Shown: positions 1 to 38,411, numbered from the stretch's first letter. The stretch is DNA of 38,411 bases from Bacillota bacterium (GCA_013178415.1 JABLXA010000020.1:1-38411), one strand, 5' to 3'. The notes: a model not told the origin generated them from the sequence alone. Made by a program: numbers and translations.

Positions 1-519
1 GATCCCAAGGGTGTCGAATAATGCTGAGATAAGAGGAGCAGGTCCTGCATGGAATATCTTTAAGGATGAAACCATTGGAAACACCCCTGCCCCCAGTATA
101 CACGGAAGCAGGGGAAAGTACAAGTAAATATTTACCTTATAATCCTATAAATGTAACATTATCACTGGAAATATCTCTCCCTTATCTATGACCTCAGAAA
201 ATGCTCCTTCATACTCCGAAAGGGTGCGAAATGTAAGATGAAGGAAAAGCCAGTCAAAGACAGACGCCACGCTACCTGCCTCGACGATGGTCACGAGCTC
301 GTTTACGCTCGCATACCGCCAGAGCTGGTTGTACATCCCGAATATGTAATAGCAGATAAGCCTGATAGATGCCAGGATCGGAAGCTTTCGTATGAAGATC
401 AGGAGGTATTGCTCCGGGAGGGTGAATTCAAAACGCACAAGAATGGACAAAAGTCCCGCGACCACGATAAGCCCGAGGTCGCACGCTATATGGACGACCG
501 TTTTGACGCTTCGGCTCAT
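1..519 (-). pseudogene. CapD/PglF-like membrane domain, interrupted fragment
   Basis: The first 124 codons match the N-terminal membrane domain of CapD/PglF/FlaA1-type nucleotide-sugar 4,6-dehydratases. There are hydrophobic segments near residues 8-28 and 45-65, then the family-typical FGMYNQLWRYASV stretch. The ATG at 519 has an AGGGTGA site seven bases upstream. The reading ends at a TAG at 145-147, but the same frame stays open and hydrophobic to the window edge. No NAD-binding Rossmann domain follows, so this is not a working dehydratase within the window. The sequence after about residue 85 no longer looks like CapD, so a frameshift or a join to another membrane gene is possible. It lies downstream of a PLP aminotransferase, the usual partner in UDP-4-amino-sugar (bacillosamine-type) synthesis. 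I am confident of the N-terminal homology only. Confidence 0.6.
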
Positions 520-618
520 GGCTTATTCACCCTATCCGGTTCCAGGCTACTTTCTCTTTATTCGCCATGGATCTTAGAATACCTCCAGGCCTGCCATGCC
601 ATCCCACAAGTCCCAGAT

Positions 619-1773
619 TCATGAAGCCACCTCGAGGGCCTTCTCGAGGACCGTAGCCACATAGTCTATCTCCTCCTCTGTGAGGTGGTTATGGAACGGG
701 ATGGCTATGCTGGTCCGGCCCAGAAGCTCCGTCACCGGGAAGTCGCCTTCCTTAAAGCCAAACCTTTTCCGGTAGAAGGGCTGGAGGTGGATGGGGGTAA
801 AGTAGGGGCGGCAACCGATCCCGGCCTCCTGCAGGCGGCTCATTACATGCTCCCGTACTTCAGCCTGTCGTTTGGGTGAAGGTTCATTTATGGCCACACG
901 GATCACATATACGAACCAGCTCATTCGCGTAACCTCAGGGGCGACAAAGGGCAACCGCAGGCCAAGGCTATTTGGTATTCTAGAAAGCCTCTCCTTATAC
1001 ATAGCCGCCACCCGCTCGCGCTTAGCTATGATCTCCTCTATCCTACCCATCTGAGCCAGGCCCAGGGCGGCCGAAAGCTCGTCCATCCGGTAATTGTAGC
1101 CAAGCTCCTCGTGGGAAAGCCACAGGCCGCTCTCGCCCCGGCCCTGGTTCCGCAGGCTCCGGCAGAGACGGGCTACGTCGTCATCGTCAGTTACGATCAT
1201 CCCACCCTCTCCCGTAGTGATCTGCTTATTCGGATAAAACGCGAACACCGCAGCATCGGAGAATTCACCAGAGCCTGCCTTCTTTCCCTTATACTCAGAC
1301 CCGATGGCCTCGCACGCATCCTCTATGACCACAAGTCTATGCCTTCGAGCGATCTCCCGGATCCTATCCAGCCGCGCCGGCTGGCCGAAGGCATCCACCG
1401 GGAGGATAGCCCTGGTGCGCGGCGTGATAGCGGCCTCGATAAGCTCCGGGTCGATGTTACCCGTATCCGCTTCTACATCAACAAAGACCGACTCTGCCCT
1501 CTCGTAGAGTATACAGTTACTCGAGGCAATAAAGCTGAACGGCGTGGTTATGACCTCATCACTCTCCCCGATGCCAAACGCCCGCACGAGAAGGTGAAGG
1601 CCACTGGTGCCACTGTTTACCGCAATTGCGTGCTTTCTCCCCACGTACTCTGCTACAGCACGCTCGAATTCAATCATCTTTGGGCCGAGGGCGAGGATCG
1701 GAGAGCGAATGACCTCGTTAATGGCGGTGATCTCTTTTTCTGTAATGTCTGGACGTGAAAGATGTACTTGCAT
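619..1773 (-). CDS. DegT/DnrJ/EryC1/StrS family PLP-dependent sugar aminotransferase
   Basis: A 384-residue fold type I aminotransferase of the family that turns nucleotide-linked keto sugars into amino sugars in the cytoplasm. The N-terminal substrate and phosphate loop (NSGTSGLHL, residues 53-61) is present, as are the conserved EDACEAIG (151-158) and the PLP lysine K183 in FYPNKQITTGEGG. Length is normal and no key residue is missing. AAGGAGG lies nine bases before the ATG. A CapD/PglF-like fragment follows, and a PglD-like acyltransferase and a PglC-like transferase lie further upstream, so a UDP-4-keto-6-deoxy-HexNAc 4-aminotransferase (PglE/WecE type) is the best guess. The exact substrate cannot be read from sequence. 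Confidence 0.93.
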   Translation of the reverse strand: MQVHLSRPDITEKEITAINEVIRSPILALGPKMIEFERAVAEYVGRKHAIAVNSGTSGLHLLVRAFGIGESDEVITTPFSFIASSNCILYERAESVFVDVEADTGNIDPELIEAAITPRTRAILPVDAFGQPARLDRIREIARRHRLVVIEDACEAIGSEYKGKKAGSGEFSDAAVFAFYPNKQITTGEGGMIVTDDDDVARLCRSLRNQGRGESGLWLSHEELGYNYRMDELSAALGLAQMGRIEEIIAKRERVAAMYKERLSRIPNSLGLRLPFVAPEVTRMSWFVYVIRVAINEPSPKRQAEVREHVMSRLQEAGIGCRPYFTPIHLQPFYRKRFGFKEGDFPVTELLGRTSIAIPFHNHLTEEEIDYVATVLEKALEVAS

Positions 1774-1845
1774 AAGGTGGTGCCTCCTTAAGCAGTGGTG
1801 CCTTCCTGGGCTACTTGACTCTAACCTACAAGCTATGTCTTTACT

Positions 1846-2454
1846 TTATCCGTATATAGGTGTAAGCGTTCCTGATCGAGCAGTTGAAATAGGTACCATT
1901 ATACGAGGCATTAGGGAGACCGAGGTATTGCTCCTTTCGGACATCAAAGTATTGGTACACCCTCGGATCTCCTTCGCCTTCAAAAAGACTCCCAAGGCCT
2001 TGTCCGTCTTCCCAATATGATTTAACCACCAGTCTACGAGAAAACGCTGAGACCCAATAGCCAGAAGGAAACTCTGCCCTTCCCGGTCAAACCTCTACCG
2101 GAAATCCGAGAGCTTTTCGACATACGAATCGTGTTCTCCTTTATGAGCTTGCAGCCCTGGATATCCATAGGCCACCATATACCGCTCCTCGGTGCTAAAG
2201 TGAGTTACAACATAGTCACTGAAAAAGCCTGACACCCCAGCTACCCGCTCTTCCCCCTTCCCATGGCTCATAGCTGAGAGCAAGGTATTGATCCTTTTGA
2301 AAAGCTCTTTGTGCTGGTCATCGATGATCCCAACCCCAGCGGAAAGATCTTCTGTCCGTCTGAGCAAATTACCCGTCCTCCGATCATGCCTATTATATCG
2401 GTTCAGTTCGTATCGGTCAGCAGGCGGAACATCAGTACCCCCACTGATCATCAC
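1846..2454 (-). pseudogene. Bacteriohemerythrin split by an in-frame TAG
   Basis: Bacteriohemerythrins are small four-helix proteins that bind O2 at a di-iron site. The first part has DDQHKELFKRIN, HFSTEERYM and HKGEHDSYV, giving the first His, the His/Glu pair and the two His of HxxxH. The reading then meets TAG at 2095-2097. The same frame continues directly with the missing last helix, including FLVDWWLNHIGKTDKAL, which supplies the final His and Asp. The join is exactly where a full-length protein would run on, so one nonsense change (or readthrough) is the simplest reading. The usual Trp before the TEDLS motif is Arg here, another sign of decay, and residues before about 30 look unrelated to the family. 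The true start may be a TTG near 2367. Confidence 0.75.
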
Positions 2455-2997
2455 CCAATAAAATCACTCATCGAAGAATCCCTTGAAGAGTTCTGCGACC
2501 GCCCTGCCCTCTCCTTTGTCATCGCCTCATCAACCGTAACGGTGATAGGTAAAGCGTCACCCGGCCTGGCACCTTTGGGAAGGGCTTCCCGTGAGAGGTT
2601 AAACATTGTGTTCGCTGGTCCCTCAATAACTGCCTAATCGCCCTTGAATCGGTCTGGGTGTCTACGGTGACGCTCCCAAAATCCTGAAGGGGATGGAATT
2701 CCCGCGCGACTTTCAAAAAGGACATCGGCGTGCACAGATTTCTTCCGCAAGGCCCAGCCCTGTCGGGTCGCTACACCCATAACCTATTAACATTATTCGA
2801 TTCGACGAATATCGCAATTACCCTTTCTATGAGAGCGGAGGTCGCGGCTCGATATGTTCTTCCGCCCATACTTAAGCCAAATCTAAATTGCCTTGCCTAT
2901 AGTTTCTGCATCCATGGATCAGAATTTCTGACTTCGGCAGGAACAGTCAGGATTTATAAGGGTCAGCCAGGATGCCTGTACAAATGGAGGCTTGCTG
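2455..2997. other. Gene-free, probably decayed stretch
   Basis: I find no convincing gene here on either strand. The open frames are short, overlap each other on opposite strands and show no motif I recognise. Together with 3078-3422 this is about 1 kb of likely decayed sequence between hemerythrin and the CBASS effector. Confidence 0.4.
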
Positions 2998-3077
2998 CTA
3001 CTGTCTTCCGCAGGCCCTCGAGCAAAGTTTGAGGGAGCCAGCCTGATAAGTCCTAATAGTTCTCGAACATTCTCCTA

Positions 3078-3422
3078 TCACAGGAACAGCCGCAGTAGCG
3101 CCATGAGCGTCCGGTCGTCGCAGACATGGTGCGTGTTCCTCACCCACGCGGCTCCGTTCCGTCCAATAACGAATATATCGAAGGTCATAGCGCTTGAACT
3201 CAGCAAACACGCAAACCTTTGCGAGGCACCCCCGCGCACCCGGCTGATCTAGATCAGCCGGATCGACGCGGCGAGCAAAAGATAAAACCCCGGGTCGATA
3301 GCGCATACACGCTCGATGGACCGCACCTCGGCCTCTACAGGGGTTGTGAATTCCGACAGAAGATACAGCAACTCGGACGAGCTTAGTGTCAGCCCTAAAA
3401 AAGATGTGTATCCCCTTATGAG
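3078..3422 (-). pseudogene. Unrecognised degenerate reading frame with an internal TAG
   Basis: One minus-strand frame reads as protein-like for about 57 codons (containing SSELLYLLSEF and CAIDPGFYLLLAAS). It stops at TAG (3249-3251) and continues protein-like for another 57 codons (containing MTFDIFVIGRNGAAWVRN) to a TGA. No plausible start codon with a ribosome binding site is visible at its head. A longer frame overlaps it (2998-3501), but its composition, rich in Arg and Cys with no pattern, looks like a shadow. I do not recognise the family. The internal stop lies at the centre of a perfect palindrome. Remnant of a gene is the best guess. Confidence 0.3.
3240..3261. repeat. Perfect 22-bp palindrome
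   Basis: Two perfectly complementary 11-base arms (CCGGCTGATCT and its reverse complement) meet with no spacer. The centre CTAG creates the in-frame TAG of the surrounding minus-strand frame. There is no T-run after it on either strand, so it is a weak terminator candidate. It could be a protein-binding site or the scar of an insertion. Confidence 0.6.
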
Positions 3423-3460
3423 TCAGCGACGCATCCGCCTTTGGCGCGAGCCTCCATGAC

Positions 3461-4102
3461 TTAGGAGTCGATTTGCTTCGAGGATCTAGTCCACGTATCA
3501 TCAGGCATTGCTCCTGATGTAAGCTCGCGCCACCACAATTTGAACTTCAATAGCCATATCCAAGTATGCGGGTGATCCTCAAGGAACCTGCTAATTGCTA
3601 TTTTTACCAGATACCGCTTCTTTAGTTTCAGGAATTGCGGGCCCGGTATACGCGGCAAGTCCCCCGTATCTAGATATTGATCTTCGATGGCTTTCAAATC
3701 CTGTTCACTAACAGTATCACGTGAGTCCAGGTTTCGGATAGCATAGAGCACCCTCGTATAATGGTTTACTGCCTCCATATGGCGGGCCGCATGAGAGGAT
3801 GGTTTCGAAATCGCCAATATGAGTCCGGCGAAGAAGTTTACAACTGCGATCAGGGCTTTGAGCCACTTAAACCAATCTGGAGCCAAATGCAAAGTCCTGG
3901 CTATGAAATCGTCAGAAACGAAGGTCAATGATAAAAGGAGACACGATGTGAATAAAGAGCCATAGTAAACCGTGTTCTGCTTATGGAGGTAATGGTCAGC
4001 CAGTTGTCCATGCATGTCAGCCTGCATCTCGGCCTTCTTTTTGATTTTGGCGAGAATTTCACCGAGCTGCTTTGGGGGCGAAGACGAGTGCATGCTGCTC
4101 AC
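3461..4102 (-). CDS. SLATT-domain two-helix membrane effector of CBASS
   Basis: A protein of about 213 residues with a soluble charged N-terminal helix, two hydrophobic segments (around YYGSLFTSCLLLSLTF and LIAVVNFFAGLILAI) and a soluble C-terminal half. This is the layout of SLATT-family 2TM effectors, thought to damage or permeabilise the inner membrane when a cyclic nucleotide signal is made. The start is best set at GTG 4102: it overlaps the upstream CD-NTase stop as GTGA and has AAGGGG eight bases before it. An ATG at 4120 in the same frame is the alternative. Being last in the CBASS gene row and translationally coupled to the CD-NTase supports the effector role. The family call rests on topology and context, since I recognise no catalytic motif. 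Confidence 0.8.
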   Translation of the reverse strand: MSSMHSSSPPKQLGEILAKIKKKAEMQADMHGQLADHYLHKQNTVYYGSLFTSCLLLSLTFVSDDFIARTLHLAPDWFKWLKALIAVVNFFAGLILAISKPSSHAARHMEAVNHYTRVLYAIRNLDSRDTVSEQDLKAIEDQYLDTGDLPRIPGPQFLKLKKRYLVKIAISRFLEDHPHTWIWLLKFKLWWRELTSGAMPDDTWTRSSKQIDS

Positions 4103-5025
4103 GTGAATATCCCCTTCCATTGATCGATATTCATAAGGCGGTCAGCATTGCTCAAACGGTTTGCCAGCCTTTCTAAGGCTGCACTACATTGTTGACGCAA
4201 TAGGTTGTTAGCCCCTCCCAGGTACTCATCCACATGAACCGATTGCCCAGTAGAATCGGACATCGGTGACAATACGAGTTTGGGAGCCTGGCGGCATAGG
4301 TGAAGAAGCATATCCTTATAAGTCATTCGTCCGCTATAGGTGTCAAAGGCTTTAATAGCCAGCGCCTCGATATGATAGCCGGAGAGCCGGACTTTTTCTG
4401 AAAGAGACTCGTTTAGGCCCTTAAAGAGTTTAATTACCGGAACCAGCTTTTGATTGCAAAGTCGGTTGGCTTCTGTCAGTTTCTCAGCGAATCTTGCCGG
4501 TTTTACGACATTACTCCAGCCATTTCCATCGGCCCGGGCAATTTTGACCCCTGTTTTAGTGCTTAACGCGGGCAGTAGCTGAATCTCGTGTCCGGTGCTA
4601 GAAAATCTCACGGTAACTGCCAATGCCCCGACCCGGATCTCGGTATTCGGGAGTCGTCTCCGCAGTCGTTCAGCGAAATACTCTTTCACTTGGGCTGGGG
4701 AGGCGTTAGTTAACGATGTGTTGTTGATCCTTACTAACATATCGATATCGCTTAGGCCGTTAACATATGTGTGTTTACTGATGGAACCGCCGAAGATCAG
4801 ATCTACGGCTCCTTCAATATCTTTATCTAGAGCCCTCTTGATAGTATCTAGATGCTGTTGTATCTCCTCTACCTTTCTATCATTATAGTTAGATAGAAGG
4901 TCCAGCAAGTATTGGTTAATTTCGACTTCGTATTGCGCCCTCTGTTCATTCGAATGCATTTGATTCAAAAGCTTATCAACATCAGGGGGTTTCCCCCAAT
5001 TGTACCACCCACCAGAACCACCCAT
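4099..5025 (-). CDS. CD-NTase (CBASS cyclic oligonucleotide synthase)
   Basis: A 308-residue nucleotidyltransferase of the cGAS/DncV-like superfamily, which makes cyclic di- or trinucleotide alarm signals after phage infection. The active-site GGS motif is at residues 79-81 and the first metal pair at D93 and D95 (SDIDMLV). The third acidic position falls in GHEIQLLPAL (145-154), where the usual xDxxP aspartate appears as Q149, with E147 close by. A C-terminal helical domain follows. The N-terminus is Gly- and Trp-rich (MGGSGGWYNWG), unlike most CD-NTases, and may be a substrate tag for the Cap9 protein encoded upstream. The ATG overlaps the cap10 stop as TGATG, with AGGAGGTG six bases before it. 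The nucleotide product cannot be told from sequence. Confidence 0.9.
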   Translation of the reverse strand: MGGSGGWYNWGKPPDVDKLLNQMHSNEQRAQYEVEINQYLLDLLSNYNDRKVEEIQQHLDTIKRALDKDIEGAVDLIFGGSISKHTYVNGLSDIDMLVRINNTSLTNASPAQVKEYFAERLRRRLPNTEIRVGALAVTVRFSSTGHEIQLLPALSTKTGVKIARADGNGWSNVVKPARFAEKLTEANRLCNQKLVPVIKLFKGLNESLSEKVRLSGYHIEALAIKAFDTYSGRMTYKDMLLHLCRQAPKLVLSPMSDSTGQSVHVDEYLGGANNLLRQQCSAALERLANRLSNADRLMNIDQWKGIFT

Positions 5026-6029
5026 CAGACCACCTCCTGAAATTCAACATTGGCAGACCCGATGAGGGCCTGGATCTGCTTCTGATGATCCAGTTTCAGC
5101 TCGAGCACCCCCCAGTCGTGGCTGCGTGCGAAACGTCCCATTAAGGCCTGGGTCCTGGCCAATTGCTGTATGTTCCGAATGGAGGCTGCAGCATGGATAG
5201 CAGTGTATCCTTGGGTCCACAGGCCCTCCGTAAGCGCATAACTGTTATAGTAGACAGCCGTGCCTTCATTGTAGGCCAATCGTAGCCAAGACAAGCCATC
5301 GAAGATGTCCGCTCCGCAGAGGAAGTATACCAGTACAGACAGCGGATCGAGGCAGCCGAGCACATGGATAGGGATGTCAATACTCTGCTCGTAAAAGGCT
5401 TTCCTTATCTTGACTAAGCTGCGGCACCGTTCCAGGAAAGATGATCCAAGTTCCTTTTCAACCACCCCGACGACATCGAACTCTCCTAGTTCCTCGCAGC
5501 ACTCAACGATGCTCTTGACGTCTATAGAGCCAGAGTCCTCAGTCAATGGCTTAATCAGAAAATCCCTTGCGTAGTCCCTTGGTATTTTGGAAAAGAAGCG
5601 TTGCGCCTTGCCGATTTGGTCAGATAATGCAGCACGAGTATCATAGCTGATTATTACGAGAGAAGAAAGTGGCTTGAGAGATAGGATAGTTTCCAGATAG
5701 CGATCTTCTGACCATTCCTTAGATTGGTTGGTGACGCCATAGAAATCCGACAGATCCTGGTTGGTTCCCACCTCGAAACCACCGCTATCTACAAACAGGA
5801 TCTCGGAGCAGTAAATTTTCTCGGCGTCCAAATGACCATAGCGTATATCATAGGCACTGATTAGAGACGTGTCAGGGGTATACTCACTGAGTACCCCGTG
5901 GATCTTGCTGATCTCGGGAAATCCGCGACTTGAGAAGCTGGGCACAAGCAGCGGGGTTTTTACTTTAATCGTCTCGATGCGTCTCTCTTTGCACAAATCA
6001 CTCAGTTTCAAGTAATCTCCCCCGATCAT
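5025..6029 (-). CDS. cap10: TGT-like enzyme, type IV CBASS Cap10
   Basis: About 334 residues of the tRNA-guanine transglycosylase fold. Visible are the substrate-pocket DSGGF motif (D81-F85, in ILFVDSGGFEVG), the glycine-rich HVLGCLDP (222-229) and the nucleophile segment GADIFDGLSW (239-248), matching the GxDxFD of TGT. The C-terminal CxCxxC zinc site of bacterial TGT is absent, so this is not the housekeeping queuosine enzyme. It sits between a QueC-like gene and a CD-NTase, the gene set of type IV CBASS. The ATG at 6029 overlaps the end of cap9 by 32 bases. A TTG at 6011 with GGGGGAG upstream is an equally good start. The frame extends to 6161, but that part overlaps cap9 and is not family-like. 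Its exact role in the defence pathway is inferred. Confidence 0.85.
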   Translation of the reverse strand: MIGGDYLKLSDLCKERRIETIKVKTPLLVPSFSSRGFPEISKIHGVLSEYTPDTSLISAYDIRYGHLDAEKIYCSEILFVDSGGFEVGTNQDLSDFYGVTNQSKEWSEDRYLETILSLKPLSSLVIISYDTRAALSDQIGKAQRFFSKIPRDYARDFLIKPLTEDSGSIDVKSIVECCEELGEFDVVGVVEKELGSSFLERCRSLVKIRKAFYEQSIDIPIHVLGCLDPLSVLVYFLCGADIFDGLSWLRLAYNEGTAVYYNSYALTEGLWTQGYTAIHAAASIRNIQQLARTQALMGRFARSHDWGVLELKLDHQKQIQALIGSANVEFQEVV

Positions 6030-6552
6030 GGCAAGACGGGCACTGACCACAAGGGTGATCGCCGTTGCGTTCACAGCTATAAGTAAGATGAATAGGGACC
6101 CCATACTTTTTGCAGTAGTGGAAGATCTCCGGCTTAGTCCACTGCAAGAAAGGGGCTTCAACTGTCACAAGTCCCCCATAATAGCCGTCTAATATTCGTT
6201 GCATATCTTGCAAGAACCCAGAGGAACAGTCATAGTACGGAGTCCCAGAATGTATTCCAATTGCGACCCTGTTTGACCCTGGCGCAAGGGAAGAACATGC
6301 AGCCAAAACGAGAAGTGCATTCCTGCAAAGGAATTCGTCGCCCCTCATACCCGGAGTAGGCTGAATCCTAGCCATCGTCAGAGGAATGTCATAGTAGGCT
6401 GCAACAGCGTACGCGGACGCCATCTCCCGCTCTGCAGTGGGTTGCCCATAATTGACGTGAAATCCCAATACGGCTATACCCTGGCTTAGGTATAGGTGAA
6501 CAAGAGCAGTCGAATCGATGCCTCCGCTAAGCAAGATATTCACCGAAGCCAA
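5998..6552 (-). CDS. cap9: QueC-like PP-loop ATPase, type IV CBASS Cap9
   Basis: A 184-residue PP-loop enzyme like QueC, which in queuosine synthesis turns carboxydeazaguanine into preQ0 using ATP and ammonia. The PP-loop LLSGGIDST (residues 7-15) and a four-cysteine zinc site (C160, C168, C171, C174 in YSCERNGDHPCGQCPSC) are complete. It is shorter than housekeeping QueC (about 220). It lies directly before the TGT-like gene and the CD-NTase, which identifies it as Cap9 of type IV CBASS. From memory of a recent report, Cap9 conjugates a 7-deazaguanine base to the CD-NTase N-terminus. The TTG start has AGAGGTGG six bases upstream, and the gene begins 38 bases after the FkbH-like gene, so it may share that transcript. 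Confidence 0.87.
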   Translation of the reverse strand: MASVNILLSGGIDSTALVHLYLSQGIAVLGFHVNYGQPTAEREMASAYAVAAYYDIPLTMARIQPTPGMRGDEFLCRNALLVLAACSSLAPGSNRVAIGIHSGTPYYDCSSGFLQDMQRILDGYYGGLVTVEAPFLQWTKPEIFHYCKKYGVPIHLTYSCERNGDHPCGQCPSCHDRGRLLETE

Positions 6553-6590
6553 CCAAAACCACCTCTAGCCGGACCACGTGTGAATTCCTA

Positions 6591-8579
6591 TCAGTTACTC
6601 ACGTCCGCATCATTCAGAACCGCCACAAATGGGGAAGGCGAGAGAGTTAGATCCGCTAGATCCAGGCACCACACCGTCCGGCCATCACTGCTGGTTGACC
6701 CAGTTGCCCCTTTGAGCTTTTGGCCGGGGATGATGGCAGCATCTGCACCTATCTCATCTGCCGCCGCTGCAGCGACTTGCTCTGCATTGACACATGGCGC
6801 CACCTGCACAAAACCAAGCGATGGATAAAGATCAGCAACAACCCCATTCTTGCGGGTCGGAATATACTCCGCCATCAGCCGGTCAAAACCTAATCTACGA
6901 GCCTCCATGGCTAAGTAATATACGAAAGTTTGCTCCACGGTGCGGCCCATCACCCGGCAGCTCATTAGCAGACTATCGATCCAAATCATATCACCATTGG
7001 CACGCAGGATACCTACGGCAACCAGACCATTTTCCCCAAAACGGTCTTCTAGTTCAAGGCTGTAGACGTGCCACTCACCGCTCGCAATTCGTTCTCGAAG
7101 ATCCTGTTCTGTATACCGTCGGGTGGTCAAGTTGAATTGGTTGGTCTTTTGGGTGAGTTGTGCGATACGGGGCAGGGTCATGTCATTAGCCTTCGCAATA
7201 GTTGCCTTCATCTCAAGCCGGCGATAGAAATCCTCCAATGAGGCGCTTTCACTCTGGAGGACACGTCTTGCCGCCTGCTGACGATATTCCTCTCCCCGCC
7301 GCCTGTCGTCCGCTGTTATCGTCAGCGTGTCGAATACGGGGAGCGACTGCAGAAAAGCCACGAAGTTCTCCGGCTGCGCTGGCATCTGATATGCGAGGAC
7401 CTCTGGAAGAGCATCTCTAACTCGTGCAACCTCCACCGGATTATCATCAAGGAAGACGACACTGTCCATCCCGATGTTAAGTTCCTGGACGATCTCCTGG
7501 ATGTTGGTTGCCTTGTCGCGCCAATTGATGCGCATGCTGGCAAAGTGTTCGCGTCGCAATACCATATCAGGATGGCTATCGAGAACCTCCAAAGCTATAT
7601 CAGGCTCATTCTTGCTGCAGATCCCCAGAATGATACCACGCCTGTATAGGTTAAGAACCGCATGCTGAAAATCCACATATGCAGAACCCGGATATGTATT
7701 TCCAAGTTTAATGCCGCCTATGCCATCCTCGCCAATAATGCCGCCCCACAGAGTGCCATCCATATCTAGAATCAAGCACTTGCGGGTCAATCCCGTAAGA
7801 TGAATCAAATACCGGAGATATTCATCCGCAAGGTGAGAGAGTTGGTGAGGATTGACCGGGATTCGAGCCATATGCCACATTCGTGAATCAATCCAGTTAA
7901 GTTTCCCGTATCGACTACTTAATTCATCATAGCCAAACACATACACACCTGGGAAAGAGCGGCATATTTCACGTAGGGAATCGTTTAAATCGCGAATCGC
8001 CCGGATCTGCCCACCGGTATCCTGATAATCAAAGATCCCGTAAGAAGGGATTGCTGGCGTTTCAAAGTTATGCACCAAAATCGTTGCGTTAAGCCTCTTA
8101 CGCAGCTGACTCAACAGCATTTGAAACGTCGAAAGAACCTGCGTATTGAGGTTCGCAATCTGCTGAGAAGACAGCGCCGTGTAGTCATAAAATAGAGCGG
8201 GAGCCACGTCTACCAAACGTACTGCTAGAATGACCACGTCGGGCAGGAAATGATATAACTGACTGTTTGGATCAAGGATCTCCTGCTGATACTGACCATA
8301 GGGACCCATGCCTATCTCGGCGTTTATGCCCGCCAGCAGACACTTGACCCGGAGGATCGGAATAAGCTGCTCTATAGTGGCAGAACGCAGGAAATAGATG
8401 CGTATTGGTTTGAGCGGAAGCCCAGATAAATCAGCGTGGTCCAGAAGATTGTCAGCCGCCAGGTAATCACTGATATTGCCATCATGCATTAGAGACCACT
8501 CCAGTTCCCGCAGAAGCGAGAGTGGCTTTGAGGTTCGGCCTAATTCACAGATAAGATCCTTGAATCCCTCCATGTTCAT
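6591..8579 (-). CDS. FkbH-like HAD-IIIC family protein
   Basis: A 662-residue FkbH-type protein. The N-terminal 260 residues form the SGNH-like region of this family. The HAD domain begins with CLILDMDGTLWGG around residue 270 and later has VVFLDDNPVEVARVR. A GNAT-like C-terminal region follows (about 460-610, with QLTQKTNQFNLTTRRYT typical of FkbH). In polyketide pathways FkbH proteins take 1,3-bisphosphoglycerate, remove phosphate and load a glyceryl group on an acyl carrier protein. The neighbouring ACP, KAS III and VOC genes fit that role, so this probably makes glyceryl-ACP or a related acyl-ACP. The ATG overlaps the VOC gene stop as ATGA. It ends the acyl operon just before the CBASS genes. 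Confidence 0.88.
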   Translation of the reverse strand: MNMEGFKDLICELGRTSKPLSLLRELEWSLMHDGNISDYLAADNLLDHADLSGLPLKPIRIYFLRSATIEQLIPILRVKCLLAGINAEIGMGPYGQYQQEILDPNSQLYHFLPDVVILAVRLVDVAPALFYDYTALSSQQIANLNTQVLSTFQMLLSQLRKRLNATILVHNFETPAIPSYGIFDYQDTGGQIRAIRDLNDSLREICRSFPGVYVFGYDELSSRYGKLNWIDSRMWHMARIPVNPHQLSHLADEYLRYLIHLTGLTRKCLILDMDGTLWGGIIGEDGIGGIKLGNTYPGSAYVDFQHAVLNLYRRGIILGICSKNEPDIALEVLDSHPDMVLRREHFASMRINWRDKATNIQEIVQELNIGMDSVVFLDDNPVEVARVRDALPEVLAYQMPAQPENFVAFLQSLPVFDTLTITADDRRRGEEYRQQAARRVLQSESASLEDFYRRLEMKATIAKANDMTLPRIAQLTQKTNQFNLTTRRYTEQDLRERIASGEWHVYSLELEDRFGENGLVAVGILRANGDMIWIDSLLMSCRVMGRTVEQTFVYYLAMEARRLGFDRLMAEYIPTRKNGVVADLYPSLGFVQVAPCVNAEQVAAAAADEIGADAAIIPGQKLKGATGSTSSDGRTVWCLDLADLTLSPSPFVAVLNDADVSN

Positions 8580-9025
8580 CCCCTCACCAGTAATTCCTTC
8601 GGACTAGCCTCTGGGTCGGCCTCTACCAACTCGACCAAAGAACGGTCACGTAGATACATAAACATAACGGAATGCCCGGCGAACGCAGCCGCCGGCGCTG
8701 GCCCAAATACGGGTATCGCGCCGCCCGTTCGCCATATCTTCCTGACCTTCTCAATATCTTGCGTTACATAGCAGACGTGGTGGAGTCCACCTCCATATCG
8801 TTCCAGAAAGTTTGCTACTGGCGCGCTATCGCTGTATGGAGCAACTAACTCCACTAACACTCGATTTCCCGGCAATTCCATGAAACAAATCTGAGCCTGC
8901 TGGATTGTATCATCTACGACTGGCCCAACCTTGCTTGCTCTGAATAATGTTTCATATGTCCGTAACCCCTGAGAAAGGTCCTTTACTACCACGCCAACAT
9001 GGTGCATCGGCAACATGTCCTTCAC
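8576..9025 (-). CDS. VOC family protein, methylmalonyl-CoA epimerase-like
   Basis: A 149-residue vicinal-oxygen-chelate protein with two beta-alpha-beta-beta-beta repeats. The likely metal ligands are in MHHVGVVV at the start, LVELVAP in the first repeat, GLHHVCY in the second, and LVELVEA at the end, the pattern of methylmalonyl-CoA epimerases. It probably acts on an acyl thioester, epimerising or otherwise changing the carbon next to the thioester, perhaps while the acyl group is on one of the ACPs. The GTG start overlaps the ACP stop as GTGA, so the genes are translationally coupled. The true substrate is unknown; a role in methylmalonyl-CoA metabolism is unlikely given the neighbours. Confidence 0.82.
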   Translation of the reverse strand: MKDMLPMHHVGVVVKDLSQGLRTYETLFRASKVGPVVDDTIQQAQICFMELPGNRVLVELVAPYSDSAPVANFLERYGGGLHHVCYVTQDIEKVRKIWRTGGAIPVFGPAPAAAFAGHSVMFMYLRDRSLVELVEADPEASPKELLVRG

Positions 9026-9279
9026 CCCGCGACCCCCTTACTCACAAGGATCTTGCGGGCAGCTCTAAAACCTCCATCACCGATTTCCCCAATTTCTTCT
9101 GGACTAAAAGAAACCCCGAAGCGTTCCTCAATGCTGACAATTAAATTTAGGTGCTGCATAGAGTCCCAATTGGGAACATTGCTGGGGGTGAGATTGTCGT
9201 AGACTTCTTCGGGTTTCAAATTGAATACATCGCAGAATACCTGTCTTAGCTTTTCCTCGAGACTTTCTACCTGGGCCAT
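9022..9279 (-). CDS. Acyl carrier protein (second of two)
   Basis: About 85 residues with the carrier-protein fold. The phosphopantetheine serine is in PNWDSMQHLNLI, where DSM replaces the common DSL. The ATG at 9279 is chosen because AGGAGTG lies nine bases upstream and the family sequence starts there; a longer frame to 9357 runs into the KAS III gene and looks non-homologous. It is packed between KAS III and VOC with overlapping ends. It is presumably activated by the AcpS of this operon and carries the acyl group made by FkbH or KAS III. Confidence 0.88.
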   Translation of the reverse strand: MAQVESLEEKLRQVFCDVFNLKPEEVYDNLTPSNVPNWDSMQHLNLIVSIEERFGVSFSPEEIGEIGDGGFRAARKILVSKGVAG

Positions 9280-9287
9280 TCCATTTA

Positions 9288-10355
9288 TCACTCCTGAAGA
9301 ACATGAACTACTCGAGAGACTGTCACCGGACCAATTGTGAGGGCAGCTCCCGCCCAAGCGTAGCCGACACCGAAACCGAGAAGTAGTACTTTTTGGGGGG
9401 CAGATGAAATGCTATCGCCTATATCGTCGGCCAAAAGGAGGGGAATACTAACTCCCGAGGTATTTCCGTAGCGCTGGATGTTGATCGGGGCTTTCTGCGG
9501 TTGAACTCCGATTTTGCGAGCCAGGTGCTGAACTATCATTTTGTTAGCTTGATGAAAAAGAACCCAATCAAGTTCATCTTTTGTCCACCCATGCTGGGCC
9601 AAAGTAGTCTGCACCAATCCCGGGACCTCACGGATGGTAAAGTTGAAGACTTCCCAACCATCCATATAGAATTCGCGTGGAGACCGTGCATTCCCCTCGG
9701 GATCCGTTACCCTGGTATACGACTCGGGTCCACCGCCCCGATCACGGAACCCCCCCGCCGGTATGATCAGGCTCTGAACACCTCGCCCATCACTACCGAG
9801 GACAAAGGATGATGGTTCAGCCGCAGGATCCCATTCCAGGGCAGCCGCAGCACCAGCATCCCCAAACAAAAGGCTCGATCTGTCCTGAGGCGATGCCACC
9901 TGGCTAAGGGTATCCCCGACTAGTAAAAGGACACGTTTGGCTGACCCACCACTGACAAACTGACTTGCAATCCAGTATCCATAGACAAATCCGCTACAGC
10001 CCATAGCAACATCGAAGGCAAAACAAGATTTGCTTAGGCCTAATACCGCATGAACAACACTAGCATCATTAGGTAAGATATAGTCAGGAGTTTGTGTGAC
10101 AACGATAACTCCCTCGATGGACTCGGGGGGCCAGTTAAGCCCCTCCAGAAGATGCTTCGCTGCAGCGACACAGAGATCGGACGTTGTCTGGCCAGGCTTT
10201 GCACGGTAAAGAGTTTCTATCCCGGATAACTTCGCTACCTTCTCGGCTTCCTCCAGTGGAAATGCACTGCCAATGTCTGCGACGGATAGCGCTTTTCCCG
10301 GCACCGAACATACGATCCCTCGAAGCGCTACATTCTTCAATGTCACGCTTGGCAT
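9288..10355 (-). CDS. Beta-ketoacyl-ACP synthase III family protein (FabH-like)
   Basis: A 355-residue thiolase-fold enzyme with the complete KAS III triad: C120 in AMGCSGF, H268 in LFHQANKMI and N298 in RYGNTSGVS. FabH joins an acyl-CoA starter to malonyl-ACP; relatives in tetronate and sugar-acyl pathways transfer or condense unusual acyl-ACPs. It lies between two ACP genes and beside an FkbH-like gene, so a special-purpose enzyme is more likely than the housekeeping FabH, which normally sits in a fab operon. All residues needed for condensation are present. The ATG at 10355 follows the first ACP stop closely, with AAGGGG upstream. Confidence 0.92.
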   Translation of the reverse strand: MPSVTLKNVALRGIVCSVPGKALSVADIGSAFPLEEAEKVAKLSGIETLYRAKPGQTTSDLCVAAAKHLLEGLNWPPESIEGVIVVTQTPDYILPNDASVVHAVLGLSKSCFAFDVAMGCSGFVYGYWIASQFVSGGSAKRVLLLVGDTLSQVASPQDRSSLLFGDAGAAAALEWDPAAEPSSFVLGSDGRGVQSLIIPAGGFRDRGGGPESYTRVTDPEGNARSPREFYMDGWEVFNFTIREVPGLVQTTLAQHGWTKDELDWVLFHQANKMIVQHLARKIGVQPQKAPINIQRYGNTSGVSIPLLLADDIGDSISSAPQKVLLLGFGVGYAWAGAALTIGPVTVSRVVHVLQE

Positions 10356-10359
10356 TTGC

Positions 10360-10593
10360 TCATGACCCCTTTTTCGTCAGCACCAGGTCAACAAGGTCTT
10401 TAACCTTCTTGATGGTACGTATCTCTTGTGAGCTAATCTGTATACCATACCGTTCGTCTAGCATTGATATAATCGTCAGCCAGCCAATGGAGTCCCACTC
10501 TGCTACCTCGCCGACATTAGTTTCTAGAGAAATGGAACCATTAGTAATCTCCAGGGCCTCTGAAATTAAATTGAGCACATCTTCAGTTACCAC
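10360..10593 (-). CDS. Acyl carrier protein (first of two)
   Basis: A 77-residue carrier protein with the 4'-phosphopantetheine serine in AEWDSIGWLTII. This varies from the DSLxxxEL of fatty-acid ACPs and resembles carrier proteins of secondary or polysaccharide pathways. The GTG start has AGGTGA six bases upstream. Together with the second ACP it gives the operon two dedicated carriers; the two are quite different in sequence, which suggests different partners, for example one for FkbH loading and one for the KAS III product. That division of labour is inference. Confidence 0.9.
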   Translation of the reverse strand: MVTEDVLNLISEALEITNGSISLETNVGEVAEWDSIGWLTIISMLDERYGIQISSQEIRTIKKVKDLVDLVLTKKGS

Positions 10594-10615
10594 AAGTTAT
10601 CACCTCATTTTGAGA

Positions 10616-11257
10616 TTACCTTGGCAAGTCTAACACCTTCGCAGGAACCCCAAGGACCGTCTTTCCTGCACCTACACGCCTGACAACCACACTCCCCGCT
10701 CCAACAGTAGAGAAGTCTTCGACCACAGCGCTGGGCAAGATAGACGCATGGCTTCCCATGAACACTCCCCGGCCAAGGCGGGCATGGCCCGTCACATCGC
10801 AATATGAGCTTAAAGTGCATCCATCGCCTACAATAGCATCATGCCCTATAGAAACGAACCGGTTAAGAGAAACAAAGTTGCCCAGTATTGAATCAGCAGT
10901 AAGTCCAGCCTGGTACATCAAAATGTTCCCAATACCTATTTTGCATCTTGGGCCTATCTGTGCTGTGGGGTGAATTAGATTGATGAACCTTGCTCCCTTG
11001 GCCAGCAGATGTTCGCAAATCTCCAGTTTACGGCGAGGTGACCCAATGGCACAAATGTAAACGTATTGGTCGCTAGGTTGATGCCCCATAACCGGACCCA
11101 CGACAGGGATGTCTATACCTTTCTCTCGGAGGTGCGTTTCAGCATCCTGTGCGTCATCCAAAAATCCACCGATGGTCCACTCCACTCCGTAGGCCGGGTT
11201 CTCCAAGGCCGCAGCAAGCACCTCACGGCCAAATCCACCAGCACCGATAATGATCAA
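10616..11257 (-). CDS. NeuD/PglD-like left-handed beta-helix acyltransferase
   Basis: A 213-residue enzyme with an N-terminal Rossmann-like domain (IIIGAGGFGREVL, which binds the nucleotide sugar) and a C-terminal hexapeptide-repeat beta-helix from about residue 95. The catalytic histidine is probably the one in SIGHDAIVGDG, as in PglD and NeuD. These enzymes put an acetyl group from acetyl-CoA on an amino sugar. Here the setting, with two ACPs and a KAS III, suggests the donor may be an acyl-ACP carrying a non-acetyl group. The start is unclear: TTG at 11257 is weakly placed, while a CTG at 11275 with a G-run upstream would add LSHVHK. The gene follows the SDR gene with near overlap. Confidence 0.85.
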   Translation of the reverse strand: MIIIGAGGFGREVLAAALENPAYGVEWTIGGFLDDAQDAETHLREKGIDIPVVGPVMGHQPSDQYVYICAIGSPRRKLEICEHLLAKGARFINLIHPTAQIGPRCKIGIGNILMYQAGLTADSILGNFVSLNRFVSIGHDAIVGDGCTLSSYCDVTGHARLGRGVFMGSHASILPSAVVEDFSTVGAGSVVVRRVGAGKTVLGVPAKVLDLPR

Positions 11258-11271
11258 CTTATGTACATGGC

Positions 11272-12048
11272 TCAGCTGAGGTACCCCCCATCAATTACAA
11301 GGGTGATTCCAGTCACCCAGCGGGCAGCAGGCGAAAGAAGATAAGCGATCCCATACGCGATATCTTCCGGCTTCCCTAGCCCAAGTGGGTGCCGTGCGAT
11401 ACTGCTCTCAAAGTTACTCGCACCGATCTGCGCATGTTGTTCGTGCATTGGAGTTTCTACCATGCCCGGTGCGATGGCATTCACGCGGATAGACCTGGCT
11501 GCTAATTCACGCGCCGCTGCACGGACCATAGCCACCAGACCTCCCTTGCTGGCCGAGTAAGCAACTAGACCTGGCGAACCGGATAGACCCGCAACAGAGG
11601 AAACAAAAACAAAAGATGCCCCGTCAGCTGCTACGCCTTTGGCAGCTCCGCCTTTAAGCAAGAGCATGGCTGCATCCAAATTTGGAATCATCATACTATC
11701 GACATTTTTTGAGCTCATCGCTCTGATTGGAAGAATCCGCGAAATTCCAGCGCAATGGACTAACCCATCTAGTGGACGCCCGACTTTTTCGCTCACGCCT
11801 TTGATCCAGCTAGGAATTCCATCAACCTCGCTAAGATCATATGGCTCTATGAAATGCAACTCACGGTTTTCCATCATCGAGCGCGTTTCCTCAAGCGCAG
11901 GATTCCTCCGTCCGCTAAGAATAACACGTGCACCAAGCTTACTGAGAACTATTGATGTTGCCCGCCCGATGCCTGAAGAGGCACCTGTCACCAGGACGAT
12001 CTTCCCTGATAGGCTGAACGGGTTATCCACTTCCAGCCCCCCTTTCAT
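11272..12048 (-). CDS. SDR family oxidoreductase (FabG-like)
   Basis: A 258-residue classical short-chain dehydrogenase. The TGASSGIG cofactor loop, HCAGI in place of NNAG, a catalytic serine in FVSSVAG, and the YSASKGG Tyr/Lys pair are all present, and the tail GGYLS is normal for the family. In this operon it most likely reduces a beta-ketoacyl-ACP made by the KAS III, giving a 3-hydroxyacyl group; acting on a keto sugar is possible but less likely from its FabG likeness. The ATG is at 12048. A GTG at 12030 with AAAGGGGGG upstream has the better ribosome binding site. Confidence 0.9.
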   Translation of the reverse strand: MKGGLEVDNPFSLSGKIVLVTGASSGIGRATSIVLSKLGARVILSGRRNPALEETRSMMENRELHFIEPYDLSEVDGIPSWIKGVSEKVGRPLDGLVHCAGISRILPIRAMSSKNVDSMMIPNLDAAMLLLKGGAAKGVAADGASFVFVSSVAGLSGSPGLVAYSASKGGLVAMVRAAARELAARSIRVNAIAPGMVETPMHEQHAQIGASNFESSIARHPLGLGKPEDIAYGIAYLLSPAARWVTGITLVIDGGYLS

Positions 12049-12082
12049 GGTACTTTATTTAGTAGTGAGATCCCGAACCTCC

Positions 12083-12508
12083 TTATACTAGTACCACAAC
12101 GGCCACCGCCTTGTCGCAATCATGCGAAATTGATGTCAGGCCCTCACGAACTCCCAATGCCGACATTATTTCGCGAGCTTTACCATAGAAAACAAGTTTG
12201 GGCGCTCCATCTGTGCCGCGTAATATCTCTACATCGGTCATATTGGCCACGGATAATGCCCCTGTTCCAAGCGCCTTAAGTGCTGCCTCTTTAGCCGCAA
12301 AACGGCCGGCGAGAAACTCTATTCGCCGACCCGGCGACAGAGATTCACCAATAGCAACCTCACTTGGGGTGAAGACCTTCCTTGCAAATGAAGGTGAACG
12401 ACTGAGCACGCGACTCAAACGCGCGATGTCCACCAAATCAACCCCAACCCTCATCTCCTGTTCCCATCCCGGCAATGCACTTATCCAATCACCACTTTCG
12501 ACCGCCAC
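12083..12508 (-). CDS. acpS: Holo-ACP synthase (AcpS-type phosphopantetheinyl transferase)
   Basis: AcpS moves 4'-phosphopantetheine from CoA to an apo-ACP serine. The core MRVGVDLVDIARL with the metal aspartate, the second motif GRFAAKEAALKALG and SISHD near the end are all there. The family normally starts at the MRVG methionine (12454); the frame also allows a GTG at 12508 abutting the stop of the upstream regulator, adding 18 residues. Sitting in the same operon as two ACPs, it is probably a dedicated activator for them rather than the main cellular enzyme, although it could be the only copy. Confidence 0.92.
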   Translation of the reverse strand: MAVESGDWISALPGWEQEMRVGVDLVDIARLSRVLSRSPSFARKVFTPSEVAIGESLSPGRRIEFLAGRFAAKEAALKALGTGALSVANMTDVEILRGTDGAPKLVFYGKAREIMSALGVREGLTSISHDCDKAVAVVVLV

Positions 12509-13171
12509 CTATGGTATTAACCTTGCGATCTCAATACTGTGCTCAGCCGCTACCGGAGCTATTTTCCTTAACATGGCCTCAGAGTGCCTCCAGGAGGTAA
12601 TGAGTATTTTGTCGGGGTGTAAATCTGTGATCACCTGAGGGCCTTCAACATGATGCGTAAAGAACGACATTCCTAGCTTTGCCGGGTCATCATCCATGAC
12701 TCCCACTACCGTAATATGCGGAAGGCCCTGAATAGCAAGATATGTCATGCGTCCTGTCTCACCGGCGCCATAAATGATAAGTCTGGTCGGTTCTTCTCCA
12801 CAGGCATGAATAACCCGTTCCCTCAGATCATCAAGCACCTGGTCAAATAGGGCATATAATTGCGCCAGAAAAGTTATAACATGATAGGACCGCCTGCGGT
12901 CTCCGGCTGGGGTCAGTCTGTAATCAACTCCGCGCCCCTCATGAGGAAGACGATCGATGAGGCCGGCCTCTGCGAAACGGCGAAGGTATGTATTAACCAT
13001 CGCTGGAGCCAGCCCAATGATGCGACCAAGTTCAGCCTGAGAGCTGCCGGGATGCTCGCTCAGACGAGCAAGGAGCCTAAGCTCATTTAAAAGCGGAGTC
13101 GGCTGTAGATAGTCTCCTAAATCAAACCACATGCGATCCGTCCGTTCATTCAGTGAGTGTACGTAAATCAT
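12509..13171 (-). CDS. Winged-helix regulator fused to a Rossmann domain
   Basis: A protein of up to 220 residues. Residues about 27-95 form a MarR-like winged helix (SSQAELGRIIGLAPAMVNTY as the helix-turn-helix, then a YRLTPAG wing). Residues about 128-220 form a Rossmann fold with IIYGAGETGRMT and an acidic end to strand two (VMDDDP), like the nucleotide-sugar or NAD-binding domains of CapD and PglD. The layout recalls Rex, which senses NADH, but the sequence is different. It probably senses a nucleotide sugar or cofactor and controls the acyl operon it heads. The 13171 ATG lies inside a good -10 box, so the ATG at 13132, with GGACGGA upstream, is a likelier start. The TAG stop abuts the GTG frame of AcpS. 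Confidence 0.82.
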   Translation of the reverse strand: MIYVHSLNERTDRMWFDLGDYLQPTPLLNELRLLARLSEHPGSSQAELGRIIGLAPAMVNTYLRRFAEAGLIDRLPHEGRGVDYRLTPAGDRRRSYHVITFLAQLYALFDQVLDDLRERVIHACGEEPTRLIIYGAGETGRMTYLAIQGLPHITVVGVMDDDPAKLGMSFFTHHVEGPQVITDLHPDKILITSWRHSEAMLRKIAPVAAEHSIEIARLIP

Positions 13172-13202
13172 ATCCTACATCCACGATAATTGTCAATTAT
13201 CG
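13167..13202 (-). promoter_or_regulatory. Promoter with palindromic operator before the acyl operon
   Basis: On the minus strand TTGACA (13191-13196) and TATGAT (13167-13172) are separated by 18 bases, a strong sigma-70/sigma-A type promoter. The -35 box is the heart of a perfect 19-base palindrome, CGATAATTGACAATTATCG (13184-13202), with nine-base arms around one central base. A regulator bound there would block polymerase, so autorepression by the winged-helix protein encoded just downstream is the natural reading. Confidence 0.72.
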
Positions 13203-13256
13203 ACTGTCCCGATGTCGTAAAAAAACCAGGAACACGGAACTGATGATTATATGGTC

Positions 13257-13871
13257 TCAGAACCCCACGCCCTTACGCCCTTTGAATTCCGGCATCGTCG
13301 CGCACCCCTCCGCGCTGATGCCTTCACGTTTTACAACCTTGACCAAAGTGAGCCAGAGGATCTTAAAATCAAGCAAAAGGCTCCAGTTGTCTACATACCA
13401 GACGTCAAGCTTGAATTTCTCCTCCCAGGTTAGGGCATTGCGGCCGTTTACCTGCGCCCACCCTGTAATGCCGGGTTTGACTTCGTGGCGCCGCGCCTGC
13501 TCGGGGGTGTAGCGGTCGAGATATTCCATCAAGAGCGGTCTTGGGCCGACAAGGCTCATCTCTCCGCGCAGGACGTTGAGAAGCTCGGGCAATTCATCCA
13601 GGCTGGTGCTGCGCAGGAACCTGCCCACAGGGGTGAGTCGGTCTTGGTCAGGGCGAAGTGCCCCCCTCTCGTCACGCGCATCGGTCATTGTGCGGAACTT
13701 GAGCATGGTAAAAGGTCGGCCATGAAGACCTGGCCGTTTTTGCCGGAACAATACTGGCGATCCCATGCTCAGGCGTACAAGAAGCGCAAGAAATATGAAA
13801 AGAGGGAGTAATAGGATTAACAATGACAGAGACGCAACTATATCGAACCCGCGCTTGATAAAGCGTTCCAT
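13257..13871 (-). CDS. Undecaprenyl-phosphate sugar-phosphate transferase (PglC/WcaJ C-terminal type)
   Basis: About 204 residues forming the small monotopic PglC-type initiating enzyme that moves a sugar phosphate from a UDP-sugar to undecaprenyl phosphate at the inner face of the membrane. There is one hydrophobic N-terminal helix (VASLSLLILLLPLFIFLALLV), then PVLFRQKRPG, the KFRTM motif, STSLDELPELLNVL with the catalytic Asp-Glu pair, MSLVGPRP, and KPGITGWAQVNGRN. The start is set at 13871, where the family begins and GGGGG lies two bases upstream; the frame extends to 13904. It lacks the extra membrane helices of WcaJ or WbaP. Nearby PglE- and PglD-like genes make a diamino-sugar phosphate a plausible substrate. 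Confidence 0.93.
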   Translation of the reverse strand: MERFIKRGFDIVASLSLLILLLPLFIFLALLVRLSMGSPVLFRQKRPGLHGRPFTMLKFRTMTDARDERGALRPDQDRLTPVGRFLRSTSLDELPELLNVLRGEMSLVGPRPLLMEYLDRYTPEQARRHEVKPGITGWAQVNGRNALTWEEKFKLDVWYVDNWSLLLDFKILWLTLVKVVKREGISAEGCATMPEFKGRKGVGF

Positions 13872-13934
13872 ATCCCCCGTCTTACCCCAAAACATTATTC
13901 GCATATTCGAAACTCAGACGTCATCCGCGATATC

Positions 13935-14022
13935 TTGCTCTGCGAGCAACCCCGCTTCAGCAACGCCACAAGGCTGTCTTGCGAGCAAGAGAAATGTCGC
14001 CTTCCGGCGAACGCAGGGCGAC
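13935..14022. repeat. Cluster of short inverted repeats between genes
   Basis: Within 90 bases are TTGCTC-TGC-GAGCAA (13935-13949), CTTGC-GA-GCAAG (13978-13989), TCGCC-TTCC-GGCGA (13997-14010) and a wider GTCGCC/GGCGAC pair (13996-14022). The nine bases TGCGAGCAA occur twice. It lies just after the end of the phospholipase-like gene. On the minus strand the last hairpin is followed by CATTTCTCTT, so part of it could be a weak terminator. A repeat-element remnant is an alternative. Confidence 0.4.
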
Positions 14023-14029
14023 AGCATTC

Positions 14030-15856
14030 TCACGTTGGGTCCCCCTTTGCAATAGCCCTGCCGACCACAATCTTGCGGTCTATGTACTCCGAATGCACAC
14101 TGCACCTGTCTTTGACATCAACAAATAGATGATGAACACCAGGCTTGACGTCAGCTTTAAGGTCAATGCTAACCGTAAGACATCCCTTGGAATCACGGGA
14201 AACCGTGTAAACGCCAATATCTTGATTCTCCTTGAGATCAAAGCCATCTACGCGGACTATCAGGGTGTCCTCATCAAGTTCCTTGCAATCCCTTAGATCT
14301 TTGGTGTAGGAATCAGCAATAGCAGGGATACAACGCAAATTGATTTTCTTGGCTGCAAACATCGTTTCGAGGGAGACATCTATGCTGTCGGCGACGGCAG
14401 CATCGCCAGAAGCAGGAAGAAGCCTATCTAGAGGACGGATGTTCCCAGAGCAGGTGCTGGTCTCTTCCTCTGGCGCCCCTAATGTGATAATGGGACGTAA
14501 TCCGCGCCGCATGGCTTCGCGAGCGGCGGAAATATCCCCGTCAGCGTCAAGGAGAAGCCCGGATAGAAAAGCTATGATCGGGCTTTGGTCCTTCCAGTTA
14601 CCCTTAGAGCTTGCGCCAAGTCTGCGAAGGCTCTTGAGGAGGAATGAATACAGCAGCTCATCCAAGTCAGCACCCCGCTGCTCGAGGCGTGCCTCTATTC
14701 CCGCGGCAACCCCTCCTACTCCGGGTATCTTGGAAAGTAGAGCCTCCACAGGTTCGTCGATTAATCGCTCGATCTCCTCCCTTGAGATGTCGGCCTTGAA
14801 CGAACCGCCAATCTGATACAGAATTGAGAAGATGGCGCTCCCCGGCTTTGTCAACTGCTGGGAGGAAAGACCCCTCAGCTGATAGTGAAATCCCTCCGCT
14901 TTCGGCTCTGCCGGGCCGGCAAGGTTTTGAATCTCCTCCCAGCTTTTACAGAAGAGCCCTTCAACCACTCTGTCCGCTGCTAAACTGAGGATATCGGTCT
15001 TGACGAAGCTCTTGAGGTCTTCATGGAGATTCGGACATACCCTCAGCAGAAATCTAATCAGTAAGCCGGTACCGAATATGATCGTATTGAAGTCACGTTC
15101 CAACGATGGCAAGTGTTCAGGCGGTATCCTAACACATCCCTGTCCCCAGAATCGCTCAGAACATCTGGTTAAGAGCCCATATGGGCGTTCCTTATGATCA
15201 AAAAGGTTAACCTTGATTCCATAGAGGTCTTTACCTTCGTCGCTAGCCAGTACGGCTACATCAAGAAAGAGCTCATATAAGCCATGGTTAGGTACCTTAT
15301 ATCTGCCTCGCAGTTCCCTTGGGAGATCTGCACCGAAGATCGTGAGTGCGTTCGCGAAGCCAGCAAAAGTGTGAGTGTCATCCGCAATCTCTGACGGGTC
15401 ATCACTGAGTTCACCATTGCCCTTTACACATGCATAGTGGGGATACCAATCAGCCAGCTGGTGAGCAAGCCACCCTGACACAATCGCCAAATGGCTTTCC
15501 GGATACTTAGAACGGTTGCCATTCCACTCGTCAACCAGCGCATAACCGAAACGTGGAATCCCCCGGGCATTGTCAGGATGGCAATTATGGGCGTAGTCAT
15601 AGAGGTCGATGCCGTTGAGAATATGATATGTCGAAATCGCATCTGCGCTGTTGCCAGCATTTATGAATTCATTCTCGTGAGCTGATACAATCTGTAGCAG
15701 TTCCCTATTTATTTGGTGGTTGCCATTTTTCTTCTCATCTTTTGCTCTTTTTAGGGCTAGACGGTTCACGTAAGCGTGAGAAAAGGGACTTAATGCAATA
15801 ACAGGAAACACCGGAAGCAGAAGCATCAACAGAAACAAACTCTTGAACTTCTCCAT
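14030..15856 (-). CDS. Secreted zinc-dependent phospholipase C-like protein
   Basis: A protein of about 608 residues beginning with a clear signal peptide (MEKFKSLFLLMLLLPV, cleavage probably near residues 24-28). The mature N-terminal domain resembles the zinc-dependent phospholipase C / S1 nuclease all-helical fold: SHAYVNRLAL at its start, YDYAHNCHPD, and GWLAHQLADWYPHYA with the HxxxD metal motif, then DDTHTFAGFA. The C-terminal 150 residues look like a beta-rich extracellular domain. The ATG at 15856 with GGGGTGG six bases before it is preferred to the GTG at 15886. Many proteins with this domain have no known substrate. It is unlike its glycan and defence neighbours, and I cannot tie it to either pathway. 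Confidence 0.72.
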   Translation of the reverse strand: MEKFKSLFLLMLLLPVFPVIALSPFSHAYVNRLALKRAKDEKKNGNHQINRELLQIVSAHENEFINAGNSADAISTYHILNGIDLYDYAHNCHPDNARGIPRFGYALVDEWNGNRSKYPESHLAIVSGWLAHQLADWYPHYACVKGNGELSDDPSEIADDTHTFAGFANALTIFGADLPRELRGRYKVPNHGLYELFLDVAVLASDEGKDLYGIKVNLFDHKERPYGLLTRCSERFWGQGCVRIPPEHLPSLERDFNTIIFGTGLLIRFLLRVCPNLHEDLKSFVKTDILSLAADRVVEGLFCKSWEEIQNLAGPAEPKAEGFHYQLRGLSSQQLTKPGSAIFSILYQIGGSFKADISREEIERLIDEPVEALLSKIPGVGGVAAGIEARLEQRGADLDELLYSFLLKSLRRLGASSKGNWKDQSPIIAFLSGLLLDADGDISAAREAMRRGLRPIITLGAPEEETSTCSGNIRPLDRLLPASGDAAVADSIDVSLETMFAAKKINLRCIPAIADSYTKDLRDCKELDEDTLIVRVDGFDLKENQDIGVYTVSRDSKGCLTVSIDLKADVKPGVHHLFVDVKDRCSVHSEYIDRKIVVGRAIAKGDPT

Positions 15857-15886
15857 TAGCTTCCACCCCACTTTTCTAGCCTTCAC

Positions 15887-16193
15887 AACATTCCTCTAAT
15901 CCGGAGACTGTAGAGGGATCCGTTCCTTCAGCAATTCCGCGGCTCCGTCACGACACCTACAGCCCACTACCACTATTCGACGCATATTGCAATCATCCTT
16001 CATTCGACGCCACAATCTTCGACCACATCGCTCTGTTGCCGCTCTGCTGAACTCATACTGCACTTCATGTCCGCTACCCGATCACTCTTTTACTCGATAA
16101 CCCCTTTATTACACTACACTTCCCGACCCCGAACGCGGCCGAAGGCCAGTCCATCCGGTAGTCTCAGCCTAGTCGCTCCTGGGCGGGCACTGG
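15887..16193. other. Intergenic stretch
   Basis: About 300 bases between the broken CARF-HEPN gene and the phospholipase-like gene. I see short ATTCGACGC-like repeats near 15976 and 16013 but no gene, hairpin with T-run or clear promoter. Confidence 0.4.
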
Positions 16194-17486
16194 TCAGAAG
16201 TCGTGCCTTACCAAAGCCCTTAGATCGTCAAGTGGACATGCAAGGATCTCCTCACATATCCGCATGGCTACATGGTTAAGCCTCTCAGATGTGTTCTGAT
16301 CGACGCGGCTGTATCCATGCTCCAGGTATGAGTGATTTCGTGTCCGCAATACATCCATAAGGGCTCTTTGGGATTCCTCGCCAAGAGCCGAGCCCAAGCT
16401 GCGTAAGAGGCAAAAGCCGTTATAAAGGGAAAGCTCCCTCGGTAACTGATCGCTGCCAGACAACTTGCGGTAACTTTCGATTGTCGTAGCCTCTATCTCA
16501 TCCCACGCTGGATTCCAGGGGTTGATCTGATGTTTTAGAAGCAGACATCCCTGCACGGCCACTTCAAAGGCTCTATATGACCGCAAAACACTCTCGGTGG
16601 GCCGACTTTTGCTATAACGCCTTCTTCAATTCTCCAATATGTCCGCCACGAGTAACGGAAGATTCTCACCGTATTGGCGCTCTCGACGAAGCTTATCGAG
16701 ATCTGGTTGCTGTTTGGTCTGTTGGATTCTGTGAAGAAGATCCACAAGGGCCTCGATCTTATCAGCCGACCGGGCGAGCCGGCTAACAGCTTCAGCCAGG
16801 CTTCCGATCTCTCTGTCACCCAGAAATACCTGAGATGCTTCGTAAAGGCGGCGGAATATGCGGGTTGCACCCTTGTAGTCGAATTCATCCCAAAGATAGA
16901 GCGCTTCAGTCGCCTGGCGAACGAAACGCGCTTTGCCTTCATTTGGAAGGCGTTCCGCCAGAACTCGAGCTTCCTCGTAATATCCCTGAGAAAGTCGATT
17001 AAGGGTCTGACCCAGTATCTCCCGCGCCATAGTGCGTACCGAACGCCATGTGCTCATCGATTCATCCAGAACGCGGCCGTGCTGGTCACGGGACCTCCCG
17101 CCGACATAATCGAAGGTTAAATTGCCGATAAAGGGTGCCGTCAGCGCAGCATGCACAGCCGCGGCCGCCATAACCTTCGTCCCCGCGGTGAAATTCACTA
17201 CCATTTCATCCGCGTCAGAATGGACTCTGAATACCTCGCGAAAGACCTCAATGCACAGGTCAATGTCCTCGGGATCCTCCAGTTCCTTTGTATCCACAGC
17301 CAATCCCTTACTGGCAGCAAACTGCCTTACGCTGTTGGCAACCTCAAGAGGTGATGGCTGCTGGCCGGGGAATGGCCGACCATATACCAGGACAACGTTT
17401 GTCCCGTCAATGGCCTCGATGTCTGCTATAGATTTCCTTATCGGTTCAAGGGTATTCCCGACCGTGATAACAAAAGTTTTCTTCAT
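16194..17486 (-). pseudogene. CARF-HEPN ribonuclease (TIGR02710-like), split by in-frame TGA
   Basis: The first 286 codons carry a CARF-type Rossmann domain (FVITVGNTLEPI at the start, VVNFTAGTKVMAAAAVHAAL around residue 100) and a helical linker, as in the CRISPR-associated Cas02710 (TIGR02710) family. A TGA at 16626-16628 ends the reading, yet the same frame continues at once with family-like sequence for 143 codons. This includes the HEPN ribonuclease motif RNHSYLEH (Arg383 and His390 of the read-through product). Such proteins sense cyclic oligoadenylate and cut RNA. The ATG at 17486 has AGAGAGGTG upstream. A CGA-to-TGA change is the simplest explanation. No CRISPR array or type III cas genes are in the window. 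Confidence 0.78.
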
Positions 17487-17668
17487 CAATTTTCACCTCT
17501 CTCAGTAGCTTCCAAAAGCCAAGTGCATCCAGCGCGGCGGAACCACCGTCTGCCTTTCCAGCTTTCCTCGACAAACCTGACGAAGAACTCCTGCCCTAAA
17601 TTTATGGCTACCGCCAGCAACTCAATACGGCGCGCTGCCCAATATAGCCAACGTGATTGCGTCATCAT
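17486..17668 (-). CDS. Small frame of 60 codons, doubtful
   Basis: A 60-codon frame rich in Trp and Arg that ends in TGA overlapping the ATG of the CARF gene. It starts exactly where the WbpP-like remnant ends, has no good ribosome binding site and matches no family I know. Another frame of the same stretch reads protein-like near its end (containing SAALDALGFWKLLREV). It may be the decayed tail of an upstream gene rather than a real small protein. Confidence 0.15.
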   Translation of the reverse strand: MMTQSRWLYWAARRIELLAVAINLGQEFFVRFVEESWKGRRWFRRAGCTWLLEATERGEN

Positions 17669-18190
17669 ACTACAGGCGGCTCACCATTGAGTAGAGACGC
17701 AATGAATTTAGGGATAACCGCAGCCATACTCGGCGCCGGGGTCTTGCATTGGGCCGGAAACGTTGAAATACCATAATCCGACGGTCTTGAGGCCGTAGAG
17801 TTCATAGAAATTCCGCGCATATCATTCGTCCGCAAACTTAGCCGTGGCGTAGGACGAAACCGGCGGGGGGAACGCCGACTCCTTGGTTTTCAGCAACGGC
17901 GTTGGCACGCATACACTCACCGCATCGTCCTCCTGCAAATGGTTGAAATCAGTAGTAGGCAAGAATCTCTTCTCCTGCAATGCGATGGCAACGACCTCGG
18001 ATGGAACATCCACCACGTAGGACTCACCTCGCTGAATGCTCCCTACTCTTAGAGAATCCACCTCGAATCCAATACCCTTGTAGCTAGCCCGGCAGAACTC
18101 CATTGCAAGCGGAAGACCGACGTATCCGAGCCCCATAACTCCCAACCTGGCTGATCTTGAAAGGATCCTTTTTCTGATGAATATCAGCAT
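17669..18190 (-). pseudogene. Chimeric remnant: WbpA-like dehydrogenase start joined to WbpP-like epimerase end
   Basis: The first 107 codons match UDP-GlcNAc/UDP-Glc 6-dehydrogenases of the WbpA type: LGVMGLGYVGLPLAMEF (NAD site), GESYVVDVPSEVV, and VCVPTPLLKTK. Right after KTKESAF the sequence changes to SSYATAKFADE, the YxxxK active-site region of a WbpP/GalE-type epimerase. A TGA follows (17822-17824), then YARNFYELYGLKTVGLWYFN in the same frame, then a frameshift near 17730 into AAVIPKFIASLLNGEPP. The start keeps its ribosome site (AGGAGTTAAG before ATG). An internal deletion between two adjacent genes, followed by decay, explains all of this. No function is expected. Confidence 0.82.
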
Positions 18191-18366
18191 CTTAACTCCT
18201 CAGATGCTTGTATTGGCTTACGCACACAGGGCATGGCTACCAGATATGGCGAAACTTAACCGTTTAGTCATCCCATTACCCCTCCGCCGCCCCTGTCGTC
18301 TAAGCCTGATGGCACCAAAGCCCATCTCTATGTTGACACATTGCTCCCAAAATTACAGGAACCCCG

Positions 18367-20286
18367 CTACGCCATAACTGTCCCGGTTGGCTCCAACCTA
18401 TAATCTGCGGGCAAGGTGGCATTAGTAAATCTGAACTCCCTCTCTTCGGGATCTACCAGGACTTTGAGCCTCATGCGGCACTCAAAACCTTCTGAGGTCA
18501 ACGAAAACTCTAATATATCCATAATTCTTGAGTAAAGGCTCCATTCTATTGCCGCGTTCCTCTGCAAAGAGTCTTTGTCCCTGACCTCGCCACGAGCGAA
18601 TGCTGATTGCACCTTATATATCCAGTCGCCAATAGCATAACTCAAATGCAACGTAGGATCTACCCTCACTGGCCGTGATGCCTCATCTAATATATCAAGA
18701 AGCTCACCATACCTATGACGAAACTGTTCCTCGCTCAATTCGACGGTCAAGAGATAATCGCGTTCTCTCTCGTAAGCCTCACTTTTTTTTGTTTCGCCTG
18801 GTGGTAGGTAGATATTCCCCGCATAACCTGACAAATAGCTCTCCAACGTCCCCCTTGATAGCAGATAGACACCGCATCGCCTGAAAGCCTCAAGGATCTT
18901 CCCAAATCTACCTATAATAAAATCTATCCTTTCGGCCTCGGTCGGCGTTAGTCTTTTGATCTCCTGCGAAATGAACCTAAGAGCAAGTAAGAATGCATAA
19001 CGGAGCTTAGGACGCTTGTCTTCATCCCTAGCTTCCTGTATCCGATGAAAGGCCTCGCAAAACTGCGGAAATGATTCACTCACTGCCACATCGGGCTTAA
19101 GCAATTCGACCCCAACGCCTCTTAGACACTCATCAATTGCTTTCTCCATTTCACCGATCCTAGACATCAAATCAACTCCGACACCCTCGTTTTGCAGGTA
19201 ATCTCGGGAACGGCAATCATACGATGTTGACTGCCTTAATCTTCCATTGAAGAGGGTATCTAGATCCGCTATGAAGGCGGCTTCAATATCTAGCTTCCTA
19301 CATAACCTGAAAAACAGATCCATCTCATCCTTACCACCGACGTCAATGATGCAACTACCCGATGCTCCTAGTAGTCTCCCTCTCTTTTCCTGTATGAGAG
19401 TAAAGATTTGCTGATCTGTGTATCCTTCCACGAAAATTGGATGGGAAGAAAAAAGAAATTGCTTCTGATTGGCATTCAACCTCGATAGGAACCGTTTAAT
19501 CTTCCACTCATCCTCTGCTTCTAGTTGATCTATATAGCTTGCAGGCCTTTGTGGATGAAAAACGATACAATGCTTCAGATCCTCTACGGTTCGGATATCG
19601 ACGAAGTAAGGCGAATGTGTAATCAAGAAGAAACACTTTTTATTGTGAGTCGGATCGACGAGGGGGTCGCCAGCAATCCGCCTAATCTCCTGAAGGAGAA
19701 AGGTCTGGAATTGAGGGTGCAAATGCAGTTCCGGTTCATCGATAATGAGGCAGTTGTATTCGTCGTCATAGAGGAAGGTCAAAAGCGTAACCAATTCCTT
19801 AAGTCCGTGGCACTCTTTTTCCTTTAGTTCGTATTCATCCCCGTGGCTAATATGCTGGAGCTTCGGTTTTAAAAATCCTCCCTCTTCCACTAGCCTGATA
19901 CGTCTTCCGAACAACTGTGAAAGGACCGCCTCAATTCTTATCCTGACATCAATTCGTTCCTTGAGGATAACAAATGCGTCGGCCGAAAGACCGTAGTCCA
20001 TTCCCCAACTCTTATAACTCGGAAACTGGCCAATATCAAGACCCCGCTCCATCTGACTATGACTAAAGCCATGATATGTCCGCCTTTCAAGACCAGTAAG
20101 ACGCTCAGCATTCAGATATCGAGGCTTCATTCCATGAGCCTGACAAATGGTCTTCAGCTTTTCGGCAAAAAGTGTCTTTCCCGTTCCGTTCGGCCCAACT
20201 AGGAAATTGACAGTCCCCCATTTATCCTTCTTGAAAATCTGGTCGCCCCATAGATATGGCAAATCAATCGTGACAGTAAGATCCAT
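18367..20286 (-). CDS. OLD-family ATPase with TOPRIM nuclease domain
   Basis: A 639-residue protein with an ABC-type ATPase split as in OLD nucleases. Walker A GPNGTGKT is at 31-38, the signature-like SHGDEYELKEKECHGLKEL at about 147-165, Walker B CLIIDEPELHLHP at 179-191, and the switch His in LITHSP near 224. The TOPRIM domain follows with E287 (IFVEGYTDQ) and the DxD pair D341/D343 (FIADLDTLF), so the metal site looks complete. The C-terminal 250 residues are helical and unfamiliar. OLD proteins cut DNA, and relatives act in phage defence (Gabija GajA, retron effectors). No GajB helicase or other partner is adjacent, so it is a stand-alone class 1 type. GAGGTGA lies seven bases before the ATG. 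Confidence 0.87.
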   Translation of the reverse strand: MDLTVTIDLPYLWGDQIFKKDKWGTVNFLVGPNGTGKTLFAEKLKTICQAHGMKPRYLNAERLTGLERRTYHGFSHSQMERGLDIGQFPSYKSWGMDYGLSADAFVILKERIDVRIRIEAVLSQLFGRRIRLVEEGGFLKPKLQHISHGDEYELKEKECHGLKELVTLLTFLYDDEYNCLIIDEPELHLHPQFQTFLLQEIRRIAGDPLVDPTHNKKCFFLITHSPYFVDIRTVEDLKHCIVFHPQRPASYIDQLEAEDEWKIKRFLSRLNANQKQFLFSSHPIFVEGYTDQQIFTLIQEKRGRLLGASGSCIIDVGGKDEMDLFFRLCRKLDIEAAFIADLDTLFNGRLRQSTSYDCRSRDYLQNEGVGVDLMSRIGEMEKAIDECLRGVGVELLKPDVAVSESFPQFCEAFHRIQEARDEDKRPKLRYAFLLALRFISQEIKRLTPTEAERIDFIIGRFGKILEAFRRCGVYLLSRGTLESYLSGYAGNIYLPPGETKKSEAYERERDYLLTVELSEEQFRHRYGELLDILDEASRPVRVDPTLHLSYAIGDWIYKVQSAFARGEVRDKDSLQRNAAIEWSLYSRIMDILEFSLTSEGFECRMRLKVLVDPEEREFRFTNATLPADYRLEPTGTVMA

Positions 20287-20651
20287 GGGAGAATCACCTC
20301 AACACCTATGCCCTAATATCATTGCAGGCTTATGTCGCGAGGGAATCGCTTTTCCAGACCAACATTGTATCAACGATCAAAGCACTCGTGGACCTCCTAA
20401 CACGAATAATACACTGCCTAGTAACCTAATACAAATCAGGAACATCGCCTTCCTATTTCCTGGCGAAATGGCGGGAATAGTAAGAATAAGCTCCAGGGAC
20501 TCACTCTCAACGTCTCCCCCATGAAGGTTTTTGCCGATGCTCAGTTCCAAATAGGGGGCATGGAACATTCAAAGTTAAAACATCTGAACTGGCAGAGCTC
20601 CATCCATAACCCCTTGGGCGACTGCCAAAATACCCTCTACGAATCTAGCAC
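20287..20651. other. Intergenic stretch between the OLD gene and the glycan operon
   Basis: About 365 bases with no gene I can support on either strand. It must hold the OLD gene promoter and the end of the 37-20.6 kb glycan transcript, but I find neither a convincing -35/-10 pair nor a hairpin with a T-run. Confidence 0.4.
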
Positions 20652-21731
20652 TTACAAATACCCCAGCACGATCTTCGCCACCGTTCTCGAAACACACGCC
20701 TCAAGATACTCAGCCGGCGGCATCCATGAGCATACCGACTCAAGCACTGTGGTCACTGATTGCAAGATCCTCTCAGGATCAGCACCAGTGAGGATATTGC
20801 TGCCGCATTCGATTGTCTCAGGACGTTCTGTGACGTCACGGAGGGTCACATTCGGGACTTTGAAGATGCAACATTCCTCCTGGACAGTGCCACTATCGCT
20901 CAACACACAATGAGCATGGCGTTCCAGCTTCACGAAGTCAAAGAACCCCAGCGGCTTCAGGAGGCGAACACGCTCTGATTGTGGGCTGAGGCCTGATCTA
21001 GCCAATTTATCCGCCGTCCGCGGATGCAAACTAACCACCATCGGTTCTTGGTAAGTATCTGCAACTAATGCTAAGCCACGTAATAGTTGCTCTAAACGGG
21101 TAGGGTCATCGACATTCTCCGCGCGATGGAGTGTAGCTAGAAAGTATTCTTTCGGTGCAACATTCAGGCGGCTTAGCACATTGCTAGAATCAATCTGTTC
21201 CCTATAGGCCTCCAGCACTTCATAGATAGGGTTACCTATGACGAAGATACGCTGACGCTCTATACCCTCGCGTAGCAGGTTTTCCTTGCTCCGATGAGTG
21301 TACGGCATCAACACGTGACTGCAGTGGTCGATGATCCGGCGATTGATCTCCTCCGGAACGCGGTCATCATAGCACCGGTTTCCTGCCTCCATATGATAGA
21401 CCGGAATTCTCATACGAGCTGCGACGATCGCTGCCAGTCCGCTGTCAGTGTCGCCCAAGATTAGGAGACGATCTGGCTTTGCTTGAGACAGGACCTCGCC
21501 GACACGGGATAATATCTGGCCAGCCTGCTCGGCAAAGCCTGTAGCTTGCACACCAAGATGAATGTCAGGCGGACGTAATCCCAATTCATCAAAGAAGATA
21601 TCACTTAGATTAGGATCGTAGTTCTGACCCGTATGCACTAAAAGTTGCTCACAGAAGCGGTCCAGCTGTTTGATCACCTGACTGAGGCGGATGATCTCCG
21701 GACGCGTCCCAAAAAGAGTCATAACCTTCAT
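20652..21731 (-). CDS. wecB: Non-hydrolysing UDP-HexNAc 2-epimerase (WecB/FnlC/WbvD type)
   Basis: A 359-residue GT-B fold epimerase. Visible are the N-terminal FGTRPEIIRL, VHTGQNYD, LGDTDSGLAA, HMEAGNRCYDDRVPEEINRR, the central GNP, LHRAEN, HPRT and the C-terminal LSDSGTVQEE. In this operon it follows a 4,6-dehydratase and a 4-reductase, so it should carry out the last C2 epimerisation to UDP-L-QuiNAc or UDP-L-FucNAc rather than make UDP-ManNAc. RCYDD in place of the R(S)GD of plain WecB fits the FnlC/WbjD branch. The ATG overlaps the dehydratase stop as ATGA. It is the last gene of the long glycan transcript. Confidence 0.9.
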   Translation of the reverse strand: MKVMTLFGTRPEIIRLSQVIKQLDRFCEQLLVHTGQNYDPNLSDIFFDELGLRPPDIHLGVQATGFAEQAGQILSRVGEVLSQAKPDRLLILGDTDSGLAAIVAARMRIPVYHMEAGNRCYDDRVPEEINRRIIDHCSHVLMPYTHRSKENLLREGIERQRIFVIGNPIYEVLEAYREQIDSSNVLSRLNVAPKEYFLATLHRAENVDDPTRLEQLLRGLALVADTYQEPMVVSLHPRTADKLARSGLSPQSERVRLLKPLGFFDFVKLERHAHCVLSDSGTVQEECCIFKVPNVTLRDVTERPETIECGSNILTGADPERILQSVTTVLESVCSWMPPAEYLEACVSRTVAKIVLGYL

Positions 21732-22813
21732 GCTAGCACCTCTTCCGGAAGCTGTCCAGCTAGGTATGGGGCCAGTAATTCGCGTAAACCATCATAGTCC
21801 AAAGTTACATTAGCCGAGGAATACTCGCCAGTCAAGGCCGGCTTATACTTACAGCCTTCATGCTCCGCTGTGGCAGCTACCTCGCTACCCGAAACCGGCC
21901 GCAACTCGGGCAACATCGGGCAGATCACATAGTAACCATCACGCTCAACAGTACGATAAACCTCTTCTTCGGACACCATAATCTCGTGGATCTTCTCCCC
22001 CGGACGGATTCCCGTATACACGATTGGTATGTCTTTCCCATTGATAAGCACCTCGGCCAAATCCAGAATACGTGCTGCAGGGACTTTAGGTACATAAATC
22101 TCACCGGGCAATGCACCACGAATAGCAGCAAAAACCGTATCTACTGCCTGGTCTAAGGTGAGCAGGAAACGGGTCATCTCTTTCGTCGTGATGGTCACTG
22201 GCCCGCCCTTACTGATTTGTTCCAAAAATAGAGGCACTACCGAACCACGCGACGCAATCACGTTTCCATAGCGAACACATACGAAACGTGTCGAGGGACA
22301 CTCCATGTTCGCCTCAATGAGAATACGTTCCATCAGAGCCTTGGTCATTCCCATAGCATTGATCGGCTTACAGGCCTTATCAGTCGAGATTCCAACTACG
22401 GTCTCAACGGGTGTAGCGTTCTCGCAGATTGCGCGGACTAGATTCTGAGCCCCCAATATGTTGGTCTGTACAGCCTGGAAAGGAAAGTATTCGCAAGTCG
22501 GTACCTGCTTCAGTGCCGCCGCATGAATAACCACATCAGCCTCACGTACAGCCTGGAGTACCGATGAGTAATCACGTATGTCACCAATACGAAAGCTAAG
22601 TAGCTCCTGGAAGTTACGATATATGATTTCATCGGTGGCAGCCTTACGGTTAAGGTACGAAAGACGCATATAGTGTTGTTTGGCCTCATCACGCGAAAAT
22701 ACGGTGATCTTGGCTGGCCTTCCCATTTCACCGGTTAATAGGCGGCGCACCGCGGTTCGCCCCAGGGAACCGGTACCTCCTGTTACTAGAATACGCTTAC
22801 CCTCTAGATTCAC
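21728..22813 (-). CDS. UDP-GlcNAc 4,6-dehydratase/5-epimerase (CapE/FnlA/WbvB type)
   Basis: About 361 residues from the GTG at 22813, which has GGAGGGG five bases upstream. A frame reaching to 23080 exists but overlaps the upstream gene and is not homologous. The NAD loop is VTGGTGSLG. HAAALKQVPTCEYFP, GISTDKACKPINAMGMTKALME and RYGNVIASRGSVVPLF are the hallmarks of the CapE/FnlA group, in which the usual SDR tyrosine is replaced by methionine (MGMTK). It takes water from UDP-GlcNAc to give the 4-keto-6-deoxy sugar and inverts C5, the first step to L-FucNAc or L-QuiNAc. It is tightly linked to the reductase upstream and the 2-epimerase downstream. Confidence 0.92.
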   Translation of the reverse strand: MNLEGKRILVTGGTGSLGRTAVRRLLTGEMGRPAKITVFSRDEAKQHYMRLSYLNRKAATDEIIYRNFQELLSFRIGDIRDYSSVLQAVREADVVIHAAALKQVPTCEYFPFQAVQTNILGAQNLVRAICENATPVETVVGISTDKACKPINAMGMTKALMERILIEANMECPSTRFVCVRYGNVIASRGSVVPLFLEQISKGGPVTITTKEMTRFLLTLDQAVDTVFAAIRGALPGEIYVPKVPAARILDLAEVLINGKDIPIVYTGIRPGEKIHEIMVSEEEVYRTVERDGYYVICPMLPELRPVSGSEVAATAEHEGCKYKPALTGEYSSANVTLDYDGLRELLAPYLAGQLPEEVLA

Positions 22814-23693
22814 GGATACCCCTCCATTGCTCATAAGGTGTAGGGTCAGATGCCATCTCTTGCACCATTTCTGTCCATGTCTGCGGTCTAAAGCCAGTTT
22901 CTTTGCGGAAACGGCTGCTATCCAGAGAACGATCGATTTGCACATTAGGGTAGGGCTCGACCTCGACGTTAACCTTGAATGCGCCACGTAATAGACAAAG
23001 CAGGTCATACTTATTGATTGGCTCAGACGAGACCTGATAGACCCCCTGTAATTGCGGGTTCTTCTCAAGGATATCGGCAATGATTCTAGCCAATGCTAAA
23101 GTGGTAAAACCGGAATAAATGGCTCGAGTATAACCGCGAACTCTACCTCCCTGGTTACTCAGGAACCATTCTACCAGCCCATTAGAAGTCCGCAGCTCCC
23201 GTCCGATGATGGACGTACGCAAAGTTAGGCACGCAGCTCCGCTAACCTCCCCAAGGAACTTGGTCCTCCCGTAGAGGTCTTCCGCATCTGAGGGGTCCTC
23301 CTCTGTATACATTCCCTTGCGGCCAGAGAACACGCAGTCACTGCTAATGTGGATTAGCCGGACACCGCTAGCCTGGCAAAGAGCAGCTAGCCGGTGGGGG
23401 AAAAGAGAGTTGATGGTCAGGCTGATAATCGGGTCCTGCGCCATTGGCAGTTGCTTTATGATGCCGATACAATTGATAACCGCTTCGGGACGTAGCGCAG
23501 CAAAAGCTCGAACGACGGAATCAAAGTCGAATACATCGACACCGCCCATGAAACGATCGGGATCAAAAAGGCCATAACGAGCATATTCACCGTAACTTGC
23601 CCGAGCAACAGCCCAAGTATCAAATCGTTCCCTATAGACCTGCCAAAGCTTGTGCCCCAACATACCTGTGGCGCCGAGGATAACAACTCGCAT
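22797..23693 (-). CDS. RmlD-like sugar 4-reductase (WbvR/FnlB role)
   Basis: About 298 residues of an extended SDR related to dTDP-4-dehydrorhamnose reductase. It has the cofactor loop ILGATGMLGHKL, NCIGIIKQ, the active-site HISSDCVFSG and LYGRTKFLGE (YxxxK), and the C-terminal RSLDSSRF of the RmlD group. It should reduce the 4-keto product of the adjacent dehydratase. There is no C-terminal cupin, so it is not CapF. The RmlD-like form is known from the UDP-L-QuiNAc pathway (WbvR), while CapF serves UDP-L-FucNAc in Staphylococcus. The ATG at 23693 with AAGGAG upstream is chosen over the longer frame to 23720. Confidence 0.88.
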   Translation of the reverse strand: MRVVILGATGMLGHKLWQVYRERFDTWAVARASYGEYARYGLFDPDRFMGGVDVFDFDSVVRAFAALRPEAVINCIGIIKQLPMAQDPIISLTINSLFPHRLAALCQASGVRLIHISSDCVFSGRKGMYTEEDPSDAEDLYGRTKFLGEVSGAACLTLRTSIIGRELRTSNGLVEWFLSNQGGRVRGYTRAIYSGFTTLALARIIADILEKNPQLQGVYQVSSEPINKYDLLCLLRGAFKVNVEVEPYPNVQIDRSLDSSRFRKETGFRPQTWTEMVQEMASDPTPYEQWRGIRESRG

Positions 23694-23695
23694 TT

Positions 23696-24622
23696 CTATA
23701 TCAACTCCTTCTTGACCCACGCCATATACTCTGCTAGACCATCCCGTAGACTTATAGTCGGCTCATAGCCCAAGACGCGTCGCGCTGCCGAAATGTCTGC
23801 CAAACTATGGCGCACATCGCCTTTCCGAGGAGGGCCGTATTCTACCTTCGGTTGAATGTGACCGGCTTCAGCCATAAGGCGTGCTAATTCGTTAATCGTA
23901 ACGGCCGTCCCGCTCCCGATGTTGAAAGCACCAGAAACTCCCCTGACCATCGCGGCTTTATAGTTAGCCATTGCCACATCCCGCACATTCACGAAATCCC
24001 GGGTCTGTTCGCCGTCGCCAAAGATGGTAATGGGGCGTCCATGTAGCATCCGGTGTGCGAAGATCGGGATGACGTTACCATAAGCATCGTAGCGCTGATT
24101 GATCCCGTATACGTTGAAATAGCGCAGACAGATAGCTTCTAGCCCATATAACTTGGCATATACAAGACAGAGTTTCTCCGCCGCTAGCTTACTGGTGCCG
24201 TATGGGGAATCCGGCTCAACAGGATGATCCTCCTTGATCGGCAGATACTTTAGCTCACCGAAAATCCCTGCGGAGGACGAAAACACAACTTTGCGGACAC
24301 CCGCATGCCGTGCGGCCTCAAGAATGCGCAAGGTACCGATTACGTTGATTTCGGAATCCTGAATGGGATTCTCTATCGAACGCATGTTCCCCACAGATGC
24401 TGCCAAATGGAATACTACCTCAGTCCCCCGTATGGCCCGAGCTACAGCCATGTGGTCACGTATATCCCCTTGGATAAATTCAACATCCGGAAATGGATCG
24501 AGATTGTTGCGATAACCTGAGGACAGATTATCCAACACCGCAACAGAATGCCCTTCTTCATACAATAACTTGATGATATTGGAGCCAATAAACCCAGCCC
24601 CACCAGTCACTAATGCTCGCAT
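23696..24622 (-). CDS. NAD-dependent nucleotide-sugar epimerase (GalE/WbpP-like)
   Basis: A 308-residue extended SDR. VTGGAGFIGSNI is the NAD loop, SSSAGIFG holds the active-site serine, SPYGTSKLAAEK the Tyr-Lys pair, and RYFNVYG and GDGEQTRDFVNV are typical of UDP-sugar 4-epimerases. It probably interconverts UDP-Glc(NAc) and UDP-Gal(NAc), or a related pair; dehydration is less likely because the usual RmlB residues are not seen. It is transcribed between the WbuB-like transferase and the RmlD-like reductase, and its TAG stop lies three bases before the next ATG. Confidence 0.9.
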   Translation of the reverse strand: MRALVTGGAGFIGSNIIKLLYEEGHSVAVLDNLSSGYRNNLDPFPDVEFIQGDIRDHMAVARAIRGTEVVFHLAASVGNMRSIENPIQDSEINVIGTLRILEAARHAGVRKVVFSSSAGIFGELKYLPIKEDHPVEPDSPYGTSKLAAEKLCLVYAKLYGLEAICLRYFNVYGINQRYDAYGNVIPIFAHRMLHGRPITIFGDGEQTRDFVNVRDVAMANYKAAMVRGVSGAFNIGSGTAVTINELARLMAEAGHIQPKVEYGPPRKGDVRHSLADISAARRVLGYEPTISLRDGLAEYMAWVKKELI

Positions 24623-24643
24623 TATCGTTGCACTTCCTCACTT

Positions 24644-25885
24644 TCAAATGTGCAACCGTCCTGCCCGAGTACGCGCGACTTCGGTTAACAACTCTTCATA
24701 CCGATTCAACAATACCTGTCGGGTGTAGTTAGCCAGGTAGGCTGCCCGCCCCGCCTGTCCCATTGCCTCCCGCTCCGGAGGAGACATCTCATACAGCTTA
24801 CGGACCGCAGCCGCGAGAGCCTCCGGGTCCTCTGGGTAGCACACCACACCCGCCCCTGCATCGCGCACAACATCGGCTGCATCACCTGACACTGCCGCCA
24901 GGATAGGACGTCCACAGGCCAGATATGCTAATGTCTTAGACGGTATCGTAATTTCAAATAGCGGATCGCGCTTAAGATGCACAAGCAACGCATCGGCAAG
25001 AGCATAGAAACGCGGCATCTCCGCCGCTGGCTGACGCCCCAGAAAACGCACGTTTTCCAGCCTACGTTCATACACTTTTTGCCGTAGCGCAGGTTCCTCC
25101 ACGCCGTCACCGATGAACACAAACTGTATATCCGGCAAGTCGCGGAGTAAATTAGCCGCCTCGATTACGTTACTCAGCGCCTGGGCTGTACCCATATTGC
25201 CGGCATAGATTATATTAAACCTCCCCGACAGCCCGTGCTGAACAGCGAATCCCGAATCCGGCGGGACAGGCCTATAGATATCCTCGTCAGCCCAATTGGG
25301 GATGACGTGGATCTTCTCCGGAGGAACACCCTTGGCGACCAAGTTGCGCTTGAAACCGGGCGAAATAACAGTGATCGCTGTAGCATGACGATAAATGAAT
25401 TGCGCCAACTCACCCAACCATTTAGCGACCAATTCCGAAGACATCATACCACTAGCTACCACGGTTTCAGGCCACATGTCCTGGATCTCATAAACAAACG
25501 GGACATGTCGCAGCAAGCTAATCCACAGGGCCGGGATACCCACTGTGAGAGGCGGGTGATAGACCCACATCACGTCAGCAGCACCGCAAAGCACCGGCCC
25601 CATCAGAGAGGCAGAAGCCGCGAAACTGATGTAATTCAGTATCCGACGCACTGCCGAGTGGCTATGGTCAGGATACAATGGCACACGTAGCACTCGAACC
25701 CCATCCCTCTGCTCCCACTGCCAAAGCCGTTGACGGTAGCCCGGATAAGTGCGCCCCTGCGGGTAATTGGGGAAACCAGTAATAGATGTGACCTGATGAC
25801 CTCGCGCCATCAGATCCCTGCCTAACAGGTGAACCTTGATGTCCGGTTCAGGGACATACCATTGAGACAAAAGCAAGACCCGCAT
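24644..25885 (-). CDS. GT4 glycosyltransferase, WbuB-like
   Basis: A 413-residue GT-B enzyme of family 4. It opens with LLLSQWYVPEPD, has GFPNYPQGRTYPGY, YEIQDMWPET and VIPNWADE, and the nucleotide-sugar site TIPSKTLAYLACGRPILA. This is the pattern of WbuB, the L-FucNAc transferase of E. coli O26. The gene sits directly upstream of the epimerase and the L-HexNAc synthesis trio, so transfer of UDP-L-QuiNAc or UDP-L-FucNAc to the lipid-linked chain is a good guess. It lacks a signal peptide and should work at the inner face of the membrane. Confidence 0.9.
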   Translation of the reverse strand: MRVLLLSQWYVPEPDIKVHLLGRDLMARGHQVTSITGFPNYPQGRTYPGYRQRLWQWEQRDGVRVLRVPLYPDHSHSAVRRILNYISFAASASLMGPVLCGAADVMWVYHPPLTVGIPALWISLLRHVPFVYEIQDMWPETVVASGMMSSELVAKWLGELAQFIYRHATAITVISPGFKRNLVAKGVPPEKIHVIPNWADEDIYRPVPPDSGFAVQHGLSGRFNIIYAGNMGTAQALSNVIEAANLLRDLPDIQFVFIGDGVEEPALRQKVYERRLENVRFLGRQPAAEMPRFYALADALLVHLKRDPLFEITIPSKTLAYLACGRPILAAVSGDAADVVRDAGAGVVCYPEDPEALAAAVRKLYEMSPPEREAMGQAGRAAYLANYTRQVLLNRYEELLTEVARTRAGRLHI

Positions 25886-25888
25886 CCT

Positions 25889-27064
25889 TTACATCCCCAA
25901 TGCCTTTAGAAATAGCTCCCGATTAGCCCGAACCAGATCGGGATTCTCCGAGAAGCTCCTTCCATAGTCCCGCGCTCGCCGGGACATTTCATTGAATGCA
26001 CGGTTATCCATGAAGATTAACTCATCCAAGGCCGCACGAAATTGCTCGGGCTTGGACAACGGCAGATTCCATCCTGCCTTTTTTGCAGTCAAGTTATTCC
26101 AAGGGGTCTGATCACTAGTCAAAACCGGGCATCCTGCATTTAGTGCTTCCAGGATTACATGCCCGAAGTTCTCTCCACGAGTGGGAAACAAGAACAAATG
26201 ATATCGGGGGAAGATTTCCGGAACACGGTCGGGGGGCACTATCCCACAGTAGCTTGCTTGGATATTGTCCGGCAATAGCCTGATTAGGTTCTGACATTCT
26301 TCCCAATATGATTGGTCTTCGATAGGGCCGTAAATATCGAAACCCACCTTCCCCTTAACCTTCATCAGCGACTCAATGGCGAAGTCTAGATTCTTCATGC
26401 GCGCAATACGGGAAAGAAACACTATGCGTGCTGAGCCTACCTGCTTGATAGGCCTTCCCCCTAATAACTCGGAATCCTGAGGTGGTAGAGGAGGCAAATC
26501 CGGGGCTATCTGAACCGATACCCTTTCCTTCGTTGCTTTAGTGCCGAAAATCGAAAGGATATCCCCCATCTCATATTCGCTTGATGCCTGCCACATGATT
26601 CCGCTGTACAAGCCAAGACTCTTCGCCAAAGAAATATAAAGGCGCTTCTTGATGCCCTTTAGTGACAGGGCACCCTGAGAGAATTCCCCACGCGGCGCCA
26701 GCACCACCGGCCTTTTCGGAAGTAGATGCATGCGTCTTAACATAATTGTCTTGATGCTCAGCCGCGAAAAAAAACTGTTCAGATAGATTAAATCATATTT
26801 GAGATCCTTCAAGAGACGATGCCAAACAAAAAATCGCATTTCCGAAGGTGATAGGTAAAGCACATGTGCTTTGCCTACCTGTTGCCAAGACCCAGTATTA
26901 ATACTAAGATAGGGGTGACGCTCCCCTAGATCCCGGTCGGAAGTAATGATGTGGAATTCAAATTCGTCTCCCAGCTGTTCCACCATGTTAGCGACGGTTC
27001 GAATTGGCCCCCCAGCTTTGTAACCTGGGAGATAATGATCTATTACAACCAAGATTCTCCGCAT
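25889..27064 (-). CDS. GT4 family glycosyltransferase
   Basis: A 391-residue GT-B glycosyltransferase. The N-terminal half starts with ILVVIDHYLPGYKAGGPIRT, the acceptor loop of family 4. The C-terminal half has VFLSRIARMKNLDFAIES, DIYGPIED and the donor-binding PTRGENFGHVILEALNAGCPVL, with both family glutamates of the EX7E motif. Length is normal. The donor sugar cannot be told from sequence. It follows a 240-base spacer with no visible gene and is followed after four bases by the WbuB-like gene. Confidence 0.92.
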   Translation of the reverse strand: MRRILVVIDHYLPGYKAGGPIRTVANMVEQLGDEFEFHIITSDRDLGERHPYLSINTGSWQQVGKAHVLYLSPSEMRFFVWHRLLKDLKYDLIYLNSFFSRLSIKTIMLRRMHLLPKRPVVLAPRGEFSQGALSLKGIKKRLYISLAKSLGLYSGIMWQASSEYEMGDILSIFGTKATKERVSVQIAPDLPPLPPQDSELLGGRPIKQVGSARIVFLSRIARMKNLDFAIESLMKVKGKVGFDIYGPIEDQSYWEECQNLIRLLPDNIQASYCGIVPPDRVPEIFPRYHLFLFPTRGENFGHVILEALNAGCPVLTSDQTPWNNLTAKKAGWNLPLSKPEQFRAALDELIFMDNRAFNEMSRRARDYGRSFSENPDLVRANRELFLKALGM

Positions 27065-27304
27065 TAGTTTCGATCACCGCCATGCAGTTTTACGTCCCTA
27101 GAGCCCAATGCTGTTGCGACTAATTGTTCGAGCGCACGCTCGTGCGAATAGAGTAACTGGCTACGGTCTCGCGTAAAACAATTGAATCATCAAATGTGAT
27201 ATGGTAAGGCGCCTTTCAGGAAATTGATAAGCAACTGCGAGATCGCACGAACATTGGTATCCTTAGCCAAGCATTTTGTCTCAGGCAATCTCCAATCAGC
27301 TAAA

Positions 27305-28543
27305 TCACCCAACACCGACACCGCTCGGCCTATCCCCAATTTCTTCAAACAGAGCACGCCACTCCGCGGCGATGACCTCTGCAGCATATAAGTCTCGGAC
27401 TAGGCCCCTGGCGGCATTGCCGATGCTGCGACAGAATTTCTCATCTCGAAATAGCCGGGCTACCGCTTCCCCCATCTCTTCTGGACTATCACATTTGACT
27501 GCATGAACCCCGTTCACGACATCAAACCCCTCCAGCGCAATCGAAGAACCAACCACGGGACGCCCAAGGGCCATCGCTTGGAGGACTCGGTTCTTTAGCC
27601 CCGTGCCACTACGGTCGGGGGCAACAACAACGTCTGCCTGAGCGACAGCTTCGAGATAATCCGCCGCCCACTGGATAACCTTGATCGCAGGAATGTGTGA
27701 GGCTTTCGTCGCCAGAGAATCAGGCATGCTACCGCCACTAAGTATGATGAATTCGGCATCCGGGAACTCAACGAGCACCCGGGGCAGCCCCCGGTCGATG
27801 AAACCTAGCAATCCCGTCAAAATTCCCCTAATCGCCAGGTTACCCGAGAAAAGCAGACGCGGTGGCCTGCCATAATTGCGTGACAACGCAGGGACCTCAT
27901 AGCGCAGAAATCTATCGTCAACTGCAATAGGAATTACGCGAACTTTCATGGACTGATCCAGGTTCTGGAGGTATTGCCCATCCACGGGCGAGACAACGTG
28001 CACAGCCGAGAAATGGCGATAATTGCATCTTTCGTAACGCCGCAGGAGCAACATGCACAGCCGAAGATACGCCCGTCTCAAGAAGTTGGCTTCCTCGAGC
28101 GCTAGCCGCTCATACGAGCGCGACGTAGCATCGTTTGGTGAGTGTATGGACGGGATATCAGGGGCTATCCGTCTATAAGGGGCCATAACGATTACATCAT
28201 AAAACACGACATTAAAGCGCTGCTGCCGGGTTAAATTTCGCAAAGCAGACACGAACTGGCCATCGAGATACGGCCCGACAGGTGGGGGCAGTAACCTAAC
28301 CGCGGCTCCGGCTCGCCTGAGGTGCGCCTTAAGCCCGCGTGCCGCGGGGAACACATCAATGATGCCTAAGGACGGCATCTCCCTTCTCAGTTGCTTTGCC
28401 CGTTCCCCGGCTGTCGGATCTCCAAAGGAGATAATATGGCAGTCGTGGTATTCGCACATAGACCTTAGAAGGTTATAAGCCTTCAATTTGACTCCGTTAT
28501 CCGGGGGATAGGGTATATCTTGTAGTACAAACAGGATCCTAAT
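27305..28543 (-). CDS. GT4-like glycosyltransferase, probable ATT start
   Basis: About 412 residues of a GT-B transferase. The C-terminal half has RLLFSGNLAIRG, DVVVAPDRSGTGLKNRVLQAMALGRPVVGSS and EMGEAVARLF, the donor-binding part. The first in-frame TTG at 28486 would cut off the first strand. Reading upstream restores the family start RILFVLQDIPYPPDNGVK, with no ATG, GTG or TTG available. A perfect GGAGGTGA lies six bases before an ATT at 28543, which overlaps the TAG stop of the membrane protein gene. ATT is a rare but known start codon. The donor sugar is unknown. The gene is coupled to the upstream Wzy-like gene. Confidence 0.85.
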   Translation of the reverse strand: MRILFVLQDIPYPPDNGVKLKAYNLLRSMCEYHDCHIISFGDPTAGERAKQLRREMPSLGIIDVFPAARGLKAHLRRAGAAVRLLPPPVGPYLDGQFVSALRNLTRQQRFNVVFYDVIVMAPYRRIAPDIPSIHSPNDATSRSYERLALEEANFLRRAYLRLCMLLLRRYERCNYRHFSAVHVVSPVDGQYLQNLDQSMKVRVIPIAVDDRFLRYEVPALSRNYGRPPRLLFSGNLAIRGILTGLLGFIDRGLPRVLVEFPDAEFIILSGGSMPDSLATKASHIPAIKVIQWAADYLEAVAQADVVVAPDRSGTGLKNRVLQAMALGRPVVGSSIALEGFDVVNGVHAVKCDSPEEMGEAVARLFRDEKFCRSIGNAARGLVRDLYAAEVIAAEWRALFEEIGDRPSGVGVG

Positions 28544-30029
28544 TCGAAGTCACCTCCGTGCCGACAGACTCATAGCCTCCTCTTTTCAACCGTAATCGTG
28601 CCACCATGCCTATGACAAAAATAATCGTGAGGCCAATCAATGAAGACCTCAAGTAAAGAAAGAGTTCGAACCACCCGAGTTCGACCCGAAACATGTTTAC
28701 TAACAAATATAGGTAGCTGATAACAGGAACCAGGTCGGCACCCAGACGCCTAACGTATTGTAGCACTAGTCTGTATCCTACCTCCACCAAAGCCAAAAAA
28801 GCTAGGGGCACAAGGATGAAACCCAGCCACCCACCGACCAATGCGCCAGAGCTGAAAAGCGTATCAGTGTAATCAATGCTCGGCCAACCCATGCCAGCAA
28901 AGAGCCCAGCATATTGTCCAAAAAGCGTTTTTGTGGGCCACAGCCCCCGGGGAATGATATTCATGATGGCTTCCTCTACTATACCGAGGTGCGGCGACAT
29001 GCCCTGGTTATGGGTCATGTATGCAACTGCGAAATCAGACAGATCAAGCCTGTAACCCATCTCTGCGACTGAAGCATACAGAGCGTTGCCTCCTTCCACA
29101 TATGCCCGCCCCAGAAGCGTCAGCACTGCCGTAGAACCCAGTGTGCCCACCACAAACACTGCGAAAACTAACCACCGCAAATAGACCCTCGCAATGCGCA
29201 GGGGTCTAAGAAGGAAAAGGCATACACCTACGGCCACAAGGGGGAATAAGATCAGACTCCTACTTCGCATAAACAAAGCCCAAGCCAATTCCAACCCAAG
29301 GCCGGCGATAGGCAGTAGCATTCCCGGCCGGTGCGCCCTCTTCGAGGTAGCTATAAGTGCTGCGCCGAGGATCTGAACCAAGTCGGACATAATGGACGAC
29401 GTTGTCAAAAGCAGGAGATCCCAATACATTCTCACGGCAACAATACTGTATCTTCCCGGAATGTAGGTTGGCCCGTAGCCCGTGTAAACGAGAAATAGCT
29501 TTGTCACAACGTCGACAATGAGGATCAACTGGAACGCCCGCGGGAGCCTTTCAACCATTCCGGCAAGATACCGCTGATCGAGAATCGGACGAAGCCGTTT
29601 CGCCAAAAGGCGGATTACGACTAGGCATAACAATGAAACGCCAAAGACGGCTACCGATCCAAGAAACCTATCTTGGTCGGAAATTGCGAACTGCCTATAG
29701 ACCTCCAGTCCAGCAAAATATTTGACGCTGCTCACAACATAGTAGAGTGAAGTCATGAGCATGAACACCAGCGAGGGAGCACGAACCAGAGAAAGCTTAC
29801 CAGCCATTGTCATGGTAACCTCAAGGAGAATAACCCCGGCAAATAAATGAACGGAGAAAAACAACCACTGAGCTAGGCCCACATGAAGGATGAAAGCGGC
29901 GCATCCACCCACAAGCATATACCCAGTCACCAACAGGAACACCTGAATCGCTTCGAGAAGCCTTGAATTGGAATCCACGTAATGCCCCCCACTAAGCACA
30001 CTATGCCACGACAGAATGCATCTTATCAC
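28539..30029 (-). CDS. Wzy-like oligosaccharide repeat-unit polymerase
   Basis: A 496-residue membrane protein with about twelve hydrophobic segments and a long external loop in the second half (GNALYASVAEMGYRLDLSDFAVAYMTHNQGM and what follows to GWPSIDYTDT). This is the layout of Wzy O-antigen or capsule repeat-unit polymerases, which join repeat units on the outer face of the membrane. Members share little sequence, so the call rests on topology and on its place among glycosyltransferases. The ATG at 30029 is possible, but a GTG at 29978 with GGGGGG six bases upstream has a better ribosome site and would start MDSNSRLLEAIQVF. No Wzx flippase is seen in the window. Confidence 0.72.
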   Translation of the reverse strand: MIRCILSWHSVLSGGHYVDSNSRLLEAIQVFLLVTGYMLVGGCAAFILHVGLAQWLFFSVHLFAGVILLEVTMTMAGKLSLVRAPSLVFMLMTSLYYVVSSVKYFAGLEVYRQFAISDQDRFLGSVAVFGVSLLCLVVIRLLAKRLRPILDQRYLAGMVERLPRAFQLILIVDVVTKLFLVYTGYGPTYIPGRYSIVAVRMYWDLLLLTTSSIMSDLVQILGAALIATSKRAHRPGMLLPIAGLGLELAWALFMRSRSLILFPLVAVGVCLFLLRPLRIARVYLRWLVFAVFVVGTLGSTAVLTLLGRAYVEGGNALYASVAEMGYRLDLSDFAVAYMTHNQGMSPHLGIVEEAIMNIIPRGLWPTKTLFGQYAGLFAGMGWPSIDYTDTLFSSGALVGGWLGFILVPLAFLALVEVGYRLVLQYVRRLGADLVPVISYLYLLVNMFRVELGWFELFLYLRSSLIGLTIIFVIGMVARLRLKRGGYESVGTEVTSN

Positions 30030-30199
30030 AGCCGGAGCTCATCTAACTCTGTTTCCTAATATCTCCCTAGGATGCTTTACAGCTAAGCACTGCTCATAAT
30101 AATCCGGGTCCACAGAATAATCGCTTCTGCTCCCCCTCTCGGCATTTCTACCAACACTCGAACCAGCTCTCTCCCCGAACACGATCTCGTCTGTGGCAC

Positions 30200-31264
30200 C
30201 TATAATCGTTTCCGTCCCTCTGGCATACTTTTATCAATTAGTGCCCCTAGGTTCTTCCTTTCAATGACCTTTCTCTTTATAATATTTATACTCCTGATTG
30301 CCCCTCGAAAGAAAATCACTACCCCACTCGGCATAATAGAAAGCAAACTGGCCGCACAGCAGAAAAAAAATACCCTGATGGAAGGCCAAAGAGAATAAAC
30401 TAGTAACACTTCGCGAAATATAAGATGCCTACTGGAACTCTGGAGACGGTTTTTAATAGTTGCTATAGCAGTTTCACGAGCATGAAAACTTAATGGATTA
30501 GCACTACCCGGGCTGACCTTTTGCCATAAACCCAAAAGGTAATTTTCGGTAAGATAATGATATAATATCCACGCAAACGTGAGTCTCGCCTCAAAGGTCT
30601 GACTCTTGTTATGAACCCTATAAAGCCCGAAGACAGCATCTAGCCGCACCACAGTACCAACAGCCCCTAATTCGCCCCAGAATAGCCAATCTGCCTGCGT
30701 TCCCGCCTCACCCTTGAATCCGCCCACTATCTCATAAGCTGCCCTTTTAAAGAACGCAGAACAAAGTTGAATTTGAGGCTCTGAGAGGTTAACCTTAAGA
30801 AACGATGGTGAACGGAAAACCTTCCTTGTATAACTCTGGTCAATAGGCAACGGAGATCTTCTCCCCAATCTTTTCTGCGTCTCCGACTCAATAATAACGC
30901 GGCTACTCCCATAAACTAGGACAACCGAAGGGTCAGCCTCAAACTCACGACATGCCTTTTCTACTGCACCAGGGAGTAACTCATCGTCCGCAGATAAAAG
31001 GCATATAATATCACCTGTTGATTCTCTGACAGCCTTGTTCCAATTTGCGACCATCCCGATATTATATGTATTCCTGATTACCTTGACGCGATTATCCATT
31101 CGCTCACAGCGCGCGAGTGCTTCTTGACAGCAATTTGGTGAGGCATTATCACATACGACTATCTCAAGCTCAATTCCATCACATGCTTGTCTTAAAGCGC
31201 TTTCTACGGCCCGTTCTAAGTATTCATGCTGATTAAAATGCGGGATACAAATACTAACCTTCAT
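30200..31264 (-). CDS. GT2 family glycosyltransferase with C-terminal membrane segment
   Basis: A 354-residue GT-A enzyme. The nucleotide-binding start SICIPHFNQHEYLERAVESAL, VVCDNASPN, NIGMVANWNKAV and the metal motif SADDE are clear, and the acceptor region QADWLFWGELG follows. Near the C-terminus two hydrophobic stretches (VFFFCCAASLLSIMP and following) may tie it to the membrane. It adds one sugar of the repeat unit; which one is not known. A 170-base spacer without a visible gene separates it from the Wzy-like gene downstream. Confidence 0.9.
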   Translation of the reverse strand: MKVSICIPHFNQHEYLERAVESALRQACDGIELEIVVCDNASPNCCQEALARCERMDNRVKVIRNTYNIGMVANWNKAVRESTGDIICLLSADDELLPGAVEKACREFEADPSVVLVYGSSRVIIESETQKRLGRRSPLPIDQSYTRKVFRSPSFLKVNLSEPQIQLCSAFFKRAAYEIVGGFKGEAGTQADWLFWGELGAVGTVVRLDAVFGLYRVHNKSQTFEARLTFAWILYHYLTENYLLGLWQKVSPGSANPLSFHARETAIATIKNRLQSSSRHLIFREVLLVYSLWPSIRVFFFCCAASLLSIMPSGVVIFFRGAIRSINIIKRKVIERKNLGALIDKSMPEGRKRL

Positions 31265-31324
31265 GGTGCCCTCACTCTAAGCATCTTTACCCAGATGCCA
31301 TCTATCGCCAGACATAAGATACAT

Positions 31325-32623
31325 TTAATGCCCCTCTAGCCAATCCGTGATACATTCTAACATGTAATTCAATTTGATTTTGTCAATGGCTTGGCATACT
31401 CCCAACCAGAATGATCTATCAAGGACAGTATCACTACCGCGCAAGCATCCTACCATCCTGATACGAGGATGCTCCCGATATGCCGGCTGCCTCAATAAAT
31501 TCCCTCCAAATATCAACCGTGTACCAATCCTCTTCTCTTCAAGGCATCTCAAAAGCTCAGTCCTTGTAAACGGGGCACTAGGCTTTATCGTCACGGGGTA
31601 TCCAAACCAAGATGCCTTTGCTCCTTCAACACTGCGTGGGAGTATAAACCAATCTTCATATCTGGTAAATAACTCATGGAGCGCTGCAAAATTCCGTTCC
31701 CTGATCGCGGCAAAGGAGTCTAAGCGCTCCAATTGGACCAACCCAATAGCTGCCTGCAAATCTGTCATTTTAAGGTTATACCCCATCTCGGAATACACAT
31801 ACTTATGGTCGTACCCTTCCGGCAAGCCAGGGAATTTCCAGTTATATCTCCGACCACAGGTATTGTCATGTCCCGGCTCACACCAGCAATGCCTTCCCCA
31901 ATCCCTCAGAGACTCTATTATCCTAGCCCACTGGACAGAGGAACACGCTACAGCCCCGCCTTCACCAGTTGTTATGTGATGGGCAGGATAAAAACTAAAC
32001 GAAGCAAGATCCCCCCAGGAGCCTACTGGGCGTCCGTTGAACTTTGCGCCTAAGGCGTCACAGGCATCCTCAATCAAAATTAACCCGTACCTGTCACATA
32101 GCGCCCTGATAGCCTGGGCATCAAATGGATTACCTAACGTATGTGCGAGAATCACTGCACGAGTCTTCTCTGTTACAGCTGCCTCGATAGTCTCAGGCCT
32201 TGGATTGTAGGTCCCTAGCTCAACATCCACGAGAACGGCTGTGAGGCCGTTCTGAAGTATCGGGTTGAGAGTAGTAGGAAACCCGACTGCAGAAGTTATA
32301 ACTTCATCTCCGGGTTTGAGCTTTTTGTCACCCATAGCATTTGAACAAAGCGCTGATACGCTCAGCAAATTAGCTGAGGAGCCAGAATTAGTTAGGCATA
32401 CTCGAGGTACCCCCAAGACGCTCGCGAGTTTATCCTCGAATCGTTTTGCATAAGGTCCTGCAGTGAGCCAGAAATCAAGGGCACACTCGACTAATATCTC
32501 AAGCTCCTCTGGGCCAAACGCCTTCCCTGACACGGGGACCCAATCTATCCCTGGGCGGAATTGCTGTCGGCCGAATCTCTCATAGTAGTACTGCCTCACG
32601 AGCTCCTTTATCTTATCTTTCAC
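31325..32623 (-). CDS. rfbH: CDP-4-keto-6-deoxyglucose 3-dehydrase (E1)
   Basis: A 432-residue PMP- and iron-sulphur-dependent enzyme that removes the C3 hydroxyl of CDP-4-keto-6-deoxyglucose. It has the DegT fold, but the PLP lysine is replaced by His215 in FYPAHHITTGEGG, the mark of this enzyme. The [2Fe-2S] ligands fit the known spacing exactly: C188, then 57 residues to C246, one to C248 and seven to C256. Both features make the call firm. The GTG at 32623 overlaps the reductase gene end by 11 bases, with AGGGTGG upstream. The E3 flavin reductase (AscD/DdhD) that feeds it electrons is not in the window. Confidence 0.95.
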   Translation of the reverse strand: MKDKIKELVRQYYYERFGRQQFRPGIDWVPVSGKAFGPEELEILVECALDFWLTAGPYAKRFEDKLASVLGVPRVCLTNSGSSANLLSVSALCSNAMGDKKLKPGDEVITSAVGFPTTLNPILQNGLTAVLVDVELGTYNPRPETIEAAVTEKTRAVILAHTLGNPFDAQAIRALCDRYGLILIEDACDALGAKFNGRPVGSWGDLASFSFYPAHHITTGEGGAVACSSVQWARIIESLRDWGRHCWCEPGHDNTCGRRYNWKFPGLPEGYDHKYVYSEMGYNLKMTDLQAAIGLVQLERLDSFAAIRERNFAALHELFTRYEDWFILPRSVEGAKASWFGYPVTIKPSAPFTRTELLRCLEEKRIGTRLIFGGNLLRQPAYREHPRIRMVGCLRGSDTVLDRSFWLGVCQAIDKIKLNYMLECITDWLEGH

Positions 32624-33518
32624 AAGCGCCCACCCTACTTCCGCTATTTAACATCTCGAATAAACCAGAGACCGCATCTTGAGGGAGAATGCCGAGGGTC
32701 TTAGTCACCTTATGTACCAATAGACCACCCTTGAGGGGCCTTCTCGCAACCTGGTTCAATTCATCGGTCGTAACCCCTATGATCCCCCTTATCGGTCTCC
32801 CTGTTAACTGAGCGCACGATACTGCAAAGGTCCATCTATCCATGAGACAAGGTCCTGAAACATTGAATATTCCTGTTTGCTTCTTATCAATCAATCGCCA
32901 GGTAAATCTGGCCACGTCCAGGGCATGGCTCGGCGATCCGATCTGGTCCCTTGGCACTTTGACCTCGCCACCTGAATCCAAGGTTCTTAGAAGCCTCACG
33001 ACAAAATTCTTCCCCTGCGGTTCCCTGCCATAAACTCCCGTAGTCCGTATAATCAGACTCTCTGCACCGGAATCGATTAGGATATCCTCAGCGATAGCCT
33101 TGGACCACCCATACACGGACAAAGGACTCTTCCCATCGTCCTCAGCATAAGGGCCGGAGTTTCCGTCAAAAACGTAATCTGTGGAGAAAAACACTACTAG
33201 ATTGCCTTCATCACGCGCCCACGAAGCGATAAGTCGAATCGGATCAACATTACACGCAAAGGTCTCTTCTTCATGGGTTTCCGCCCAGTCAACATTAGTG
33301 ATGGCCCCAGGCACCAAAACAACTGACGGTCTAAGTTCATTCAGGGTGCCAAGGAGAGCTTCCCTATTGGTTAATGAAAGATGATGTAAACCCTCAACTG
33401 GGTACGAATTATATGTACCATATACTTCCCATCCCAGGTCCCGGCCACTAGCTAACAGGTGACTTCCAATCAGACCGGAAGCCCCTATAACGAGTGCCTT
33501 CCTTTTCTGGTCAGTCAT
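32613..33518 (-). CDS. RmlD-like reductase, likely final 4-reductase of the CDP-dideoxyhexose pathway
   Basis: A 301-residue RmlD-type SDR with IGASGLIGSHL, PGAITNVDWAE, FFSTDYVFDG, YGWSKAIAED (YxxxK) and RTTGVYG. It is placed between the 3-dehydrase and the cupin epimerase, so its probable job is to reduce the 4-keto group of the CDP-3,6-dideoxyhexulose, the AscF role in CDP-ascarylose synthesis. AscF, Abe and Prt proteins vary much in sequence, and a plain dTDP-rhamnose RmlD role is not excluded; however, no RmlA or RmlB gene is present here. The gene overlaps rfbH at its end. Confidence 0.82.
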   Translation of the reverse strand: MTDQKRKALVIGASGLIGSHLLASGRDLGWEVYGTYNSYPVEGLHHLSLTNREALLGTLNELRPSVVLVPGAITNVDWAETHEEETFACNVDPIRLIASWARDEGNLVVFFSTDYVFDGNSGPYAEDDGKSPLSVYGWSKAIAEDILIDSGAESLIIRTTGVYGREPQGKNFVVRLLRTLDSGGEVKVPRDQIGSPSHALDVARFTWRLIDKKQTGIFNVSGPCLMDRWTFAVSCAQLTGRPIRGIIGVTTDELNQVARRPLKGGLLVHKVTKTLGILPQDAVSGLFEMLNSGSRVGACER

Positions 33519-33536
33519 GTCTTTCCATCCCTTATT

Positions 33537-33986
33537 TCACCGATGTACCAGTTCCCAAGAGTAAGGAATCCGTGAATCATTCGGACTTATTCTGACTATC
33601 TCCGCCGGATCGTGAGGATGACTGGCACAATTGCACACCAAGGCTGGTTGAACCCCGACCCCCTTGAAGCCATTCCAAACCCCCGGAGGTATTGTTACAC
33701 GGACATAATTACCCTCTCCAACAAAAAGCTCCATAAGTTCTCCCCTGGTGGGGGAGTCCGAGCGATCATCGTAGAGCACCAGCTTTATCACGCCAATAGG
33801 AACTGCATAGTTCAGCCTCATGACTTTATGGAGGTGCCAGCCCTTGACTACCCCAGGGTACACCATGGAAAAGTAGACCTCTCCGAACTGCTCGAAATCT
33901 GGGTCATCGGAACGCATGAGGTGCATTATTTTACCCCGTTCATCAAGGATCTGCCTGAGTTCTCGAATTTTAACTCCAGCTATCAT
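33537..33986 (-). CDS. RmlC-like cupin, likely CDP-hexulose 5-epimerase (AscE role)
   Basis: A 149-residue cupin of the dTDP-4-dehydrorhamnose 3,5-epimerase group. KGWHLHKVMRLNYAV holds the first His motif, followed by VLYDDR and IPPGVWNGFKG. It is shorter than RmlC (about 180) and lacks the usual FRxD start. In a CDP-dideoxyhexose gene row such an enzyme would invert C5 after the 3-deoxygenation, which gives the L-series sugar ascarylose. A non-catalytic cupin is possible. AGGAGG lies eight bases before the ATG, within the end of rfbG, so the two are coupled. Confidence 0.8.
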   Translation of the reverse strand: MIAGVKIRELRQILDERGKIMHLMRSDDPDFEQFGEVYFSMVYPGVVKGWHLHKVMRLNYAVPIGVIKLVLYDDRSDSPTRGELMELFVGEGNYVRVTIPPGVWNGFKGVGVQPALVCNCASHPHDPAEIVRISPNDSRIPYSWELVHR

Positions 33987-33989
33987 ATC

Positions 33990-35021
33990 CTATACCTCCT
34001 CTCCTATACCTCGCATCTTGGTAATGTAATCTGTATACCACTGAATGGTTTCTACTAGCCCAGTCTCAAGTGTATAGAGTGGGCGCCAACCTAGAATCTT
34101 TCGGGCCTTTTCTGAAGAAAGATATTGATTGTGAATCTCAGCCTTAGCCGTATTCCTAATTTCAGGTTCTATATCGAGCCTTTTCATGAGCCTTAATATG
34201 ACATTTACAAGTTCCAGGACGGTTACTGGTTTGTCAAGTCCAAAGTTAAAAGCTTCCCCCTTCAAAGAAGGGTCCTCAATTACTGCGCGACCCAACGTCA
34301 AATACGCGCCGACTACATCCTTCACGTATATATAGTCCCGAACATACTTGCCGTCACTCCGAATCACGGGCCTTTTCCTGGCCAGGACATCACGAATAGT
34401 TCCCGGGACGATCCGTTCAAAATTAAGATCCCCGCCGCCATATATGTTACCGCATCGTGCAATAACAATTGGAATATCATAGGTTATAGCATAACTTCTT
34501 GAAATCAGATCAACACAGCTCTTAGATACGTCATATGGATATGTACCCCTCAAAGGATGAATCTCTTTATATGGGAGGCATTCGCTCTCTCCGTAAGCCT
34601 TGTCGCTGGATGCGACAACCACAGCATTCACATTGCTCCCATAGATCCTAAGCGATTCTAACAGATTCCATGTACCTCGCACATTAGCTTCCAGCGTTCC
34701 CAGAGGGCAATTACGCGCAATTCCAACCTGAGTCTGCGCCCCGAGATGAAAGATTACTTCAGGCTGATACTCCGCGATAATCCTGCAAAGCGCCGGGAAA
34801 CTCTCTAGTTCTCCTCGGGCACGCACTACTTTGTCAAGGGTCCCCGAAGTTATCGCAACAGAACTCGGAACCTCATCACGTAGGAGAGCAACTACATCGG
34901 CGCCGATACGAACAAGGGCATCCAGGAGCCAAGATCCAACCAGTCCAGTCCCTCCGGTCACAAATATTCGTTTCCCCTTTAGCCATCTATGAGGAGTAGC
35001 TGCATCTACCATACCTTCCAT
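33990..35021 (-). CDS. rfbG: CDP-glucose 4,6-dehydratase
   Basis: About 343 residues of an extended SDR. VTGGTGLVGSWL is the NAD loop. FHLGAQTQVGIA, VVASSDKAYG and YPYDVSKSCVDLIS (YxxxK) mark the CDP-glucose dehydratases, and RCGNIYGGGDLNFERIVPGTI is typical of RfbG. It makes CDP-4-keto-6-deoxyglucose for RfbH. The ATG at 35021 is preferred, with GGAGAGG just upstream and overlap with the end of rfbF; the frame extends to 35042. The TAG stop lies in the ribosome binding region of the epimerase gene. Confidence 0.94.
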   Translation of the reverse strand: MEGMVDAATPHRWLKGKRIFVTGGTGLVGSWLLDALVRIGADVVALLRDEVPSSVAITSGTLDKVVRARGELESFPALCRIIAEYQPEVIFHLGAQTQVGIARNCPLGTLEANVRGTWNLLESLRIYGSNVNAVVVASSDKAYGESECLPYKEIHPLRGTYPYDVSKSCVDLISRSYAITYDIPIVIARCGNIYGGGDLNFERIVPGTIRDVLARKRPVIRSDGKYVRDYIYVKDVVGAYLTLGRAVIEDPSLKGEAFNFGLDKPVTVLELVNVILRLMKRLDIEPEIRNTAKAEIHNQYLSSEKARKILGWRPLYTLETGLVETIQWYTDYITKMRGIGEEV

Positions 35022-35791
35022 GGTGCCTCTCCTTTTTCCCAAAGCTCGTTTAGCCTCTTCACGTCCCTCATGGTATCCATAGGGTGCCAGAACCCCTCAT
35101 GCATATATGCAGACAGTTCCCCTCTAGCAGCTAACGACTCGAGGGGCTCTCGCTCCAATATGGTTTCATCGTCTTTAAGGAAGTCAAACAGCCGGTTTGA
35201 GAATATGAAGAATCCCCCGTTGATCCATCCCTCTCCGGCCTGAGGCTTCTCTGTGAAACTTTTGACCTTTCCGTGTTCCAATTCAAGTGCTCCAAACCTT
35301 GACGGAGGTCTCACAGCAGTAAGCATACAAGGACATCCAGCAGCCTGGTATTCCTCAATCTGACGCCTAATATCTATGTTCGCTACCCCATCACCATATG
35401 TAGCAAAGAAGAATGGATCCCCTTCAACATACTTTCGCAGCCTTAGAATCCGCCCACCAGTTTGCGTTCCCATACCGGTATCCACAAGTGTCACATTCCA
35501 TGGCTCTGCTGCCCCATTCATAAGAGTCACATTTCCCTTGGCCAAATCAATCATGATATCACTATTCAGCGCACAATAATTGAGGAAATAATCCTTGATT
35601 ACTTCTCCTTTATATCCTAGAGCAATTACGAAATCTCTGAGACCGTAATGGGAATATATCTTCATTATGTGCCAAAGGATTGGGTGCCCCCCAACCTCTA
35701 CCATAGGCTTTGGCCTTACCGTGGTCTCTTCGGCTAATCTTGTTCCTAGGCCGCCAGCTAGAATTATGACCTTATAATTAGAGAGGCCCAT
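35006..35791 (-). CDS. rfbF: Glucose-1-phosphate cytidylyltransferase
   Basis: About 261 residues of a nucleotidyltransferase that makes CDP-glucose from CTP and glucose 1-phosphate. The signature ILAGGLGTRLAEETTVRPKPMVEVGG and the metal-binding TYGDGVANIDI are typical of RfbF, as are TAVRPPSRFGAL and GWINGGFFIF. The ATG at 35791 with GGAG upstream is likely; an earlier in-frame start at 35809 would add MHGVGG. It is the first enzyme of the five-gene CDP-dideoxyhexose pathway and overlaps rfbG at its end. Confidence 0.95.
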   Translation of the reverse strand: MGLSNYKVIILAGGLGTRLAEETTVRPKPMVEVGGHPILWHIMKIYSHYGLRDFVIALGYKGEVIKDYFLNYCALNSDIMIDLAKGNVTLMNGAAEPWNVTLVDTGMGTQTGGRILRLRKYVEGDPFFFATYGDGVANIDIRRQIEEYQAAGCPCMLTAVRPPSRFGALELEHGKVKSFTEKPQAGEGWINGGFFIFSNRLFDFLKDDETILEREPLESLAARGELSAYMHEGFWHPMDTMRDVKRLNELWEKGEAPWKVW

Positions 35792-35866
35792 CCCACCAAC
35801 TCCATGCATACCACTCTAAGCCAATTCCCCCTGCATCTCCATGTAGACCTTCGTCTATCTATTTAT

Positions 35867-36994
35867 CTATTGCGCTGCGGCCTCCCGAGCCCTCCGAGTC
35901 CCCAGCATCTCCGTTATCTTCTTCAAATTCCCGCTCCGCCTCTTATCTGCTACAAGCACCACGTCATCTGAGTTTACTATCACCAGGTCCTTTACCCCAA
36001 AGGCAACGAAGAGCTTGTCCCCCATGGAATTCTCAATGATATTCCCAGCTGCCTCAATAGCTATGGCCTCGCCCTTTACCACATTACCATTCTCATCCTT
36101 GTCGAAAATCCGTTCAAGGGCAGCCCAGGTTCCTACATCGTCCCAGCCGAAGTCCCCGGGAACAACAGCGACGTTGTCCGCCTTCTCCAGCAGGGTATAG
36201 TCGATTGACCTGCGTTCCAGGGCGAGAAACCTTTCCTGGATACCGTTCTGCCCCTTTTCAAGAAGGCCTTCGATCTCGTTTAGCCCCTCATACAAAGCAG
36301 GGGCATACTTCATGAATGCTTCCCTGAGCACAGACAGCCTCCATACGAATATCCCTGCGTTCCAGAGATATTTACCGCTCTTGAGAAATCCTAGGGCTTC
36401 ATTTAGACATGGTTTCTCGGTGAACCTCCTGGCGCGATGGGCTGTGAAGCACTGTTTCACAATACCTCCATCGGGCTCCGCTCGGCCCGGGAGTGTCACT
36501 GTGGTCAACGGCTCCCCGCACTCGATGTAGCCATACCCTTCCTCAGGACGCGTGGGCCTGATACCTATAGTTACTAGATAGTTCCCATCAGCTGCCACAT
36601 TTGCGGCATACCTCAGAGTTTCAGCAAATCTCTCCTCATCCAGTACCACATGGTCGCTGGGCATCATGACCATAACTGCATCCCTGATGCGCTGGCCTAA
36701 GCAGATCATCGCATATCCCACTGCGGGAGCCGTGTCACGGCTCGCAGGTTCTATTATAAGATTCCCCTCGGGAAGCTCCGGAAGCTGCGAGAGAACAAGT
36801 TCGCCATAATCTGGTCCGGTTATCACATAAACCCTGCTGATATCTCCGGCAACCTTCAGCGCTCGTGCAAAAGCCTGTTGCAGAAGGGTACCCTCGCCCC
36901 AAAGTGATAGGAATTGCTTTGGGGTGGTATTCGTACTTCTTGGCCAGAATCTCTCACCTTTGCCTCCAGCCATAATAACTACGACAATATGCAT
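35867..36994 (-). CDS. manC: Mannose-1-phosphate guanylyltransferase
   Basis: About 375 residues: VIMAGGKGERFWPRS is the nucleotide-binding loop, PKQFLSL the mannose-1-P guanylyltransferase motif, then IEPASRDTAPA, MPSDHV, EEGYGYIE, RFTEKP and LWNAGIFVW. The protein ends before the isomerase domain seen in two-domain AlgA/ManC forms, so it makes GDP-mannose only. The ATG at 36994 with AGAGG upstream is the family start; the frame runs to 37036. It begins the right-hand glycan operon in this window and implies a mannose-derived sugar in the polymer. No GMD or mannose-6-P isomerase is nearby. Confidence 0.94.
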   Translation of the reverse strand: MHIVVVIMAGGKGERFWPRSTNTTPKQFLSLWGEGTLLQQAFARALKVAGDISRVYVITGPDYGELVLSQLPELPEGNLIIEPASRDTAPAVGYAMICLGQRIRDAVMVMMPSDHVVLDEERFAETLRYAANVAADGNYLVTIGIRPTRPEEGYGYIECGEPLTTVTLPGRAEPDGGIVKQCFTAHRARRFTEKPCLNEALGFLKSGKYLWNAGIFVWRLSVLREAFMKYAPALYEGLNEIEGLLEKGQNGIQERFLALERRSIDYTLLEKADNVAVVPGDFGWDDVGTWAALERIFDKDENGNVVKGEAIAIEAAGNIIENSMGDKLFVAFGVKDLVIVNSDDVVLVADKRRSGNLKKITEMLGTRRAREAAAQ

Positions 36995-37036
36995 TGGGGA
37001 CGCCTCTTCCATAATGGGCATAAAGCAATCCTTCAA

Positions 37037-37589
37037 ATGGGGAATCCACTTGCTACAGTCCTACACTCTGCAAACCCCGTAATATTCAGTCCTGCTAAGC
37101 GATTAGATATAATGCCTCTTGGAGTTCGCCCAAGGCCGGGAATTTATCATCTTTGCCCCCAGACCGGGGCGCCGCAGCTCCACCCCGTAAACCGTTACCC
37201 ATTATATGCCTCTCTTGGCAGCAAGGTCAAGCCATCTCCGGAGTGTTTTCAGGGCACGCCCTTCATCTTGCTTAAATTGCTGATTCCTTTCCCTGCCAGG
37301 CTCCAACAGCTCAGCATGAGCTGAGGCATATATCCCCCTGGCCAATCCTAGAATTGCCCACCCACGACGGGATGGGCTATGGATTCCAAATTGGGTTGTA
37401 AGATAGGCGCTAACAATATTCATACAATGGCGACTCCTGGTCTTGTCGACCTCCATATTGACTATATTCTACATTATGCGGGTTTTCCTTCTCGAAAAGT
37501 ACATAATCTATATCTATTTCCGCTTAGGTTTGGACAGTACGGGACGCCCTTGCGGGGGGGCAGCCTGATCGTAGGCTTCCTCTGAATAG
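37037..37589. other. Intergenic stretch with a doubtful reading frame
   Basis: About 550 bases upstream of manC. It must contain the promoter of the glycan operon, but I find no clear -35/-10 pair. A GCCCC-AGACC-GGGGC inverted repeat lies near 37155-37170. A minus-strand frame of 84 codons (37202-37456, containing GWAILGLARGIYASAHAELL) could encode a small protein or the tail of a lost gene; I do not recognise it. Confidence 0.3.
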
Positions 37590-37605
37590 ATGCCGGTATC
37601 GCGCC
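37517..37605 (-). pseudogene. Possible inverted N-terminal piece of the serine recombinase
   Basis: The minus strand reads WRDTGIYSEEAYDQ and then RPVL, close to the VYSDEGYSG...DRPAL stretch of the N-terminal catalytic domain of large serine recombinases. The next part of such a protein lies beside it on the opposite strand. An inversion with a breakpoint near 37605 would explain this, but the match is short and could be chance. Confidence 0.3.
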
Positions 37606-38018
37606 AGGAGTTTCCATGGTATACGCATATGGCTATGGCATATGGTATAGCCTTGCGTTCAGTCACCGAACCAATTGATATGGCTACACCCATGGGGCAA
37701 ACAATATTCGCCGCCCTCGCAGGTATGGCCGCACAAGAAAGGCTCGCCATCATACAGCGCACCCTTGCTGGCAAAAAGGAGAAAGCCAAGAAAGGTGGTC
37801 TTGCTGGAGGGCCAGCTCCACTGGGTTACGTCAGGGATAAGGAAGACGGGCTACAGTTAGTCCCTTGGGATGGTGAGAATTACGTCCTTGCGGAGGGCAA
37901 ACAAGAGGCCATCGTCCCAAAAGCGGAAAGGGCAGGGCAAGAGGTTTTATGCGGGTTGGACAGCTCGCTAGGGAACGTACTCGGAAAACCACTTCAACGA
38001 CCATGGCCTGAGGTGTAG
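37590..38018 (+). pseudogene. Large serine recombinase, internal fragment
   Basis: The frame contains LRSVTEPIDMATPMGQTIFA, then ALAGMAAQERLAIIQRTLAGK and KKGGLAGGPAPLGYVRD, which is the end of the resolvase catalytic domain and the start of the recombinase domain of large serine integrases. The catalytic serine region and the first 90 or so residues are missing, and after residue 90 the sequence no longer fits the family. It is therefore a broken remnant of a mobile element integrase. It is one of the few plus-strand coding stretches of the window and marks the edge of the glycan locus. Confidence 0.75.
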
Positions 38019-38055
38019 GCCTCATTTTGTCGGCTTCTCGAGGGTTTCCTGATAG

Positions 38056-38211
38056 CCGGACCAGGCAAGAACAAGACATTGCAAAGATGGGAGTATCGCC
38101 TTTGCCGTGCTTTATGAGCCAGATGAAAAGAAACAGTTGAAAATTGAATGGGCACTGCGCCGTAAATACGACCCTCCATGTGGCACAGACCCATGGCAGT
38201 GGGATTATTGA
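38056..38211 (+). pseudogene. C-terminal end of an unknown small protein
   Basis: A plus-strand frame of about 50 codons with protein-like composition (IAFAVLYEPDEKKQLKIEW, then DPPCGTDPWQWDY) ends in TGA at 38211. There is no start codon with a ribosome site after the preceding stops at 38050-38055. The Leu-Arg-Arg-Lys-Tyr-Asp-Pro-Pro-Cys end recalls the tail of small GIY-YIG nucleases, but that is weak. A strong ribosome binding site for the next gene follows. Confidence 0.3.
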
Positions 38212-38226
38212 AAGGAGGCATATTTT

Positions 38227-38411
38227 ATGGCGAAGAAGGGGTTCGCGTCTAAAGAAGCAGCAGAGGAGGCTATCAGGCAGTTAGCCCAACTTCCGCACTC
38301 AGAGCACTGGAACCCTTACGGTACCTATGTTCTTTGTCAAATTACGTCACTATCTTACGACCATGTCTTCACCGGCTTGATCATCCGGGGCGATATGCCT
38401 AGCGCCTCATA
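38227..38411 (+). CDS. Hypothetical protein, start only
   Basis: An ATG at 38227 lies seven bases after a consensus AAAGGAGG. The frame stays open for 61 codons to the window edge (begins MAKKGFASKEAAEEAIRQLA and contains HWNPYGTYVLCQITSL). The amphipathic Ala/Glu-rich start and the good ribosome site suggest a real gene. I do not recognise the family. It may belong to the mobile element whose recombinase remnant lies just upstream. Confidence 0.6.
   Translation, partial: MAKKGFASKEAAEEAIRQLAQLPHSEHWNPYGTYVLCQITSLSYDHVFTGLIIRGDMPSAS

Follow-up and report, generated by a model that had tools for sequence, protein, structure and literature searches.

An eight-gene row with FkbH, KAS III and a PglD-type acyltransferase that probably supplies a non-acetyl N-acyl group to an amino sugar

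Results and Discussion

Gene content and genomic setting

The window, i.e. the whole analysed stretch of 38,411 nucleotides, carries on its minus strand a compact row of eight genes (6591-12508) which encode, in the direction of transcription, AcpS, a FabG-type SDR, a PglD/NeuD-type acyltransferase, the acyl carrier protein ACP1, a KAS III, a second carrier protein (ACP2), a VOC-fold protein and FkbH. The original prediction had described such a tight row, and all of its genes were found in the announced order and place, with matches to the expected families and intact reading frames. Intergenic gaps within the row do not exceed 34 bases, the VOC gene shares 4 bases with each of its neighbours, ACP2 and FkbH, none of the eight frames contains an internal stop and the catalytic residues tested are intact. 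The row closes a longer minus-strand run (13904 to 6591, gaps of at most 85 bases) in which a phosphoglycosyl transferase (PGT) and a MarR-like protein precede AcpS; a DegT-family aminotransferase gene is parted from it by CBASS genes. These features are:

13257-13904, minus strand: phosphoglycosyl transferase (Bac_transf), first gene of the run; PF02397, E 1e-69
12509-13171, minus strand: MarR-like winged-helix protein with a Rossmann-like C-terminus; PF01047, PF08484
12083-12508, minus strand: AcpS, a second copy in the genome; TIGR00516, 82.6 bits (cut-off 59.8)
11272-12048, minus strand: FabG-like SDR, proposed 3-ketoacyl-ACP reductase; PF13561 (E 6e-48), PF08659
10616-11257, minus strand: PglD/NeuD/VioB-type N-acyltransferase; TIGR03570, 164.3 bits (cut-off 160.8)
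10360-10593, minus strand: ACP1, adjoining PglD; PF00550
9288-10355, minus strand: KAS III of the glycan-locus type; PF08541/PF08545
9022-9279 (to 9291 with an alternative GTG start), minus strand: ACP2, putative loader-type acyl carrier protein; PF00550, a weak match (22.8 bits, cut-off 20.8)
8576-9025, minus strand: VOC-fold protein of the FkbH-associated type; PF13669
6591-8579, minus strand: FkbH-type glyceryl-ACP synthase (HAD-IIIC), 662 aa; TIGR01686, 296.6 bits (cut-off 146.65)
619-1773, minus strand: DegT 4-aminotransferase (PseC/PglE-like); best score with the PseC model TIGR03588, 344 bits, below the cut-off of 423.5

The genome is a 3.57 Mb assembly from a sparsely sampled class, whose relatives at the phylum level would be Bacillota-like judging from gene content. 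AcpS and KAS III of the row could be ruled out as the sole housekeeping copies, since others are located elsewhere: the housekeeping acpS lies on contig C9 and the housekeeping fabH on contig C2, in a plsX-fabH-fabD-fabG-acpP-fabF cluster (genes named by eye). Both proteins are thus extra paralogs here which, together with the occurrence of related rows in other genomes, argues for more than a chance assembly, and we take the genes of the row to be dedicated to it.

A core related to viosamine-type cassettes

KAS III retains a complete catalytic triad (C120, H268, N298) and groups in the tree with the SDR-adjacent KAS of glycan loci (99/100), apart from housekeeping FabH and from the KAS of tetronate clusters. 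An SDR-type gene adjoins related KAS in L095, L096 and L003, and the best solved-structure match of the PglD-type acyltransferase is VioB (7txp). A scan of genome contigs with the KAS yielded three loci only. The closest functional precedent is provided by the viosamine island of Pseudomonas syringae pv. tabaci (vioA, vioS, vioB, vioR, acp), in which vioS encodes the KAS III and vioR the reductase, along with acp and VioB; deletion of vioR or vioB yields flagellin devoid of N-3-hydroxybutyryl viosamine, as demonstrated by genetics and mass spectrometry (PMC3927599). Like the island, the window combines KAS III, FabG-type reductase, ACP and a NeuD/VioB-type acyltransferase in a single row. The 213-aa acyltransferase of the island adjoins an aminotransferase and its product is an N-3-hydroxybutyryl 4-amino sugar (PMC3927599); in the window the DegT-family 4-aminotransferase belongs to the same locus but stands apart, as described above, and it is in the related row L008 that it adjoins PglD. 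On the other hand, the seven-gene island lacks FkbH, VOC, a second ACP and AcpS, all four of them present in the window, and its aminotransferase is of the dTDP-viosamine rather than the PseC/PglE-like type.

The search for such rows in other glycan loci, which had been proposed as a check, retrieved related arrangements in L008, Burkholderia, Parabacteroides and Bacillota-like loci. Burkholderia glumae (L080) carries vioA-KAS-ACP-KAS-SDR-acetyltransferase, genome G304 (L095) has PGT-KAS1-ACP-KAS2-SDR-PglD-AcpS-DegT, and in genome G266 (L096) the PglD-type gene, ACP, KAS and SDR are accompanied by a malonyl transacylase and a phosphopantetheinyl transferase. In the Parabacteroides glycan loci L077/L078, as in the window, an ACP comes after the PglD-type gene, accompanied by a second ACP of the loader type, a KAS III of the same clade and an SDR; there, however, an AMP-binding ligase takes the place of FkbH as supplier of the starter, and no VOC is present. 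The SDR-PglD-ACP-KAS part is therefore an already known kind of cassette.

Both carrier proteins contain the DS motif. ACP2 scores 67 bits with the profile of FkbH-adjacent ACPs, 47 with that of AMP-ligase-adjacent ACPs and 21 with that of PglD-row ACPs, and on these scores it is classed as the loader type. ACP1, with 60 bits to the FkbH-adjacent and 48 to the PglD-row profile, is consequently not cleanly of the PglD-row type.

FkbH and its associated VOC protein

FkbH is encoded by a single gene in this genome and possesses the HAD DxDxT motif (D272-x-D274-x-T276) and C541, which are invariant among 18 FkbH proteins. FkbH, VOC and ACP2 occupy the slot in which other loci carry either a second KAS or an AMP ligase. 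We found no description of an FkbH-dependent N-acyl sugar pathway in open-licence papers on FkbH with O-antigen, lipopolysaccharide or polysaccharide, and this trio appears to be new as the starter part of an N-acyl sugar cassette; given the precedent for most of the arrangement, the novelty is confined to the FkbH/VOC part.

The VOC protein conserves the metal ligands (H9, E59, H83, E132) but in five FkbH/ACP-linked VOCs the second epimerase acid, i.e. the residue before Q of the E/D-Q-K-V motif, is replaced by I, V, R, L or A. This loss, a score of 60.3 bits with the methylmalonyl-CoA epimerase model TIGR03081 (cut-off 114.95) and the lack of any match to the methylmalonyl-CoA mutase family PF01642 in the genome of the window rule out methylmalonyl-CoA epimerase as its identity. 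Of 25 FkbH loci, 5 have a VOC of this type next to FkbH, where a generously estimated genome-wide density predicts about 0.19 (Poisson P ~2e-6); 24 other loci had none. The profiles were built without the row tested, yet from VOCs of this kind, and 24 of the 25 loci were chosen by FkbH alone, the Sinorhizobium meliloti locus having been noticed through both searches; when run over 398 genomes the VOC profile returned mostly ordinary epimerase-like proteins, being too broad on its own. In the FkbH tree the VOC-bearing loci were not resolved as a single clade.

Four of the five FkbH-VOC loci have no KAS III nearby, and three of these four carry a membrane O-acyltransferase (MBOAT) instead of PglD. 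A locus of this kind on S. meliloti pSymB (L073) resembles the row in its FkbH, ACP and VOC of the same type, but it contains neither KAS nor PglD and its transferase is the MBOAT. For this reason the substrate of the VOC is probably the very product of FkbH, and an extension step is not inherent to the FkbH-ACP-VOC trio. Epimerisation at C2 would suit an alpha-hydroxy thioester bound to the metal of a VOC. The proposal that this protein sets stereochemistry fits the preserved metal site and the recurrent association with FkbH and ACP, provided that it is not read as a methylmalonyl-CoA epimerase, and FkbH-linked VOC proteins gain with it a testable role.

A second row joining FkbH, KAS and PglD

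A genome of the same class (G004) carries the row PGT-KAS-ACP-VOC-FkbH-3HCDH-PglD-DegT (L008), which shares with the window the orthologous PGT and DegT ends, the KAS-ACP-VOC-FkbH order and PglD. It differs in having a KAS of FabH ancestry, a 3-hydroxyacyl-CoA dehydrogenase in place of the SDR and a single ACP, and in lacking AcpS. In the tree its KAS falls outside the glycan-locus group, which is strongly supported, and joins housekeeping FabH with weak support (88/62). Since both the ancestry of the KAS and the family of the dehydrogenase differ, the joining of a condensing enzyme and a reductase to ACP-VOC-FkbH-PglD probably occurred twice.

The sugar acceptor

The DegT of the window is 85% identical to the one directly after PglD in L008 (128 residues comparable, because of a contig end) and has orthologues in 13 of the 17 genomes of the class; in one of them (G003) a PglF-type protein is encoded about 1.5 kb from the DegT orthologue. 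The left edge of the window encodes an N-terminal PglF-like piece, and contig C4 of the same genome a PglF homologue of full length (76% identical). The presence of a PglF-type dehydratase would favour a UDP-sugar as acceptor, and the combination of DegT and the PglF homologue would fit the synthesis of a UDP-4-amino sugar by a route of the bacillosamine type.

Proposed pathway and alternative readings

The original prediction of a self-contained, ACP-based pathway for a non-acetyl N-acyl sugar gains support from the likeness to the viosamine island, the position of DegT beside PglD in L008 and the PglF homologue, and we consider it likely that PglD transfers a non-acetyl N-acyl group made on ACP. 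In its full form the pathway would start with the activation of both ACPs by AcpS. FkbH, as other members of its family, would load a glyceryl unit from 1,3-bisphosphoglycerate onto ACP2, where the VOC protein, most likely a C2 epimerase, would act on it. Condensation of this starter with malonyl on ACP1 by KAS III would give a 3-oxo-4,5-dihydroxypentanoyl chain, to be reduced by the SDR to 3,4,5-trihydroxypentanoyl; PglD would then place the acyl chain on the 4-amino group of the UDP-sugar, itself made by a PglF-type dehydratase together with the DegT aminotransferase. The decorated sugar would finally be attached to the lipid carrier by the phosphoglycosyl transferase. The coexistence of KAS, SDR and a second ACP in the row suggests that KAS III extends the starter. 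Against the full form count the mixed profile scores of ACP1, the possible priming of KAS III by acetyl-CoA and the loci in which the FkbH-ACP-VOC trio is found without KAS. That the group is both glyceryl-primed and extended is possible, though short of probable, and much the same tentative standing applies to the complete route from glyceryl-ACP2 through extension and reduction to PglD-mediated transfer onto a bacillosamine-type 4-amino sugar. The broader proposal that a surface amino sugar bears a glycerate-primed polyhydroxy acyl chain, lengthened by two carbons through a free-standing KAS III, with the VOC epimerising an ACP-bound 2-hydroxyacyl group and the same type of VOC serving FkbH-ACP O-acylation with MBOAT in S. 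meliloti and others, is doubtful when taken as a whole.

The row could alternatively house two modules working abreast, with KAS III, SDR, ACP1 and PglD attaching 3-hydroxybutyrate made from acetyl-CoA and malonyl, on the model of the viosamine island, and FkbH, ACP2 and VOC producing a glyceryl group destined for a different site and transferred there by another enzyme. Each half is indeed found on its own, the KAS-SDR-ACP-PglD set without FkbH in L095, L096 and L080, and FkbH-ACP-VOC without KAS and with other transferases such as MBOAT. However, the row lacks a second acyltransferase (MBOAT, GNAT or AAC(3)), KAS, ACP2, VOC and FkbH are tightly packed with small gaps or overlaps, and the FkbH-VOC-ACP set of L008 has just a single ACP and a single PglD to serve all steps, which makes this arrangement somewhat unlikely. 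We regard as less likely still that PglD uses unextended glycerate to form an N-glyceroyl 4-amino sugar, with KAS III and SDR acting outside that step. A precedent is the O-antigen of Pragia fontium 97U124, which contains 2-acetamido-2,4,6-trideoxy-4-(D-glyceroyl)amino-D-glucose (PMC10609480). Campylobacter jejuni points in the same direction: the pseudaminic acid of its flagellin bears di-O-methylglyceric acid, an unextended acid (PMC3068675), and the C. jejuni locus includes the FkbH gene Cj1302 (PMC7099621). There fabH2 lies near FkbH although the known flagellin acid is unextended, which counts against extension, the genes for this acid beyond Cj1295 not being established. In L007, moreover, the genes beside FkbH-ACP encode a DUF4910 protein and a transferase of the AAC(3) type. 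This reading nevertheless leaves KAS III, SDR and the second ACP without a role in spite of their being kept intact.

Plain N-acetylation by PglD from acetyl-CoA, the remaining genes making something unrelated, would agree with TIGR03570 being named for sugar acetyltransferases; with PglD-type genes repeatedly linked to ACP, KAS and SDR in several phyla and a dedicated AcpS in the row, we hold it to be very unlikely. A small-molecule pathway of the tetronate or methoxymalonyl-ACP type is hardly credible. Tetronate-type clusters (L039, L081) do resemble the row in their adjoining FkbH, ACP and KAS III-like protein, but their KAS lacks the catalytic His and they include an E2-type acyltransferase and a PKS, neither of which occurs in the row, which is also devoid of FkbI. 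The tetronate pathway itself was excluded, the KAS of the window having the catalytic His and lying far in the tree from the His-less tetronate enzymes. The O-methyltransferase and acyl-CoA dehydrogenase that beside FkbH mark the methoxymalonyl-ACP cassette (FkbGHIJK) are likewise absent from the row.

Putative exchangeable decoration modules

Returning to the favoured scheme of ACP-dependent N-acylation by PglD, the comparison of loci suggests a modular rule in which a common ACP/KAS/reductase/PglD core is combined with one of several modules for the starter: an AMP ligase, a second KAS, or FkbH together with VOC. Such a rule would allow the acyl groups of surface glycans to be predicted from gene rows. 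A second kind of modularity is visible among relatives, where the PGT and DegT ends recur around a variable interior: the phosphoglycosyl transferase is 70% identical in L008 and 83% in L112, and between the two ends L112 carries ATP-grasp and HAD genes, L008 its FkbH row, and L121 a formyltransferase, a PIG-L-like gene and PglD. With constant ends and a changing interior, the row looks like one among several swappable modules decorating one kind of 4-amino sugar. The MarR-like protein has a 28% identical homologue at the matching place in L008.

In L112, a locus from a genome of the same order, the orthologues of the window's phosphoglycosyl transferase (PGT) and PseC/PglE-like aminotransferase (DegT) flank two genes (2967-5435), one for an ATP-grasp ligase and one for a HAD hydrolase, and it is possible that this pair constitutes another module for the same sugar as that proposed for the window row. 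Rows containing FkbH, the predicted glyceryl-ACP synthase, also occur in other genomes. Locus L007 (5851-10152) encodes, amid flagellar genes, FkbH, ACP, an AAC(3)-type transferase and a DUF4910/DUF2172 protein, an arrangement of a kind comparable to Cj1295 and Cj1296/7, the C. jejuni genes for an aminopeptidase and an N-acetyltransferase. On S. meliloti pSymB the order is VOC-MBOAT-ACP-FkbH (L073, 9938-15817, and L074), FkbH being represented by two overlapping ORFs in strain 1021 but by one ORF in ml46.

The contig edge next to DegT carries the N-terminal part of a PglF-like protein (window 145-519), an intact homologue of which is found in the same genome on contig C4 (14843-16711), with a broken copy on contig C17. 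In the 31325-35042 region, RfbH, with a score over its cut-off, together with a CDP-glucose 4,6-dehydratase-like protein that scores below its own, suggests a CDP-3,6-dideoxyhexose pathway within the window glycan locus. A 122-aa fragment (17822-18190) corresponding to the N-terminus of a UDP-glucose/GDP-mannose dehydrogenase is likely a remnant.

In the window, a type IV CBASS immune system (3461-6552: QueC, TGT, CD-NTase and 2TM effector) immediately follows FkbH, between this gene and DegT, and a CARF-HEPN-like protein (16626-17489) and an OLD/GajA-like ATPase-Toprim protein (18367-20286) are encoded amid the glycan genes.
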